This document shows positions 1-64,000 of a stretch of DNA of 64,000 nt, one piece after another. The stretch spans positions 62,001 to 126,000 of the forward strand of contig NC_019683.1 of the NCBI RefSeq assembly GCF_000316605.1, given 5' to 3'. The position numbers were made by a program, and so were the translations under genes. Every line of letters starts with the position of its first letter. The first letter of the stretch is position 1. The notes under the pieces were generated by a model. That model searched no databases. It was not told the origin of the DNA and saw only the letters and a list, made by a program, of their open reading frames with translations. Source of the DNA: [Leptolyngbya] sp. PCC 7376. GTDB taxonomy: Bacteria > Cyanobacteriota > Cyanobacteriia > Cyanobacteriales > MRBY01.

Positions 1-338
1 AGCAGATATAAATCTGGATTGTTACCACCAGTCAATATCAGGTTGCTATCAATAAATGATGGATTGTTGCCTGTGACTCGACCGATAACGATATCGACCA
101 AGTTTTGACTCATATTCAAATTAAAGGTGACGTCGGCAAACCCTGGCGAAAATTCAGAAAAACTATGGAATAGCGCTGTTGACTGTTGAGTTCCGCCAGT
201 AATATCCAGAGAGCTGATTCCACTCACTACTGTCCCGACAGTACCATCAGCTGCCACGATCTGTGCTGTGGCTTGTGTTTCGAGCACAACCAATAGCCCG
301 CCGAAACACAGTAATGGTAATAGTCTGCTTGACCCCAT
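1..338 (-). CDS. Two-partner-secretion exoprotein, N-terminal part (runs off window)
   Basis: The reverse strand from an ATG at 338 reads open to the window edge (112 residues seen). A short hydrophobic signal peptide (MGSSRLLPLLCFGG..., probably cut near ATAQ) precedes the start of a filamentous-haemagglutinin TPS secretion domain: the 'ALFHSFSEFSPG' stretch and the 'NPDLYLL' end just before the usual NPAGI box fit that family. Such proteins are exported through an outer-membrane TpsB pore and act at the cell surface. The C-terminal effector part lies outside the window, so the role is unknown. The same domain recurs at 49712-55309 and as a fragment at 63281-63493. Confidence 0.85.
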   Translation of the reverse strand, partial: MGSSRLLPLLCFGGLLVVLETQATAQIVAADGTVGTVVSGISSLDITGGTQQSTALFHSFSEFSPGFADVTFNLNMSQNLVDIVIGRVTGNNPSFIDSNLILTGGNNPDLYL

Positions 339-468
339 TAACTTTATGATTTTTCTCTCGACATATTGATTCAACCATAGCGACTAATCTGCCATATCAA
401 GATACGGCTACAGAATCAATATCAATGGTGGCGATCGCCGATATTATGCCTGAGGATGGTCACTGCCG

Positions 469-1443
469 CTAGCTATATAACGCCCCGACATAATCTCCAT
501 AACCGTTGTAGGGTAAAGTCTCTTTAATTTCCCAACTGAACTCGCTACTATTGCCAATAAACTTCTCTGTCGCCTGAGACCAGCGGGGATGCGGTACATC
601 TGGTTCGACATTGGCCTCAAATTTATATTCGTGAGAATCGAGAGTATTCCAATAGGTTTTAGGCTGCTCGGCGAGAAACTCAATTTTGACGATAGATTTT
701 GCCCCTTTAAAGCCATATTTCCAAGGCACGACCATCCGCAATGGCGCACCATGTTGTTTCGGTAAATCATGGCCATAAATACCGAGGGCAAAAAAGGCGA
801 GATCGTTATTCATCTCTTCGATGCTCAAACCTTCTGTGTAAGGCCAAGGCAAACTACCGAGGTGAAAACCGGGCCCATAAGTGACGTTTTCGTCGTAGTA
901 GGTAGAGAAACTTACAAATTTGGCGTTACTTTTGGGGTTAACTGCCTTAATGAGTTCGCGCATTGGGAAGCCAGTCCAAGGCAAGACCATAGACCATGCT
1001 TCAACGCACCGGAACCGATAGATTCTTTCTTCTAGGGGAAATTTTGTTTTGAGATCGTCAATGTCGTAGGTTTGAGGATTATTGACCAAGCCACCCACTT
1101 CTACTTGCCAAGGTTTGGTCGGTAAGTTTTGGGCGTTCTGCCAAATGCCTTTGGTGCCGCCGAACTCATAAAAGTTGTTGTACTGACCCGCAAAAAGTTC
1201 TTTGGTTATCGGGCGATCGCCCACTTGAAACGCTTTATTTTTCGTTGCCGATAACTTTGGTAAATCGAGAGTTTTTTTCAGTTCTGCATATTGGTCGTCT
1301 TTCGATTGGCAGCCCATCAACGTTGCGCCAATTCCTGCCCCAATCACTGTCTGAATAAACTTACGACGATTCCAATAGGACCCTTCGGCGGTCACCAAAT
1401 TTTCAGAAATCGAATAGGAAGGCGGGACTTTAAAGAGAACCAT
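469..1443 (-). CDS. msrP: MsrP (YedY)-type protein-methionine-sulfoxide reductase, molybdopterin catalytic subunit
   Basis: 324 residues in the sulfite-oxidase fold. MsrP reduces oxidised methionines in exported proteins, using a molybdenum cofactor bound through a conserved Cys; the 'YRFRCVEAWSMVLPW' segment carries that Cys. The N-terminus has a Tat-like signal (NRRKFIQTV then a hydrophobic stretch ending GCQ), so it is exported. The frame is open to 1488, but the ATG at 1443 (MVLFKVPPSY...) matches the usual family start, a short Ile/Pro-rich leader before the twin arginine. The haem partner MsrQ (YedZ) is not next to it in this window. It is divergent from the MFS gene. Confidence 0.9.
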   Translation of the reverse strand: MVLFKVPPSYSISENLVTAEGSYWNRRKFIQTVIGAGIGATLMGCQSKDDQYAELKKTLDLPKLSATKNKAFQVGDRPITKELFAGQYNNFYEFGGTKGIWQNAQNLPTKPWQVEVGGLVNNPQTYDIDDLKTKFPLEERIYRFRCVEAWSMVLPWTGFPMRELIKAVNPKSNAKFVSFSTYYDENVTYGPGFHLGSLPWPYTEGLSIEEMNNDLAFFALGIYGHDLPKQHGAPLRMVVPWKYGFKGAKSIVKIEFLAEQPKTYWNTLDSHEYKFEANVEPDVPHPRWSQATEKFIGNSSEFSWEIKETLPYNGYGDYVGALYS

Positions 1444-1558
1444 ATGGCTGCGGCAACGACTGTCGTTTAAGACTGTAGCGCATTTCAAGCGGTGGAGGTT
1501 CCCTCAAGCCTTGTAACACTCCTTTACAATTGAAAGGCACCATTCAAGGGGATAAGTT

Positions 1559-2824
1559 GTGAAGGTTTTTTTACAACTAGAGCGCAAGACGCAGGTTAAT
1601 TTAGCTTTTCTGTTTTTAGCGGCACTGGGATTTTGGCTCAGTATGACCAGCTTATTACCTGTATTACCCGCTTATATCCAAGACCTTGGTGCATCGGATC
1701 AGCAGGTCGGTTTTGTGATGGGGTGTTTTGCTATTGGTCTTCTGCTCTCCCGCGCTCAATTGGGTAAGATGGCCGATGAGAAAAGCCGCAAATTAGTAAT
1801 TATGATTGGCGCGGCGGTGGTGGGCATTGCACCGTGGGGCTATATTTTTCTTGATTCGATCCCAGAAATGATGGTATGGCGAGCCTTTCACGGCCTAAGT
1901 ATCGCGGCATTTACAACTGGTTATAGTGCGTTGGTTGTGGATTTAGCGCCGGCAAAAAATCGTGGTGAAATTGTCAGTTATATGAGTTTGGCGATTCCGA
2001 TTGGGATGTCTATTGGCCCGGTGCTCGGAGGATATCTACTCGGAACAGTCGGTTATCCGGTGATCTTTTCTGTGTCGGCTTTGTGTGGGATGACGGCGTT
2101 TATTTTTGCGAGTCAAGCGAAGGAAAAACCGCGAGTTTCGGCTGCCGATAAGAGCCCAGGCGATCGCCTATCTCTAGATAAACCAAAATTAGAAACAAAC
2201 CGTCAATTTCGGGAGCTGATGGCCGAAAAAAGCCTCTATATTCCAGCTTTAGTCATGCTCTGTATTGGCTTGGTATTCGGCACATTGGTAACGTTTTTGC
2301 CGCTACATATCCGAGAGCTGGGTATCGATTTCAATACAGGCTTGTTTTATGGGGCTGCTGCGATTTCGAGTTTTTCGATTCGGATTTTAATCGGTAAAGC
2401 TTCAGATCAATTGGGGCGGGGATTATTTATTAGCGGCAGTTTGCTCTGCTATGCCTTGACGATGATTTGTTTAGCCAATGCGGATCAGCCGCCGTTGTTT
2501 ATTTTGGCTGGGGCAATTGAAGGGGTCGGTGCTGGAACCCTAATCCCGATGATGATTGCGTTGATGTCGGATCGATCGTCTAGTAATGAGCGCGGTAAAG
2601 TCTATTCGCTCTGTATCGGGGGATTTGATGTGGGGATTGCGGCAGCTGGCTTTTTCCTCGGCACTGTTACCCAAACGGTCGGTTATCAAGGAGGGTTTGC
2701 GATCGCCGCTGGATTATCGCTGTTTGCTTTTGTATTGTTCCTTACCCAAGGCAATCAATATGTGAAATCATCTCTCCAATTTGCCGTCGGGAAAACAGGC
2801 GATCGCTATGCCCAGAAACTTTGA
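1559..2824 (+). CDS. MFS transporter
   Basis: A 421-residue major facilitator superfamily protein with about 12 hydrophobic segments and a charged central loop (near residues 190-225). The first-loop motif between TM2 and TM3 reads 'GKMADEKSRK', close to the classical GxLaDrxGrk. It starts with GTG, supported by AAGGGG at 1546-1551, 7 nt upstream. The substrate cannot be read from sequence; drug-type exporters of the DHA1 class are the closest general match. Its end is 4 bp from the converging Uma2 gene. Several HIP1 sites suggest a resident gene. Confidence 0.85.
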   Translation: MKVFLQLERKTQVNLAFLFLAALGFWLSMTSLLPVLPAYIQDLGASDQQVGFVMGCFAIGLLLSRAQLGKMADEKSRKLVIMIGAAVVGIAPWGYIFLDSIPEMMVWRAFHGLSIAAFTTGYSALVVDLAPAKNRGEIVSYMSLAIPIGMSIGPVLGGYLLGTVGYPVIFSVSALCGMTAFIFASQAKEKPRVSAADKSPGDRLSLDKPKLETNRQFRELMAEKSLYIPALVMLCIGLVFGTLVTFLPLHIRELGIDFNTGLFYGAAAISSFSIRILIGKASDQLGRGLFISGSLLCYALTMICLANADQPPLFILAGAIEGVGAGTLIPMMIALMSDRSSSNERGKVYSLCIGGFDVGIAAAGFFLGTVTQTVGYQGGFAIAAGLSLFAFVLFLTQGNQYVKSSLQFAVGKTGDRYAQKL

Positions 2825-2828
2825 TGGA

Positions 2829-3434
2829 TTACCAGATTTTTGTCATGGGTAATTGGAAGCCTTTAAGTTCCGGTTCGCCACTGAGCACTTCCTGATTTTT
2901 GAGAATTTGTGGTTCTTGATTGGGACGATAAATATAGACAGATCGGTTCTTTCGGTCAATGAGCCAACCCAAGGAAACACCATTGTCGATATACTCGACC
3001 ATCTTTTCCTTTAGTGATTTGAGCGTGTCACTTTTTGAGCGCAACTCAATTACAAAATTAGGACAAATTGGTGCAAAAGACGCTTTTTCCTCCTCTGTTA
3101 AAGCCTCCCATTTTTCTGTGCGAATCCATGAAGCATCTGGCGATCGCGTGGCCCCATTCGGCAACGTAAATCCAGCGCTGGAATCAAACCCTAAACCAGT
3201 ACCATCTTTCTCTGCCCATATGCCCAACTGCATAGCGAGATTGAAGTTACGATTACCTGTGTCAGAAAAAGCGGGAGGCATAACGATTACTTCTCCTGTG
3301 GCAGTGCGTTCGATGCGTAAATCTCGGTTTGCAATGCAAAATTCATGAAATTCGTCGCGACTCATCGGCTTGGCTCTGGGCACAACCACACTCCAACCTG
3401 ATGTTTCTCCTTTGATGAGTAGGTTTGTCGCCAT
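2829..3434 (-). CDS. Uma2-family (DUF820) putative endonuclease
   Basis: 201 residues of the Uma2 family, PD-(D/E)XK-fold proteins greatly expanded in cyanobacteria and of unproven function. The 'RSPDASWIR' segment and the following 'FVIELRSKSDTLKSLKEKM' carry the usual D...ExK catalytic pattern. The frame is open to 3611, overlapping the 3' end of argF, but the ATG at 3434 (MATNLLIKGE...) gives the normal family length and leaves a gap of 133 bp to argF. It may be a single gene of a dispersed paralogous family. Confidence 0.85.
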   Translation of the reverse strand: MATNLLIKGETSGWSVVVPRAKPMSRDEFHEFCIANRDLRIERTATGEVIVMPPAFSDTGNRNFNLAMQLGIWAEKDGTGLGFDSSAGFTLPNGATRSPDASWIRTEKWEALTEEEKASFAPICPNFVIELRSKSDTLKSLKEKMVEYIDNGVSLGWLIDRKNRSVYIYRPNQEPQILKNQEVLSGEPELKGFQLPMTKIW

Positions 3435-3567
3435 AGGATTTTCCGCCCGACTATTGCTGATGTTTATTTTAACGGGTTGTTTCAGAGCTGTGATCGCCCC
3501 AATGCTCAAAAAAACGACCCAATTTTTGAGCATTGGATCGCGATAATGTTGAATTTTGGTGCAAACT

Positions 3568-4488
3568 TTAGACCGCACCCAAAAGTAATGCCATGAGTGC
3601 TTTCTGGGCATGCATCCGGTTTTCGGCCTGATCCCAAATTTTTGATTGCTTGCCTTCCATCACCTCATCGGTAATTTCTTCTCCACGGTGTGCTGGGAGA
3701 CAGTGGAGGGCGATTGCCTCCTTATCAGCAATAGCCATTAGGTCACTATTGAGTTGATAGGGTTGGAAAATTGGGATGCGAGTATTCGCCAAATCTTCTT
3801 GACCCATACTGGCCCACACATCGGTGTAAATGGCATGGGCATTTTCGCAGGCTTCTTTAGGATCATGGGTAATTAAAATCCGAGAGCGATCGCCAGCAAT
3901 CTTTTTCGCTTGAGCCACAATTTCTGCGCTCGGCTCATAATCCTTTGGTGTAGCAATGTGGACGTTCATACCGACCAGCGCACCACCCAGCAAAATCGAG
4001 TGTGCCACATTATTGCCATCACCCACATAGGTCATCGTTAACCCATCGAGCTTGCCAAACGTTTCTTGCATCGTTTGGAGATCTGCCAACATTTGACAGG
4101 GATGTTCGAGGTCAGTTAGAGCATTTACAATCGGAATATCGGCATAATCTGCAATTTCTTCGAGATCCTGTTGGTCAAACGTCCGAATCGCCAAAATATC
4201 AAGGTAACGGTCAAGGACGCGGGCAGTATCTTTGAGTGGTTCGCCACGGCCCACTTGGGTTCGACTAGGGTTGAGGTCGATGACATTGCCACCTAGTTCA
4301 TACATCGCCACAGAGAAGGACACACGAGTACGGGTAGAAGCCTTATAGAAAAGTAAACCAAGGGTTTTTGGGCAGGTAGGTTTGATTTTTCCTGCTTTAA
4401 GATCTGCTGCAAGATTGAGCACCTCCATCATTTCTGTGGAACTCAGATCCGCAATACTCAGCAAATCCCGACCTTGTAGTGAACTCAT
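3568..4488 (-). CDS. argF: Ornithine carbamoyltransferase
   Basis: 306 residues, normal for the family. It transfers the carbamoyl group from carbamoyl phosphate to ornithine, giving citrulline in cytosolic arginine synthesis. The carbamoyl-phosphate loop 'STRTRVSF', the 'HPCQMLADLQT' box and the ornithine-binding 'HCLPAHRGEEI' box are all present. It is divergent from the acyl-ACP synthetase gene across 227 bp that must hold both promoters. Confidence 0.97.
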   Translation of the reverse strand: MSSLQGRDLLSIADLSSTEMMEVLNLAADLKAGKIKPTCPKTLGLLFYKASTRTRVSFSVAMYELGGNVIDLNPSRTQVGRGEPLKDTARVLDRYLDILAIRTFDQQDLEEIADYADIPIVNALTDLEHPCQMLADLQTMQETFGKLDGLTMTYVGDGNNVAHSILLGGALVGMNVHIATPKDYEPSAEIVAQAKKIAGDRSRILITHDPKEACENAHAIYTDVWASMGQEDLANTRIPIFQPYQLNSDLMAIADKEAIALHCLPAHRGEEITDEVMEGKQSKIWDQAENRMHAQKALMALLLGAV

Positions 4489-4715
4489 ACCTAATTCATT
4501 CCTGTGTGACGAAAAAATTATTATAAGCTGCTCGTTTCGCCAACTTGCGCCGAAATCCGCCGTTAATGAACCAAGTCAAGAAATTTTGATAGCGAATCTC
4601 ACACCATTACGATTTTTTAACTGTCCACTGTTGGGAGTGATGTGGGGCAAAAACTCTTAAAGTAAGATTAAAGCCACGATTCCGGCTTCGTTTCTTTTCT
4701 GTATAAGTATTTGTC

Positions 4716-6627
4716 ATGAGTAACTCCGCCTACGCTAAAATCCAATCTTTGTCAGAAGTCTGGGCGATCGCCGCCGATATGTACGGTGATGTTTTGGCCT
4801 TGTACGATCCTCACAGCAAGCCGGAAACTAAGTTTACCTACCAACAGCTCTGGGAGAATATCCAGCAGTTTGGAGCAGGACTACAGGTGTTAGGGATCCA
4901 GCCCGACGAAAAAGTGGCTTTGATTGCGGATAATAGCCCCCGCTGGTTTATCGCTGACCAAGGCACTATCGCTACAGGTGCGGTCAATGCGGTGCGCTCT
5001 TCCCAGGCCGAAAAGAATGAGTTGCTCTACATCTACGAAAATAGCGAAAGCCAATTTTTAATCGTTGAAGATCTAAAAACGTTTCAACGTCTTGACCCCG
5101 AAATTTCTGGAATGCAACCCAGAGGGGTGATTTTGCTCTCCGATGAGGATGTGCCAGATAGCGAGATTAAAATCCTCAATTTCTCGCAACTCATGGCATT
5201 GGGTACGGACAATGAATTGTCGATGGCTCGGCGATCGCCCGACGATTTAATGACGCTGATTTACACTTCAGGCACAACGGGCAAGCCTAAAGGTGTGATG
5301 CTGTCCCACGGCAACTTGCTTTACCAACTGCGCAATTTCGATACGGTGATGAGGCCACGGATTGGCGATCCAGTGTTGAGCATTTTACCGACGTGGCATT
5401 CCTATGAACGAACCTCTGAGTACTACTTGCTATCCCAGGGCTGTACCCAGATTTATACGAGCATTCGCCACATCAAAAAAGATCTCAAAGCTTATAAACC
5501 CGCCTATATGGTTGCAGTCCCCCGTATTTGGGAATCAATTTATGAAGGCGTTCAGAAAAATTTCCGAGAGCAACCACCCAATAAACAAAAGTTAGTCAAC
5601 TTTTTCCTCGATCTCTCCACCAAATATGTCTACGCGAATCGCATTGCAAAAAATCTCAGTCTCGATCATCTTTATGTTTCTGCTGGGGAAAGGTTTATTA
5701 ATAAACTTAAGGCGATCGCCCTATTACCTTTCCATCTTCTTGGCGAGAAACTCGTCTACAACAAAATCCGTGAAGCAACAGGTGGCAAAATCCGCTATGT
5801 CGTCAGCGGTGGCGGTTCTCTAGCAAGACATATCGATACCTTTTTTGAAATTGTTGGTGTGACGATTTTAGTCGGCTACGGCTTGACTGAAACGTCCCCC
5901 GTAACCAATGCTCGCCGCCCAGAGCGTAATGTGCGTGGTAGCTCAGGCCCAGCACTTCCCGGTACGGAAGTTCGCATTGTCGATCTTGAGACCCGTCAAA
6001 ATTTATCCCAAGGCGAAAAAGGCTTAGTGCTTCTCCGTGGCCCTCAAATTATGCAGGGCTACTACCGTAAACCTGAAGCGACAGCGAAGGCCATTGATGC
6101 AGATGGTTGGTTCGATCGATAGTGGTGATATTGGCTGGCTCACTCCCCAAGGTGACCTCGTACTCACTGGTCGTGCAAAAGATACGATTGTGCTTAGCAA
6201 TGGCGAAAATATTGAACCTCAGCCCCTTGAAGATGCCTGCGCCCGCAGCGCCTATATCGACCAAATTATGTTGGTTGGCCAAGATCAAAAATCCCTAGGC
6301 GCATTAATTGTGCCTAACCTCGAAGCTCTCGACAAATGGGCAGCTGAAAGCAACTCAGGCCTAAAAATTCCTAGCGCTGAAACACCGTTAGAGACTTTGC
6401 ATCAGACTGATTTATATAGCAAGGCTGTATTGAAATTATTCAAGACTGAAATTACCCGAGAAGTGAAAAATCGTCCTGGCTATCGTGCGGATGATCGCAT
6501 TACAAATTTTGCGTTAATTCTTGAGCCTTTCTCGATGGAGAATGGCTTGATGACCCAAACCCTTAAGGTGAAACGTCCCATTGTGACGCAGAAATATCAA
6601 GCTCTAATTGATGAACTTTATGCTTAA
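4716..6627 (+). pseudogene. aas: Acyl-ACP/long-chain acyl-CoA synthetase, frameshifted by a 4-bp duplication
   Basis: An AMP-forming acyl-activating enzyme split into two overlapping frames (4716-6122 and on to 6627). Frame 1 carries the P-loop 'YTSGTTGKPKGVMLSHGN' and the 'VGYGLTETSP' box, and ends '...DADGWFDR-stop'. The other frame continues 'DSGDIGWLTPQGDLVLTGRAK' with the C-terminal lysine domain. At 6113-6120 the sequence is CGATCGAT where TTC-GAT-AGT-GGT would restore the frame, so one CGAT unit is extra. In cyanobacteria this gene normally allows recycling and uptake of free fatty acids at the membrane. It is a real null, a phase-variable state or a sequencing error; the rest of the gene shows no decay. 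Confidence 0.9.
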
Positions 6628-6804
6628 TCTCCTCGTCTTGGCCAAAATAAATATCGGGATCTAGGCGATCGCGTTTCGTAGATCTTTACAGAAGCTCAAT
6701 GAAGAAATTGCTTTGCAATCGGATATTGATGCTAACCTGAAAATGTTTTGCGTGTTGATAAGCGTAATAGAAACAGAAATTTTATAAACCCTAGGACAAT
6801 TCAA

Positions 6805-7257
6805 ATGGACGAAAATCAAGATCTTTCTGTGACCCTAAAGCGGCCAATAAACCTCAAAGTTATCGTCACCCCCCGTTGGAAGCAAGAAGTCCAACAGCAA
6901 CTGCAGGGACAAATCACCAACCTTGATTCTCAGCTTGAGCAAATTGATGTTCAGGGTAATCGCACAATTAATGAGCTAAAACAGCAAAGTATTAGCCCCA
7001 CGCCCCCTCAAGTGGCCCAGCAAATTGAAAATATTCAGATGCAGGTCAACAAAAAGAAGAGCGAGATTCTCGAGAAAAAGAATCAAGCACTTCAGCAACT
7101 CCAACAAGTCCAGACCCTTGAATTAGAGCAAGAGTTCTTCCAAGGTCAGATGGAAAGCTTCTTTGAAATCAAAAAAGGTGACAACCTTGTCAAAAAGCTA
7201 AATGTTGAAATCCTTGTCCGTGATGGCATCGTTGAAGAAATTCGTGGTGCAATGTAA
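6805..7257 (+). CDS. YlqD-family coiled-coil protein
   Basis: 150 residues, highly charged and Gln-rich, with a long predicted coiled coil (about residues 25-110) between short beta-like ends ('RPINLKVIVTPRWK' and 'VKKLNVEILVRDGIVEEIRG'). This arrangement fits the YlqD family of unknown function. A TTG-started extension to 6748 is possible, but the ATG at 6805 starts at the conserved part. A hairpin terminator follows at 7304-7333. Confidence 0.7.
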   Translation: MDENQDLSVTLKRPINLKVIVTPRWKQEVQQQLQGQITNLDSQLEQIDVQGNRTINELKQQSISPTPPQVAQQIENIQMQVNKKKSEILEKKNQALQQLQQVQTLELEQEFFQGQMESFFEIKKGDNLVKKLNVEILVRDGIVEEIRGAM

Positions 7258-7303
7258 TCGAAAGTTGCGTTTTTATTAATCAGTAACTAATTTACAAACT
7301 TTT

Positions 7304-7333
7304 CCCTGATACTACTGAGTATTGGGGTTTTTT
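7304..7333 (+). terminator. Rho-independent terminator after the YlqD-like gene
   Basis: CCCTGATACT pairs imperfectly with AGTATTGGGG around a short loop and is followed by six T. It ends 18 bp before the chosen tyrA start, so tyrA transcription either begins very close to its ATG or reads through. Confidence 0.7.
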
Positions 7334-7351
7334 GTTGTTGGAGCATATTGT

Positions 7352-8188
7352 ATGAAAATCGGTATTGTTGGACTCGGTTTGATTGGTGGTTCGTTGGCGA
7401 TCGCTTTCAAAAAAGCTGGATTAGAAGTAATTGGTGTATCTCGAAAAGACTCTACTTGCCAAACAGCCCTAGACCGTCAAATTGTTGCTCAAGCAGGCAC
7501 TGATTTAGCCTTAATGAAAACTGCTGATGTCGTTTTTTTGTGCACACCAATTGATTATGTGATTGACTCAGCAAAAGCTGTAATCCCTCACCTCAAACCC
7601 GATGCAATTTTGACAGATGTGGCCTCAGTCAAAGGAGAAATCGTCCAGGCGATCGCCCCATTATGGCCAAATTTTGTAGGCGGACATCCAATGGCAGGTA
7701 CCGCAGAACAAGGGATTAATGCTGCACTTGAGGATTTATTTGTTGATGCACCTTATGTCTTAACGCCTATAGAAACGACCTCACAAAAAACAATTGCAAC
7801 ACTGCAAGAACTTATTAAACATCTCCAAAGCCGCTATTATTCATGTTCTCCAGAAGTTCATGATCAATCAGTTGCATGGATTTCACACCTACCTGTATTT
7901 GTGAGTGCTAGTTTAATTGCTGCTTGTATGAGCGAAGAAGATCCAGAAATTCTTGAAATGGCACAATCTCTTGCAAGCTCAGGCTTTCGTGATACTAGTC
8001 GAGTCGGGGGAGGCAATCCAGAACTCGGTTTAATGATGGCTCAATATAATAAAGACGCTCTGCGGCGATCTCTCTATGCCTATCAACAGGAATTAGAACA
8101 GATAATCAACAAAATTGAAGAGGAAAATTGGGAGGTGATCGCTAGCAGTTTAAATAAAACTCAATCTCAACGTTCTCGCTACATATAA
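7352..8188 (+). CDS. tyrA: Arogenate/prephenate dehydrogenase (TyrA)
   Basis: 278 residues. An N-terminal Rossmann motif (MKIGIVGLGLIGGSLA, residues 1-16) binds NAD(P); the 'GGHPMAGTAEQG' segment carries the catalytic His of TyrA enzymes. Cyanobacterial TyrA usually oxidises arogenate to tyrosine with NADP; the exact substrate is inferred. The ATG at 7352 was chosen over an in-frame one at 7322 because it begins directly at the nucleotide-binding strand and the upstream codons overlap the terminator. Confidence 0.93.
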   Translation: MKIGIVGLGLIGGSLAIAFKKAGLEVIGVSRKDSTCQTALDRQIVAQAGTDLALMKTADVVFLCTPIDYVIDSAKAVIPHLKPDAILTDVASVKGEIVQAIAPLWPNFVGGHPMAGTAEQGINAALEDLFVDAPYVLTPIETTSQKTIATLQELIKHLQSRYYSCSPEVHDQSVAWISHLPVFVSASLIAACMSEEDPEILEMAQSLASSGFRDTSRVGGGNPELGLMMAQYNKDALRRSLYAYQQELEQIINKIEEENWEVIASSLNKTQSQRSRYI

Positions 8189-8227
8189 ATCTTGTGATTA
8201 TTTCTGGTTGGTAAAGCACTAAATTAT

Positions 8228-9715
8228 TTAAGAGATGAAATCTCTGATTCTATTTAACTTTTTTCTGAAGTCTCGCACCACTTTCACTAGATAATATGGT
8301 TTGGTTGTAATATATTGCCCATTGTAACTAATGTCCAAAATACTTTCTTGTTGAAAAAACTTAAAAGGAATACCATTGGTTGCCATATAGTAAGCATACT
8401 TAAGAGAATTTTCTTTTCGCTGTTCTAATTCTTTGTCACTCAACTGGAAATCTCTTCCCCGAATAATTGATATTAGTTCTGCGTGAGAATTGGGCACAAT
8501 ACAAGCACCTAAATCCTCATATATTGACTTTCCAGCTAGGATAGATGTTTTTTTATGAAAAACAGCCTCAATACCAATTGTTGATCCAAATGTAATAACG
8601 CAATCACAAGCCGCTAATAATTTATAAGAACTGCATGAATCCTGAGCCTCAATAATATACAAATTACGAAATTTATTCTTCAGCTTTTGAATAAATTTCG
8701 TCTGTGAATTTTCCTTGTATTTTAAATTTGGGTGTACTCGCAAGTACAAGCTAAGATCTGATATAGGTTCTAAGTTTTTTGCTATTTCTAATATGCCTTG
8801 ATTTTGATCTTGATAAAAAGGATTTTTCCAACCTGGAATAGTAGCAACTTCGTTTTCGGAAGAATTGAAAATAACAATGTTAGTGTTTTGAGAATTAAAA
8901 GATATGGGCAGTTTATCTTGTTGATCTTTTGTGAAAGAAAACCAAGCTTGATCTTTTCCCGATGCTTGGGCCTGGAACCAAACTGATGCTACATCTCTTT
9001 TGTCTTGTTGAGTCTTTTCTGAATTATTCCAAGCCAAATCAAGTTGATGTTTTCGAATAGATAAGTTGTGAGGATAATCATTTTCGGTCAGTGTATATTT
9101 GTTGATGATTCCCGATCGCTCATGTACAAAAGTCTGAATTTTTAGTTCTTGAGCTGCTCGCAGTGCTGGACGCATTGTCGATGTCCTGCCATTAAAGAGA
9201 TAAAAAAGATCATATTGATTGTTTGATAAATGATTTTTGATGGAAAAGTACACTTCCATCGCCATTCGTCTATTTTTTTCTATGAAAAATATTTGGGCAG
9301 TAATATCAGGATGTGCTTCTTTTGTGACATCAATTAATGAAGATAAAACAGACATGCCAATATCACATTGGTTAATAGAGAAATCAGTCAATTCTTCTCG
9401 TGTTTTAATCGTATTATCTGATTCTTTTTGAATAAAAATATAGTCTTCATTAGATAAATATTTCCAAGGCAAAAAATCAACTTTATCTGTTAAATCTAAT
9501 AGACTAAATCCTTTTTTTCGTCTGGCAATACAGTCATTACAACGATATTGGTGATGATCTGGGTTGGCTTGGCAACTGAGCAACTCTCCATTGCAAACTA
9601 AATAGGTGATTTTATCTCCCTTTAAGAGGTGATTTTTGATCAATTCTAAATCGGTTTCAAAGTGAATCGGGTAAACACCATAGGGATTAAAAAAGAGAAT
9701 ATTCTGAATTTTCAT
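8228..9715 (-). CDS. Capsule/surface polysaccharide biosynthesis protein, GT-B-like
   Basis: 495 residues, soluble. The C-terminal part ('SSYKLLAACDCVITFGSTIGIEAVFHKKTSILAG', around residues 355-390) resembles the nucleotide-sugar-binding half of GT-B proteins in the capsular polysaccharide synthesis group: a serine/glycine loop followed by a conserved Glu. The N-terminal 'CRCNDCIARR'-like Cys cluster (about residues 45-65: C41, C48, C59, C62) could bind a metal. It lies downstream of the ABC exporter in the minus-strand glycan locus, so a role in assembling or adding a surface sugar is likely. Exact donor and acceptor are unknown. Confidence 0.65.
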   Translation of the reverse strand: MKIQNILFFNPYGVYPIHFETDLELIKNHLLKGDKITYLVCNGELLSCQANPDHHQYRCNDCIARRKKGFSLLDLTDKVDFLPWKYLSNEDYIFIQKESDNTIKTREELTDFSINQCDIGMSVLSSLIDVTKEAHPDITAQIFFIEKNRRMAMEVYFSIKNHLSNNQYDLFYLFNGRTSTMRPALRAAQELKIQTFVHERSGIINKYTLTENDYPHNLSIRKHQLDLAWNNSEKTQQDKRDVASVWFQAQASGKDQAWFSFTKDQQDKLPISFNSQNTNIVIFNSSENEVATIPGWKNPFYQDQNQGILEIAKNLEPISDLSLYLRVHPNLKYKENSQTKFIQKLKNKFRNLYIIEAQDSCSSYKLLAACDCVITFGSTIGIEAVFHKKTSILAGKSIYEDLGACIVPNSHAELISIIRGRDFQLSDKELEQRKENSLKYAYYMATNGIPFKFFQQESILDISYNGQYITTKPYYLVKVVRDFRKKLNRIRDFIS

Positions 9716-9776
9716 AAAATATACTTAAGCCACTAGAGTGACCATGATATTAGCAAAATTTACTTTGATAATGTCA

Positions 9777-11660
9777 TTATTGTGATTGTTTTTGCCAGTA
9801 TTGATAATAATGTTTCTTAAAAGCCAAAAGCTCTTTGTGTTTTCCTTGCTCGACGATATGGCCTTTTTCAATAACCAAAATTTCATCGGCACTACTAATC
9901 GTTGATAATCGATGAGCAACAAGAATAATCGTGCAGTTTTCCCTTAAATGTGAGATTGCTTCCTGGACAAGTTTTTCTGAATGACTATCTAGTGCACTAG
10001 TAGCTTCGTCTAAAACCAAAATGTCTGATTTCCTAAGAATTGCGCGAGCTAAAGCTAAGCGCTGACGCTGTCCACCAGAAAGTCGATAACCCCTTTCTCC
10101 TACTACTGTGGAATATCCATCCGGTAGTTCGTTGATGAACTGATTTGCTTGGGCAGCTATCGCTGCGTCTCTAACTTCTTTCTCAGATGCATTGAGATTC
10201 CCGTAGCGAATATTTTCCAGAATACTTTCATTAAATATAAATGTATCTTGACTGACGACACCCAAGTGTGAGCGCCAACTTTCTAGGGTGAATTTTTGTA
10301 GATTATTACCATCAACTAAGATTTCACCAGTAGTCGGTTGATAGAGGCCGATTAGAAGATCTGTAATTGAAGATTTACCAGCACCAGATCCCCCGACTAA
10401 AGCAATAACTTTACCCTTGGGTAGTTCAAATGAAATGTCAGTTAGCGCGAATTGCTCTGTTGAATCATACTGGAGTGAAATGTTTTTAAATTGAATACTT
10501 GTTTGTAATGCCTCAAAGGTTTCATTGCCAGCTCTAATAAATTCTTTATCTTGGTTGTCTAAAATTTTAGCGAGTCGATTGAAGTCACCAGAATTTTGGG
10601 CAATATTCCCAAACGTATTTACGATTGTATTCAAGTAAGTTGTCAAGCGGTTTAATACAGCTAAAAAAGTAACAAGAGAAGATAACAGCATAACCGATTG
10701 ATTTTGTAAAATGCTGAAGCCAATCAAAAGAATCAAACCAATACTTGTTAATGTTAAAGCACGCCCTAAAGGTCTAATCAACCTAAAAGAACGCCCTTGA
10801 GCTTCGAGTTGAGGGACAAGCTTTTCTTCCAATTCATGAAGACTCTGTATTGCACGTTTTTGGGTTGCAAAGGTATGAATAACTCGCAACCCTTGGATGC
10901 TTTCAGTGATGTGCTTTGCTACTCCTACTTGAGCCTGAGTTGCTGATTGAGCTGTCTGACGAATTTTAGGAATGAGAACTCTTTGTAATGCAAACAAACC
11001 AACGGAAATTGCAGCTGTGACAAGTGATAAGAATGGTGAAATCGTCAATAATAATACTAATTGAGCGATCGCTGTCATCAAGTTAACAATGAAAATATTC
11101 CAATAATAAATTTCATTTCTAACAGTTGGAGCAGCCAGATTAATATAATTTGTTAAATCCCCGACTTTATAATGACTGGCACAAGTGAAACTAAAAGACA
11201 TCACATGCCGAAAAATTCTCTCAGTCATCTGAGCTTGGATGCGAGCTGAAAGGTAATCAGAAGATACAGCTCCGAGATACTCCAAAGCATTCCTTAAATA
11301 CTGTAAAGCGATCGCCAAAACAATCAAACTAACAAATAACTGACCCTGACTCATTTGTTCTAGCAATGAAGCCACACCAATTGCTTGTAACAAACCGTTA
11401 TTCAGTAAATGAGAGGAAATATCTGGAGATTCTATAACCTGTAGAGCAATAAAAATCAGACCAAAGCTACTACCCTCAAAAATTGCAGAAATCAAATTTG
11501 CATTGAAATTTAGAGCAATCAAACCACGATTGTAATTAATTGTGCCCAAAACAACCCTATACGCAGGATTACTCACATGCTGTTTGGCAATGGTTTTTAT
11601 TTTTTGCTTCCAAGATCTTAGACTTGTCATAAATTTCTGCGACTTATTGATACCGAGCAA
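9777..11660 (-). CDS. ABC exporter, fused permease and ATPase (MsbA/HepA-like)
   Basis: 627 residues with six N-terminal membrane spans (about 60-340) and a C-terminal ATPase containing Walker A 'GGSGAGKSS', the signature 'LSGGQRQRLALARAI' and Walker B 'ILVLDEATSALD'. The half-transporter layout matches MsbA lipid flippases and the cyanobacterial HepA group linked to envelope polysaccharide. It sits 3 bp downstream of pseI on the same strand, so it is probably co-transcribed and may export a nonulosonate-containing glycolipid or glycan. Substrate is inferred from context only. Confidence 0.88.
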   Translation of the reverse strand: MLGINKSQKFMTSLRSWKQKIKTIAKQHVSNPAYRVVLGTINYNRGLIALNFNANLISAIFEGSSFGLIFIALQVIESPDISSHLLNNGLLQAIGVASLLEQMSQGQLFVSLIVLAIALQYLRNALEYLGAVSSDYLSARIQAQMTERIFRHVMSFSFTCASHYKVGDLTNYINLAAPTVRNEIYYWNIFIVNLMTAIAQLVLLLTISPFLSLVTAAISVGLFALQRVLIPKIRQTAQSATQAQVGVAKHITESIQGLRVIHTFATQKRAIQSLHELEEKLVPQLEAQGRSFRLIRPLGRALTLTSIGLILLIGFSILQNQSVMLLSSLVTFLAVLNRLTTYLNTIVNTFGNIAQNSGDFNRLAKILDNQDKEFIRAGNETFEALQTSIQFKNISLQYDSTEQFALTDISFELPKGKVIALVGGSGAGKSSITDLLIGLYQPTTGEILVDGNNLQKFTLESWRSHLGVVSQDTFIFNESILENIRYGNLNASEKEVRDAAIAAQANQFINELPDGYSTVVGERGYRLSGGQRQRLALARAILRKSDILVLDEATSALDSHSEKLVQEAISHLRENCTIILVAHRLSTISSADEILVIEKGHIVEQGKHKELLAFKKHYYQYWQKQSQ

Positions 11661-11663
11661 TAT

Positions 11664-12719
11664 CTATAACAGTAGATCCCAACTCAGAGGAGTACCTTTC
11701 TGTAAGTCTTGATTTACAGCTTTGTTAATGACTAGATCATAATACTTTGGAGCTAGCCCGTATCCAGGACGAACACAACGAAGATTCTGAGAAGTCAATT
11801 TGTCTCCTGCCTTCATCTCCTCTGCAATATAAAGTGATCGTCTAAATCCCAAGGATTTTCTCTCTGCTTCCGTTGCACCATAAGTGACATTGCCTAAAGC
11901 TTGCCATGCTCGCCTTGTCTCCTCAACAAGCTGCTTCATTTCATGAGGCTCCATCGAAAATGCAGAATCAACTCCTCCTTCAGTGCGGCTTAAAGTGAAA
12001 TGTTTTTCAATCATCATTGCTCCTAAAGCGACACTTGCAACCGCCACACCAATGCCCAAAGTATGGTCAGATAAACCAACTTGAACATCGAATAAATCCT
12101 TAAGATGTGGAATTGTAAGAATATTTGTATTTTCTGGTGTAGCAGGATAGGTACTGGTGCATTTGAGCAAAACTAATTCTTGACAACCAACTTCTCGCGC
12201 TGCATTCACTGTTTCATGTAGTTCTGCAATGGATGCCATACCTGTAGAAATAATCATTGGTTTACCTGTACTTGCCACTTTGCGAATTAAAGGTAAATCT
12301 GTATTTTCAAAAGATGCAATTTTGTAAAATGGAACTTCTAGAGATTCTAAAAAATCAACAGATGTTTCATCAAATGGTGTACTAAAACCAATTATTCCTA
12401 ATTCTTGACAGCGTTTAAAAATAGGTTGATGCCATTCCCAAGGAGTATAGGCTTGCTGATAAAGCATATATAAAGATTGGCCATGCCAAAGAGAATTAGG
12501 ATCATTAATGAAAAAATCTTCTTTTTGGCAATCGAGAGTCATTGTCTCGGCAGTATAAGTCTGGATTTTAAGAGCTTGAACTCCTGATTCTGCTGCTGCA
12601 TCGACAATATCTAAAGCCTTTTCCAGAGATTGATTATGATTGCCAGACATTTCGGCAATAATTAAAGGATGAGTATTCTGTAAAAATCCACTATTATCAC
12701 AAGTCTCAATTAGATTCAT
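11664..12719 (-). CDS. pseI: Pseudaminic acid synthase (NeuB family)
   Basis: 351 residues: an N-terminal NeuB TIM barrel ('IIAEMSGNHNQSLEKALDIV', 'ALKIQTY', 'HFTLSR') and a C-terminal antifreeze-like SAF domain (from about residue 285, 'RRSLYIAEEMKAGDKLT'). The enzyme condenses phosphoenolpyruvate with the 6-deoxy-diacetamido sugar released by PseG. NeuB and LegI are sister activities; PseI is preferred because all the other Pse enzymes lie at 22.9-28.6 kb. It is separated from them by the IS cluster, so it now depends on a promoter outside the pseB operon. Confidence 0.9.
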   Translation of the reverse strand: MNLIETCDNSGFLQNTHPLIIAEMSGNHNQSLEKALDIVDAAAESGVQALKIQTYTAETMTLDCQKEDFFINDPNSLWHGQSLYMLYQQAYTPWEWHQPIFKRCQELGIIGFSTPFDETSVDFLESLEVPFYKIASFENTDLPLIRKVASTGKPMIISTGMASIAELHETVNAAREVGCQELVLLKCTSTYPATPENTNILTIPHLKDLFDVQVGLSDHTLGIGVAVASVALGAMMIEKHFTLSRTEGGVDSAFSMEPHEMKQLVEETRRAWQALGNVTYGATEAERKSLGFRRSLYIAEEMKAGDKLTSQNLRCVRPGYGLAPKYYDLVINKAVNQDLQKGTPLSWDLLL

Positions 12720-12754
12720 AGTAATTCGATTTAGAAATCGGCTTTATTTGGTAT

Positions 12755-13279
12755 TTAAGTTTCTTTAAATCTATTTTTGATTATTTTTGCTGGTACTCCA
12801 GCAGAGACGAGACCTGTATTAATATTTTTAGTGACAACTGAATTTGCTCCAATTACACAATTATTCCCAATAGTAATACCCGGTAAGATAACGACATTAA
12901 TACCGAACCAACAATCCTCTCCAATGATTATAGGCTTAGAGTAAATGCCGCCATGATTTTCTTGGTATCGCTGATCTTGTTCCCGAATACTTAAGCTTGG
13001 AATATATGAGTAAAGATGGGTTCCTGAAGAAACAAAGGCATTAGGGGCAAAAAGAACGTTTTCTCCAATAGTTATATCACCTCTGATTTGACATCTACTT
13101 TGTAAAGTCGTCTTACTACCTATTTTGATCGCTTGACCAGAACAAGTTTCTATGTGGCAATTGTCATTAATCCAGACATCATCGTTAATAATCAGTGTCG
13201 AATTTTCTGCTACTAATATTTTTGAGAATTGGCCAATAGATATGCGTTGCCCAACTAAAAGTTTTCCTTTGATTTTCAC
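12755..13279 (-). CDS. Hexapeptide-repeat acyltransferase
   Basis: 174 residues of left-handed beta-helix (LbH/WbbJ-like) repeats, with the conserved C-terminal run 'DCWFGINVVILPGITIGNNC' and 'VIGANSVVTKNI'. Such enzymes O- or N-acetylate sugars using acetyl-CoA and act as trimers. It lies 35 bp upstream of pseI on the same strand and could acetylate the surface glycan or its nonulosonate. It is low in GC and lacks HIP1, like its neighbour 13434-14495. Confidence 0.85.
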   Translation of the reverse strand: MKIKGKLLVGQRISIGQFSKILVAENSTLIINDDVWINDNCHIETCSGQAIKIGSKTTLQSRCQIRGDITIGENVLFAPNAFVSSGTHLYSYIPSLSIREQDQRYQENHGGIYSKPIIIGEDCWFGINVVILPGITIGNNCVIGANSVVTKNINTGLVSAGVPAKIIKNRFKET

Positions 13280-13433
13280 CGTAGCATCGGGATGTATTCT
13301 AAGCTTATATTTCCTTTCTTTATAAAAGCAGAAAATCCAATATTTTATATTTAGCCAATGTCTTAAATTGAGTTGTCGAGCAACTAATTTGACTTTAACA
13401 AAAAAACAGTAACTTTTTTTTTGAAACTTGTCA

Positions 13434-14495
13434 TCATCTTTGAGAACTGACTTCAGTGAATATTTGACTGTAAGTGCGAGGATATTTTTTAAGTAATTTA
13501 TTCAAGTTTGAATGCTGATAATCATGTTTATATTTGACTTTTTTGTAATTTTCTCCAAATAAACTATTGGAAAATTCAATTTGAAATAAAAGTCTATTTC
13601 CTTCATTTAATGCTTTGCCTTTATGGAATCCTCTAGTATCAGCAAAGATGATTGTTCCTTTTGGTGCACACAGTTCATGAATACAAGATTTTGGGTAATG
13701 AGATTGAATAAACTCATCAGACTTTCTTCCTTCCGACAACAAAGATTTTGGCTTTCTTATATGAGATTTCTTGACATAACAATGAGGTCCATTATTCGTA
13801 TTGACATCTGTTAAATAGATGAAGATTTTCAAGAACTTAATGTGGTCCATATCGAAATGAAATTCTTGGGCTGCCTCTGAGGTTCCTTTTCCATTAAAAG
13901 GAGCACTCCACCACAATGAGTATAAATCCAAAACAGGACTACATCCTAAATATTCTTGAGCCACACTTAATAATGATTGATCTAATATCAAATCTAACAA
14001 ATCTGAATTTTCATAAATCTGCTGCATATTGAACCTATAAATTGGTGAAAGTGGAATTTTTGAATTGAAAAGACTCTTTTTATCTGATAATATCTGATGT
14101 TCCTGAGATGAAATCTTGAGATGAGATAATGGAGTATTTTTTGAAAAATAAATAATTCTATCGATAGTATTCTGATCGAGTTTTTGAGATGAAATAAAAT
14201 AGCCATCTTTTTTTATTTGAGCAGCTATACTTTTAATATTTTCATTAGATAAGTTACCAAGAATACCATTTGGAATTATGTTTGTATATTTAGGATGTCT
14301 GATTTTTTGAATAGTACTAATACAATCATTAAATCTGCCATCACTTAAAACAAATAGCTTTCTCATTGCTATATATGATTTGTGCGGAGTCTTTTTCCAT
14401 ATTTTGAAATAGATAACTCCAGCAAGCAATAAACACAAGTAAATCATCCCTTTGAAAGGAATCAACGAGTATGTGAGTGTTTTTTGTGAGATCAT
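13434..14495 (-). CDS. Phytanoyl-CoA-dioxygenase-like Fe(II)/2-oxoglutarate oxygenase
   Basis: 353 residues. An N-terminal hydrophobic segment (about 13-32) may anchor it to a membrane. The PhyH-type core has the HxD iron ligands in 'EFHFDMDHIKF', the distal His in 'DTRGFHKGKA' and the 2-oxoglutarate-binding Arg shortly after in 'EGNRLLFQIEFS'. It should therefore be an active hydroxylase. The substrate is unknown; its place in the glycan locus suggests a lipid or sugar precursor. The start codon abuts IS630 debris, so its native upstream region has been replaced. Confidence 0.8.
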   Translation of the reverse strand: MISQKTLTYSLIPFKGMIYLCLLLAGVIYFKIWKKTPHKSYIAMRKLFVLSDGRFNDCISTIQKIRHPKYTNIIPNGILGNLSNENIKSIAAQIKKDGYFISSQKLDQNTIDRIIYFSKNTPLSHLKISSQEHQILSDKKSLFNSKIPLSPIYRFNMQQIYENSDLLDLILDQSLLSVAQEYLGCSPVLDLYSLWWSAPFNGKGTSEAAQEFHFDMDHIKFLKIFIYLTDVNTNNGPHCYVKKSHIRKPKSLLSEGRKSDEFIQSHYPKSCIHELCAPKGTIIFADTRGFHKGKALNEGNRLLFQIEFSNSLFGENYKKVKYKHDYQHSNLNKLLKKYPRTYSQIFTEVSSQR

Positions 14496-15003
14496 TATTT
14501 TATTTGCTTATAGCATTTTTTTAATGAGTTAGGGACAATAGTCACAATGAGTAAAGCAGTGCTTAATATTGGATAGAGTAACTTGTTAGAGATAGTCTTC
14601 AAAGGTTCTAGCAGTTGAAGATATTTGCGAGGTTTATCTCCTCCCAAGGAATTTTTAATTTTCGACCAATGGTTTTCAATGAATGAAAAATCTGGCAAAT
14701 TGAGGAGAGGAAATATAAACTATACTCCTTGAGATTCGATAAAATGATGCACCATTTCCTCTCCATGGGTGCGAGCATCATCCATGATCACACAGGTTTC
14801 TTTCCATAATTATAGGACTAAATCTTTGATGATAAATCCTTCAAAGATAGAACGATCTGTATATCCATAGATGAGGCGTTTGGCTAACATTCCTGGAAGA
14901 CTCAATGCTCTGATTACCGTGACATTTCTGTATTGTTTTGTCGAGACACTGTCCTTTGCTCTCTCTTTTCTTCTTGAGCTTGTTTGTCTTCTGATCAATG
15001 TTA
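14495..15003 (-). pseudogene. Decayed IS630-family transposase (remnant 1)
   Basis: Pieces in several minus-strand frames line up in order with the intact IS630 transposase at 57174-58158: 'IRALSLPGMLAKRLIYGYTD' (like IGALGFKGMVANYHLLGSTD), 'TCVIMDDARTHGEEMV' (like ACVVMDNCSIHLGESV) and 'LPDFSFIENHWSKIKN' (like SPDFSPIENCWSKLKS). Several stops and frameshifts lie between them. The N-terminal half is missing; a MITE lies at the upstream edge. The 67-codon open frame 14495-14698 is part of this relic, not a gene. Confidence 0.85.
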
Positions 15004-15134
15004 GAAGATGTCTGAAAAGTCTTTATGTATGCTAAATACTGTGTAGTTTCCACTAGGTAGATCGCCTGAAAGACTAATTCTTTTTTCAGATCATCCCGAT
15101 AAAAGTTACGACTAGACCCTTTTCATACAACCTC
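15004..15134 (-). mobile_element. MITE, copy 3 (131 bp)
   Basis: Non-coding element with terminal inverted repeats GAAGATGTCTGAAAAG / CCCTTTTCATACAACCTC, a diverged copy of the elements at 21420-21551 and 28721-28852 but in the opposite orientation. It is flanked by TTA on both sides (15001-15003 and 15135-15137), a 3-bp target duplication. It abuts the IS5 relic whose own end (GAGGCTG...) starts at 15138. Confidence 0.85.
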
Positions 15135-15137
15135 TTA

Positions 15138-15471
15138 GAGGCTGTTTATAAAGAAAAAGTAAAAGAAGTGTGTCCTAGAAAGAAGATGTGACTAGATTGG
15201 TTACGAGTAGAGCCTTTGAGAGGACTTGCTGATGACCGACAAAGTGTATCCTAGCGATTTAACTGATGCCGAATAGCAGTTGCTCAAACCTCTGATTTCT
15301 CCCCTCAAGACTGGTGGCTATCCCCGCACCACAGAAAATGAGACAGGTCTGCAATGCTATTTTCTGAAAACTTGCTGTCAATGGTTTTATCTCCCCAAAG
15401 ATTTTTCTCCTGCTTCCACGGTTTACTACTATAGCAATGGCCAGATAGCTTAGGCCGTAGTATGGAAATTG
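15138..15471 (+). pseudogene. IS5-family (IS1031-like) transposase remnant, cut by IS1
   Basis: From an ATG at 15232 the frame reads MTDKVYPSDLTDAE-stop-QLLKPLIS and then 'KTGGYPRTT', 'LPKDFSPASTVYYY', the N-terminal region of IS5/DUF4096 transposases, with several in-frame stops. The likely left end GAGGCTGTTT begins at 15138 after a TTA. The right part is absent after the IS1 insertion at 15472. Confidence 0.8.
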
Positions 15472-16232
15472 GGCGTTGGTGAATTGAGGTATGAATCTAT
15501 GAGGGTCGAGGGATAGGAACATCCCAGAACTTGAGATAGTGAATCAGCAATCGAATCGAATGCTCTAACATTTCCACAGACTTTGAATAACATAAGGTCT
15601 TTCGATGGAGTCGAGCGAGATAATGCCGCAATCGAGTGTTCTCTCCTTCGACTCGAGTCATATAGGTCTTACTGACAATCTGGTCCCCATCGGGTACAAA
15701 GATGGGATAAACTTTCCAGCCATCTGTGACGTAAAAGAAGCATCTCCAGAGACTAACGATTGCCCATAGTGGCTTGAATGTCTCTGCACTTCTGTCACCA
15801 ATAGTCCAAGCAAGAATACCTGGTTGAAAGTGGTCTACTGCTGTCCAGAGCCAGACCTTGTTTTTTTAGCACCGACGAATGTTTGAAGTTCATCGAGTTC
15901 CCCGACCTGAGGCATCTCTTCCGGTTCATAAGCATCAGGCAGCAATGCACCGACTTGTTTGACCCAAGTGATGACGGTAGTGTGGTGCACTCCTTTCACT
16001 CGTTCAATGGCTCGAAAGCCCATACCGTTGACATACATTTTGAGGCATTCACGTTTGAAGGCATTTGAGTAGCCGAGCTGACTATAGTGGTCGATAAACT
16101 GACGACCGCAATCTACACAGATGTGATTCTGTTTGCCTTTTTTCTTTCCGTTCTTACGGATATGAGTAGATTGGCATTCTGGACATTCCATTGAGTCAAC
16201 AACCTCCATTCATACCTCTATTCTGCAACGCC
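15472..16232 (-). mobile_element. IS1-family insertion sequence, copy A (761 bp)
   Basis: Ends carry about 24-bp imperfect inverted repeats of the form GGCGTTG..GAAT.GAGGTATGAAT. It is flanked by a perfect 8-bp duplication GGAAATTG (15464-15471 and 16233-16240). It has the same length and almost the same sequence as copy B at 62346-63106; one difference noticed is a silent A/G in an Arg codon of the transposase. This indicates a recent insertion. Confidence 0.95.
15497..16209 (-). CDS. IS1 transposase, copy A (InsA/InsB by -1 frameshift)
   Basis: The first frame (16209 down to 15835) has a zinc-binding CPxC...CxxC head ('MECPECQSTHIRKNG', 'CVDCGRQF') and a helix-turn-helix. At a run of seven A after '...ELQTFVGA' a -1 slip joins it to the second frame 'NKVWLWTAVDH...', which holds the DDE core and ends at 15497, giving about 237 residues. 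Programmed -1 slippage on an A-rich heptamer is the normal IS1 mechanism. It looks intact. Confidence 0.9.
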
Positions 16233-16261
16233 GGAAATTGTTGTATGAAGTAAAAAATGCC

Positions 16262-17035
16262 GGTAGTCCTAACGAGATAAGGATGCGTTGTAGTGATGGA
16301 CAAAAAGCCAGACAGCTCCGATATGGTTCTCTACTTTCTTGGAGAAAGACAACGTTTTTCTGACCAGATGTAAAACTCTCTGACGTAAAGTACAGTTGAA
16401 ACGCTCGATAGAGCTGGCTTTACCAGTCTCTTTACCCATAGCCTTATGACGTTTGTCCGAGAATACCATGCCATAGGCTTGCCAAAAGTCCGTATAAGCC
16501 ACAGCACATTGACGATAGACCGGAGGTAAAGATGCCCATAGCTGTCTTGCCCCAAACTCGTCATGAGCTCCCACATAAAGTCCAACAATTTCACTGGTAT
16601 CGATATCCAATGCCAACCAAATCCAGTATTTTTGCTGTTTGTTACCGACGAAAGACCACATTTCATTGCATTGAACTATCAATCGCCTTTTTTTTCGATG
16701 ACACATTCACTTGTTTCGGTATGGCTTCATATTTTTGATTGACATAGTTCTGTCGCCAAAGCTCTGAAACGTTACAAACTCTGGCAATACCAGCCAGAAG
16801 AATCTTTTCCAAGAGTAGCTTGTCAATGAATTGCTTGGTTTCAGCAGAGCTGATTTTCTGTTGAGGATTTTCGACAAATTGTCTACCACAGTCACGACAT
16901 CTATGGTTTTGCTTGCCGTTATGGATACGACCATTTTTAACGACATTAGTAGACTGACAGTTTGGGCAATGGGGCATTCTCGTGAGGACTTTTTTCTTGC
17001 TCCTTTCTCTCTCATCCTTACATTTTTAGGACTAC
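16262..17035 (-). mobile_element. IS1-family insertion sequence, distinct type (774 bp)
   Basis: Ends share GTAGTCCTAA and a following TAAGGATG in inverted orientation. A 9-bp duplication AAAAATGCC flanks it (16253-16261 and 17036-17044). It sits inside the 5' end of an IS630 relic whose start codon is part of the duplicated target. It differs clearly from IS1 copies A and B. Confidence 0.88.
16269..16977 (-). CDS. IS1-family transposase (InsA/InsB frameshift pair)
   Basis: InsA frame (16977-16663): zinc-finger head 'MPHCPNCQSTNVVKNG...CRDCGRQFVE' and a DNA-binding helix region. InsB frame (to 16269): 'EMWSFVGNKQQKYWIWLALD', 'AYTDFWQAYG' and 'HNASLSR' typical of the DDE core. The frames overlap at eight A (complement of 16688-16695), consistent with -1 slippage. 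No stops interrupt either part, so it may still be active. Confidence 0.88.
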
Positions 17036-17446
17036 AAAAATGCCAGCTGCTTATAGTGATGACCTACGCTGTAAAGCCATTGCGGCAGTGGAACGAGGCG
17101 TTCCTCAAAAAGATGTATGTGACATGTTTAATGTTAGCCGCAGTAGCCTTTCTCTCTGGATAAAATGACAAAGGCAAACAAGAAGCTACAGCACCAAAAC
17201 AGGGTATCAGAACAAAATCGCAGACTGGGAGGCATTCAAAAGCTTTGTGCAAGAGCATCCAGATAAAATCCAGGCAGAAATGGCAGAGCAGTGACCGGTT
17301 AAAGTGAGTCGTCACACATATCGAGGATGTTGGAGAAAATAGGATTTACTCGAAAAAAAGACCTATGGGTATCGAGAAAGGAATGAACAGAAGCGACAAG
17401 CATTCAAACAAGGGTTGGAAAGATTAAAACCCGAACAAATCATCTA
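17036..17446 (+). pseudogene. Decayed IS630 transposase (remnant 2)
   Basis: It begins MPAAYSDDLRCKAIAAVERG... 'FNVSRSSLSLWIK' then stops; later pieces include 'WEAFKSFVQEHP', 'LLEKKTYGYRE' after an A7 run, and 'RLKPEQIIYI', where the next IS630 is inserted at a TA. It was hit at the 5' side by the IS1 element ending at 17035 and at the 3' side by the IS630 starting at 17449. This is a clear relic. Confidence 0.85.
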
Positions 17447-17448
17447 TA

Positions 17449-18394
17449 TAGCAGGCAAGGAGTGGGTTAAGACAGAATAGGATAGAAGCAATAAACATAG
17501 ATGCCATGCCTGCTCCCCATAGTCTTGATTTACGCCTAAAAGCTGTTGCCGCCTTCGATAAAGGTGAACGAAAAAGTGATATCTGTCGCTTCTTTGGTAT
17601 TAGCCGAAATACGCTAGACCTGTGGCTGAAACGACGAGAGAAAATCGGTTCAGTCGCTCCGAAGACAGATTACCGTCGAGGCCCTCAACCGAAGATTAAT
17701 GATCTAGATGCTTTTCGTGCTTTTGCAGAGGAATATGGGCATCTAACCCAGAAGGAAATGGCGGAGAAATGGCCAGAGTCTATTAGTGATGCATCCAGAC
17801 GTGAAGCTCTACGGAAAATTGAATTTACTCGAAAAAAAGACCTATCGATATCAAGAGAGAGATAAAGAATTAGAAAAAGCATTTGTGGCACAACTGAAGC
17901 AGTATGTCCAAGAACGACTCGTATATATCGATGAAAGTGGATTTGATAATACCTTAGATTATGGGTATGGCTACTGCCATAAGTCAGAGAGGTTTATCGC
18001 AGAGAAGTTAGGTCATCGTACAGAACGAGTTAGCGTGATTGGAGGATGGCGAGAGGGAGAGCAGATAGCACCGATGGTATTTGAGGGCTATGCCAACAGC
18101 GCCTTAGTTTGCCAATGGGTAGAGGATTGCTTAGTGCCAGAGTTGATTCCGGGTCAAATTATTATTCTGGATAATGCCAGTGTTCATCCAAAGGAAAGAA
18201 TACAAACATTGGTGGCGAAGGCAGGATGTGAAGTGATATTTTTGCCACCCTACTCACCACACCTGAACAAGATAGAGAAGTTTTGGGGGAGGTTAAAGAA
18301 GGAGGTAAGTAAGCTCATCAAGAAGACTGAGGATTTGTTCGATGCCATCAGAATAGCCTTCTGTTCTATGTCCTAACCTTCTCCTTCGCTGCTA
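17449..18394 (+). mobile_element. IS630-family insertion sequence (946 bp)
   Basis: Ends TAGCAGGCAAGGAG / CTCCTTCGCTGCTA are imperfect inverted repeats and TA lies outside each (17447-17448 and 18395-18396), as expected for IS630/Tc1 elements. The internal transposase is complete but lies in two frames. A fragmentary relative lies on the minus strand at 21309-22858. Confidence 0.85.
17506..18376 (+). CDS. IS630 transposase in two frames joined at an A7 run
   Basis: The first frame (17506-17865) has the helix-turn-helix 'DICRFFGISRNTLDLWLKRR'. The second (to 18376) has the DDE core: 'YIDESGFD', 'IILDNASVHPK', 'LPPYSPHLNKIEKFWGRLKK'. Continuity 'EFTRKK-TYRYQERDKE' requires a +1 (or -2) shift at the seven A near 17832-17838. 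The same A7 and frame break occur in the relics near 17350 and 21370, so a translational shift is more likely than a mutation. Confidence 0.82.
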
Positions 18395-18396
18395 TA

Positions 18397-18866
18397 GCAG
18401 TGGTCAAAAGAGTTAAGACATAGCATCACGAAGAGTCATCTCCATTGCCTCTCTGAGAGATTGACTATATTTGAGTTGCTTTCTGATACGAGTTTTCAAC
18501 CAAGACCAGCACTGTTCAATTCTGTTTAAATCTGGTGAGTAAGGAGGTAAATACCACACCTCATATTTCGCTTGCGCAAGGATTTCTGTAATCCTCCCTC
18601 CCTTGTGGAATGTGGCATTATCCAAAATCAACACCTGATGAGGTTGTAATCCTGGCAGTAAACAATTCTCTAGCCACAGCTCAAACACATGGCGATTACA
18701 AGAGCCTTCCATCGTAAAGGGAGCACACAATCTACCCTGATGCCATGCCATGCTGCAATCATATTGACTCTATCCCGACGACTTCCTGACTTGAGGTCGT
18801 AAACTCTTTCTCCTTCGAGATTATAGCCATAATCGTAGCTCCCATCTCGCTCATCCATTCCCGACT
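18397..18866 (-). pseudogene. IS630 transposase 3' half (remnant 3), truncated and frameshifted
   Basis: Minus-strand frames give 'DESGMDERDGSYDYGYNLEG', 'SRRDRVNMIAAWH' and then, after a frame change, 'QGRLCAPFTMEG', 'LILDNATFHKGG', 'LPPYSPDLNRIEQCWSWLK'. The break coincides with a tandem ATGCC-ATGCC at 18740-18749; removing one 5-bp unit restores the frame. The N-terminal domain is gone. Its end repeat TAGCAGTGGTCAAAAG abuts the preceding IS630 end. Confidence 0.85.
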
Positions 18867-19229
18867 CATCAGGGTATGTACATTAATTTGTGTAAGCGGT
18901 CAAAATCAACAAATGGTTAAGGAGACCGTGACCCATGAAAAAACAGAATCAAACCAATAGAGCCGATGAACTGATTGATGAATGACTGCAAGATTGTCCA
19001 GACTCGGAATCAATTCTGGGAGAATCAGGCTTGCTACAGCAGTTGAGTAAGAGATTAATTGAAAGAGCCTTGCAAGGGGAATTGAGTCATCATCTGAATC
19101 AAGCCAAAGAAGCAGGAAAGCAGAATAGTCGAAACGGCTATTCCAAGAAAACAATCAAATACAACCCAATGGGAAATGGATATCAGCATCCCAAGGGATA
19201 GGAAAAGTGAATTTGAACCTATCTTGGTA

Positions 19230-20195
19230 ACGTGAGTTCGGGATAAGAGAAGAAAAGGAGAAAGTGCATATTGTGGAAGTTAATAAGCAATCCACCACTT
19301 TCTCCCATGACCAGTCTAGAACCTTTGTTTTGTTCCATTGATGATTTCTGCCAAGTCTTTGAACCTCAATGGCAACAACAATTACTGGCCTCGAAACAAC
19401 GGCGGCGTCGCCCCAGAAGCCTTAGTCTCAGCGAGATAATGATGATATTGATTGCATTTCATCAATCTCACTATCGTAACTTCAAGTATTTCTATCTCAT
19501 CAATGTGCGTCATCACTGGCGAGGAGCCTTTCCCAGAGCCGTGAGTGACCAACGTTTTGTGGAGTGGAGTGGATGCCTTCAACATTAGTACCGCTGTGTG
19601 TCTATTTGCGTCACTGTTATGGTCAATGCACAGGAATCAGTTTCATTGATGCCACCAGTATCAAAGTTTGTCACAATCGCCGCATCTCTCAACATCGCGT
19701 TTTTGAAGGTCATGCTGCTCGAGGTAAAACCTCTGTTGGTTGGTTCTTTGGCTTCAAACTACATCTGGTTATCAATGACCATGGCGAATTACTCGATGTG
19801 AAAGTCACCCCCGGCAACACCGATGATAGAAAGCCGGTAGTGGAGCTTTTGAAAGAGTTATCGGGAAAAGTCTTTGCTGATAAAGGTTACGTCTCTCAAG
19901 CTCTGGCACAGTATTTACAAGAAGAATATGATGTGATACTTCTAGCTAAGCCTCGTCGCAATATGAAAAATCACCTGATGCTTTGGCGTGACAAAGTGTT
20001 TGCTCGTAAGCGAGCTTTAATTGAGACCGTCATTGACCAACTGAAGAATATTTCTCAGATTGAACACTCTCGCCATCGCAGTCCAGCGAACTTTTGTGTC
20101 AATCTACTTTGCGGTCTCATTGCCTATTGTCATCAGCCCAAGAAACCTTCTCTAAAACTTGATTAGAACCTTTATTCCTTATCCCGAACTCACGT
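19230..20195 (+). mobile_element. IS982-family insertion sequence, copy 1 (966 bp)
   Basis: Inverted ends ACGTGAGTTCGGGATAAG / CTTATCCCGAACTCACGT. Flanks are TATCTTGGTA (19220-19229) and TATCTTGGCA (20196-20205), a target duplication with one mismatch, inserted in the IS256 relic. It starts with AC, as IS982 ends do. Its sister copy is at 21641-22604. Confidence 0.9.
19307..20166 (+). pseudogene. IS982 transposase, copy 1, broken by a 5-bp duplication
   Basis: Starts [20 protein letters not shown] and continues in another frame with '[20 protein letters not shown]', '[14 protein letters not shown]', '[11 protein letters not shown]', the IS982 DDE core. At 19559-19575 it reads GTGGAGTGGAGTGGATG where copy 2 has GTGGAGTGGATG; the extra five bases shift the frame. 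Intact apart from this. Confidence 0.88.
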
Positions 20196-20341
20196 TATCT
20201 TGGCACCCAAAGCTCAGAGGCGTATTCAAGGGCTAGAAAAGAAGATACTGGCTTTGTACAGTCGAGGTATAAGTACCAGAGATATTCAAGCCCAAATGTA
20301 AGAAATGTATGGCGTGGAGATTTCCTCTGGGCTAGTCAGTT

Positions 20342-21244
20342 GACCTCTTGCAAAAGGTTATGGCAATTCAAAATTGTAGAGACCCGCAATGAGATTGAGT
20401 CTTAATCCCCATCTCCGACGGCGGTTACGATATCGACTGGATAATATGCGGAATCTTTTGAGCATTCTGAATACCATCTCAATGGTGATTCTTTGAGCTG
20501 CTAAGAGCTGATTCTCCTGTTTCTGCTCGCAGTAAACTCTCCTCCTCTAGGCTTCTTGTGAGGAGTGTGACTCCGCTGATGCCGCTTGTGTAGACCTTGA
20601 TATCCGGCGTCGGCAAGGCAGAATTGTCCCTGCTGAAAATGCACTCTACTCTTTTTGAGTAGTTTGAAGTCATGGGTGCTACCTTTCTCACAGTCACAAC
20701 AGATAATCTGTGCCCACTGCCAAGCAATAACTATTTGAGCTTTAAGGGAATGATGTTTCTTTTTCCCTGAGTAGTAAAGACGTTGTTTTTTTGGGCTTTT
20801 CAATCGCCTGTTCTATGGCATCCATCACCACTACTGTCAGAGATAACTCTTCTGAACCATGGAGCTGTTTCATGCTGGGTAAGTGGCAATCGGTTTCTTT
20901 GATGAGTGTATTCTCTGTTTTTTGCACCATGCGACAAACTGTTGATTCATGAATGCCCCATGATTGAGCGATATGAAAATAAGTGCGATATTCCCTCAGA
21001 TATTCCAAGATGAGGAGTAACTGATTTTCCAGGGATAAAATACTGGGACGACCGGGTTTTTGCTTTACTTTAGCTTCTGCTAGGACTTCTACCAGACGAT
21101 TGAAGGTCTGAAGCTTAACTCCACAGGCTCTCCTGAATTGTTCTGTCGATAAATGTTGGAGCTGTTCGTAAGTTTGCATTTTTATCGCTATGGCTCTGTT
21201 ACTTTCCTCTTTTTTACCTACTCTCATCCCTTTTGCAGGAGGTC
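20342..21244 (-). mobile_element. IS5-family insertion sequence (903 bp)
   Basis: Terminal repeats GACCTCTTGCAAAAGG (20342-20357) and CCTTTTGCAGGAGGTC (21229-21244), differing at one position. The target duplication is unclear. It lies immediately after the IS256 relic and next to a solitary MITE-like end (CTTTTCAGACATCCTC, 21292-21307). Confidence 0.85.
20358..21227 (-). pseudogene. IS5-family transposase, -1 slip site plus a further frameshift
   Basis: The first frame (21227-20742) has the N-terminal helix-turn-helix ('GRPSILSLENQLLLILEYLR', 'WGIHESTVCRMV') and the first catalytic Asp in 'VVMDAIEQ'. An A7 run (complement of 20786-20792) allows a -1 slip into 'KKQRLYYSGKKKHHSLKAQI' and 'CLADAGYQG'. 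Near 20530 another frame change is needed to reach the C-terminus 'RITIEMVFRMLKRFRIL...FELP' ending at 20358. The second break is probably a disabling mutation. Confidence 0.8.
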
Positions 21245-21419
21245 AATTGCTTCTATGCGTCTACTATTAAGACGATTAGCCTGAAACCAGACTTTTCAGA
21301 CATCCTCTTAATTCTTTTGGCGACTGCTATAAGTCTTTATCTCTCTCTGGATATCGATAGGTCTTTTTTTCGAGTAAATTCAATTTTCCGTAGAGCTTCA
21401 CTTATGGATGCATCACTAA

Positions 21420-21551
21420 GAGGATGTCTGAAAAGGGTCTGACCGTAACTTTTGTCGAAATGAGTTGCACGTAAAAATAAGCACTTCAGGCGATCAACCT
21501 GGCGGAATTTACGCAGCATTTATCGAACATAAAGACTTTTCAGACAACCTC
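21420..21551 (+). mobile_element. MITE, copy 2 (132 bp)
   Basis: Ends GAGGATGTCTGAAAAG and CTTTTCAGACAACCTC. The IS630 copy at 17.5 kb shows the empty site CTATTAGTG; here it is filled with TAA repeated on each side (21417-21419 and 21552-21554), giving a 3-bp target duplication. No ORF. Same length and orientation as the copy at 28721. Confidence 0.92.
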
Positions 21552-21640
21552 TAATAGGCTCTGGCTATTTCTATGCCATTTCCTTCTGGGTTAGATGCCC
21601 ATATTCGTCTGGAAAAGCACGAAAAGCTTTTAGCTCATTA

Positions 21641-22604
21641 ACGTGAGTTCGGATAAGGAAGAAAAAGGAGAAAGTGCATATTGTGGAAGTTGATAAACAG
21701 CCCACCATCTTCTCCCATGACCAGTCTAGAATCTTTGTTCTGCTCTGTTGATGATTTCTGCCAAGTCTTTGAACCTCAATGGCAACAGCAACAGATGGCT
21801 TCAAAACAAAAACGGGCGGCGGCGCCCCAGAAGTCTGAGCTTGAGTGAGATAATGACTATACTTATTGCCTTTCATCAATCCCACTATCGTAATTTCAAG
21901 TATTTCTATCTCATTAATGTGCGTCACCATTGGCGTAGAGCTTTTCCCACAGCAGTGAGTTACCAACGTTTTGTGGAGTGGATGCCTTCAGTGTTAGTTC
22001 CTCTATGCATTTATCTACAGCACTGTTATGGTCAATGCACTGGTATTAGTTTCATTGATGCCACCAGTATCAAGGTTTGCCATAATCGCCGTATCTCTCA
22101 ACATCGCGTTTTTGAAGGTCATGCTGCTCGAGGTAAAACATCTGTTGGTTGGTTCTTTGGCTTCAAGCTGCATCTAGTAATCAATGACCGTGGCGAGTTA
22201 CTCCAAGTGAAAGTCACCCCCGGCAACACTGATGACCGCAAGCCAGTGCTGGAACTATTGCAGAATTTATTTGGCAAGGTTTTTGCAGATAAAGGCTATA
22301 CCTCTCAACCTCTGGCACAGCATTTACAAGAAGAGCATGATGTGACGTTGATGGCTAAGCCTCGGCGCAATATGAAGAATCACTTGATGCTTTGGCATGA
22401 CAAAATCCTTGCCCGTAAGCGAGCTTTAATTGAGACGGTCATTGACCAGCTGAAGAATATTTCTCAGATTGAGCACTCTAGACATCGTAGTCCAGTGAAC
22501 TTCTGTGTTAACTTGCTTTACGGGCTCATTGCCTACTGCCATCAGCCTAAGACACCTTCTCTCCAACTCAATTAGAGTCTCATTTCCTTATCCAGAACTC
22601 ACGT
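21641..22604 (+). mobile_element. IS982-family insertion sequence, copy 2 (964 bp)
   Basis: Inverted ends ACGTGAGTTCGGATAAG / CTTATCCAGAACTCACGT and a perfect 6-bp duplication TCATTA (21635-21640 and 22605-22610) inside the IS630 relic. It is clearly diverged from copy 1 (many synonymous changes), so the two did not arise from one recent burst. Confidence 0.92.
21717..22575 (+). pseudogene. IS982 transposase, copy 2, frameshifted near the N-terminus
   Basis: The ancestral start at 21717 ([20 protein letters not shown]) runs out of frame at GGG 21814-21816, where copy 1 indicates one G fewer. From there the frame that contains an ATG at 21748 is open to 22575 with '[20 protein letters not shown]', '[15 protein letters not shown]' and the full DDE core. 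A protein starting at 21748 would keep the catalytic part but have a wrong N-terminus. Confidence 0.82.
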
Positions 22605-22882
22605 TCATTAAGTTTCGCTTGAGGACCTCGACGGTAATTTGTCTTCGGAGCAACTGAACCAATTTTCTCTCGTCGTTTCAGCCAGAGGTCTAGAGTATTT
22701 CGGCTAATACCAAAGAAGCGACAGATGTCACTTTCTCGTTCACCTTTATCGAAGACAGCAAAAACTTTTAGGTGTAAATCAAGACTATGGGGAGTAGGCA
22801 TGGAATCCATTTTATTGTTTCTATCCTAATTCTGTCTTAATCAACTCCTTGCTTGCTATAAGTTTGCTGATGCTAACATAAA

Positions 22883-23431
22883 TCATGAAAAATATTTATT
22901 GATAATCATTACTCTATTTTTGAGCCAATGTTCGCGAAATAAAGCCATGAGGGTGACATCTTCAAATTTTCCTTGTTTTAAAATATGGGATTTATAGACT
23001 CCTTCTTCAACAAAACCAAAACGCTTATGCATTTTAGTTACTGATGTATTGAAACTGAAAATTTCACAACATAATTTCCTCAAGGAAAGCGTTTCAAATG
23101 CAAACTCTAAGGCTAAAAATTCCATGACGAATCCTGAGCCTTTTGGGATATCTGCTTCTCCGAGGTAGAAACCCCAATCGCTTTTTTCGTTTCTTTGATC
23201 GATGTTTGTAAAACAAACTAGTCCTGCTGGTTTATAGTTAGATTCGAAAACCAAGTAATACATGTCATTATCATCGAGCATTATATTAAACCATAGATCA
23301 TGCTCTTCTTTTGAAATAGGATGATCTGTATACATATATTTTCTGACTTCTTCTTGATTTCTCCATCTGAAAACCTGCTCTTTATCTGTTATGTTAATTG
23401 GACGCAAATAGAATTTGTTTAGATCAAACAT
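22883..23431 (-). CDS. pseH: PseH-type GNAT N-acetyltransferase
   Basis: 182 residues of the RimJ-like GNAT fold ('LRPINITDKEQVFRWRNQEE', 'GFVMEFLALEFAF', 'NTSVTKMHKRFGFVEEGVYK'). In pseudaminic acid synthesis PseH acetylates the 4-amino group of the UDP-4-amino-dideoxy-altrosamine made by PseC. Its start overlaps the pseG end by 8 bp, indicating translational coupling. It is the last gene before the IS cluster, whose outer IS630 end lies 22 bp downstream of its stop. Confidence 0.88.
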   Translation of the reverse strand: MFDLNKFYLRPINITDKEQVFRWRNQEEVRKYMYTDHPISKEEHDLWFNIMLDDNDMYYLVFESNYKPAGLVCFTNIDQRNEKSDWGFYLGEADIPKGSGFVMEFLALEFAFETLSLRKLCCEIFSFNTSVTKMHKRFGFVEEGVYKSHILKQGKFEDVTLMALFREHWLKNRVMIINKYFS

Positions 23432-24533
23432 TGTTTAATTCACTAAAAGAACTAGGCTTAGAACTGTATAATTTTTGCGTAATTGCTGAACTCCCTAATC
23501 CAGCAATCAGCTGGCTAGATCGGAAAGAAAGCTCAAGTAAAAGACTTCTTTTTTCTATAGCTTCCCTGATCTTTTTTCTTAACTCTAATGCGTCTATATG
23601 ACTAGATAAGCCTGCATATAAAATCGCTCTAGATTGATCCAGGAATTTGCAAGTTGAGAGCTGATTATTAGCAACGCTAATTACGATTGTAGGCAGCCCT
23701 AAACAACATCTTTCCCATGTTGTTGTGCCTCCCGCACCAATCGCCAAATCAGCTTGAGCCATCAAATCAGCTAAGTGAGGACGTGAACCATAGATACTTA
23801 CCTTACCTCGTTTATTGGCTTGTATTTCTAATTGCCTCCGATTAGAGTTTGTCATGCCAATGACAACGTCGAGATTAATATGGGTGAATTCTGGACTCGA
23901 TAGTGCGGCGATCGCCATCCCTGTCATATTGTCAGCATCAGTTCCTCCAAAAAAGATGAAAATACGTTTAACTTCCCCCGTGCGAGGTTTCAATCTTTTA
24001 CGATACTCTGCATACTCAGGATGCAATAGAGCATATCGACACCCAACCAAAACAAAACAATGTTCTGGTACTAATCCTTGATAGCGAGTTTCGCCTTCTA
24101 TATTTTCATTCTGATCTAGTAATCCTTCACAATCATGGGGACGATTCGCTAGATCATCAATGACAAATATTTTATTAACGTAGGGGCGTAACTTCCGTTC
24201 CCAAATTTGGTCTAAACCATAATGGTCAACAATTAGCCAATCTGCTTTGATCTGACCTAAAGCCTCAATAGTCTCAGCTGCATCCGTTTCCTGAGAAACC
24301 CCGAGCCAAGCTTGATAATCGTCACTCTGTTTTTCTGGTTTAGGAGGGGCTGGTAAGAGAGTGACAGGAAATGCCGATTGACTTAGGCATTCGCTTATAT
24401 GTCCAGAATGTTCTCGACATATAAATCTAACTTCTGCACCATTGCGGCGTAATTCTTCTGCTAAAGTTCGACAGCGAATAAGATGTCCTGAGCCTATTTG
24501 CTGCGATGAGTCAACACGAATGACAATGTTCAT
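23424..24533 (-). CDS. pseG: UDP-2,4-diacetamido-2,4,6-trideoxy-altropyranose hydrolase
   Basis: 369 residues of the PseG family, a MurG-like GT-B fold that hydrolyses UDP from the nucleotide sugar to give the free hexose for PseI. It starts 'MNIVIRVDSSQQIGSGHLIR', with the conserved G-x-GH motif that supplies the catalytic His, and contains 'LAIGAGGTTTWERCCLGLPT', the C-domain nucleotide-binding loop. It overlaps pseH. A HIP1 site lies inside, unlike in the IS cluster. Confidence 0.92.
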   Translation of the reverse strand: MNIVIRVDSSQQIGSGHLIRCRTLAEELRRNGAEVRFICREHSGHISECLSQSAFPVTLLPAPPKPEKQSDDYQAWLGVSQETDAAETIEALGQIKADWLIVDHYGLDQIWERKLRPYVNKIFVIDDLANRPHDCEGLLDQNENIEGETRYQGLVPEHCFVLVGCRYALLHPEYAEYRKRLKPRTGEVKRIFIFFGGTDADNMTGMAIAALSSPEFTHINLDVVIGMTNSNRRQLEIQANKRGKVSIYGSRPHLADLMAQADLAIGAGGTTTWERCCLGLPTIVISVANNQLSTCKFLDQSRAILYAGLSSHIDALELRKKIREAIEKRSLLLELSFRSSQLIAGLGSSAITQKLYSSKPSSFSELNNV

Positions 24534-24733
24534 AAAATTTGTAGCCTCAACATAAATATTTCTGCTGCTTCGATTGCTACTGTTGTGCTATTTCAAAAAT
24601 TGAGAGATTACAAGTTTTCTGGTAAGTCTGATTAGGAAGATATTCTAGATTTTTTATCATAAGCCTTTGGCATTTTCGTTCATCATTAGCCAAGCATTTC
24701 ATCAATCCGAGTGAGCTGCTAATGACTAAAATA

Positions 24734-25435
24734 TTACTTTGTTTTGTTTCTTCGTTGCATCACATCCCACATCAATTCAGCTTGTCGCCAATCTTCCTCT
24801 GTATCAATGTCCACAACACGATCTCGCGGAATAAAGACAGGAATAGAGTGTCGTTCAAAAAGACGTTTCTGTTCAAGCCAAGCTTGAGGCAGCCCCCAGT
24901 AAAATTGTCCGGCATCATGGAGAGCTGTAGGTAAATCCTGAGACCGCTTGCTGAAGTGCTCCGGAAAAAACATTTTGACTCCTCCTTCTTTCGTTTGTTG
25001 AAAAGATCGAAAAATAGGCGAAGCAAACTCAGTCACAGCAAAAGAATAAAACCATTTATCTGATTTTAGAGCTTTCCAGCCAGCTACTAAATCATCAACC
25101 TCCACAAAAGGAGTCGTGGCATATAAACAACATACGGCTTCTAGCTTCCAACCTTGGGCGATCGCCCATTCCGTTCCATGAGCAATAACTTCTGTTGTTC
25201 CGGCAAAATCATTTGCCAACTCAGCAGGGCGCTCGAAGGGAGTACAGGCTCCCCATTGGCGAGCAATAGCTGCAATTTCTATGTCATCTGTAGACACAAT
25301 AATATGGTCAAATAATTGTGATTCTCTTGCAATCTGAATTGCATGAGCAATCATTGGTTTTCCCGCAAAATTACGGATGTTTTTTCGAGGAATTCTTTTA
25401 CTTCCTCCCCTAGCTGGAATAATAGAGATTTTCAT
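24734..25435 (-). CDS. pseF: Pseudaminate cytidylyltransferase
   Basis: 233 residues. The N-terminal 'IIPARGGSKRIPRKNIRNFAG' is the signature of CMP-sugar (NeuA/KdsB-type) cytidylyltransferases, and PseF activates pseudaminic acid with CTP to CMP-Pse, the donor for glycosyltransferases. It lies between pseC (20 bp) and pseG (200-bp gap), consistent with the operon. Confidence 0.9.
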   Translation of the reverse strand: MKISIIPARGGSKRIPRKNIRNFAGKPMIAHAIQIARESQLFDHIIVSTDDIEIAAIARQWGACTPFERPAELANDFAGTTEVIAHGTEWAIAQGWKLEAVCCLYATTPFVEVDDLVAGWKALKSDKWFYSFAVTEFASPIFRSFQQTKEGGVKMFFPEHFSKRSQDLPTALHDAGQFYWGLPQAWLEQKRLFERHSIPVFIPRDRVVDIDTEEDWRQAELMWDVMQRRNKTK

Positions 25436-25455
25436 AAATCTAATAGCATTATCTA

Positions 25456-26625
25456 TTAATTTAATAACACTTTAGATAATTGCTCACACACATAGTCTTG
25501 TGAAGATTCCTGTAAATCAAAATATAAAGGCAAACTAATTGCCTCTTGGTAATAAGACTCTGACTGTAAAAATTGCTTTTTCTTAAAGTTGAATTGTTGA
25601 TAAAAAGGCTGATAATATATAGGTATATAATGTAAATTTATGCCGATATTTAATGAGCGTAATTCCTCAAAAATTTGGCGGTGAGTTTTTGAGATTTTCT
25701 CTAAATACAACCGAATAATATATAAATGCCAACTTGAATTTGTATCTGCCTGTTGTTCTGGTAATTGAATAGGTAAGTCTTTTAATATTTGATTGTATCT
25801 TCCGGCTAGCGACCTCCTTTTTTCCACAAATTCATCTAATCGCTTCATTTGACTCACACCTAAAGCCGCTTGAATATCAGTGATACGATAATTGAAACCG
25901 AGTTCAAGCTGTTGATAATACCAAGGTCCATGGGAAGAGTCTGTCATCAAGTCTGGGGCTCGAGTAATGCCATGGGAGCGTAGCCGAATTAATTTTTGAT
26001 ATAAATCTTGGCGGTTAGTAATAACGATTCCCCCTTCACCAGTTGTTATGATTTTTACTGGATGGAAGCTAAATACCGCCATATCTGAGAATTCACAGCA
26101 CCCAATTGGTTTTCTCTTATATTCCCCACCAATAGCATGAGATGCATCTTCCAAAACTTGAAATCCATACTGTTGTGAAAGCTGATGAATACGATTCATC
26201 TCACAGGATTGTCCTGATAGATGTACTGGAATAACTAACTTCGGTAAGTTGTTTTCTTTTTTTGCTTGAAACAGCTTTTTTTCTAATTCATCAACACTTA
26301 AATTATAAGTTTTTGAGTTAATGTCTACGAAATCAACTGTCGCTCCACAATACAAGCCACAATTTGCAGAAGCAACAAAAGTGATCGGCGAAGTCCAAAA
26401 ATAATCCCCTATCCCTAGGCCTGCGGCGAGACAAGCGATATGTAAACCAGCTGTCGCACTAGATACCGCAACTGCATATTTTGCTCCACAATAATTGGCA
26501 ACTGTTTGTTCAAATCTCTTAATCGTTGGGCCTTGGGTTAACCAATCAGATTGCAAGACATCGACCACAGCATCAATATCTTCTTGGTTAATATTTTGTT
26601 TGCCATAGGGAATATAAAAACTCAT
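25456..26625 (-). CDS. pseC: UDP-4-amino-4,6-dideoxy-altrosamine transaminase
   Basis: 389 residues of the DegT/DnrJ/EryC1 PLP-dependent aminotransferase family. Features: 'SSATAGLHIACLAAGLG' (phosphate loop), 'VLEDASHAIGGEY' (PLP-contacting Asp) and 'AVFSFHPVKIITTGEGG', which holds the Schiff-base Lys. PseC aminates the 4-keto sugar made by PseB. It lies 3 bp downstream of the methyltransferase gene. Confidence 0.92.
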   Translation of the reverse strand: MSFYIPYGKQNINQEDIDAVVDVLQSDWLTQGPTIKRFEQTVANYCGAKYAVAVSSATAGLHIACLAAGLGIGDYFWTSPITFVASANCGLYCGATVDFVDINSKTYNLSVDELEKKLFQAKKENNLPKLVIPVHLSGQSCEMNRIHQLSQQYGFQVLEDASHAIGGEYKRKPIGCCEFSDMAVFSFHPVKIITTGEGGIVITNRQDLYQKLIRLRSHGITRAPDLMTDSSHGPWYYQQLELGFNYRITDIQAALGVSQMKRLDEFVEKRRSLAGRYNQILKDLPIQLPEQQADTNSSWHLYIIRLYLEKISKTHRQIFEELRSLNIGINLHYIPIYYQPFYQQFNFKKKQFLQSESYYQEAISLPLYFDLQESSQDYVCEQLSKVLLN

Positions 26626-26628
26626 TGT

Positions 26629-27561
26629 TTAATCAGCTGATAGGCCAGTTGCAAGAATTGAATTCTCTGGTCTCAAACAAGGAATGCCAGTGAGTATTGG
26701 ATATGCAAGTCCAGATTTTGGACAATAAAAATAATTGTTCCGCTGTTCTAGAGGAAATAAAGTAACTGGATCGACCCAAAATAATGAATCTTTTACTGTT
26801 TGACTGTCTGTGATTTCAATATCAAATAGGTATGTGGGATTTAATGGATTTCCTGTATTTTCTATTTTAATGATATTCTGTAGTATGCCGCCAGCTTGTT
26901 CAATACAAGTAGGTAAGTTTTTGATATAACCATGACTACTCATGCGAGCCTGTCCTTGAACCGTTGCTCCTTCAAAATAAGGCTCAAATAAAAGAACTCT
27001 TTTTTTAGCAATCCGGAAAATACTTTTAAGAGCTTCTAGCTCTTTTCCACCATTTGGTTCAATTGAATGAGAGGTATACACTAAGTCCACAGAGTTGTCT
27101 CTGAGAGGGATGTGGAATAAGTCAGCCACAAAGATATTGAGCGGTATATCGAAAGGATAGAGTTTAAGTGATTCTTCCCAAAAAGATTTAGCTACTTGAA
27201 TTCTGCTAAAAGAGATATCGAAACCAATAATCTTAGATGGCTTTTTAATCAGATTTTGAATAACCCCAAATGTAGTGGTTGCTTCTCCACAACCTACTTC
27301 TAATAGCGAATCTTCTTCCAAAAAAGGCTCTATATGTTTCGCGATTTCTTCACAGTAAGCATGATTTTGTGATGGGTTTTTCTTGATGTGTTGAACGTAA
27401 CTACCCGCTTGCAAATCATATGCTATTTCAATGATTTCTGGACTGTTCTCAGATAAGTCTAAAGTCTCTCTCAAAAATTCAGTAATATTACCTTGATTTC
27501 GATAAATATTTCTCGCCTCTTCGAGCAAAGAATAATATTGTTTTTTAGTGATTTTTTTCAT
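26629..27561 (-). CDS. Class I SAM-dependent methyltransferase
   Basis: 310 residues. The SAM-binding motif 'LLEVGCGEATTTFGV' (about residues 97-111) and the following 'IIGFDISFSRIQVAK' are typical. The C-terminal 40 residues ('FYCPKSGLAYPILTGIPCLRPE') resemble a Trm112-like zinc-ribbon tail. It is inserted between pseB and pseC with short gaps, so it probably modifies the nonulosonate or glycan (O- or N-methylation). It is not one of the six core Pse enzymes. Confidence 0.82.
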   Translation of the reverse strand: MKKITKKQYYSLLEEARNIYRNQGNITEFLRETLDLSENSPEIIEIAYDLQAGSYVQHIKKNPSQNHAYCEEIAKHIEPFLEEDSLLEVGCGEATTTFGVIQNLIKKPSKIIGFDISFSRIQVAKSFWEESLKLYPFDIPLNIFVADLFHIPLRDNSVDLVYTSHSIEPNGGKELEALKSIFRIAKKRVLLFEPYFEGATVQGQARMSSHGYIKNLPTCIEQAGGILQNIIKIENTGNPLNPTYLFDIEITDSQTVKDSLFWVDPVTLFPLEQRNNYFYCPKSGLAYPILTGIPCLRPENSILATGLSAD

Positions 27562-27580
27562 CTATTTTTATACTTTGTAA

Positions 27581-28597
27581 CTAGGCTATAAAATTAGAAT
27601 CTACATGCTCTCTAATGAGGCTTCGTAACTCTTCAATAGTTAAAAATGTCTTATTGTCACCGGAATTATAGTTCATGCCCAATGGCACTGGCTTAGCTTC
27701 TGTGTGATGGCAATAATCTTCGACGGTATAACGTTCAGTGATAGGAAGTATTGCGTAATATTTACCTAGATCAATTGTTGTATAGGAATCAGAAGCTGTA
27801 ATCATTTCTTCATGGATCTTTTCTCCTGGACGAATGCCAACATCCACTTGTTCACAATCCGGGGCGATCGCTGTTGCTACATCAGTGATTCGATAGGATG
27901 GAATCTTAGGAACAAATATTTCTCCTCCCCAAGCATTGAGGATCGTCCATAGAACCATCTTGACTCCTTCTTCAAGGGAAATATTAAAGCGGGTCATACG
28001 TCTGTCTGTAATGGGTAGTTTGCCTTCACTGCGTTTTTTCAGGAAAAAAGGAATTACTGAACCCCGAGAGCCCATAACATTACCATAGCGAACTACACTA
28101 AATCGGATATCTCTACCACCACATACATTATTCGCAGCGATAAATAATTTATCTGAGCAAAGTTTGCTTGCTCCATATAAATTCACTGGAGCAGCCGCTT
28201 TATCAGTGGAAAGTGCCACTACATTTTTCACTCTGGTATCTAGAGCTGCTTGAATGACATTTTCGGCACCAAGCACATTGGTACGAATACACTCCATCGG
28301 ATTGTATTCTGCAGTTGGGACCTGTTTAAGAGCAGCTGCATGGACAACAATATCAATTTGTTCAAACGCTCTAGTCAGACGAGATTGATCACGAACATCA
28401 CCAATGAAATAGCGCAACCCTGGGTATTGCTTAGGTGAAAAAACTTGAGACATTTCAAACTGTTTCAACTCATCCCGGGAATAAATAACTAAACGTTTGA
28501 TTTCGGGGAATTGTTTAAGGATGGTTGCCACAAATTGTTTGCCAAAAGAGCCTGTACCTCCTGTAATGAGGATAGAACTATTTGTATTGATCTTCAT
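27581..28597 (-). CDS. pseB: UDP-N-acetylglucosamine 4,6-dehydratase (inverting)
   Basis: 338 residues of the short-chain dehydrogenase superfamily with 'ILITGGTGSFGKQFVATIL' (NADP-binding loop). The Lys of the catalytic triad lies in 'STDKAAAPVNLYGASK', where a D-K pair replaces the usual Ser-Tyr arrangement, as in PseB/FlaA1. It makes the first committed step, UDP-GlcNAc to the 4-keto-L-arabino sugar. As first gene of the minus-strand cluster it should carry the operon promoter in 28598-28720. Confidence 0.94.
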   Translation of the reverse strand: MKINTNSSILITGGTGSFGKQFVATILKQFPEIKRLVIYSRDELKQFEMSQVFSPKQYPGLRYFIGDVRDQSRLTRAFEQIDIVVHAAALKQVPTAEYNPMECIRTNVLGAENVIQAALDTRVKNVVALSTDKAAAPVNLYGASKLCSDKLFIAANNVCGGRDIRFSVVRYGNVMGSRGSVIPFFLKKRSEGKLPITDRRMTRFNISLEEGVKMVLWTILNAWGGEIFVPKIPSYRITDVATAIAPDCEQVDVGIRPGEKIHEEMITASDSYTTIDLGKYYAILPITERYTVEDYCHHTEAKPVPLGMNYNSGDNKTFLTIEELRSLIREHVDSNFIA

Positions 28598-28720
28598 GAA
28601 TTTCTTCGTTTAAACACTAAAGCTAAGTTTGTATTTACAAGTGAGAAAAATCGCTTTAAGTAAATTCTTTGCTCAGGGAAATATATCCTCTATGTGTAGA
28701 TCATTAGATATATACAGTAA

Positions 28721-28852
28721 GAGGATGTCTGAAAAGGGTCTAGTCGTAACTTTTATCGGAATGACCTGAACGAAAAAACAAGTCTTTCAGGCGATCAATC
28801 TAGTGGAAATCACACAGTATTTAGCGTACATAAAGACTTTTCAGACATCCTC
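28721..28852 (+). mobile_element. MITE, copy 1 (132 bp)
   Basis: Perfect 16-bp inverted ends GAGGATGTCTGAAAAG / CTTTTCAGACATCCTC, flanked by TAA on both sides (28718-28720 and 28853-28855). It lies in the 471-bp gap upstream of pseB, between the operon and psb32, so it may sit in or near the pseB promoter. The rest of that gap (28598-28720 and 28856-29068) shows only AT-rich sequence and a purine-rich stretch near 29000-29040 that could fold. No ORF. Confidence 0.92.
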
Positions 28853-29068
28853 TAAGATTTTGGTATTGTTGATTTACTTAAACATAATAAATCTGCTTTC
28901 TGAGAGCAAGCTCTTAACAAGAAACCAAGATGGATAAGATATGCAAAAGAATCGTAATTAAGTGTTTATTTGTAGATTATTGGATATTGAGCTAATAGGA
29001 AGAGAGAAAATTTTTTGTTGAAGTTTTTTCTTCTCTCTCTACCAACTTTGGAATCTGTGCTAAGAAAT

Positions 29069-29767
29069 TTAGCGGACATACCACCAATATGTTCCCATCG
29101 GAATTGCTGTTGCTAGTACAAGCAGAACAATTAACCAAATAGTTGAGCTGGTTGTTTTTGTATCTTCTGCTTTTGTAAAGGTGCTTTCGACATTGATTTC
29201 CGCAATTTGTGGAGGACCAGGATCTTCCTGTCCTGCAAAGATTGTACCCACTCGTGCTTTAGCATCTAGCAATGCTTGGTTATAGGCACTATTGCGCAGA
29301 GGATAACCAACGGTTTGTTCTCCAATGCTTTTAATGATTTCGGAGGAGAAGTCTGTTTTGAGATTTTCTCCGAGGGCGATCGCCACATTATTTGTGAGTA
29401 CATCGAGGGTGATCACCATTTCATCTGCACCATCAGCCGCATCAGGGAACCACTTTGCAAAAACTTTCTCTGCAAACTCAGACATGGTTTGACCATAATC
29501 AAGGCGACGGATAGCAACAAGATGCAAACCTTTACCTGTTGACGCTGCGAGTTCTTCTAGTTCGCGGTTAAGACGACTATCATTTGCACGACTAATCGAA
29601 TCAGCTTGATCCACTAGCCAGATAGGCTGCTCCGGAGTGGCATAAGGAATATCATAAACACCTGTTGCATGGGCCGGCAGTACCCAGCCGCCAAAAGCTA
29701 GCACCATTGATGCCAGCCATAGACCTACCTGTTTCCACTTTTTGGTGGTTTTGGTTTGACTCATCAT
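29069..29767 (-). CDS. psb32: TPM-domain protein, Psb32-like PSII repair factor
   Basis: 232 residues: signal peptide (residues 1-36, ending 'PAHATGVYD'), a TPM domain (about 45-180, 'WLVDQADSISRANDSRLNRELEEL' pattern and 'TDFSSEIIKSIGEQTVG') and a C-terminal membrane span (about 208-226). This is the layout of cyanobacterial Psb32, a thylakoid lumen protein that protects photosystem II during photodamage and repair. The neighbour psaL supports a photosynthetic role. It begins with two Met; either could be the start. Confidence 0.82.
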   Translation of the reverse strand: MMSQTKTTKKWKQVGLWLASMVLAFGGWVLPAHATGVYDIPYATPEQPIWLVDQADSISRANDSRLNRELEELAASTGKGLHLVAIRRLDYGQTMSEFAEKVFAKWFPDAADGADEMVITLDVLTNNVAIALGENLKTDFSSEIIKSIGEQTVGYPLRNSAYNQALLDAKARVGTIFAGQEDPGPPQIAEINVESTFTKAEDTKTTSSTIWLIVLLVLATAIPMGTYWWYVR

Positions 29768-29928
29768 AATGACTGTTTCTATCTTTCCAAATTATTGCGG
29801 AACTTATGATTCTTCAAAAAATATCTGGCGATCGCCTTACTTTCAGACAAAAAAACAGAATGATTGTTTTTCGAAGCAAAAATAAAAATGAATTGTCCCT
29901 ATTATCTCATCCAGATCGAATCGCCGTG

Positions 29929-29957
29929 AAAAAGCCCAGCAGAAATCCGCTAGGCTC
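29929..29957 (-). terminator. Rho-independent terminator downstream of psaL
   Basis: On the minus strand AGCC-T-AGC pairs with GCT-GGGCT around GGATTTCT and is followed by five T. It lies about 105 bp past the psaL stop and upstream of psb32, so the two genes are probably separate units. Confidence 0.7.
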
Positions 29958-30061
29958 AGTAAAACAGCAAACTCAATAAAAATAATGATTAACCTAAATA
30001 GGCTTATCTAAAGCTCGAATATTTTGACTTAAAAAGAATTAAGCCGCAGATTATCCTAAAA

Positions 30062-30547
30062 CTATGATGACCAAACACCACTAGCGATTTGTACTAGAGG
30101 CTCAACAAAAGGTGTGCCGCAGAGGAAGTACGCGAAGAACGCACCACCACAACCGCCGAGTAAGAAACTACTCGCAAACTCACTCCAACCAGAATCTGTT
30201 CCGAGATCTTCAGGAGGGTTAGGATTTGTCAAAGTCGCAGCGGGAGTACTAACACCAGCGCTACCGTAAAGGGACAGAGCCACAGTCAAAATAGAAACTA
30301 GACCTACTGCCGCTAAAAGACCAGCAATACTTGCGTAGTCGCTGTCCCGTAGAGGACCAAGCACAGCAAAAGGACCATAGACAAAAAAGCCATGGGCCAT
30401 ACCAATCTCCAGACCACGACGTTGCGCCGAGAGACCTTTGCGGTAAGCAGGTAAATTATTTAGAAAAGCTTTAGTAAAAGCAGAAGCATTGACAGGGGTT
30501 GCGAGGTTGCCCACTTGGGGGTCGCCACCATGTGTAATAACATCCAT
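30062..30547 (-). CDS. psaL: Photosystem I subunit XI
   Basis: 161 residues, the standard PsaL with three membrane spans. PsaL lies at the centre of the cyanobacterial PSI trimer and is needed for trimer formation. '[27 protein letters not shown]' (cited in part) and the Gly-rich C-terminal span are conserved. A second, diverged PsaL domain occurs in the fusion protein at 43902-45470. psaL is divergent from psaI rather than downstream of it, which differs from the psaI-psaL order I recall in other cyanobacteria. Confidence 0.97.
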   Translation of the reverse strand: MDVITHGGDPQVGNLATPVNASAFTKAFLNNLPAYRKGLSAQRRGLEIGMAHGFFVYGPFAVLGPLRDSDYASIAGLLAAVGLVSILTVALSLYGSAGVSTPAATLTNPNPPEDLGTDSGWSEFASSFLLGGCGGAFFAYFLCGTPFVEPLVQIASGVWSS

Positions 30548-30803
30548 TGAACGATTAGATTCCTCTCAAAACAAACAAACTCAGAAGAGCTTTCGTATCT
30601 CATATAAATGAATACTTGTAAGGGATTATAAGAGATATTGCGAGGATTACAGGCGTTCTTAGTAAATGGCAACATTAGTTGTATTTAAAGGGTTTTTGCT
30701 TATCTTTTGTAAAGAATCGTAATGTCCTTCTGATCTCGAAGCGCCCTAAAGTACCATTCAAAAGTATCTTGATATCCACTTATTTAAATAAGGTAATTTT
30801 GAT

Positions 30804-30917
30804 ATGACTGGAACATATGCAGCCTCTTTTCTTCCCGCTATGATGGTTCCCATGATGGCTGTTCTTAACTTTGTTGTCTTGGGTCTTCTCTTCAAGTACA
30901 TCGAGTCTGAAGCATAG
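30804..30917 (+). CDS. psaI: Photosystem I subunit VIII
   Basis: A 37-residue single-span membrane protein: MTGTYAASFLPAMMVPMMAV then a hydrophobic run ending 'LLFKYIESEA'. The conserved 'LP' and 'KYIE' ends mark PsaI, which packs against PsaL in the PSI trimer core. It is divergent from psaL; the 256-bp gap holds both promoters. A hairpin terminator follows. Confidence 0.93.
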   Translation: MTGTYAASFLPAMMVPMMAVLNFVVLGLLFKYIESEA

Positions 30918-30980
30918 GAATTTATTCCATCGCCTTGTCTGAGAATTTCAGAACTATTTTTTAAGTCAAGTTTGAATGAT

Positions 30981-31023
30981 ATCCCTGTTGTAATGACTGT
31001 TTAGCAATACACGGGGATTTTTT
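30981..31023 (+). terminator. Rho-independent terminator after psaI
   Basis: ATCCC-TGT pairs with ACA-CGGGGAT around a 22-nt loop and runs into six T. Position, 64 bp after the psaI stop and 34 bp before sixA, fits a single-gene psaI transcript. Confidence 0.6.
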
Positions 31024-31056
31024 GTTGATGATTTTTAGCCAAGGCCATCATTAACT

Positions 31057-31554
31057 ATGGATTTATATTTATTTCGCCATGGGATTGCTGCGGAGCGTTC
31101 TGAGCTGATTCATGATGCGGAACGACCTCTGGTTGCCAAAGGTCAGCGTCGTACTCGGCAAGTTGCAAAGCGGTTGCGGCAAATTGGGGTACAGTTTGAT
31201 GAGATTGTGACGAGTCCTTTATTGCGTGCCCAGCAGACGGCAGATATTCTTCATGAGGAAAAGCTCGGCGATCGCCCCATTTCCTTCCCGCCTCTAGCAC
31301 CCACGGGATCATTTGTAGAAGGTCTTGAGTGGTTAAAGGAATGGCAAAATCGCCATCAAGAATTCGCTAATCTTGTCTGTGTTGGACATCAACCGAACCT
31401 GGGGAATTGGGCCGAACAACTTCTGTGGGGACAAATGGGCGATCGCCTCGTGGTGAAAAAAGCAGGCATTATAGGCATTCATCTCGACCGTCTGACGAAA
31501 CCCGCCTCATGTCATGAACTCTTTTTGCTCACATCGCCAAAATGGCTAATATAA
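31057..31554 (+). CDS. sixA: Phosphohistidine phosphatase SixA
   Basis: 165 residues of the histidine-phosphatase superfamily. 'LYLFRHGIAAERSELI' carries the catalytic RHG near the N-terminus; 'VTSPLLRAQQTADIL' and 'VCVGHQPNLGNWAEQLL' (second His) complete the pocket. SixA proteins remove phosphate from phosphohistidine in His-Asp relay or PTS proteins; the substrate here is unknown. Confidence 0.9.
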   Translation: MDLYLFRHGIAAERSELIHDAERPLVAKGQRRTRQVAKRLRQIGVQFDEIVTSPLLRAQQTADILHEEKLGDRPISFPPLAPTGSFVEGLEWLKEWQNRHQEFANLVCVGHQPNLGNWAEQLLWGQMGDRLVVKKAGIIGIHLDRLTKPASCHELFLLTSPKWLI

Positions 31555-31640
31555 GGAAAAATGGGTTAGTTGAGCCACAGGCACTGAGCAGTCAGGCTTA
31601 TGAAGCCATCTATTATTAAGACCAAGTACAGGTATCGCAT

Positions 31641-32783
31641 ATGACAACTGGTTGTGAATTTAAACCCGGTTTGGAAGGGATTCCTGCCGCCCAATCCAGT
31701 ATCAGTTTTGTTGACGGTAAACAGGGTATCCTTGAATATCGGGGCATCCGCATCGAAGAACTTGCCAAAAAAAGCTCTTTCCTAGAAGTTGCTTACCTCC
31801 TCATCTGGAACAAATTACCGACCGACAGCGAGCTTGAACAATTTAAGTCTGATATTTTGAACCATCGACGGATTAAGTACCGGATTAGGGACATGATGAA
31901 ATGTTTTCCTGAGACGGGACATCCGATGGATGCACTCCAAACCTCTGCGGCGGCTTTAGGTTTATTTTATTCGAGACGTGCCCTTGATAAACCCGACTAT
32001 ATTTACGATGCAGTCGTTCGTCTACTGGCAAAGATTCCGACCATGGTCGCTGCATTTAACCTCATGCGCGAGGGAAACGATCCAGTGCAGCCAAATGACA
32101 GTTTGGACTATGCGGCAAATTTTCTGTACATGATGACAGAGAAACGTCCCCATGACTATCAATCAAAAATTTTTGATACTTGTCTAACGCTCCATGCGGA
32201 ACACACGATGAATGCCTCGACATTCTCCGCGATGGTGACAGCCTCGACATTAACTGATCCTTATGCGGTAATGGCTTCGGCTGTGGGCACATTAGCAGGG
32301 CCGCTTCATGGTGGTGCGAATGAAGAAGTGTTACTGATGCTCGAACAGATTGGCTCCATTGATAATGTGCAGTCCTATGTCGATGAATGTGTGGCAAATA
32401 AGCAAAAAATTATGGGCTTTGGTCACCGTGTTTATAAGGTGAAAGATCCCCGCGCGGTCATTCTGCAAGGTTTAGCAGAGCAGTTGTTTGAGCTAGAGGG
32501 TGAAGATCCTTACTACAAAGTTGCTTTAGAGCTCGAAAAAGTTGTTGAGGCGAAATACGGTCAAAAGGGTATTTATGCCAATGTCGATTTCTACTCTGGT
32601 TTGGTGTACCGGAAATTAGGAATTCCGAGTGATTTATTTACGCCTTTGTTTGCGATCGCCCGAGTAGCTGGTTGGTTAGCGCACTGGAAAGAGCAGCTTG
32701 GTGTGAATCGTATTTTCCGTCCCACGCAGCAATATACGGGTGTCCATGATCAGCCCTATATTCCTCTAGAAGAGCGGATGTAA
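31641..32783 (+). CDS. gltA: Citrate synthase
   Basis: 380 residues, dimer-type length. It condenses oxaloacetate and acetyl-CoA to citrate, feeding 2-oxoglutarate to nitrogen assimilation. Catalytic His boxes are 'LHAEHTMNASTF', 'GPLHGGANEEV' and 'MGFGHRVYKVKDPRA', with the catalytic Asp in 'NVDFYSGLVY'. A lipoprotein gene starts 4 bp after it and nadK follows, suggesting one operon. Confidence 0.97.
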   Translation: MTTGCEFKPGLEGIPAAQSSISFVDGKQGILEYRGIRIEELAKKSSFLEVAYLLIWNKLPTDSELEQFKSDILNHRRIKYRIRDMMKCFPETGHPMDALQTSAAALGLFYSRRALDKPDYIYDAVVRLLAKIPTMVAAFNLMREGNDPVQPNDSLDYAANFLYMMTEKRPHDYQSKIFDTCLTLHAEHTMNASTFSAMVTASTLTDPYAVMASAVGTLAGPLHGGANEEVLLMLEQIGSIDNVQSYVDECVANKQKIMGFGHRVYKVKDPRAVILQGLAEQLFELEGEDPYYKVALELEKVVEAKYGQKGIYANVDFYSGLVYRKLGIPSDLFTPLFAIARVAGWLAHWKEQLGVNRIFRPTQQYTGVHDQPYIPLEERM

Positions 32784-32787
32784 GCTG

Positions 32788-33396
32788 ATGAAGAACGGTG
32801 TTTCTTTTCAGTGGGTTGCGGCTGTCGCTCTAGTTGGAAGTCTTTGGGGTTGTGCTGGAAGTATGAGTCCTCCTGATTCTTCTTTGGCGATCGCCCCTAA
32901 TGAGCAATGGCAAATTTTGCAGAATGAAGGCATTCAGCTAGAAATTCCACCAGGGTTTGTGGCGGGTGTGCCTGGACTCCAGCTGGAAGAGTTACAGGCA
33001 AGTTTGGTTGCTGGAGGATTTGATGATCGTACAGATTGGTTAGCGCAAAACGCAGAAAAGATTGATTTGTTAGCGTTTCAGAAAAGTGGCGATCAACTTG
33101 CGACCCTTAATGTTGTTCGTGCTGGGCGATCGCCAGAAGAAACATTAGAAAACTATTTAGATCAACAGGTCTCAAGGCTCGAAGCAGCAGGGATTGTGGT
33201 TGAGTCACAGATAGTTGAGAGAGACGGCAAGGTTGGAGAGTTGCGTCTGACTGGAACAGACCAACAGCAAATAATTTATGTCTATCCCAGCACTGAAGAC
33301 TTTTGGGTTCTCACCTATAGTGGTGGTGAGTCGCTCGCAGAAAACACAATTGAGCGCATCAGTTATAGCGTCGAGATTCTCACTGAGTCAGAATAA
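32788..33396 (+). CDS. Putative lipoprotein
   Basis: 202 residues, not recognised as a named family. A signal peptide with a lipobox-like 'LVGSLWGCAG' (Cys about residue 22) suggests a lipid-anchored envelope protein; the rest is soluble. It contains a sequence reminiscent of PsbP-like/'DUF' folds ('LATLNVVRAG...LENYLDQQVSRLEAAGI'), but too weak to name. It is tightly packed between gltA (4 bp) and nadK (3 bp), likely in one operon. Confidence 0.7.
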   Translation: MKNGVSFQWVAAVALVGSLWGCAGSMSPPDSSLAIAPNEQWQILQNEGIQLEIPPGFVAGVPGLQLEELQASLVAGGFDDRTDWLAQNAEKIDLLAFQKSGDQLATLNVVRAGRSPEETLENYLDQQVSRLEAAGIVVESQIVERDGKVGELRLTGTDQQQIIYVYPSTEDFWVLTYSGGESLAENTIERISYSVEILTESE

Positions 33397-33399
33397 ATT

Positions 33400-34320
33400 G
33401 TGAAATTAGGTCAAGTCATCATCGCCTATAAGGCAGGCAATAGCCTCGCAAAAACATGGGCGCAACGATGTGCATTGGAGCTTGAAGCCCTTGACTGTAA
33501 GGTTTTGATGGGGCCGAGTGGTTTCAAAGATAATCCCTATCCTGTTTTTCTGGCCTCTGTCACCAAACCCATTGATCTCGCAATTGTGCTCGGTGGTGAT
33601 GGCACTGTGTTGGCCGCAGCGCGACATTTATCCGTTGAAGGGATTCCCATTTTGGCGGTGAATGTGGGTGGGCATTTGGGTTTTTTAACGGAGCCAATTG
33701 AGCAAATTCAAGATAGTGAAAAGCTTTGGGAACGCTTACAAACTGATGTGTATGCTGTACAGCAACGGATGATGCTCGAAGCGTCAATTTGCGAAGGCGA
33801 TCGCCACGACCCTGAGATTGTTAGTGAGCCATATTTTGCATTGAATGAAATGTGTGTAAAACCGGCTGCCGTAGACCGGATGCCCACAGCGGTATTCGAG
33901 ATGGAAGCGGATAATACCATCGTTGACCAATATCATGGTGATGGTTTATTAGTGGCTACTTCGACTGGTTCAACTTGTTATACAGCCTCTGCTAATGGCC
34001 CGATTATGCACCCTGGTTTGGAGGCGATCGCCGTCACACCAATTTGTCCGTTGAGCTTATCCAGTCGGCCGATTGTGTTACCTGCGGGAACAAGCGTCGA
34101 TATTTGGCCATTGGGTCCCTATGAACTGAATAATAAATTATGGGCTGATGGGTCATTGGGTACATCGATTTGGCCAGGGCAGTGGGTCAATATTCGTAAA
34201 GCGCGCTGCTATTGCAAATTTATTGTGCTGCGAAAAAGCTATTCTTTTTACCGGACTATCCGTGAAAAGCTTCAATGGCAAGGATCTCGCATTCACCACA
34301 ATGCAAATGACCATAATTAA
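33400..34320 (+). CDS. nadK: NAD kinase
   Basis: 306 residues. It phosphorylates NAD to NADP. The 'LGGDGTVLAAAR' motif and 'DGLLVATSTGSTCYTASANG' are the two family signatures. It starts with GTG 3 bp after the lipoprotein stop, so translation is probably coupled. Cyanobacteria usually have two NAD kinases; which type this is cannot be decided here. Confidence 0.95.
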   Translation: MKLGQVIIAYKAGNSLAKTWAQRCALELEALDCKVLMGPSGFKDNPYPVFLASVTKPIDLAIVLGGDGTVLAAARHLSVEGIPILAVNVGGHLGFLTEPIEQIQDSEKLWERLQTDVYAVQQRMMLEASICEGDRHDPEIVSEPYFALNEMCVKPAAVDRMPTAVFEMEADNTIVDQYHGDGLLVATSTGSTCYTASANGPIMHPGLEAIAVTPICPLSLSSRPIVLPAGTSVDIWPLGPYELNNKLWADGSLGTSIWPGQWVNIRKARCYCKFIVLRKSYSFYRTIREKLQWQGSRIHHNANDHN

Positions 34321-34372
34321 TCGCAAAAAATCTTCCAACAGAAATTCCCCTTAAGTCGATAGAATCGGCAAC

Positions 34373-37363
34373 ATGGGAAAAAAACGGTCACTCTTCATTT
34401 ATTTGGGTCTCTCCTTAGCCGTAATTTGGGGACTCTCCGGTCTGCTGTCGACTTTTTTTGCAGAAAAATTTTGGTTCGATGAAATCGGCTACCAAACCGT
34501 TTTCGTGAAACAAGTGTTTACTCGACTGGGCTTATGGAGCTTAGGTTTTGTCAGTTCTCTCGGTTTTCTCTGGGTCAATTATCGAGTGGTTGATCGTCAG
34601 GACTGGAAAGAGCGACCGGATCAATCGGGAGATGATCGTCTCGAAAATGTTCCCCGTCTCCCGATGAAATGGTGGCAACGAATCCTGCCGCAACCGATTC
34701 CCTACCACACAAAAATTCCTGAGTCTCCCACAATTGGCTTCCGTTGGCTACTGTTGTTGATGCTGGGTTTTGGGCTACTGATTGTCTTGATTTTGTTCCA
34801 TTATGGCTCTGTCGTTTGGGAAACGAGACAACTCGATTTGAGTTTGCCACTGATTACACCAGCATTGCCCGACCCCTTGGCTCTCGTTTCTGTTCGGTCA
34901 ATTTTTACGATGCTCGAACAGCAATTTTGGCGCATTGGGATTGCAGGGTTTTTATTTGCGATGATGCTCTGGCGGCGGTGGTGGGCTTTGCGGGCGATCG
35001 CCGTAATTCTGAGCCTCTGTTTTGGTATTGTCCTTTCTAGTAATTGGGTACGGGTGCTCCAAGGGTGGTCGGCGACTCCATTTGGACAAGTAGACCCAAT
35101 TTATGGGCAAGACATTAGTTTTTTTGTGTTTACTCTGCCCCTATGGCAAATCCTCGATTTTTGGTTTGAGGGATTATTTCTCTACAGTCTGATCAGTGTC
35201 ACCCTCAGTTATCTGCTTTCTGGTAATAGCTTTTCCCAGGGCAAATTCCCTGGTTTTAGTCCCGCCCAACTGCGCCATCTGAATTTCCTCTCAGGTCTCT
35301 TATTTTTAGCGGTGGCTGGTCGCCATTGGCTGATGCGCTATGAGTTGCTCTACTCCAAACTCGGGGTGGTTTACGGTGCCAGCTATACCAATATCAAGGT
35401 TGAACAGCATACCGAAGAGATCCTCACGCTGATGGCTGTGGCGATCGCCGTGTGGTGTTTGGTGCAATTTTGGCGTTACCCTTACCGCCGAACTGTGTCG
35501 ATCCGTCGTCGACAACCTCAAGTCTTAAAAGGTGTGGTTCTCTATATCTGTGTGATGGTCGCGGCACTTTTGTTGAAAACCGGTACCCAGCAATTGATAG
35601 TGCAGCCAAACGAATTGGTACGGGAAATCCCTTACCTCGAACATAGTATTAAATATACTCGCGATGCCTTTGGCCTAGATCAGATCGAATCCAAAACCTT
35701 TAATCCCGAAGGCCAACTCACTGCTGCCGATATCGATAAAAATCACCTCACCATCGATAATATTCGGCTTTGGGATACTCGCCCTGTTCTCCAAACCAAC
35801 CGTCAATTGCAACAAATTCGACTGTATTATCGTTTTTCTGACGCAGATATTGATCGCTACACTCTCCGTTTAGAACCAGAGATGCCTCTTGCTAAAGAAC
35901 AATTGATTATGGCGCCCCGCGAACTCGATTATGAGGCGGTGCCAGAGCAAGCAAAAACTTGGGTAAATGAACATCTCGTTTATACCCATGGTTATGGTTT
36001 TACCGTTAGTCCGGTGAACAAAGCGGAAGAGACAGGCTTGCCGCAATATTATGTGCAGGATATTGGGGTTGGTGAGGATGCAGAAGCTGGAAATTTAACG
36101 ACTCTCACGCCGGAAATCCGTGATGCGATTCCCATCGGACAGCCACGTATTTATTACGGTGAGCTGACAAATACGTATGTGATGACTTCCACGAAGCTCC
36201 AAGAATTGGATTATCCGAGTGGTGAAGATAATCGTTACAACACCTATGATGGCAAGGGCGGCATTACGTTTGGCAATCCGTTTAAACGCCTTTTATTTGC
36301 GCGCTATCTCAAGGATTGGCGGATTTTATTCTCAAATGATCTAATCCCAGATACTAAGTTGCTCATGCGTCGCAATATTAATGAGCGGGTACGGGCGATC
36401 GCCCCATTTTTGTATTTTGACCGTGATCCCTACCTGGTGAGTGCAGATGTAGGAGAGACCAATAAACTGGGCGACAAAAATTATTTGTACTGGATTCTCG
36501 ATGCTTACACCACAAGTGATCATTATCCCTATTCAGATCCGGGGGAGAACCGTTTTAATTACATTCGCAACTCAGTCAAAGTTGTAATCAATGCTTATAA
36601 CGGCAACGTGAATTTCTATGTGGCGGATGCGAGCGATCCGATGATTCGCACTTGGCAAAAAGTCTTTCCGAGTCTCTATCGACCTCTTGCTGATTTACCG
36701 GAAGCATTGCGTGATCATTTGCGCTATCCCAAGGATCTCTTTAGCGTTCAGTCGGAAAGACTTCTCACTTATCACATGCGCGATCCACAGGTTTTCTATA
36801 ACCGCGAGGATCAATGGGAGATCCCCAAAGAAACCTATGGTAATGAATCTCAGGCTATTTCTCCCTATTACCTGATTATGCGTTTGCCAACCGCAGAATC
36901 GGAAGAATTTATTCTGTTGCATCCCTACACACCCACCAGTCGTCCAAACTTGATTGCATGGTTAGCGGGACGTTCTGACGGTGATCAATATGGAAAATTA
37001 TTGCTCTACCAATTCCCAAAACAAAAGCTGATTTATGGCCCTGATCAAATCGAAGCACTGATTAAACAAGACCCGATTATCTCTCAACAAATATCTCTTT
37101 GGGATCGAGAAGGTTCGAGAGCTGTACAGGGAAATTTACTTGTGATTCCGATTGAGCAATCGCTACTTTATGTAGAACCTTTATACCTTGAAGCAGATGA
37201 GAATAGTGTGCCAACTTTAGCGCGCGTTATCGTCGTTTATGACAATCAAATTGTGATGGAAAAAACACTCCAAGAAGCACTCAATGTCGTTTTCCGGGAT
37301 GCTGGAGATGATGTGCCTGCAGCTACTATTCCCAGCACAATTGACCCGAATGCTTTTCTTTAA
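34373..37363 (+). CDS. UPF0182 family large membrane protein
   Basis: 996 residues. About seven membrane spans lie in the N-terminal 400 residues, starting with 'LFIYLGLSLAVIWGLSGLL', followed by a large non-membrane domain (about 410-990). 'KFWFDEIGYQTVFVKQ' and 'PYLEHSIKYTRDAFGLD' are hallmarks of this conserved family of unknown function in cyanobacteria and actinobacteria. It follows nadK by 52 bp. Confidence 0.9.
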   Translation: MGKKRSLFIYLGLSLAVIWGLSGLLSTFFAEKFWFDEIGYQTVFVKQVFTRLGLWSLGFVSSLGFLWVNYRVVDRQDWKERPDQSGDDRLENVPRLPMKWWQRILPQPIPYHTKIPESPTIGFRWLLLLMLGFGLLIVLILFHYGSVVWETRQLDLSLPLITPALPDPLALVSVRSIFTMLEQQFWRIGIAGFLFAMMLWRRWWALRAIAVILSLCFGIVLSSNWVRVLQGWSATPFGQVDPIYGQDISFFVFTLPLWQILDFWFEGLFLYSLISVTLSYLLSGNSFSQGKFPGFSPAQLRHLNFLSGLLFLAVAGRHWLMRYELLYSKLGVVYGASYTNIKVEQHTEEILTLMAVAIAVWCLVQFWRYPYRRTVSIRRRQPQVLKGVVLYICVMVAALLLKTGTQQLIVQPNELVREIPYLEHSIKYTRDAFGLDQIESKTFNPEGQLTAADIDKNHLTIDNIRLWDTRPVLQTNRQLQQIRLYYRFSDADIDRYTLRLEPEMPLAKEQLIMAPRELDYEAVPEQAKTWVNEHLVYTHGYGFTVSPVNKAEETGLPQYYVQDIGVGEDAEAGNLTTLTPEIRDAIPIGQPRIYYGELTNTYVMTSTKLQELDYPSGEDNRYNTYDGKGGITFGNPFKRLLFARYLKDWRILFSNDLIPDTKLLMRRNINERVRAIAPFLYFDRDPYLVSADVGETNKLGDKNYLYWILDAYTTSDHYPYSDPGENRFNYIRNSVKVVINAYNGNVNFYVADASDPMIRTWQKVFPSLYRPLADLPEALRDHLRYPKDLFSVQSERLLTYHMRDPQVFYNREDQWEIPKETYGNESQAISPYYLIMRLPTAESEEFILLHPYTPTSRPNLIAWLAGRSDGDQYGKLLLYQFPKQKLIYGPDQIEALIKQDPIISQQISLWDREGSRAVQGNLLVIPIEQSLLYVEPLYLEADENSVPTLARVIVVYDNQIVMEKTLQEALNVVFRDAGDDVPAATIPSTIDPNAFL

Positions 37364-37505
37364 ATCTGTCGAGAACATAAATTCAAGAAAAAATGAGTAA
37401 GCCTGAGTATTTCCTACTATGCAGCCTGATTCGACTTAGTAGCGAAGGTTAAACTGTAGAAATAAGGCTTTTTCTCCTCAAAAATTCATCAATACAGTAG
37501 ACATT

Positions 37506-38351
37506 ATGCGAGAAACTATCGCTGTCATTTTCGATTTTGACGATACCCTTGCGCCAGATAGTACTTCAGGTTTATTACAGAAATTAGGGGTGGATGTTGA
37601 ACTGTTTTGGCGTGATGAAGTCGAACCATTGATTCGTGATGACTGGGATCCAGTGCCAGCCTATCTTGTGAAAATGATCCAAAAATCTCGCAATGGTGAA
37701 GTCCCCACAATCACAAAAAAAGTATTGCAAGATTGGGGGAAAGAATTACCGCTTCATACTGGAGTGAACTCTATTTTTCAGCGGATTCGTGACCACGCGA
37801 AAAAGATTAACCCACGTCTTTCTATTGAGTTTTATTTGATTAGTAGTGGCATCGAAGATGTCCTTCATCACACAGAAATTGCCCATGAATTCCATGATAT
37901 TTGGGCGTCAAATTTTTCCTATGACGAAAACGAGGCGATCGCCTACCCGAAGAAAGTGGTGAGCTTTACCGATAAAACTCGTTATATTTTTCACATTAAA
38001 AAAGGCTTATCGGCGGATGCGGTGCGAGGCAAACCCTTTGAAGTTAATCGAAAAATACCTTCGGGGCGATCGCGTATCCCTTTGAATCAAATGATTTTTG
38101 TGGGGGATGGCTATACCGATATTCCTTGTTTTTCTCTCGTGCGAAAAGGTGGAGGGATTGCGATAGGAGTTTACGATAATGAACGGCGCGATCGCTGGGG
38201 AAGGGCATGGGGTTTTGTGGAAGATGGTCGTGTCTCAAATCTTGTCCCGGCAAACTTTGAGGAAAAACGTGCTTTATCTAATTCGCTGCTAATGGCAGTG
38301 GAAAGCCTTGCCCAAAAGATTTCGCTTCAGGGCAATATTTACCAAGGCTAG
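37506..38351 (+). CDS. HAD-superfamily hydrolase
   Basis: 281 residues. The N-terminal 'VIFDFDDTLAPDS' is the HAD nucleophile motif DxDxT; 'YLISSGIEDVL' is motif II; 'MIFVGDGYTDIPCFSL' provides the metal-binding Asp pair. It should be a phosphatase or phosphotransferase acting on a small molecule, specificity unknown. Two HIP1 sites lie in it. It is convergent with aroA, 24 bp apart. Confidence 0.88.
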   Translation: MRETIAVIFDFDDTLAPDSTSGLLQKLGVDVELFWRDEVEPLIRDDWDPVPAYLVKMIQKSRNGEVPTITKKVLQDWGKELPLHTGVNSIFQRIRDHAKKINPRLSIEFYLISSGIEDVLHHTEIAHEFHDIWASNFSYDENEAIAYPKKVVSFTDKTRYIFHIKKGLSADAVRGKPFEVNRKIPSGRSRIPLNQMIFVGDGYTDIPCFSLVRKGGGIAIGVYDNERRDRWGRAWGFVEDGRVSNLVPANFEEKRALSNSLLMAVESLAQKISLQGNIYQG

Positions 38352-38375
38352 AGTCTCAGAATTAGGCATCAAAAT

Positions 38376-39716
38376 TTAAGCAATCTGACATACATCTTTG
38401 AGAGTATCGACAAAGGTTGGGTAGGAAATCGATGCAGCTTCAGCTCGATGAATCTTAGTTTCACTCTTCGCATTCAGCGCGGCGATCGCCAAACTCATGG
38501 CAATGCGGTGGTCGGTATAACTATCCATTTCTGCACCATTTAATGTGGCACCACCCGTAATTTCTAAACCATCGGGATGCTCGATAATATTTGCGCCCAT
38601 CTTGCCGAGTTCTGCTGCCATTACTGCGAGGCGATCGCTCTCCTTTACCCTTAGCTCTTCGGCATCTTTGATAATTGTGGTTCCCTCTGCAAAGCAAGCC
38701 GCCACTGCCAAAATTGGTACTTCATCAATTAGACGCGGAATAATTTCGCCACCAATAGTGCAACCTTTAAGTTGAGAATATTTCACCCGCAAATCTGCCA
38801 CAGGTTCACCTGCTACTTCACGAGAATTCTCAAGAGTCATATCTGCCCCCATCAATTGCATCGCTTCGATAATGCCTGTACGAGTTGGGTTAACGCCGAC
38901 ATTTTGAATCAGTAAATCTGAATCAGGCACGATTGCTGACGCTACCATCCAGAATGCCGCTGAACTAATATCTCCCGGCACAACCACCTTTTGGCCAACT
39001 AATGTTGGATGAGGCTCAAGCGTCACGCTATTCGTTTCGGAGTCAATCTCTAAATTTGCGCCAAATGCCCGCAACATTCTTTCACTATGATCGCGAGAAA
39101 GAGCAGGCTCCGTTACTGTTGTTTTGCCTTCTGCCAACAAACCTGCTAATAAAACACATGATTTCACCTGGGCTGAGGCTATAGGCGAATGGTAATGAAT
39201 TCCTTTAAGTTGCGTACCTTTAATACCGAGGGGAGCGAGTGACCCACCTTTCTTTCCCCAAATCTGAGCGCCCATCTCTTGTAAAGGTTTAACCACACGG
39301 GACATGGGCCGGGATCGTAATGAGCCATCACCAGTGACCGCAAAGAATCGATCCGAGGATGAAGCTAGTAAACCCATCATTAACCGCATCGTTGTCCCGG
39401 AATTTCCGGCATCTAATACATTGTCCGGTTCCTGAAGATTACCTAAACCCACGCCTTTTACTCGTACTTCCGTGGAATTGAGCTCTGAAATTTCTGCACC
39501 CATCGCTGAAAAACAAGCTGCTGTACTCCGAGGATCTTCTCCTAAAAGTAATCCTTCGATGACTGTCTCCCCTTCGGCGATCGCCCCCAACATGAGTGCA
39601 CGGTGAGAAATCGATTTATCACCAGGAATAGTGACTGTTCCTTGAAGGCTCAAGCCAGACTGAGGCGGTGTAATTACAAGCTGCTGATGGGAAGAAACTT
39701 CGTCGAGACGGATCAT
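38376..39716 (-). CDS. aroA: 3-phosphoshikimate 1-carboxyvinyltransferase (EPSP synthase)
   Basis: 446 residues. It joins shikimate-3-phosphate and PEP in the aromatic amino-acid pathway, upstream of TyrA. '[20 protein letters not shown]' (PEP and shikimate binding) and '[18 protein letters not shown]' are the two family signatures; '[11 protein letters not shown]' is the third. The 'NSGTTMRLM' loop has the Gly-Thr arrangement seen in class II (glyphosate-tolerant) enzymes, though class was not tested. Confidence 0.96.
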
Positions 39717-40034
39717 GTTGGCCTTGTACTGAAATGAGCGATGTCATATTACCGAATTTCACCAAGTATTGACTATTCACGATGATAAATATTGTGATCT
39801 CACAACACTTTTCGTTGAGTACAAACACTCAAATGAACTCAAAAGTTAAAATCTCATGACTTAAAAAATGTCTGAAATGAAGGTTTTGCGTTGAATGTCA
39901 GGGATATATGATAATTGGGAGATCCATGACTCTCGTTCTTTGTTACAACATTTGTAAGCAGGCGATCGCCGTGCGTCGAAGTCAAACTATGCGTCATCGA
40001 CATTCAATCCGAAGCGCAACGGAGGAGCAACCAA
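39717..40034. other. Divergent intergenic region, aroA / DUF4912 gene
   Basis: 318 bp without a gene. It contains a HIP1 site (39962-39969) and, just before the downstream start, a strong ribosome site GGAGGAG at 40021-40027, 7 nt from the ATG at 40035. No convincing operator repeat was recognised. Confidence 0.7.
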
Positions 40035-41333
40035 ATGACCATCGCAAATAGCAATGGATTCGAAGATAACTTCGAAGAAATGACCCTAAGGCAGCTACGT
40101 AAAGTAGCAAGCAAGCTTGGCATTAGTCGCTATAGCCGCATGCGTAAGGATCAACTTCTTGCAGAAGTTAAACAAAAAGCGAACTACACGAGCCCTAGCC
40201 CAGTAGCCGCGAAAGCAATCACAGAAGAAACTGTTAATCCCGTTAATCGTGAAGAGGAGGAAACCCTAGTGGAAGCCGCAAAATTTGAGCTTGGTCAAGA
40301 CAATCCTGTTGAAACAGATTTAGCAACAGCTGATGAAGATCTTGGTGATCTTCCTGGTGGTTATGGTCAAAGCCGCATCGTTTTGCTTCCCCGTGACCCT
40401 CAATGGGCTTACGCTTACTGGGACATCCCCAACGATCACAAGCAATACCTCCGCAATCAAGGTGGTCAACAAATCGCATTGCGCCTCTATGACGTAACCG
40501 ACATTGACATTAACCATCAATCGCCCCACAACGTGCAGGAATATCTCTGTGATGAGATGGCTCGTGAATGGTATTTCCCCATCCCCGTGAGTGATCGCGA
40601 TTACATTCTTGATATTGGTTACCGCTGTGCTGATGGCCGCTGGTTAAGCCTTGCGAAATCTACAACTATCCGTGTACCGCCCGTTTACCCCAGTGACTGG
40701 GTAGAAGACGTTTTTGTCACCGTAAATTGGGACGAAGATCTTAAAGGCAAGACGGTTTACAATCTCGTTCCCCCTGCGAAGAAGCAAGCTGAGGAAGCAG
40801 CGGCAGCAGCGGCAGCATCCAAGAAAAACGCTATCTACGACGAAATCTTTGGTGATATGTCGTCTCTCGAAGGACGTCACATAGCAGGTTCGATGCAGCA
40901 TGTTGCTGGTTCTGTTCCTCCCCAAGAATCCATCAGTTCCTATGTCTTCCCTTCTGGCATGGGTATGTGGGCTGTGCCAAACGTTTCTGGTCTCAGCAAC
41001 GTCTCTGGTCTCAATATGTCTGGTGCTGGTTTTGCGTCTATGCCTCCTGCACGTCCCCGGAAGTTCTGGTTGGTTGCAGATGCTGAACTCATCGTTTACG
41101 GTGCGACTGAGCCTGATGCAGAAGTCACAATTGGTGGTCAGCCTATTAAGCTCAACCCCGATGGTACTTTCCGCTTCCAAATGTCTTTCCAAGACGGCAA
41201 CATCGATTACCCAATCGTTGCAGTGGCGGCAGATGGTGAGCAAACTCGTTCTATCCACATGACCTTCGACAGAGAAACACCTTCTCGCAATACCAATACG
41301 AAGGAAGAAGCAATGGATGAGTGGTTTGTATAA
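40035..41333 (+). CDS. DUF4912 protein with an N-terminal Rho-N/SAP-like domain
   Basis: 432 residues. Residues 15-50 ('TLRQLRKVASKLGISRYSRM') match the Rho termination factor N-terminal (SAP-like) fold, which binds nucleic acid. A central DUF4912 domain (about 115-240, 'RIVLLPRDPQWAYAYWDI') follows, then Ala-rich and Gly/Ser-rich linkers and a second beta-rich domain (about 340-420, 'WLVADAELIVYGATEPDAEV'). Function is unknown. Very strong ribosome site and codon use suggest high expression. A terminator follows. Confidence 0.85.
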   Translation: MTIANSNGFEDNFEEMTLRQLRKVASKLGISRYSRMRKDQLLAEVKQKANYTSPSPVAAKAITEETVNPVNREEEETLVEAAKFELGQDNPVETDLATADEDLGDLPGGYGQSRIVLLPRDPQWAYAYWDIPNDHKQYLRNQGGQQIALRLYDVTDIDINHQSPHNVQEYLCDEMAREWYFPIPVSDRDYILDIGYRCADGRWLSLAKSTTIRVPPVYPSDWVEDVFVTVNWDEDLKGKTVYNLVPPAKKQAEEAAAAAAASKKNAIYDEIFGDMSSLEGRHIAGSMQHVAGSVPPQESISSYVFPSGMGMWAVPNVSGLSNVSGLNMSGAGFASMPPARPRKFWLVADAELIVYGATEPDAEVTIGGQPIKLNPDGTFRFQMSFQDGNIDYPIVAVAADGEQTRSIHMTFDRETPSRNTNTKEEAMDEWFV

Positions 41334-41373
41334 AATCTCAAAGGTCTAAATTTTAATTAAAAAGGTCTATTTT

Positions 41374-41400
41374 CTCCTCAGTTCTCTGGGGAGTTTTTTT
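41374..41400 (+). terminator. Rho-independent terminator after the DUF4912 gene
   Basis: CTCCTCAG pairs with CTGGGGAG (one wobble pair) around TTCT, followed by a run of T. Confidence 0.8.
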
Positions 41401-41455
41401 TGACTACAGATACGATGATGGATAAGTCGTAAGCAATATTGAGTGGGATTTTTGG

Positions 41456-42076
41456 ATGATGGGCGATCGCCTCTTTTTTGATAGAAAACAAACTTTTTTT
41501 GACCGCTGGGCCCCAAACTACGACATCATTTTCACGACACCGTTTTATCAGGCTGTCCACAAAAGAATGTTGGAATATACTGATTTTCCAGTGGATGGTC
41601 ATGTTCTCGATCTGGGATGTGGCACAGGGAAATTATTTAAACGGTTGGGTAAGCTTTATCCGGAGTTGACGGGAGTGGGTCTCGATTTATCGCCTGAGAT
41701 GTTGCGGCAAGCGAGAGAGAAAAATCTGTGGGGCGATCGCCTAACCTTCAAACAAGGCAACGCAGAATCCCAACCCTTTGAAGAGAATACGTTTGATGCA
41801 GCTTTCAATACTATTAGCTTTCTCCACTATCCAAATCCTCAAAAGGTCTTAGAAGAAATCGCCCGTGTTCTTAAACCTGGTGGCAAATTCTATTTAGCGG
41901 ACTATGCCAAAGGTGAATTATTTCAAGGCAGCGGAACTCCTTTCTCCCCAGGCGGCATTCGATTTTATTCTCGCCAAGAACGCACTGAAATGGGTAATAT
42001 CGCAGGGCTTGAAACGGTCTCCCATGAATATTTAATGTTTGGCGTATTGCTGACAGTCTGGCAAAAACCTCAGTAA
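41456..42076 (+). CDS. Class I SAM-dependent methyltransferase (Ubi/Coq-like)
   Basis: 206 residues. 'VLDLGCGTGKLFKRLG' (SAM loop), 'GVGLDLSPEMLRQAR' and 'EEIARVLKPGGKFYLADY' fit the Methyltransf_11 group near UbiE. It starts ATGATG, and the first residues encode 'MMGDRLFF' across a HIP1 site. Substrate unknown. Confidence 0.85.
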   Translation: MMGDRLFFDRKQTFFDRWAPNYDIIFTTPFYQAVHKRMLEYTDFPVDGHVLDLGCGTGKLFKRLGKLYPELTGVGLDLSPEMLRQAREKNLWGDRLTFKQGNAESQPFEENTFDAAFNTISFLHYPNPQKVLEEIARVLKPGGKFYLADYAKGELFQGSGTPFSPGGIRFYSRQERTEMGNIAGLETVSHEYLMFGVLLTVWQKPQ

Positions 42077-42118
42077 AGCAGTAATTGTCATGGCAGAGAG
42101 CTGAAGATTAAGGAAGAC

Positions 42119-42493
42119 TCAATCTTCAGGTAAAGGAAATCGCACCTGAAAAATATTGCCATCACAATCATGGCCATCGCAAACAGTATGCGACTGAAAT
42201 TGCCACTCTGCTGTCACGGCATTGAGGGAACCACCACGTTTTAGCGCTCGTGCTCTGACCCTTTCGAGCGGCACATTAATAAAAAAGACAGGTTTAATCG
42301 CAACATTAATGCGTTGTGTACCAGAGATATCCTGAAATCTTCGGGGAGCCTGGAGAATGACTAATTCCATTTGATCATTCGCCAAACGTATATGGCCGTC
42401 ATTTTGATCGGCGATCGCCAAGCGGAAAACAAATTTATAAAATTTCGCTAATCGTTTGAAATTGTGAGAGTAAAGTACTAAGCCTAGATTCAT
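42119..42493 (-). CDS. VOC (glyoxalase/bleomycin-resistance-like) domain protein
   Basis: 124 residues forming one VOC module: 'MNLGLVLYSHNFKRLAKFYK' is the first strand-helix, and the 'DCDGNIFQV' end holds a typical metal-ligand position. The usual full metal triad is not certain, so enzyme activity is open. It is convergent with the methyltransferase gene and followed upstream by the 144-residue gene at 42515. Confidence 0.75.
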   Translation of the reverse strand: MNLGLVLYSHNFKRLAKFYKFVFRLAIADQNDGHIRLANDQMELVILQAPRRFQDISGTQRINVAIKPVFFINVPLERVRARALKRGGSLNAVTAEWQFQSHTVCDGHDCDGNIFQVRFPLPED

Positions 42494-42514
42494 TCTTTTT
42501 CGTAACTACAATAA

Positions 42515-42949
42515 TTAAGCGATCGCCGCAGTCTGTGTCATTTGCCATACCAGCGTTACTCGGCCATAACGCGGATCGATTTCTAAGGGCATGAGTTGTA
42601 CTTGCAATGCAGGACGATCACCGGTGACAGTCACTGTATAAGTGGCGCTTTCACCAAGATTTAACTGGCTGCTATATTGAAAAATTTCAGTTCGTTCAAT
42701 CGGTAATAAAAAGTCTGCGGCATCATAGAGTACTGCTTGGTTTTGAAACGAAAATTGACCATCATGGGTCAAAATAGCAGCGGGCTCAGCAAGGCGATCG
42801 CACCATCGCACTGCTAGAAACCAACGCGCCTCAGAAATACGTGGAAAGACTTTGTCTGGACGGGGATGTTCTAAAACACGGTAACCTCCCTGAACCGATA
42901 AAATTGTACCGCCTAAAAAACCGCAAACTACGGCGATAGGTTGGCTCAT
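42515..42949 (-). CDS. Hypothetical protein
   Basis: 144 residues, no recognised family. A Gly-rich hydrophobic start ('MSQPIAVVCGFLGGTILSVQGGYRV') may be a membrane anchor; the remainder is mixed alpha/beta with 'VTLVWQ' near the end. It lies 22 bp upstream of the VOC gene on the same strand, so co-transcription is likely. Confidence 0.6.
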   Translation of the reverse strand: MSQPIAVVCGFLGGTILSVQGGYRVLEHPRPDKVFPRISEARWFLAVRWCDRLAEPAAILTHDGQFSFQNQAVLYDAADFLLPIERTEIFQYSSQLNLGESATYTVTVTGDRPALQVQLMPLEIDPRYGRVTLVWQMTQTAAIA

Positions 42950-43064
42950 AGTTGAATTTCACTCGCAAAATTGACGTACGAAAAAATAAGAAAAGCGATC
43001 GCCGATTTGAGCATACCTTTACTGGAATAAGGCGATCGCAGAAAACTTGAAAACTAGGCTCTAA

Positions 43065-43778
43065 CTACACTGAAATGATAAGAACCACTGTGGTTAATAA
43101 CAATGCCGTTGCAGCTGCCGAAACACCGACTAAAGCACGACGATAGATCTCCGTACTACGATCAATTGGGCCACGACTGATTGGCCGCAATTGACCTGTT
43201 AGATAAAGCTGATCGAGGTGGTTGCTGTCATAGCGAGCCATCCGAGCAAAAGGTAATTCCCCGCTTTCATGTTGCGGTAAAACCCGACGGCGTTGGTAGG
43301 GAATTGTATCTTCACCAAAAGCCTCTAAATATTCATCTGTTGAGAGCAGCGCATCAACAAAGCCCTGGATCCCTTTAGTTGCCAGCACAATTGACCAAGA
43401 TAATTTCTCTTGCTCGTTATAAACAGCTCGACCCAACACCCGCTGGATACAGATCTCTGCAAAACGATAGTTACTATTGGTATCGAAATTTAGGTGGCGA
43501 AATGAATCTGATAAAAGGAGACAACGAATAAAATCACGCATCGTAATTTGCCGATTACGTAGCTGCGATTCGAGTTCCCTTTGTCTAGTGATTTTGAGCA
43601 GTTGTTGCTCGTTGAAAATTTGACGATAAGCAACCCGAATCATGTTGTCCAGTTCTGCATTGGAGGGTGAGGTTTCGAGTGTGTATTGGATCGGCTGTTC
43701 TTCGCCGCACTGCTTATCAAAACTTTTGACCCTGTGATTTCGACTTGTGGGATTGTATGCCAGTGTAGGAATAGTCAT
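43065..43778 (-). CDS. cpcL: CpcL (CpcG2)-type phycobilisome rod linker with membrane anchor
   Basis: 237 residues. A phycobilisome linker (PBS_linker_poly) domain spans about residues 20-155 ('LDNMIRVAYRQIFNEQQLL', 'TMRDFIRCLLLSDSFRHLNF', 'RVLGRAVYNEQE'). A C-terminal hydrophobic segment (about 215-236) replaces the CpcG1 tail. That tail marks CpcL, which tethers rod-only phycobilisomes to thylakoids and delivers energy mainly to photosystem I. The ATG at 43778 (MTIPTLAYNP...) fits the family; the frame is open to 43808. It lies 123 bp downstream of the CP43-like/PsaL fusion gene. Confidence 0.88.
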   Translation of the reverse strand: MTIPTLAYNPTSRNHRVKSFDKQCGEEQPIQYTLETSPSNAELDNMIRVAYRQIFNEQQLLKITRQRELESQLRNRQITMRDFIRCLLLSDSFRHLNFDTNSNYRFAEICIQRVLGRAVYNEQEKLSWSIVLATKGIQGFVDALLSTDEYLEAFGEDTIPYQRRRVLPQHESGELPFARMARYDSNHLDQLYLTGQLRPISRGPIDRSTEIYRRALVGVSAAATALLLTTVVLIISV

Positions 43779-43901
43779 GGGAAAAATGTGAATGTCTAAA
43801 AAGTTCAAGTAAAAGAAAGTGGCTGTAGAGACAAAGTTGCCTCTGCCTCTACGACCAAATGGATTGGCAAAACTTAAAAACTATAAAAAATGAAACGTGG
43901 C

Positions 43902-45470
43902 TTAAACGAGTCCTGCACGGACAATTTCCATCAGTACAAATCCTGCAAAGATTGCGCCGCCAACGCCACCAACCAGGAAGCCTGAGGTAAAGAAGCTCCA
44001 GCCTTTATAGTTCTGGAGATTTTCTGGCAAGACTCCTATTGGTGCTTCGCGCTCTTGGAACATCGCCATTCCGTAGAGGAATAGACCGAAGCTCAAAATC
44101 ACAACGAGGGCGATCGCACTACCTTCTCCAGCGATAAAGGCCTGATCACTATCACGCAATGGGCCTAACTTGAGGAAAGGGCCGAGCAAAAAGTAACCGT
44201 GAGCCATGCCAATTTCGAGACCTCTGACAATCGGTGCAAGGCCATCACGATAGATTGGTAGATTTTTAATCCAAGTTTTAGTCAGGGGACTAGCCGTAAT
44301 CGGTGTATCGAATGTGCCGAGCTGTGGGTCATTTTGAGGAGGCAATACAAGGCCTTCAAGCACAGTGGCATCACCGCTAAATTGCCGATCACCATAGAGT
44401 GCATCGGGATTAAAGCTCATTTTGCTAAAGCTGTAACCTGCGGCGATCGCCCGAGAACGAAGACCATGCCAGAAGTGACCCGCCATCAGCAAACAAGCAA
44501 AAATCAATTGGAACAGCATTAACCAAGTTCGGGGTGTAATGATGCCGTGGGCTGTGGTTGTACCGACGGGACCATAAAAAACTTCAGGGAAAACAGTGTC
44601 ATTCACCCACACAAAATAAGCTGCGAAAAATCCCATGTAGGCGATCGCCGCTTGACTATAGGCGAGGTATGCTTCTCCAGACCAGACAAATAAACCTTTT
44701 GCCCATTTTGTTGGCTCGGTTTGAATATGCCAGAGACCACCGACAACACAGATCGCACCGATCCAGACATGTCCACCGACAACATCCTCAAGGTTATTAA
44801 CCGCAGCCATTCCCTGGAGTGTCCAACCATCAGGTGTAATACCAACGACATATCCAAAGATGCGTAGCGGATTAAAGGTTGGATCTGTCACTAACCGTAC
44901 ATCGGCGATCGCCGGATCATAGAGACCTCCGAATAGACTCGCCTTGAGGGCAAGGAATAATGCCCCAATACCTAACAGGACAAGGTGAATACCGAGAATA
45001 CTGGTCATTTTTTGGCCATCTTCCCATTTGTAACCAAAGCCTTTAATATCAAGCTTCTCAGGCCCTAAAACAGCATGGTAAATACCACCTGCACCGAGAA
45101 AAGCAGAACTGATGAGATGAACTGCACCGATCACAAAATAAGGATAGGTATTCACAATGGCACCATCAGCACCCACACCAATACCCAATGCTGCGATGTG
45201 GGGCAACAACACAAAGCCCTGATCGTACATCGGCAAACTGGCATCGTAGCGAGACAGCTCAAAGAGTGTCATTGCCCCAGCCCACAAGACAATCAAACCA
45301 GCATGGGCCACATGGGCACCGAGGAGTTTACCGGAGAGATTTGCAAAGCGAAAATTCCCCGCCCACCAAGAATAAGGATCTTGAGAGGTTGCAACGAATG
45401 CATTCGGATCCGCTTTATCTGCCGTAAACCCGAGCGGCTGAAGCGGATTTTTATCAATTGTTGTTGTCAT
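43902..45470 (-). CDS. CP43-like chlorophyll-binding protein fused to a PsaL domain (CBPV type)
   Basis: 522 residues. Residues about 30-345 form a six-span CP43-like antenna of the IsiA/Pcb family ('[20 protein letters not shown]', '[20 protein letters not shown]', '[16 protein letters not shown]'). From about residue 375 a PsaL-like domain follows with '[20 protein letters not shown]' and '[16 protein letters not shown]'. Such fusions are known in some cyanobacteria; the PsaL part probably docks the antenna at the PSI PsaL site. It starts 2 bp after the preceding CP43-like gene, so it is in the same operon. Confidence 0.93.
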
Positions 45471-45472
45471 AA

Positions 45473-46507
45473 TTAAGCAGCCTTTCCACGAGTAGATTCG
45501 ATCACACGACCTTCCTTAAAGCTGTAACCAGCTGCCCGGAGTGCATGGAAAATATGTCCCTGTAAGAAGAAGAAACCAAGCCAAAAATGAGCATTCGCCA
45601 ACCAAACACGACTTGTATTGACGCCGTCAGGACTAAGGAATACCGGGAAGCGGTCAAAGTTAAGGGTTAATGTTGGGCCAAAAAATTCTGTGGGGAAAAC
45701 AAGAGAATTAACTGAGACGAATAAGGTGGCAATGAATGCCATCAAACTGACTGCCCCAATGCTGTAAGAAAGATAAGCTTCACCGGACCATACAAATAGA
45801 TTTTTTGTCCATGACAGTGGCTTTGATTTGATATGCCAGAAACCACCAGCAATCAAGGTCAAACCAAGAAGGATGTGACCACCAACAACATCTTCTAAGC
45901 TGTCAACGCCCGCTAACCAAAAGTTACCTTCTGTACCCAAGAAATATCCGAAGATTTTCGCTGGGCTTAGGGTTGGATCGGTGATGATGCGTACATTTTC
46001 AATGCTGGAGTCATACAAACCGCCAAAGAACATTGCTTTAGCCGCAAGCATAAAAGCACCAACGCCTAATAAAACAAGATGAATACCCAAAATAGTGGTC
46101 ATCTTATCGGTATCGTCCCACTTATATCCGAAAAATCCAGAAGTTCTTTCTAGCTTTTCGGGTCCTTTAAGAGCATGAAAAATTCCGCCAGCACCGAGGA
46201 ATGCAGAGCTAATGAGGTGAATTGCACCAATGACAAAGTAGGGATAGGTATCCGTCACCATACCGCCTTCGCCAACTCCAATACCCAATCTTGCGAGGTT
46301 CGGCAGGACAATCAAACCTTGCTCAAACATTGACTGGGATGTATCAAAATTACTGAGCTCGAACAATGTGATTGCGCCTGCCCAAAGCACGATAAGACCA
46401 GCATGGGCCACATGGGCACCAAGTAATTTACCGGAAAGATCGACTAGCCGTGCATTTCCGGCTCGCCATGGAATTTGTGAGTTAATACTGTCTGCGGCGA
46501 TCGCCAT
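45473..46507 (-). CDS. CP43-like chlorophyll-binding antenna protein (IsiA/Pcb family)
   Basis: 344 residues with six membrane spans. '[20 protein letters not shown]', '[20 protein letters not shown]' and '[20 protein letters not shown]' carry conserved His chlorophyll ligands. It lacks the large lumenal loop of true CP43. It differs from classical IsiA at the N-terminus, so it is better placed in the CBP clade than called isiA. It is second of three paralogues on this strand. Confidence 0.92.
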
Positions 46508-46610
46508 GACAGAGTCCTCCTTTCATATAGAAAATTTGTAAAAACTGGATGTGATGGAATGCTGCTAGAAATAGCCCAACATTCAACTCATTGGTTGAAA
46601 AACCTTGCAC

Positions 46611-47678
46611 TTAATTCGAACTAGTGACGGTGCTAGGCTGCCGATCTGCTGCGAAATCAAAGAATGTGCCTTGAGGCTCACCTTGCTTTTCACATATGGC
46701 CCGATATGCATGCCATAAATGTCCGAGCAATGCCAGAAATCCAAAGGCTGCATGGACACTAGATAAAGCGGCTCGAGTTGAGGCGATCGCATCTACTTCG
46801 CCATAAAATATGCTTGGGTAAGCAACTTCATTCACGGAAACAAACACTGCAACACTGAATCCGGCGATCGCCAAAGCGCCCAAGCTATAAGACAAATAAG
46901 CCTCACCAGACCAAACTAATCTTTCCTTTGCCCAAGCGAATGGCTCAGTGACGATGTGAAAAATACCACCACCAATGCAGAGAACACTGACCCAGACATG
47001 GCCACCGATCACATCTTCGAGATTATTGACGCTCGCTAAACCAGCAATATTCCAGCCAGTACCATCAAGACCAAACAAATACCCAAAAATACGTGCAGGA
47101 TCTAAATTCGGATTAATGAGACGAACATCATTAACGAGCGGATCATAGATACCGCCAAAATGCGTTGCCTTCAGAACAAGTAACAAAGCACCAATGCCTA
47201 GCATTACCAAGTGAATGCCAAGAATTGACGTCATCTTGCCGCCATCTTTCCAGTCATATCCGAAAGCCTGTTCACTGAGTTTCTCAGGACCCAGAACCGC
47301 ATGGTATAACCCGCCTGCTCCCAATACCGCAGAGCTGACAAGATGCAAAATAGCGATGACATAGTAGGGATAAGTATCAATGATCACCCTTTCAGCACCA
47401 ACCCCAAAACCTAACGTAGCGAGGTGAGGTAACAAAATTAGATTTTGCTCAAACATTGGCACTGTCGGGTCGAAGCGAGACAGTTCAAACAGTGTCATTG
47501 CCCCTGCCCACAGCACAATTAAACCTGCATGAGCAACGTGTGCCCCTAATAAACGACCAGAGAGATCTTTAAATTGGTCATTACCTGAGAACAAAGAAAT
47601 CTGTGTCTCAGATGTTTCCCTAAAAGACCAGCCCAGCGATCGCATAAAGGGATTCCAGAAGAGTCCATTTACAGCCAT
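46611..47678 (-). CDS. CP43-like chlorophyll-binding antenna protein (IsiA/Pcb family), first gene of the operon
   Basis: 355 residues, six membrane spans with the same His boxes ('[20 protein letters not shown]', '[19 protein letters not shown]', '[19 protein letters not shown]'). It is the most upstream of the three antenna genes and so nearest the operon promoter in the 666-bp region 47679-48344. The gap to the next gene is 103 bp. As for its paralogues, it probably binds chlorophyll around photosystem I. Confidence 0.92.
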
Positions 47679-48344
47679 ATCAGCTCCTTATAGTCAAAGC
47701 CCAAAACATCACAAAACTCAAATGGCTTTGTGCATTCCACTGTGAGCAGAACATAGTCTCAGACTCTTTATTGACCTTTATTTTCAATAAAGTGATCTCA
47801 CAATACATCAGAATCTTTCGCATTAAGAAAAACATTAACTTATATTGAGAGCTTTTTGGGAGCGGGGCTTACTTTGCTCTGTTGGAGGTTTTGTGCGAAA
47901 AGGAATGGGCGGGATTGTCTTGAAAATCTTATTTAGAAAGAGATTTAGAGTATAGAGGGAAAAAGATTGGCACCCGTGTATATCAGGAAATAGAATTGGT
48001 AACCAATAAATGTTTGCGTCTGAAATAGTTTGAATTCAGTATCTCTATCAAGAAATCGGATATTAATATAATAATATTTCTCACTTAAGAGCTTTTATTT
48101 GGCTTTGTAATGCGATAGATTAGCAAATGATTTCTAGATGCTCATCATGGTGCTCTTAATCTTGGTTAGGGGTACCATTCCTTTAGCGAGTTCTCGTATT
48201 CTTTTGCTATTGATTAGTTCAATGTTCTTCAGCACTAATGTCGTAGTGAGTGCTATTTTCGGTTAAACAATTTTTATTTCAAGCTGTCACCTGTTATCTG
48301 GCGATCGCCATAGTGCTTGATCTGGTTTTTGAAAAAATATCGAA
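47679..48344. other. Upstream region of the antenna operon
   Basis: 666 bp without a gene, between the antenna operon and the psbA terminator. It is AT-rich and contains a perfect 7-bp inverted repeat at 47776-47792 and another AT-rich stretch near 47825-47855. It must hold the antenna operon promoter. I found no recognisable gene or small RNA. Confidence 0.6.
47776..47792. promoter_or_regulatory. Candidate operator: palindrome CTTTATT-TTC-AATAAAG
   Basis: A perfect 7-bp inverted repeat with a 3-bp centre, 98-114 bp upstream of the first antenna gene. Its AT-rich nature is compatible with a Fur-like or other dimeric regulator, and iron-regulated isiA operons are Fur-controlled, but no consensus match was established. 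The regulator is not identified. Confidence 0.3.
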
Positions 48345-48378
48345 AAAGCAAAAACCCCCATCGTTACGGATGAGGGTT
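48345..48378 (-). terminator. Rho-independent terminator of psbA
   Basis: On the minus strand AACCCTCATC pairs with GATGGGGGTT (one mismatch) around CGTAAC, followed by TTTTGC and TTTTTC. It lies about 95 bp past the psbA stop. Confidence 0.85.
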
Positions 48379-48473
48379 CTTGCTTAGCAAAAGTATTCTA
48401 TTGTCTTTTCAGAGCAATCAAATTAATTTGCATTTCAACTAAGCCTTTCGACTAGATTAAATCCTTGCGGATA

Positions 48474-49556
48474 TTAACCGTTGATAGCGGGAGCTTGAAG
48501 AGCAACAGGAGCTTGCTCGCCAGCAGCCAAATCGAGAGGGAAGTTGTGAGCGTTACGCTCGTGCATTACTTCAAAACCGAGGTTTGCACGGTTAAGAATG
48601 TCAGCCCAAGTGTTGATTACACGACCTTGGCTGTCAAGAACAGACTGGTTGAAGTTGAAACCATTGAGGTTGAATGCCATGGTGGATACACCAAGAGCAG
48701 TGAACCAGATTCCAACTACAGGCCATGCACCAAGCAAGAAGTGCAAGGAGCGGCTGTTGTTGAAGGAAGCGTATTGGAAGATCAAACGACCGAAGTAGCC
48801 GTGAGCTGCAACGATGTTGTAAGTCTCTTCCTCTTGACCAAACTTGTAACCGTAGTTCAAGGACTCAGTCTCAGTTGTTTCACGAACGAGAGAAGAAGTA
48901 ACGAGAGAACCGTGCATAGCGGAGAACAAAGAACCACCAAAGACACCAGCCACACCGAGCATGTGGAAGGGGTGCATGAGGATGTTGTGCTCAGCTTGGA
49001 ATACGATCATGAAGTTGAACGTACCAGAGATACCCAAAGGCATACCATCAGAGAAAGAACCCTGACCGATGGGGTAAATCATGAAGACTGCAGTTGCAGC
49101 TGCTACGGGAGCAGAGAAAGCAACACAGATCCAAGGACGCATACCGAGACGGTAGGAAAGTTCCCACTCACGACCCATGTAGCAGAAAACGCCAATGAGG
49201 AAGTGGAAGATTACCAACTGGTAAGGGCCACCGTTGTACAACCACTCATCAAGAGAAGCAGCTTCCCAGATGGGGTAGAAGTGGAGACCAATTGCGTTAG
49301 AAGAAGGAACAACAGCACCAGAGACGATGTTGTTACCGTAAAGAAGAGAACCTGCTACGGGCTCACGAATACCGTCGATGTCAACGGGAGGAGCTGCGAT
49401 GAACGCAATGATGAAGCAAGTTGTTGCAGTGAGAAGAGTAGGGATCATGAGAACGCCGAACCAACCGACATAAATGCGGTTCTCGGTGCTAGTGATCCAC
49501 TGACAGAACTTCTCCCACAAAGAAGCATTGCTGCTTTGCTGGATAGTAGTAGTCAT
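48474..49556 (-). CDS. psbA: Photosystem II D1 protein, high-light (Glu130) form
   Basis: 360 residues, full length, with five membrane spans. Tyr161, Asp170, Glu189, His190 and the carboxy-terminal ligands His332, Glu333, His337, Asp342 and Ala344 are all in place. The 16-residue tail after Ala344 is the normal processing extension. Residue 130 is Glu, which marks the D1:2/high-light class as opposed to Gln130. D1 carries the manganese cluster and QB site and turns over rapidly in light. Other psbA copies would be expected elsewhere in the genome. Confidence 0.98.
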
Positions 49557-49629
49557 ATGTTTATGATTGCTATGAAATTTTCAAGGTACGTTCCGAATAA
49601 ATTCAGAACTGTTTTTTATGTATGTGGTT

Positions 49630-49658
49630 ATGTTAACGAAAATATTTAGTTTTGTAAA
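49630..49658 (-). promoter_or_regulatory. psbA promoter
   Basis: Reading on the minus strand, TTTACA (49658-49653) is a -35-like box and TAACAT (49635-49630) a -10 box, with a 17-bp spacer. The spacing and the -35 sequence match typical cyanobacterial sigma-70-type psbA promoters. The untranslated leader would be about 65 nt. Confidence 0.6.
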
Positions 49659-49711
49659 GCTGTTCTCATAAGGCTTTAGATTTGCTTTGGATTTGAGATG
49701 GTTCTCTTGAT

Positions 49712-52700
49712 TTACCAAGGGTTTCCGATGATTACGAAAGAGCTCCAATAGTAGGGGTGAGTCAGTTGGCGATCGCCGAATTCCTTTAGTTCGTCAGTGA
49801 GTGGGAAAGATTGATTTGAAGTGACTAACTCCCCGGCTTTAAGCTGCACATCACCCCGCAGCATTGCCAGTTGGGTCTGCCGTAATGCCTCTGACTTAAT
49901 CGGTGCTTCCTGTAACTGCTGATAGAAATCTGCGATCAATCCCAACGTGCCCTCGTCGGAGATGTACCATAGGCTTCCCAGCGACGATTTCACTCCTGCC
50001 ATCACCGCTAAGCCTGCGAAACCTAACTCTGCTTCATAATCACCAATGGCTGTTTTACAGGCGCTAAGTACCATCATTTCTACAGGTGGCTTATGGAGCC
50101 CTAATTCTCGCAATTCGTTAAGTCCTAATTTTTGGTCTCCAAATTGAATGTATGAATTATTGGGTAAACCTTGCTTAAATTCACCATGAGTTGCGAGATG
50201 GAGAAGGCGATACGGGATTTCATTACGAATGGTTTTGAGATTGTCAATGGAAAAGCCGTCATTGAGATATGATTGCCCTTCCCAAAGCACGTCACTCACG
50301 ATATTGAGTTCGAGCGGGACAGCTGGTAGAGGGCTCGCATCGGCAAATTCACTAGCTCCCATAGCAAGAATGTCTAGATTGCGGACATCTGTATATTCCA
50401 GATTAGTAAGCATCAAAGATGGCATTAGAGACAAACTATAGTCTTCAACCAAAAAGTTTGTGCCATCATTCAATACAGCCCAAGGAAGTGATCGCAGTCC
50501 ATGATCGACGGACAACGCAATATGCTCGATATTTAAACGTTCTAAATCAGCTTGCAGAGGCTCGATGAGTAATTGATAAAGTTTTTGAGAGGGTTTCCAA
50601 ATCTGAGATGCTGGCAAACGTTGGTTGGAAACGGCTCGATGTAATTTTGCTACTAGACGATAAACTTCTTCTCTTGTGGCATCGACACGAAAGACCAATG
50701 GTTCTCCTTCAGTAGGCGTCAAGATTAGTTGGAGTTGATCCTTGTTTTTGAGTTCGCCTTTCGTGGGGATGAAAATAGCGTGGATAATTGCTGGCGTTAT
50801 ACCTGTTGAATCTTGGACTTTTCTGAATTGAGCTTGGGCTTCTGCAATGGATAATCCCTCATCGTCATCATCGTCATCATCTGCTGTCTTGGCCGCAGTG
50901 GATAATTCTTCCTCATCTATTGCGTTGGATGAGGTCCCTGATTGTTGTAAATCAATGCCGCTATAACCAGAAGGATTGCTCGCGTTTGGTGAAGTTTCGT
51001 CATTCAGTGAAGTTTTGCCAGAGCTGCTTTCTGTGATTTCCTCATTGGCAGTTGAGGCTATGGTGCTATTGCTTTCTGAGTGATACTCTTCTGCCGGTGT
51101 GTTGGTTGCAGCATTAGCCTGAGTGGTGCCATCAGTAATTGTATTCGGGTCATTAGTAAATCCATTAGACTGAGTCGAGGCAGAGGATGAAGAATCTGTT
51201 GTTGCAATACTGTTGGTGATCGCCCCTCCATTACTAATCGTATTACTGGAGGTCGGTGTAGAAGAATTATTGGCGATCGCCCCAGAACCATTATTGGTAT
51301 TATTCGTCGCAATATTTGATGTTTGCGCTGTGGCAGTTTTACCCGAGGCAAAATAATTATTAAAAGCACTAGTGAAAAAATTATCGGCTCGTTCCGCAAT
51401 CACTGATGAATTCTCTTGAATCTTGACTTTTGACAGAGGAACGAAGACTATTGCATCTTGAAAAGTCGGATCAACTCCTTCTTGAATTTTAGAAATAGAA
51501 TCATCTAAATCCAGGGTGATATTCGAGAAATCAAAACTTAGGACAGGGTTTGTGACTAAGGGTGTTGAGATTAAAGGTGGTGTAGTTGGTTGAGGAGTGG
51601 CAGAGGAAGTTGTGCTCAAGATCAAATCCCCTCTTGTTATCGAGGATAGAAATGATTCCGAAAGCAAAAAACTAAAAGCACCGCTGCTAATTATTCCTGC
51701 TGTGCCATTGGTACTTGAATTCCCAATTTCAAAGGGAATCACTCCTTGGCCACCATGCCTGATAGTGACTGAACCATTACCTAAACTACCGATGGTTGCA
51801 ATACTTGCAGGCTGTCCATTCTGATCTATAAATGTCCCAGTTGCGCGAAAATATTGTCCTGCCGTGATGTCCACTGTGCCCCCAATTCCACCACTTCCCC
51901 CTTGGGCATCGATATAAGCAACTTCTACATCTCCTATTGGATCAATAAAAACATTTCCCCCATTACCAGTAGTGCCATTCGTATTAATGGTTCCTGTTGT
52001 GACGGCTTCTTGCGCAATGAGCGATACGTTGCCTCCTTTGCCACTGGAGGTATTCAGAGTTCCAGCGATTACTTCCCCAAGACTACTTGTGAGATTGATG
52101 TTTCCACCTGCCGTCGTAATACTATTAACTGCTAGGTTATTGGTCGCACTAATATCGACATTCCCTCCGGCAGTAATAACGGAATCCACAGAACTCGTAT
52201 CACTAAAGTTGAGATTAATATTTCCGAATGTACTTTGAAGGTTGCCATCACCCGAAAGCGTTTCTCCCGAAAGATTCATTACGCTATTACCAGTATCGAG
52301 TGTCACCCCGGAAGCAATAGTTAAGTCTCCACTACCGGCATCGCGAGAGGTTAGTAGAGCATTCGGATCATTTGCGGTTAATGTGAGACTGCCATTGTCC
52401 GTAAAAATATTGGCGTTAATGATGATACTGCGGCCAGCTTGAAAGGTAAGAGCCCCACCGTCACCAACGGGATTATTGCTGATGATTGATTCATTAATGG
52501 AGATGTCGTTGTTTGCCTGGAGGGAAAAGGCGGTGCCAGTGTTTGTGACATTGGTAATTAGATCGGCATCAAAGGTGAAACTACCGTCTGGATTATCGTT
52601 AAAAAGAGTCGGAGTTGTATCTAAGCTATATAGGTAGGCTGCTCCGGAATCTACAGCTCCAACATCGTCCAAGATGGCGCCAATAAGGATATTGGTGCCA

Positions 52701-55309
52701 TCTATCGCGACAGCTCGACCAAACAAATCTGCGTTTGCCGGGTTGGGATTATTAAAGGTTTGTAGTAAATTTCCACTAGCCCTATCAAACAGATAGGCAG
52801 AGCCTGTATCCGTAGCTCCGATATCGTCACGTTGGGAGCCAATAAGAATGTTGTCCCCATCAATATCTAGGGTGATACCAAAATTATCTTCAAAGGCGGG
52901 ATTTGGATTGTTGTATGTCTGCAACAAATTACCATTCGTATCAAATAAGTAAGCGATTCCAGCATCTATTGCATCTGTATCATCACGCCAAGCCGCAATG
53001 AGAAGATTATCTCCCTCTATAGCCAATGCGCGACCAAAATTGTCACTGGCATTGGGTGCTGGGTTTGGGTTGTTGTATGTGCGCAATAAACTGCCACTAG
53101 TATCAAAGAGGTAAGCCTGTCCTATATCGAATCCGAGAGTATCATCGGTTTCGGATGCCAAAAGAACATTTGTTCCACTTATTGATAACTGGCGACCAAA
53201 GTTATCAAATGCAGCTGGACTAGGGTTTGTATAGGTGCGTAATAGAGTTCCATCGATGTCAAAGAGTGCTACTTCGCCATCGTTGGTTCCTACATAAGAA
53301 AAAATTAAGACATTATCTCCATCTTTGGCTAAGCTAAATCCAAATTCATAGCCTCCAGGTATAGGATTATTGAAAGTTCTCTGTAGAACGCCGTTCGTAT
53401 CAAACAAATAGACTGACCCGGCATCTACTGCTCCTGTGTCATCAGCTCGGGCTGAGATCAGAATATCGTTGTCTTCAATTGCTAGAGACTGACCAAAAAG
53501 ATCACCATTAGCAGGTGTGGGATTGTTAAAAGTTTGAAGTAAAGTGCCATCAGTATTGAACAAATAGGCAGCCCCTGCATCTGGAGCTCCTGTGTCATCG
53601 AGATAAACACCGAGGAGAATATTATCGCCATCTAATGCGATGCCGAGACCTGCTTGATCATTGAAGGCAGGGTTAGGACTCGTAAATGTTTGCGCTAAAC
53701 TCCACCCTTCCTGTGCAATTCCGCCATCGGTAATATCAATATTTTTCGGGTCGAGGAGTAAATTTCCGGCTTCTCCATTGGGTGCGGATGCATCGACTTC
53801 TCCAGCAAATGTTCCTCCTCCTAAGCCAGAAACTTCGACCAAACCACCATCACCGCTGATTGCTCCGCCCTTTGCTTCAATTGCTCCACCGAAGTTTGTG
53901 ATGCCATCAGACCAGAGAACAACTTTACCTCCATCGCCATCAGTGAGTGCATTAGCTGTAATTTCAGAATTTAAGCCCACCGTGGTAGTAGATGACCGCT
54001 GTAAATCTCCTGAGCCTTGGTAATCTCCACCGATTAGAATTTCTCCGCCATCTGTTGCACCATCAGCGGTAATCTTTGCGCCAAAAATGCCGAGGCGATC
54101 GCCAGTGATTGTGACTTCCCCACCAGCTCCGTTTTCACCAGAAACATTAATTGTGCCCGATATGAGTTGATTGCCACTTTCGCCTACATTGAGGGATATT
54201 GAGCCACCACTGAAATTCCCTTTTGCAGAGAAACGACTATCAGCTGTAAATATAATGCTCTGCTCTGACTCAATAGATACAATACCGCCATCTCCTTCGG
54301 TACCATCCGCTAATATTTCACCCCCTGCACTATTCGAGAAATATTGCGTCTGAATATCAACTGTGCCGCCATTAGTACCATTGACATTGATGACATTTCG
54401 ATTGAGAAGTGTTCTGCCATCAATGTTTATTGTCTGACCTTGGAGAGTGCCGTCGTTAGTGATTAATCCCGGTGCATTGAGTAGCGCCAATTCTCCATCA
54501 GCACCATTGACGAGATAGTCTTGTTGCTGAGTGCTGGAAGTCAACAACTCCGGCAAATCTGCTGCTGTGATGGGTAATAGCAGACCTGCACTATCGCGAG
54601 GGGGTTCAACTTCCAAAGTCAGAATATTGTGGGGTTGCGTAATTCGAACAGTATTTTGACCTTCAACACCGACAATGTTCACGAACCCCGATGCACTGGT
54701 GATTCGTCCTTGATTATTTACAGAACCTGCCACTAAACTCAGGTTTGACTCTCTCGTCACTGATAGATTGCCAGTATTAATAATTGGCGCTGATTGCTCT
54801 AAATCGAAGGCAAGTTGTGTAGGAGAACCATTGAGAAACTCATACTCAACATTTCCAAAGGCATTGAGCCACTGATCTTCTCCAAACCCAATTCCCGTTG
54901 CTGTCGTTGCAGTAAAATCGCCGCCAACATTAAGACTAGCGTTGCCTCCAAAAATGATTCCGGCGGGATTAAGTAAATAAAGGTTGGCGTTGCTCCCTGA
55001 AACTTGTAGCAAGCCATCAATAAATGAGGTTTCACCACCACTAATTCGTCCCAGAATATTGGCTATATCTGGCTGTGACAAGAAATTTGCAGTCTGCCCG
55101 GACTCTAATCCAAATCGCTCAAAATCATGAAATAAATTCTGACCATCCCCCGATAAAGTGCCACCGCCAATATCCCATTGATCACCAGATGAAATGACTG
55201 TCGTGCCAGTGCCTCCGTCTATGGCTGTGATCGGCTGTGATGCAGCAGGCAAACTAATGCCTAGACTAGTTAGCAAAATCAGGCATCGTAACTTTCTCGA
55301 ATACTCCAC
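49712..55309 (-). CDS. Two-partner-secretion exoprotein with beta-propeller-like repeats and a C-terminal CHAT domain
   Basis: 1865 residues from a GTG at 55309 with GGAG 9 nt upstream; the frame is open to 55459. A signal peptide ('LILLTSLGISLPAASQ') and a TPS haemagglutinin domain (about residues 25-280, 'NANLYLLNPAGIIFGGNASL') come first. Seven tandem repeats of about 48-50 residues ('LLQTFNNPNP..DxFGxxLAIxGDNxLI', 'AxYLFDTNG') follow, about 540-896. A Ser/Thr/Asn/Gly-rich region then leads to a CHAT domain (about 1520-1865). The CHAT dyad is present: His in 'HLATHGEFKQ' and Cys in 'VLSACKTAIG'. It is probably exported and surface-exposed. No TpsB partner lies in the window. Confidence 0.88.
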   Translation of the reverse strand: MEYSRKLRCLILLTSLGISLPAASQPITAIDGGTGTTVISSGDQWDIGGGTLSGDGQNLFHDFERFGLESGQTANFLSQPDIANILGRISGGETSFIDGLLQVSGSNANLYLLNPAGIIFGGNASLNVGGDFTATTATGIGFGEDQWLNAFGNVEYEFLNGSPTQLAFDLEQSAPIINTGNLSVTRESNLSLVAGSVNNQGRITSASGFVNIVGVEGQNTVRITQPHNILTLEVEPPRDSAGLLLPITAADLPELLTSSTQQQDYLVNGADGELALLNAPGLITNDGTLQGQTINIDGRTLLNRNVINVNGTNGGTVDIQTQYFSNSAGGEILADGTEGDGGIVSIESEQSIIFTADSRFSAKGNFSGGSISLNVGESGNQLISGTINVSGENGAGGEVTITGDRLGIFGAKITADGATDGGEILIGGDYQGSGDLQRSSTTTVGLNSEITANALTDGDGGKVVLWSDGITNFGGAIEAKGGAISGDGGLVEVSGLGGGTFAGEVDASAPNGEAGNLLLDPKNIDITDGGIAQEGWSLAQTFTSPNPAFNDQAGLGIALDGDNILLGVYLDDTGAPDAGAAYLFNTDGTLLQTFNNPTPANGDLFGQSLAIEDNDILISARADDTGAVDAGSVYLFDTNGVLQRTFNNPIPGGYEFGFSLAKDGDNVLIFSYVGTNDGEVALFDIDGTLLRTYTNPSPAAFDNFGRQLSISGTNVLLASETDDTLGFDIGQAYLFDTSGSLLRTYNNPNPAPNASDNFGRALAIEGDNLLIAAWRDDTDAIDAGIAYLFDTNGNLLQTYNNPNPAFEDNFGITLDIDGDNILIGSQRDDIGATDTGSAYLFDRASGNLLQTFNNPNPANADLFGRAVAIDGTNILIGAILDDVGAVDSGAAYLYSLDTTPTLFNDNPDGSFTFDADLITNVTNTGTAFSLQANNDISINESIISNNPVGDGGALTFQAGRSIIINANIFTDNGSLTLTANDPNALLTSRDAGSGDLTIASGVTLDTGNSVMNLSGETLSGDGNLQSTFGNINLNFSDTSSVDSVITAGGNVDISATNNLAVNSITTAGGNINLTSSLGEVIAGTLNTSSGKGGNVSLIAQEAVTTGTINTNGTTGNGGNVFIDPIGDVEVAYIDAQGGSGGIGGTVDITAGQYFRATGTFIDQNGQPASIATIGSLGNGSVTIRHGGQGVIPFEIGNSSTNGTAGIISSGAFSFLLSESFLSSITRGDLILSTTSSATPQPTTPPLISTPLVTNPVLSFDFSNITLDLDDSISKIQEGVDPTFQDAIVFVPLSKVKIQENSSVIAERADNFFTSAFNNYFASGKTATAQTSNIATNNTNNGSGAIANNSSTPTSSNTISNGGAITNSIATTDSSSSASTQSNGFTNDPNTITDGTTQANAATNTPAEEYHSESNSTIASTANEEITESSSGKTSLNDETSPNASNPSGYSGIDLQQSGTSSNAIDEEELSTAAKTADDDDDDDEGLSIAEAQAQFRKVQDSTGITPAIIHAIFIPTKGELKNKDQLQLILTPTEGEPLVFRVDATREEVYRLVAKLHRAVSNQRLPASQIWKPSQKLYQLLIEPLQADLERLNIEHIALSVDHGLRSLPWAVLNDGTNFLVEDYSLSLMPSLMLTNLEYTDVRNLDILAMGASEFADASPLPAVPLELNIVSDVLWEGQSYLNDGFSIDNLKTIRNEIPYRLLHLATHGEFKQGLPNNSYIQFGDQKLGLNELRELGLHKPPVEMMVLSACKTAIGDYEAELGFAGLAVMAGVKSSLGSLWYISDEGTLGLIADFYQQLQEAPIKSEALRQTQLAMLRGDVQLKAGELVTSNQSFPLTDELKEFGDRQLTHPYYWSSFVIIGNPW

Positions 55310-55606
55310 AGTTTGGAATCTCCATAAGAGAAAAGGGATAACGTATGTTTCTGTTCCGCAATGACTAATAGTCCCGAGAAATCGATGCATTCTTCGGAAA
55401 GATTTGGCGAGGAAAATAAGTTTTCGATATTTTGCTGGAACTGATTTGTTGTAGACCACCCTAGGTCTTCTCTCAATAAGAGGAGTCTTCAGTTCTTATT
55501 GGGAATGGCTATGTATGATAATTCTACAATAATAAAGAAATTCTAAAGAAACTCTTTTTTCTCTATTATTTAGAGTCTATTTGTGTGCGGCTTTCGGGTG
55601 TGGAGA

Positions 55607-57069
55607 TTACCAAGGATTTCCGATAATCACAAATGAGCTCCAGTAGTAGGGATGAGAAAGTTGGCGATCGCCCAAATCCTCAAGTTCTTCAGTTAGAGGA
55701 AAAGCTTGCTTTGAAGTGAGTAATTCGCCATCCTTTAGCTCAATTTCTCCGCGAATCATCGCTAGTTGGGTTTGGCGGAGAGCTTCGGATTTGATGGGTT
55801 GTTCCCGTAGTTGCTGATAGAAATCGGCAATCAAACCAAGGGTTCCTTCGTCAGAAACGTACCAGAGGCTGCCCATTGCAGCTTTTACTCCAGCCATCAC
55901 CGCCAATCCTGCAAATCCAAGCTCTGCTTCGTAGTCGCCAATTGCTGTACGGCAAGCACTGAGCACCATAAGTTCGACTGGTGGTTTATGCAATCCTAAT
56001 TCTCGCAACTCGTTTAAACCCAATTTTTGCTCCCCAAAACGGATAAAAGAGTCGCTGGGCAAGCCTTGTTTAAATTCGCCGTGAGTTGCTAAATGAACGA
56101 GACGATAGGGCACTTCACTGCGAATCATTTTGAGGTTATCAGTCGAAAATTCTTCGTTTAAATAGGCTTTCCCTTCCCACACAATATTGCTGACAATATC
56201 CAGTTCAATTGGTACTGCTGGAAGTGGGTCAGCATCGCTAAAGGTATTTGCACCCATCGCCAATACATCAAGGTCTCGGATGTCAGTGTATTCCAGATTG
56301 GTTAAGGCCAGAGAAGGCATGAGTGAGAGGCTGTAGTTTTCGATGAGAAACTCGTTACCATCACTGAGGACTGACCAGGGAAGTGAACGCAAACCTTGGT
56401 CTACTGAGAGAGCAATATGTTCTATACCGAGAAGTTCCAGATCTGCTTGTAGGGGTTCGATGAGCCACTGATAGAGTGGCCGTTTGTAAACTGTGGGAAA
56501 ACGTCGATTTGTAACTGTGTTTGTGAGGTTGGTTACGGTGCGATAGACTTCTGCCCTCGTCACATCAATGCGATAAATTAGAGCCTCTCCCTCTGGTGGC
56601 GTCAAAATTAATTGGAGCTGATCTTTATTTTCGAGCTCGCCTTCGGTCGGTGTGAAAATGGCATGGAGAATTACAGGCGTTATTCCTGTGGCATCTTGGA
56701 CCTTTTTGAGCTGATCTTGGGCTGCCTCAACAGACATACCTTCGCTGTCACTTTGAGTGGTATTAGCAGAAGCACTGGATGAAGATGAGTTTGTACTGCT
56801 GTTGTCTGAAGTGTTGACAGCAATGGTTGCGTTTGAATTAGATGGGGAGTTTGTATCACTGGAAGTTGACTCATCGCTAGTATTTTGAGCCGCAGTGCTA
56901 GGTTCTGTGGATGTCCCATTTGTTTCCGTGGTGGTGCTGGTGGTGTCAGCGATCGCCCCCGCATCATTAACCACATTTTCAGAATTGGGTATTGAAGAGT
57001 TATCGGCGATCGTCCCCGCATCACTAACCGCAGTATTAGAGTTCGGAGATGCGGAAGGAGAATTGGCGA
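55607..57069 (-). pseudogene. CHAT-domain exoprotein, 3' fragment lacking its secretion domain
   Basis: An open frame ending in a complete CHAT domain nearly collinear with that of the gene at 49712 ('VHLATHGEFKQGLPSDSFIRF', 'VLSACRTAIGDYEAELGFAG'), preceded by a low-complexity Ser/Thr/Asn stretch. Upstream in frame comes a TGA near 57068, with no ATG; a GTG at 56974 is the first possible start but lies inside the low-complexity linker. So no signal peptide or TPS domain is present. The upstream sequence is an IS630. A short, unsecreted CHAT protein cannot be excluded. Confidence 0.75.
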
Positions 57070-57164
57070 TCGCTCAAAGCCATTAATTCATCGATTAAGG
57101 GACATAACTGCTTTGAAGTTACTGACTTGAATTATTCCCTAAGCAAAGTTTCAAACTCTTCATA

Positions 57165-58203
57165 TAGCAATTTCTAGTCGAGTGAGGTGCAATAGCAGCA
57201 ATGTGTAAACCAGCATCGAATATCATCAAGGGTAATCTTGGAAAAAGCTACCTCAATTGCCTTGTCTAGAGCTAGATAAGTTCTTGCCCCGATACTTTTC
57301 AAGGTACTTTTCAACTTTGACCAGCAATTTTCAATGGGTGAAAAATCTGGAGAATAGGGAGGAAGGTAAATCAACTTAGCTCCCACGGCCTCAATCATTG
57401 TGCGTACTGACTCTCCTAAATGAATCGAACAGTTATCCATCACCACACATGCTCCCGCCCATAAGTTTGGTATTAACTTCTGGCTGATGAATGCTTCAAA
57501 GGTTAATCCATCCGTACTCCCCAGCAGATGATAATTAGCGACCATTCCCTTGAAGCCTAATGCTCCAATCAAAGAAACATTCTTGCCTCGTTTACTGGAT
57601 TTCGGACTATAAGCTCGTTTCCCTTTCTCAGAACGTGCCCTCAGTCTTGTCATGGCTAAGTTCACGCCCGATTCATCGATAAAAATCAAGTTTTTCGCTA
57701 GAGTCGCTTGCATTTTCTGCCAAAAATCATATCTGGCTTGTTGCACTCGTTTTGTCGCCTTAAGGTCTGGATAGAATGTTTTTTTTGAGGCTATATCCCA
57801 TTCTTCTTAAGGTGCGATGCATGGTGCTATTGGCCACACGGAGACCAGTGCGTTTCTCCATCTCATCACATAGTTCCGCTAGCGTCGCATCGTTTTTCTT
57901 GGTGAGCAACTGGCGCAATATTGTTTGATGCTCTTCGTTTAATTTGGGAGGTGTTTGTTGGCTTCGTTTTTTCGGAGCAATCGACCCTGTCAGTCGTTTT
58001 TGGTCGAGGAGCTTTTGTACAAAACTTTTCGCCACTCCAAATTGTCGGGCAAGACTACTTTGACTCACACCACCCCTTTCGTAGGCATCCACTATTTTCT
58101 GTCTTAAGTCTAATGAGTAGGCTTTCGGCAAGATGCTACTTTCTTCCTCACCAGTCAACTCACCTATACTACTTCATACACCTTGCTAGGCTGAAATTTG
58201 CTG
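57165..58203 (-). mobile_element. IS630-family insertion sequence (1039 bp)
   Basis: Ends TAGCAATTTCTAG and CAGCAAATTTCAG (inverted) with TA outside each (57163-57164, 58204-58205). It sits between the CHAT fragment and the autotransporter gene, and shares its transposase type with remnant 1 at 14495-15003. Confidence 0.82.
57174..58158 (-). CDS. IS630 transposase, two frames joined at an A8 run
   Basis: The first frame (58158-57760) has the helix-turn-helix head ('SQSSLARQFGVAKSFVQKLL'); the second (to 57174) has the DDE core 'IFIDESGVNLAMTRL', 'VVMDNCSIHLGES', 'LPPYSPDFSPIENCWSKLKS'. Continuity 'GYSLKK-TFYPDLKA' requires a +1 (or -2) shift at eight A near 57780-57786. Otherwise complete, so a programmed frameshift or a single-base change are both possible. 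Confidence 0.85.
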
Positions 58204-58250
58204 TATGAAGCTTTCCTTCCCTTAAAATTTATTTAAAGTAATGTTTTCTA

Positions 58251-61200
58251 CTAGGGACTACTTAGCTCAGGACAACTTGAAACAGTTCTGAAATCAGCAT
58301 TTACGATGATATCTGCTGGGTCAAAATCTCCGATATTATTCATTAAAAGGCCTGCCTTATCAACAATAAAGAAATCACCATAAATATTCGACAGATTAAA
58401 CCCATTTTCACCAATATCTGTAACGGTATTATCCTTCAAACTGACACAAATTTTCTGCCCGCTCTCTTGATAAATCTTAATGCCATTATCAGAAACACCT
58501 GAAATGTTATTAGAAGTAATGATTATATTCGCCTCTGCAATGCCGTCGATCTGATCGCCATCAGCGTCTTCAGCACCAGTATTACTTATTTCAATACCAT
58601 CTTCGCCACCAGGATTAATAGTATTTCCTGAAATGATAGTCTCCAATACACTGAAAGCGCTATCATCCGGACTTGCGCCAATGTCATTACTGATGACTAT
58701 GCCGTCATCAGAATTAGAAGTAACTGTAATTGTATTATCTAAAATATTTGCTGTGTTCGAAATTTCAGCATCCGCATTTGATTCTATATCAAAATTAATG
58801 CCAGCCTCTTGGCTCATTACAGTATTGCTCGAGATGGTTGCATTCGTAGTAGTAGTTCCATAGCTATAAGCCGATACTGAGAGTGCTATTCCTTCACCAT
58901 TATTACTAATTAATGTATTCCTAGAAACTGTTATTTCATCAGAAATATTGCCGTCATTATTTACTTCTCTTGTGATATTGATTCCCGTATCTCTATTGTT
59001 GATATTATTATCAGAAATAGTAATGTTTCCGGAAGCATCAGCTTCATCACTTACATTTATTGCGATATCAATCCCTGAGCCTGTATTCGTCAGGTTGTTT
59101 TCAGAAATGACGATTTTAGACTCTGATTCAGCATTAGACGCAGACTGAATATCAAAGGAAATCAAATTGCTCTCGTCTCTTTCTGAAGTTAGAATGTTCT
59201 TAGAAATTTCAACGTCAGAATCCAAATAACCATAGAGAGCTTGAGATGATGAAGGGTTGCTAACACCAGATCGTTCAATGACTTGAACACTAGCATCACC
59301 ACCACTCACAGTATTACCAGAAATCGCAATCTTAGAATCAATACTTGTTTGATTATCAGTCTTTGATGTCGCTATATTATCGATCAAAATACCAGATCTA
59401 TCAGATGTTGATTCTAGAGATATTTGATTGTTTTCAAGGTCAATAGTGGAATTTATGGTGCCACCTTCAGCAGCATTTGTAGATATATACAAGACGCTTG
59501 GGGAAAGGCTTATATTACCGCTAATAGTACTCGTTGCAATATCTAAATTATTACCTTCAATAGAAATAGTCTGTGAAGCCGTTGCTTTCTCTCCAGATGC
59601 ACCAGAAGCAATCTGAACCCCACTACCAGAATTGGTGATGTTATTTTCTGAAATAGTGATGCTGCTGTTTAAAGCAGCAGGTTTTTGTGCAAGCTCAAGG
59701 TCTGTGGGATCATTGCTGACAACTGTGACATCACCCACTCTAATGCCGTTCAATACGCTCGAAATAGTATTGCCAGAGATGGTGACATTCCTGCTTAAGT
59801 CACCTCCATAACTACTACTTCCAGAAACTAGGATGCCGTTTTCAGTCTCAGCAATTTGAGTTCCAGAAATATTATTGTTAGAAAGTGTAAGGTTACTTGT
59901 GAGCTTACCTTCATTAGCACTCAATTCAATAATATTAATACCTATTATGGTTTCGGAAATAGTGTTGTCTCTGATGATGATATCTGATGATATGAGACGA
60001 CCATTCGCATTGAATGAACCAGCAATAGATTGTTCAAAACCAGAGATTGTATTGCCAGAAATCATCAGGTTTAATGCTCTATTAGTAATCAGATCAGGCT
60101 CTTGCAATACTGCACTTGTTGCACCAGAGTTTAAAAATGTAATAGCTTGAGAACTAGAATTTCCTGTAATAATATTGTCAGAGATAGTTACTTTCCCTGT
60201 ATCTTGAAAATTCGCTACTGTTATCCCAGTGTCAAGATTCAAGAAGGTATTATCTGAAATGGTAATGATATCTGATTTGCTATTGGTTGCAACTGTAACA
60301 CCATTATCACCAGACCCCTCACTTAGAGAATTGAAAGTATTTCCAGAAATAGTGATATCGCTATTTTGACTACTAGGAACTTCAGTCTGTGATGATATCC
60401 GCAGAAGAGAGTCAGAATCGCCAGAAAAGCGATTATCTAAAATATTGATCGTTCCTACTCCCTCAGAAATAGTAATTAAAGACTCCCCTATCGACCCAGA
60501 AAATGCCAAAACATTGTTACGGATAGTTGTGTCTGTAATGCCAGATCCAATTATTGCTGCTTCATCTGCCATGGGTTCAAAAGAAAAACCAGCGATAGTA
60601 TTACTATTACCGAGATTTCCTGTCCCTGTGATGGCCGGAAATAAACCACTACCAGAGTTGGGAAGCTGAATTGAGCCTAGTTCAGTAATGGGAATAAACT
60701 GTTCTGGTCCCGTCGAAAGCACCTGTATGGTATCGGGCAGGGTAAAAGACCCCTGGGCTTCAGCAAAATCTGCAACATAAATAATTGCATTGTCTGGCGG
60801 GTTGGAGGCAAGAGCTTCGTCGATTGTGCCAAAAGGATCCTCTACGCTACCATCGGAATTTCCATTGGGGGAGACATGGATAAAATGCCAAGGTTTGCTT
60901 GTCTTGGGATTTATTGCAGTGGCATTATTGGCAATTGCAACCGTACTAAATTCTTCGCGAATGGAAACATTACTCTGACGCAGCAGGCGATCGCCGAGAC
61001 GGGCAATAACGGATTCTTCTGGGGTTTGATCTTTACGGGCAGAGGCATTACCACCAAAAGAAGCACCTACGGTAAAGCTTAGGGTCGTTCCAAATTCGCT
61101 ATCTGTTTTTAAGGAAACACCAGCATTGAAATTGTTCGAAATTTCAGCGAGTAAACGACTACTTAAACCGACGAAGCCTGAACCACTGAGTCCATCATAT

Positions 61201-61952
61201 AAATACAGACCGAGATAACCTTTGAGATTTCCACCATTCCAATTTGCTAGGCGGAGACCTCCTTCAATATCTAAGCCCATCAAAGATTCTTCGTAGAGAT
61301 TGGTCTGGGCAGCACTGTAGAGGAGGGTATTACCAACAAAGGTTCGATCTGTAATAGTTGCTGTTCCTTCTCGCAAAATATCGCGGCGATCGCCCACAGG
61401 AATATAACCGTTTGCCCTAATTTCCCAAGGTTCGCCTAGCACTTCAAAACCGAGACCAATTTGATTAAACGTATTGTCGTTAGTTGTATTCCGGATATCC
61501 AGACCAACATAACCGCCAAACACAATATCTAAAGCCGGAGAATATTCACGATAACCCAGTACAGTATTGCTACTAAATTCGGAATCTTCTGTATCTAGAT
61601 TCGCACGACCATATAAGTACCAAAGCCGACTGCCTGGCTCCTGAGACAGCGGTACAAAACCATTGATACTTCCGAAAGAGCTACTGTAACCGACTCCCTC
61701 TCCAGTTGTGAAAGATGCGCCCAAATTGCTCTTGACTACCGTTGTTTCTGTAACGTCCTCCACTTGAGCGATCTGCATCTCTTTTGGTTCTTGAACCTTA
61801 GATTCTTCAGATAGTTTTGCTTCATTATCTGTAGTTGTAAAAACTTCAACGGCATTAACCGTTTGAGCTGCCACTATTTGACTTGCTAGTAAAAGGGGAA
61901 AGGCGTACACACGGATGAGGATACTAGAAGTCATTGAAAAACAGTGGCTCAA
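58251..61952 (-). CDS. Inverse-autotransporter-like barrel with a parallel beta-helix passenger
   Basis: 1233 residues. A signal peptide (to about 29, 'LLLASQIVAAQ') precedes a beta-barrel region (about 75-310: 'SSSFGSINGFVPLSQEPGSR', 'GGYVGLDIRNTTNDNTFNQI') resembling the inverse autotransporter barrel of intimin/invasin. A long right-handed beta-helix region follows (about 370-1200) with many 'ITISxNxI/NNISGT/TISDNTI' turns. The inverse arrangement (barrel first, passenger after) differs from classical autotransporters. It is probably a surface-displayed adhesin or polysaccharide-binding protein. Start could also be the Met at 61934. Confidence 0.82.
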   Translation of the reverse strand: MSHCFSMTSSILIRVYAFPLLLASQIVAAQTVNAVEVFTTTDNEAKLSEESKVQEPKEMQIAQVEDVTETTVVKSNLGASFTTGEGVGYSSSFGSINGFVPLSQEPGSRLWYLYGRANLDTEDSEFSSNTVLGYREYSPALDIVFGGYVGLDIRNTTNDNTFNQIGLGFEVLGEPWEIRANGYIPVGDRRDILREGTATITDRTFVGNTLLYSAAQTNLYEESLMGLDIEGGLRLANWNGGNLKGYLGLYLYDGLSGSGFVGLSSRLLAEISNNFNAGVSLKTDSEFGTTLSFTVGASFGGNASARKDQTPEESVIARLGDRLLRQSNVSIREEFSTVAIANNATAINPKTSKPWHFIHVSPNGNSDGSVEDPFGTIDEALASNPPDNAIIYVADFAEAQGSFTLPDTIQVLSTGPEQFIPITELGSIQLPNSGSGLFPAITGTGNLGNSNTIAGFSFEPMADEAAIIGSGITDTTIRNNVLAFSGSIGESLITISEGVGTINILDNRFSGDSDSLLRISSQTEVPSSQNSDITISGNTFNSLSEGSGDNGVTVATNSKSDIITISDNTFLNLDTGITVANFQDTGKVTISDNIITGNSSSQAITFLNSGATSAVLQEPDLITNRALNLMISGNTISGFEQSIAGSFNANGRLISSDIIIRDNTISETIIGINIIELSANEGKLTSNLTLSNNNISGTQIAETENGILVSGSSSYGGDLSRNVTISGNTISSVLNGIRVGDVTVVSNDPTDLELAQKPAALNSSITISENNITNSGSGVQIASGASGEKATASQTISIEGNNLDIATSTISGNISLSPSVLYISTNAAEGGTINSTIDLENNQISLESTSDRSGILIDNIATSKTDNQTSIDSKIAISGNTVSGGDASVQVIERSGVSNPSSSQALYGYLDSDVEISKNILTSERDESNLISFDIQSASNAESESKIVISENNLTNTGSGIDIAINVSDEADASGNITISDNNINNRDTGINITREVNNDGNISDEITVSRNTLISNNGEGIALSVSAYSYGTTTTNATISSNTVMSQEAGINFDIESNADAEISNTANILDNTITVTSNSDDGIVISNDIGASPDDSAFSVLETIISGNTINPGGEDGIEISNTGAEDADGDQIDGIAEANIIITSNNISGVSDNGIKIYQESGQKICVSLKDNTVTDIGENGFNLSNIYGDFFIVDKAGLLMNNIGDFDPADIIVNADFRTVSSCPELSSP

Positions 61953-62345
61953 TAAAAATCAAATATCATGTATCTTATCGTAGTTCTTGCTTGTATCAGC
62001 TAGAGCACAGCAGTTAGGACAGTTTTTTACGTAAACTTCATCGTTTCTCCGTGAATTACCTTATATATGAGTGCTCAGTGGCGAATCGATAGAGGCAATA
62101 GAAGCAGTAAAGACTGAGCATAAGTCTCACAGGAAAATTTTCACATTCCTGTTACCCTCCTATTTTATTTGCAGACTCTACTTATCGGATTTGGTCTGAT
62201 TCTCAGATTTAGCAAATACCAGACTGATTTTTCTTTTGATAAGCCTGGTAGTCTGCCACAAAATCTAATTGATTCAGTTGAGCGATCAACTGCCAATTCA
62301 TAATGTCCTGGAAAAGCACACTATAGCCATTTGTATTGGGATGGA

Positions 62346-63106
62346 GGCGTTGCAGAATAGAGGTATGAATGGAGGTTGTTGACTCAATGGAATGTCCAGA
62401 ATGCCAATCTACTCATATCCGTAAGAACGGAAAGAAAAAAGGCAAACAGAATCACATCTGTGTAGATTGCGGTCGTCAGTTTATCGACCACTATAGTCAG
62501 CTCGGCTACTCAAATGCCTTCAAACGTGAATGCCTCAAAATGTATGTCAACGGTATGGGCTTTCGAGCCATTGAACGGGTGAAAGGAGTGCACCACACTA
62601 CCGTCATCACTTGGGTCAAACAAGTCGGTGCATTGCTGCCTGATGCTTATGAACCGGAAGAGATGCCTCAGGTCGGGGAACTCGATGAACTTCAAACATT
62701 CGTCGGTGCTAAAAAAACAAGGTCTGGCTCTGGACAGCAGTAGACCACTTTCAACCAGGTATTCTTGCTTGGACTATTGGTGACAGAAGTGCAGAGACAT
62801 TCAAGCCACTATGGGCAATCGTTAGTCTCTGGAGATGCTTCTTTTACGTCACAGATGGCTGGAAAGTTTATCCCATCTTTGTACCCGATGGGGACCAGAT
62901 TGTCAGTAAGACCTATATGACTCGAGTCGAAGGAGAGAACACTCGATTGCGGCATTATCTCGCTCGACTCCATCGAAAGACCTTATGTTATTCAAAGTCT
63001 GTGGAAATGTTAGAGCATTCGATTCGATTGCTGATTCACTATCTCAAGTTCTGGGATGTTCCTATCCCTCGACCCTCATAGATTCATACCTCAATTCACC
63101 AACGCC
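62346..63106 (+). mobile_element. IS1-family insertion sequence, copy B (761 bp)
   Basis: Same ends and length as copy A at 15472-16232, in opposite orientation, with a perfect 8-bp duplication GGGATGGA (62338-62345 and 63107-63114). It disrupts the SGNH-hydrolase fragment. Near-identity to copy A implies recent transposition. Confidence 0.95.
62369..63081 (+). CDS. IS1 transposase, copy B
   Basis: Same as copy A: zinc-finger head, A7 slip site near 62711-62717 and DDE core ending at TAG 63079-63081; 237 residues with the -1 shift. Protein sequence of the first frame is identical to copy A. Confidence 0.9.
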
Positions 63107-63280
63107 GGGATGGAGACCATCGGCACTCAGGTGATCATTTATCCAATGTTTACCACGATTCATCCAGGATCAAAAACATCGAAATAGGAAATATTCAGTT
63201 TTTGGCAAGCTTGTTTTGCGACTTCTTTGTAGCGATATTGATCCGAATGATTGAAATGAAAACAATCAACAAATGGCATT

Positions 63281-63493
63281 GTGCCCTTGGTCTAAACCAA
63301 ATCTTCCAAAGTCATGAAAAAGGTTTGTTGTCTTTCCAGATAACATGCCGCCGCCAATATCAAATTGCGTGCCAGATTGGGTGACTGTTGTATCTGAGTT
63401 ATTTGCTGGTGTGATTGGCTGTGCAGCCACGGGCATGCCTATCCCCAAACCCATAGGGACAATCAACCATTGCAATGCTACTGGGAATTTCAT
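63281..63493 (-). pseudogene. TPS exoprotein N-terminal fragment
   Basis: Begins MKFPVALQWLIVPMGLGIGM (signal peptide) and continues 'AQPITPANNSDTTVTQSGTQ', 'GGMLSGKTTNLFHDFGRFGL', then joins SGNH-hydrolase sequence after 'DQGHNA' near 63281. This is the start of a third TPS protein lacking all but its first 70 residues. Comparable to the intact domains at 1-338 and 49712-55309. Confidence 0.85.
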
Positions 63494-63673
63494 CTGCCAG
63501 TCCTTTGGTCAAAACAAGGAAATGATGACGATAGACACAACAAGTTATTTAAAGATAAAGAATGACCTCAATCTTTCGATTGAAATGTAGGGTTTATTCA
63601 CATATCCGACTTTTTTAATGTGGCTAAATTATGGGAATTTACTATACCGAAGAATTAGGGCAGGTACGTCTTT

Positions 63674-64000
63674 CTATTGGATAGTAATGTAGTCTGGCGT
63701 AAATTCGATTTGATTTAATTTGGCGATCGCCTGCCAATTCATAATGTCCTGGAAAAGCACACTATAGCCATCTGTGTTGGGATGGAGACCATCGGCACTG
63801 AGATGATCATTGATCCAATGTTCACCACGACTCATCCAGAGATCAAAAACATCGAAGTAAGGAATATTGAGCTTTTGGCACGCCTGTTTTGTGACTTCTT
63901 TGTAGCGATGTTGGTCGGCGTGATTGAAGTGAAAACAATCAACAAATGGCATTTTGCTCTCATTAATAGGCACCATTCCCACAAAAATCACGGGACACAG
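63674..64000 (-). CDS. SGNH/GDSL-family hydrolase, C-terminal part (runs off window)
   Basis: 108 residues are visible, open beyond the window edge. 'PVIFVGMVPINESKMPFVDC' and 'HLSADGLHPNTDGY' (the Asp-x-x-His catalytic block V) mark an SGNH hydrolase/esterase. A broken, IS1-interrupted second copy of this segment lies at 62209-63285. Between the two is a TPS 5' fragment and about 180 bp (63494-63673) without a gene. Confidence 0.88.
   Translation of the reverse strand: MCPVIFVGMVPINESKMPFVDCFHFNHADQHRYKEVTKQACQKLNIPYFDVFDLWMSRGEHWINDHLSADGLHPNTDGYSVLFQDIMNWQAIAKLNQIEFTPDYITIQ

Follow-up and report, generated by a model that had tools for sequence, protein, structure and literature searches.

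A probable iron-starvation antenna operon combining IsiA-type proteins, an IsiA-PsaL fusion and a CpcL linker in [Leptolyngbya] sp. PCC 7376

The genes located between positions 43065 and 47678 of the window (the whole stretch of 64,000 nucleotides that was analysed) most probably constitute an iron-starvation antenna operon, isiA2-isiA3-isiA4-cpcL, the products of which would supply PSI monomers with an arc of IsiA-type proteins as well as CpcL-bound rods. All four genes are open, on the minus strand and at the coordinates given in the preliminary description, and the open reading frames together with the Pfam matches bear out its identification of two CP43-like proteins, a CP43-like/PsaL fusion and CpcL; the four-gene arrangement is confirmed, at a level far beyond chance. 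The features involved are the following:

46611..47678, minus strand: IsiA_a, stand-alone IsiA-type antenna, first gene, 355 aa (PF00421, 1e-66; TIGR03041, 354.6 bits)
45473..46507, minus strand: IsiA_b, second stand-alone IsiA-type antenna, 344 aa (PF00421, 1e-72; TIGR03041, 413.5 bits)
43902..45470, minus strand: IsiA-PsaL fusion, 522 aa (PF00421, 3.9e-71, plus PF02605; TIGR03041, 349.3 bits)
43929..44348, minus strand: PsaL-like domain of the fusion, residues 375-514 (PF02605, 1.6e-53), native C-terminal tail absent
43065..43778, minus strand: CpcL rod-membrane linker, 237 aa from the ATG at 43778 (PF00427, 3.7e-44)
43074..43130, minus strand: C-terminal hydrophobic span of CpcL, presumed membrane anchor (19 residues, Kyte-Doolittle 2.36)
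47768..47790: inverted repeat TTATTGA-N9-TCAATAA (perfect match), candidate site for an iron regulator
30062..30547, minus strand: native psaL, C-terminal tail complete; lies outside the operon and encodes the subunit whose place the fusion would take

Two antenna genes, an antenna-PsaL fusion and a membrane linker follow one another on one strand, as in the isiA2-isiA3-isiA4-cpcG2 cluster, so IsiA_a, IsiA_b and the fusion are assigned by position to isiA2, isiA3 and isiA4 of the JSC-1 and Trichodesmium clusters (see below). The genes are nearly contiguous, as noticed previously, with 2 bp between the second antenna gene and the fusion, and 123 bp between the fusion and the ATG of the linker (93 bp if the linker is read from the TTG of the mechanical ORF at 43808).

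All three antenna proteins pass the NCBIfam TIGR03041 cut-off of 335 bits and none passes the CP43 equivalog cut-off of 603.05; at 355, 344 and about 350 aa, they are CP43-like proteins without the large lumenal loop, as is characteristic of the IsiA/Pcb (CBP) group. The assignment of six membrane spans rests on the family match, with a simple hydropathy scan giving 7, 5 and 7+2 peaks for IsiA_a, IsiA_b and the fusion, respectively. We identified 11 histidine columns common to CP43 and isiA1 of this genome; all 11 are conserved in IsiA_a and 10 each in IsiA_b and the fusion, where N70 and Q321, respectively, replace the remaining one. These conserved histidines are presumed chlorophyll ligands. 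The best solved relative of IsiA_b is 9zjt_2 (494 bits), from a structure that also contains a fusion chain. Apart from these three genes, only CP47, CP43 and isiA1 were detected in the genome search, with no further isiA-type gene. Rfam yielded three strong matches to the antisense RNA IsrR, one per antenna gene (113-140 bits); psbC and isiA1 match as well (179 and 120 bits, respectively), so the matches are explicable by coding similarity and were discarded as evidence of an antisense RNA.

Linkage of cpcL to the antenna genes

A search of other genomes for antenna-PsaL genes beside cpcL, which the preliminary description had proposed, recovered the order IsiA_a, IsiA_b, fusion, cpcL on one strand in 21 of the 21 C-type loci (one clade of the fusion); in the other fusion lineage, a linker gene was present in 0 of 41 loci within the stretch fetched. 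The linker combines a single PF00427 domain with a hydrophobic span at residues 217-235 (mean Kyte-Doolittle 2.36), in accord with the C-terminal anchor described earlier, and in a comparison of 46 sequences, it groups with the hydrophobic-tailed linkers, apart from the tail-less CpcG-type ones, which identifies it as CpcL. The solved CpcL chains 8hfq_n, 9wd5_1, 9w4j_1 and 9w7k_1 are among its matches, and all 21 cluster CpcLs listed possess the span (2.36 to 3.12). The parts of the cluster share a common ancestry: the cluster CpcLs form one clade (98/95), restricted among the 46 sequences to these clusters and separate from the inherited CpcL of this genome, and IsiA_a belongs to a clade of 21 that, among the 125 rows used, consists of C-type clusters only (support 100).

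The same arrangement could be read as two independent but adjacent units, namely an antenna operon and, next to it, a cpcL gene that has its own promoter and serves ordinary PSI. There is room for a promoter between the fusion and cpcL, with gaps of 93-123 bp here and 830-1541 bp in seven of the eight loci of one family, but we consider this reading unlikely given that cpcL is the next gene on the same strand in every one of the 21 C-type loci and that the genome already owns, for ordinary use, a CpcL that groups with those of its genus mates. The four genes probably make up one transcript and are presumably expressed as an operon. No terminator-like site was detected between the fusion and cpcL, in a scan that overall finds no more such sites than expected by chance (6 versus 6.8 in the stretch) and is as uninformative as that for promoter-like sites (10 versus 10.2).

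The fusion is absent from all five genus mates. The closest of these is syntenic with the window over positions 34373-42076 (87-93% identity), and no window gene was found in the 8 kb fetched beyond that block. In the stretches fetched from the other four, the block is represented by the methyltransferase gene (41456-42076) only; a linker match is present in three of these genomes, and there is one match to 2829-3611. A clean empty site was not found in the stretches fetched from the five genus mates, and the absence could stem from either gain or loss. It is conceivable, although we hold this only tentatively and consider it rather doubtful, that the cluster is a mobile, self-contained cassette in which CpcL is specialised for fusion-bearing PSI monomers, yielding one hybrid complex of an IsiA arc and rods that is distinct from PSI with the ordinary CpcL. 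In iron-deficient Anabaena, CpcL is present with both dimeric and monomeric PSI, as reported in PMC11165356 (from Shimizu 2023), and by analogy with such relatives, the cluster CpcL presumably binds PSI. The linkage itself seems not to be needed for this function because CpcL is reported on PSI in Anabaena under iron deficiency, yet no linker gene accompanies the fusion in the 41 loci from the other lineage, within the stretch fetched.

The upstream inverted repeat

The inverted repeat lies 90-112 bp upstream of the first ATG of the operon, that of IsiA_a. With at most one mismatch, it occurs at seven sites in the 5.13 Mb genome, compared with one for a control pattern; four of them are at this operon, isiA1-isiB, a class I aldolase gene and an ExbB/ExbD-type pair, and the other three at places without a recognised iron link. 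Two genus mates carry the repeat too, at their isiA promoters. Among the 21 upstream regions of C-type loci, 7, including that of the window, match at least 13 of the 14 fixed bases, and 11 match at least 12, with the remaining 10 showing no clear repeat (8-11 of 14, values that 12 to 183 of 200 shuffles attain as well). The classic Fur consensus gives no conspicuous match upstream of the operon (12/19, equalled or bettered by 76 of 100 shuffles), and the Anabaena FurA 19-mer scores 13/19 at the repeat, with six other places in the window scoring 14-15.

That the repeat is shared with isiA1-isiB, the class I aldolase and the ExbB/ExbD-type pair points to iron control, although the repeat is unclear in 10 of the 21 C-type loci; it would probably be bound by Fur. 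According to PMC12090762, the class I aldolase is 74-fold iron-responsive in Trichodesmium. Light, either its colour or its low intensity, could be the signal instead of iron: the Chroococcidiopsis fusion (Chro_2988/2989) is reported at a level about 80-fold higher under white light than under far-red light (PMC8827656), and elsewhere, cpcL genes are under the light-colour system CcaS/CcaR (PMC12461855). This alternative appears improbable, however, considering the company that the repeat keeps in this genome and the iron regulation reported for the described four-gene relatives (PMC12090762).

The PsaL domain and the proposed mechanism

As had been recognised from the sequence, a full antenna domain is followed in the fusion, within one open frame, by a PsaL-like domain; the best solved relative, 7y3f_1, matches across both (578 bits). 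The only other PF02605 match in the genome is the native psaL, present at the position previously reported; its product matches 6vpv_L over residues 1-160, C-terminal tail included. The fused domain keeps the PsaL core (53% identity to the native PsaL over 135 residues) and a 10-residue stretch, whereas none of the 61 fused domains aligned with native PsaL has the native tail, which reads TPFVEPLVQIASGVWSS in the window's own PsaL. Structure prediction for the fusion from six sequences was uninformative (mean pLDDT 35.7). A role as a PSII antenna was set aside in view of the PsaL domain and of the solved relative, both of which indicate PSI.

The solved PSI-IsiA complex from Anabaena contains monomeric PSI in which the fusion, through its C-terminal domain, occupies the place of PsaL (PMC9938196). 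Given this structure and the lack of the native tail, the fused PsaL more likely replaces the native one in PSI monomers than in trimers, which goes against the possibility of a trimer considered at the outset. That the fusion takes the place of PsaL in trimers, which would stay intact and gain antenna, is hardly to be expected on these two grounds, even though the retained core and 10-residue stretch would fit it, and of the four residues that set the Anabaena fusion apart from PsaL (W426/F427/N451/W454; PMC9938196), three are not shared by the window domain, which has M470/F471/T495/F498.

Under the iron-starvation scenario, a lack of iron would release an iron-responsive repressor, in all likelihood Fur, from the repeat at 47768-47790, and the four genes would then be made together with isiA1-isiB and the iron-uptake genes. 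Iron induction, PsaL replacement, monomeric PSI and the presence of CpcL on PSI under iron deficiency are predicted from published relatives. The C-terminal domain of the fusion would take the position of PsaL, which would remove the oligomer contact and fix the IsiA domain against the PsaA side, leaving PSI monomeric; the stand-alone IsiA_a and IsiA_b would extend the arc, and the co-encoded CpcL would tether phycocyanin rods lacking a core to that PSI pool. The scarce, iron-rich PSI would thereby gain chlorophyll and bilin antennae, perhaps both on one PSI simultaneously. A single genetic unit that includes its own linker would tie together two routes of feeding PSI, via chlorophyll-binding IsiA and via CpcL rods. 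If both antennae reside on one monomer, the complex might be open to purification and would reveal the site at which CpcL docks on a PSI without its normal PsaL. Testable predictions for the cyanobacteria that hold the cassette follow from the linkage survey and from the repeat.

Comparison with described systems

In Leptolyngbya JSC-1, the cluster isiA2-isiA3-isiA4-cpcG2-isiA5 is upregulated about 500-fold under Fe limitation (as cited in PMC12090762). The Trichodesmium genes Tery_2483-2486 have the same order, without isiA5 in the cluster as printed, and are iron-regulated, the isiA-like genes >300-fold and cpcG2 30-fold (PMC12090762). Both clusters resemble that of the window in gene order, gene kinds, the fusion in third place and the final cpcG2-type linker; unlike JSC-1, the window genome has no isiA5-like extra gene, a comparison based on the printed gene order. 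Of the earlier proposal that chlorophyll-protein and phycobilisome antennae are jointly loaded onto PSI, the loading itself gains indirect support from the linkage, the CpcL clade and the iron-type repeat, but the combination of antenna-PsaL with cpcL is not new, being in print for JSC-1 and Trichodesmium. What this analysis adds is the candidate regulatory repeat and the evidence that the four genes move as a set, one that brings its own phycobilisome anchor.

IsiA2 of Anabaena 7120 (the fusion; PDB 7Y3F, 9ZJT) and its partners share with the window the IsiA-PsaL fusion and an IsiA_b-like partner. The window fusion, however, belongs to a different lineage, which comes with IsiA_a and a linked cpcL, and in the alignment, its interdomain connection spans about 30 residues, compared with 7 in the Anabaena 7120 fusion. 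In the psbC-lk cluster of Nodularia, a CP43-like/PsaL hybrid also stands beside further IsiA-type genes, but this cluster is described with isiB rather than cpcL (PMC3610870); such hybrids are classed there as CBPV (citing Shih 2013). Finally, the CpcL proteins of rod-type phycobilisomes (CpcG2 of Synechocystis and CpcG3 of Anabaena) combine PF00427 with a C-terminal hydrophobic anchor, as does the window linker, which differs from them in belonging to the separate clade that, among the sequences compared, is specific to these clusters.

Genomic setting of the cassette

The arrangement reported in the preliminary description, with two CP43-like genes, a CP43-like/PsaL fusion and cpcL on one strand, is borne out by the coordinates and by domain searches, which agree for all four genes:

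46611-47678, minus: IsiA_a
45473-46507, minus: IsiA_b
43902-45470, minus: IsiA-PsaL fusion
43065-43778, minus: CpcL linker

The genome is a single contig of 5,125,950 bases, of which the window spans 62001-126000. A profile search identified six genes with PF00421, namely CP47, CP43, isiA1 (followed by a flavodoxin-like gene, locus L046), IsiA_a, IsiA_b and the fusion. The genome's two PsaL domains are the fused one and that of the normal psaL, located at 30062 as described earlier.

Synteny with the closest genus mate stops at about 42.1 kb, and the isi cassette lies beyond this point, as do psbA (48474-49556) and two adjoining CHAT-domain proteins, one of 1915 aa with secretion (TPS), FG-GAP and CHAT domains (49712-55459, minus) and a second at 55607-56974 (minus). 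Just downstream of cpcL, a 144-aa protein (42515-42949, minus) shows no Pfam or NCBIfam match and no match in five genus mates; L041, a Leptolyngbya SIOISBB locus, encodes a 54% identical counterpart roughly 1.9 kb past its cpcL.

Linkage and evolutionary history

In a phylum sample of 292 genomes, 100 have a match to the fusion at or below E 1e-100, the limit of the survey, mostly through CP43; stretches were fetched from 25 of these, and an open-frame check found a fusion in 24 of 26 (the window included). In an order sample of 388 genomes, 37 reach E 1e-160, and the window fusion's high-identity clade accounts for 17 of them, our genome counted. With named contigs added, this clade (C-type) comprises 21 loci, L045 and L125 being apparently one contig and counted once. 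The proposed search for antenna-PsaL genes beside cpcL in other genomes recovered the linkage throughout the C-type clade: in all 21 loci, window included, the genes run IsiA_a, IsiA_b, fusion, CpcL along a single strand. The linker frame of L119 is just 160 aa long; in L128, the IsiA_a frame has 283 aa and the fusion is double, with 924 aa. This 924-aa frame of L128 (locus G513:C179:9000-27500) consists of two IsiA-PsaL units in tandem and is either genuine or an assembly artefact. The other fusion lineage, that of Anabaena IsiA2, is represented by 41 loci; within the fetched stretches (up to 8.5 kb counted), no linker match of at least 45 bits was found at any of them, three (L053, L142 and L147) having less than 2 kb of downstream sequence. 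Two loci, L066 (G174; 357 aa) and L067 (G091; 368 aa), have frames that contain an antenna domain like that of the fusions but give no PsaL match; their PsaL part may have been lost.

In the antenna phylogeny called for earlier, built by a quick method from 125 of 205 rows with other-lineage loci thinned by hand, IsiA_a forms a clade of its own with a support of 100, whose 21 rows come exclusively from C-type clusters. It joins the antenna domain of the C-type fusion (support 90), a grouping that suggests duplication inside the cassette as the source of both. The cluster CpcLs likewise form one clade (21 of 21, support 98/95; linker tree of 46 rows), outside of which the second CpcL of the genome (L158) clusters with those of G211 and G058, both genus mates (98/95); judged from this separation, the genome holds two CpcLs, one of its own lineage and one of the cassette.

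The nearest relatives of all four window proteins are found in L041 and in L114, from a genome (G373) of a different family. The fusion, at E 1e-160, was not found in any of the five genus mates, and the cassette hosts belong to at least eight families (f1, f2, f4, f6, f7, f8, f12 and f13). The simplest reading is that the whole cassette was transferred in one piece; repeated loss may have occurred instead.

The fused PsaL domain and CpcL

The best solved match of the window fusion is the Anabaena fusion chain 7y3f_1; that of IsiA_b is 9zjt_2, from an entry that also contains the fusion chain. IsiA_a has no close counterpart among solved structures (best 7y3f_1, 388 bits). In the Anabaena PSI monomer, the C-terminal domain of the fusion occupies the place of PsaL (PMC9938196). 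Native PsaL matches 6vpv_L across residues 1-160, tail included, whereas all 61 fused domains compared lack this tail (20 of the C-type, L128 being left out, and 41 others). The missing tail, together with the monomeric state of the solved complex, speaks against the earlier suggestion that the fused PsaL replaces the normal one in the trimer and argues for PSI monomerisation as the probable outcome. The window domain shares just one of the four residues distinguishing the Anabaena fusion from PsaL; thus, the two fusion lineages are not identical there.

The window CpcL combines a PF00427 domain with a hydrophobic C-terminus, in agreement with the membrane anchor predicted earlier. In iron-deficient Anabaena, CpcL has been reported on both PSI dimers and monomers (PMC11165356). 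Two further linker proteins are encoded elsewhere in the genome. A 1021-aa protein (G000:C1:723078-726143; L157 5079-8144, minus) contains four PF00427 domains, with no phycobiliprotein domain found, next to genes read as phycoerythrin-like and bilin-reductase-like, and could thread several hexamers on one polypeptide. A 233-aa protein (G000:C1:1485124-1485825; L165 1125-1826) combines a weaker linker domain with a hydrophobic span at its C-terminus and has just 34% identity to the cluster CpcL.

The upstream dyad and described relatives

Upstream of IsiA_a lies the inverted repeat CTTTATTGA-N9-TCAATAAAG, whose core, TTATTGA-N9-TCAATAA (47768-47790, 90-112 bp from the ATG), matches at 14 of 14 fixed bases, equalled by none of 200 shuffles. 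With at most one mismatch, the core occurs at seven places in the whole genome, compared to one for the reversed control:

upstream of the cassette operon
ahead of isiA1-isiB, at a distance of 39 bp
ahead of a class I aldolase gene (NF033379, 511 bits), at a distance of about 30 bp
ahead of an ExbB/TolQ and ExbD/TolR-type pair that stays below the NCBIfam cut-offs, at a distance of about 90 bp
three sites without a recognised iron link: one inside a gene, one between genes and one where an unknown frame begins

Behind the aldolase gene, an apparently interrupted flavodoxin-like gene (L152 2227-2778) is read as two short frames. The five genus mates have 20 dyad sites in total; among the 12 read, two are isiA promoter sites (G343 and G211). 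The half-site TCAATAAA falls within the Anabaena FurA consensus (PMC4005646). Two results count against the dyad as a control signal: a clear copy is absent from 10 of the 21 C-type upstream regions, and scans with Fur consensus sequences did not single out the candidate site. We infer that Fur could be the regulator acting there.

The order isiA2-isiA3-isiA4-cpcG2 is already in print, with isiA5 behind cpcG2 in Leptolyngbya JSC-1, and the same source describes a strong iron response of Trichodesmium Tery_2483-2486 and cites an approximately 500-fold induction of the JSC-1 cluster (PMC12090762). The likeness of the window cassette to these clusters is one of gene order and gene kind. The four-gene cluster is of an already known kind, and its linkage to cpcL is more regular than one cluster alone could show.
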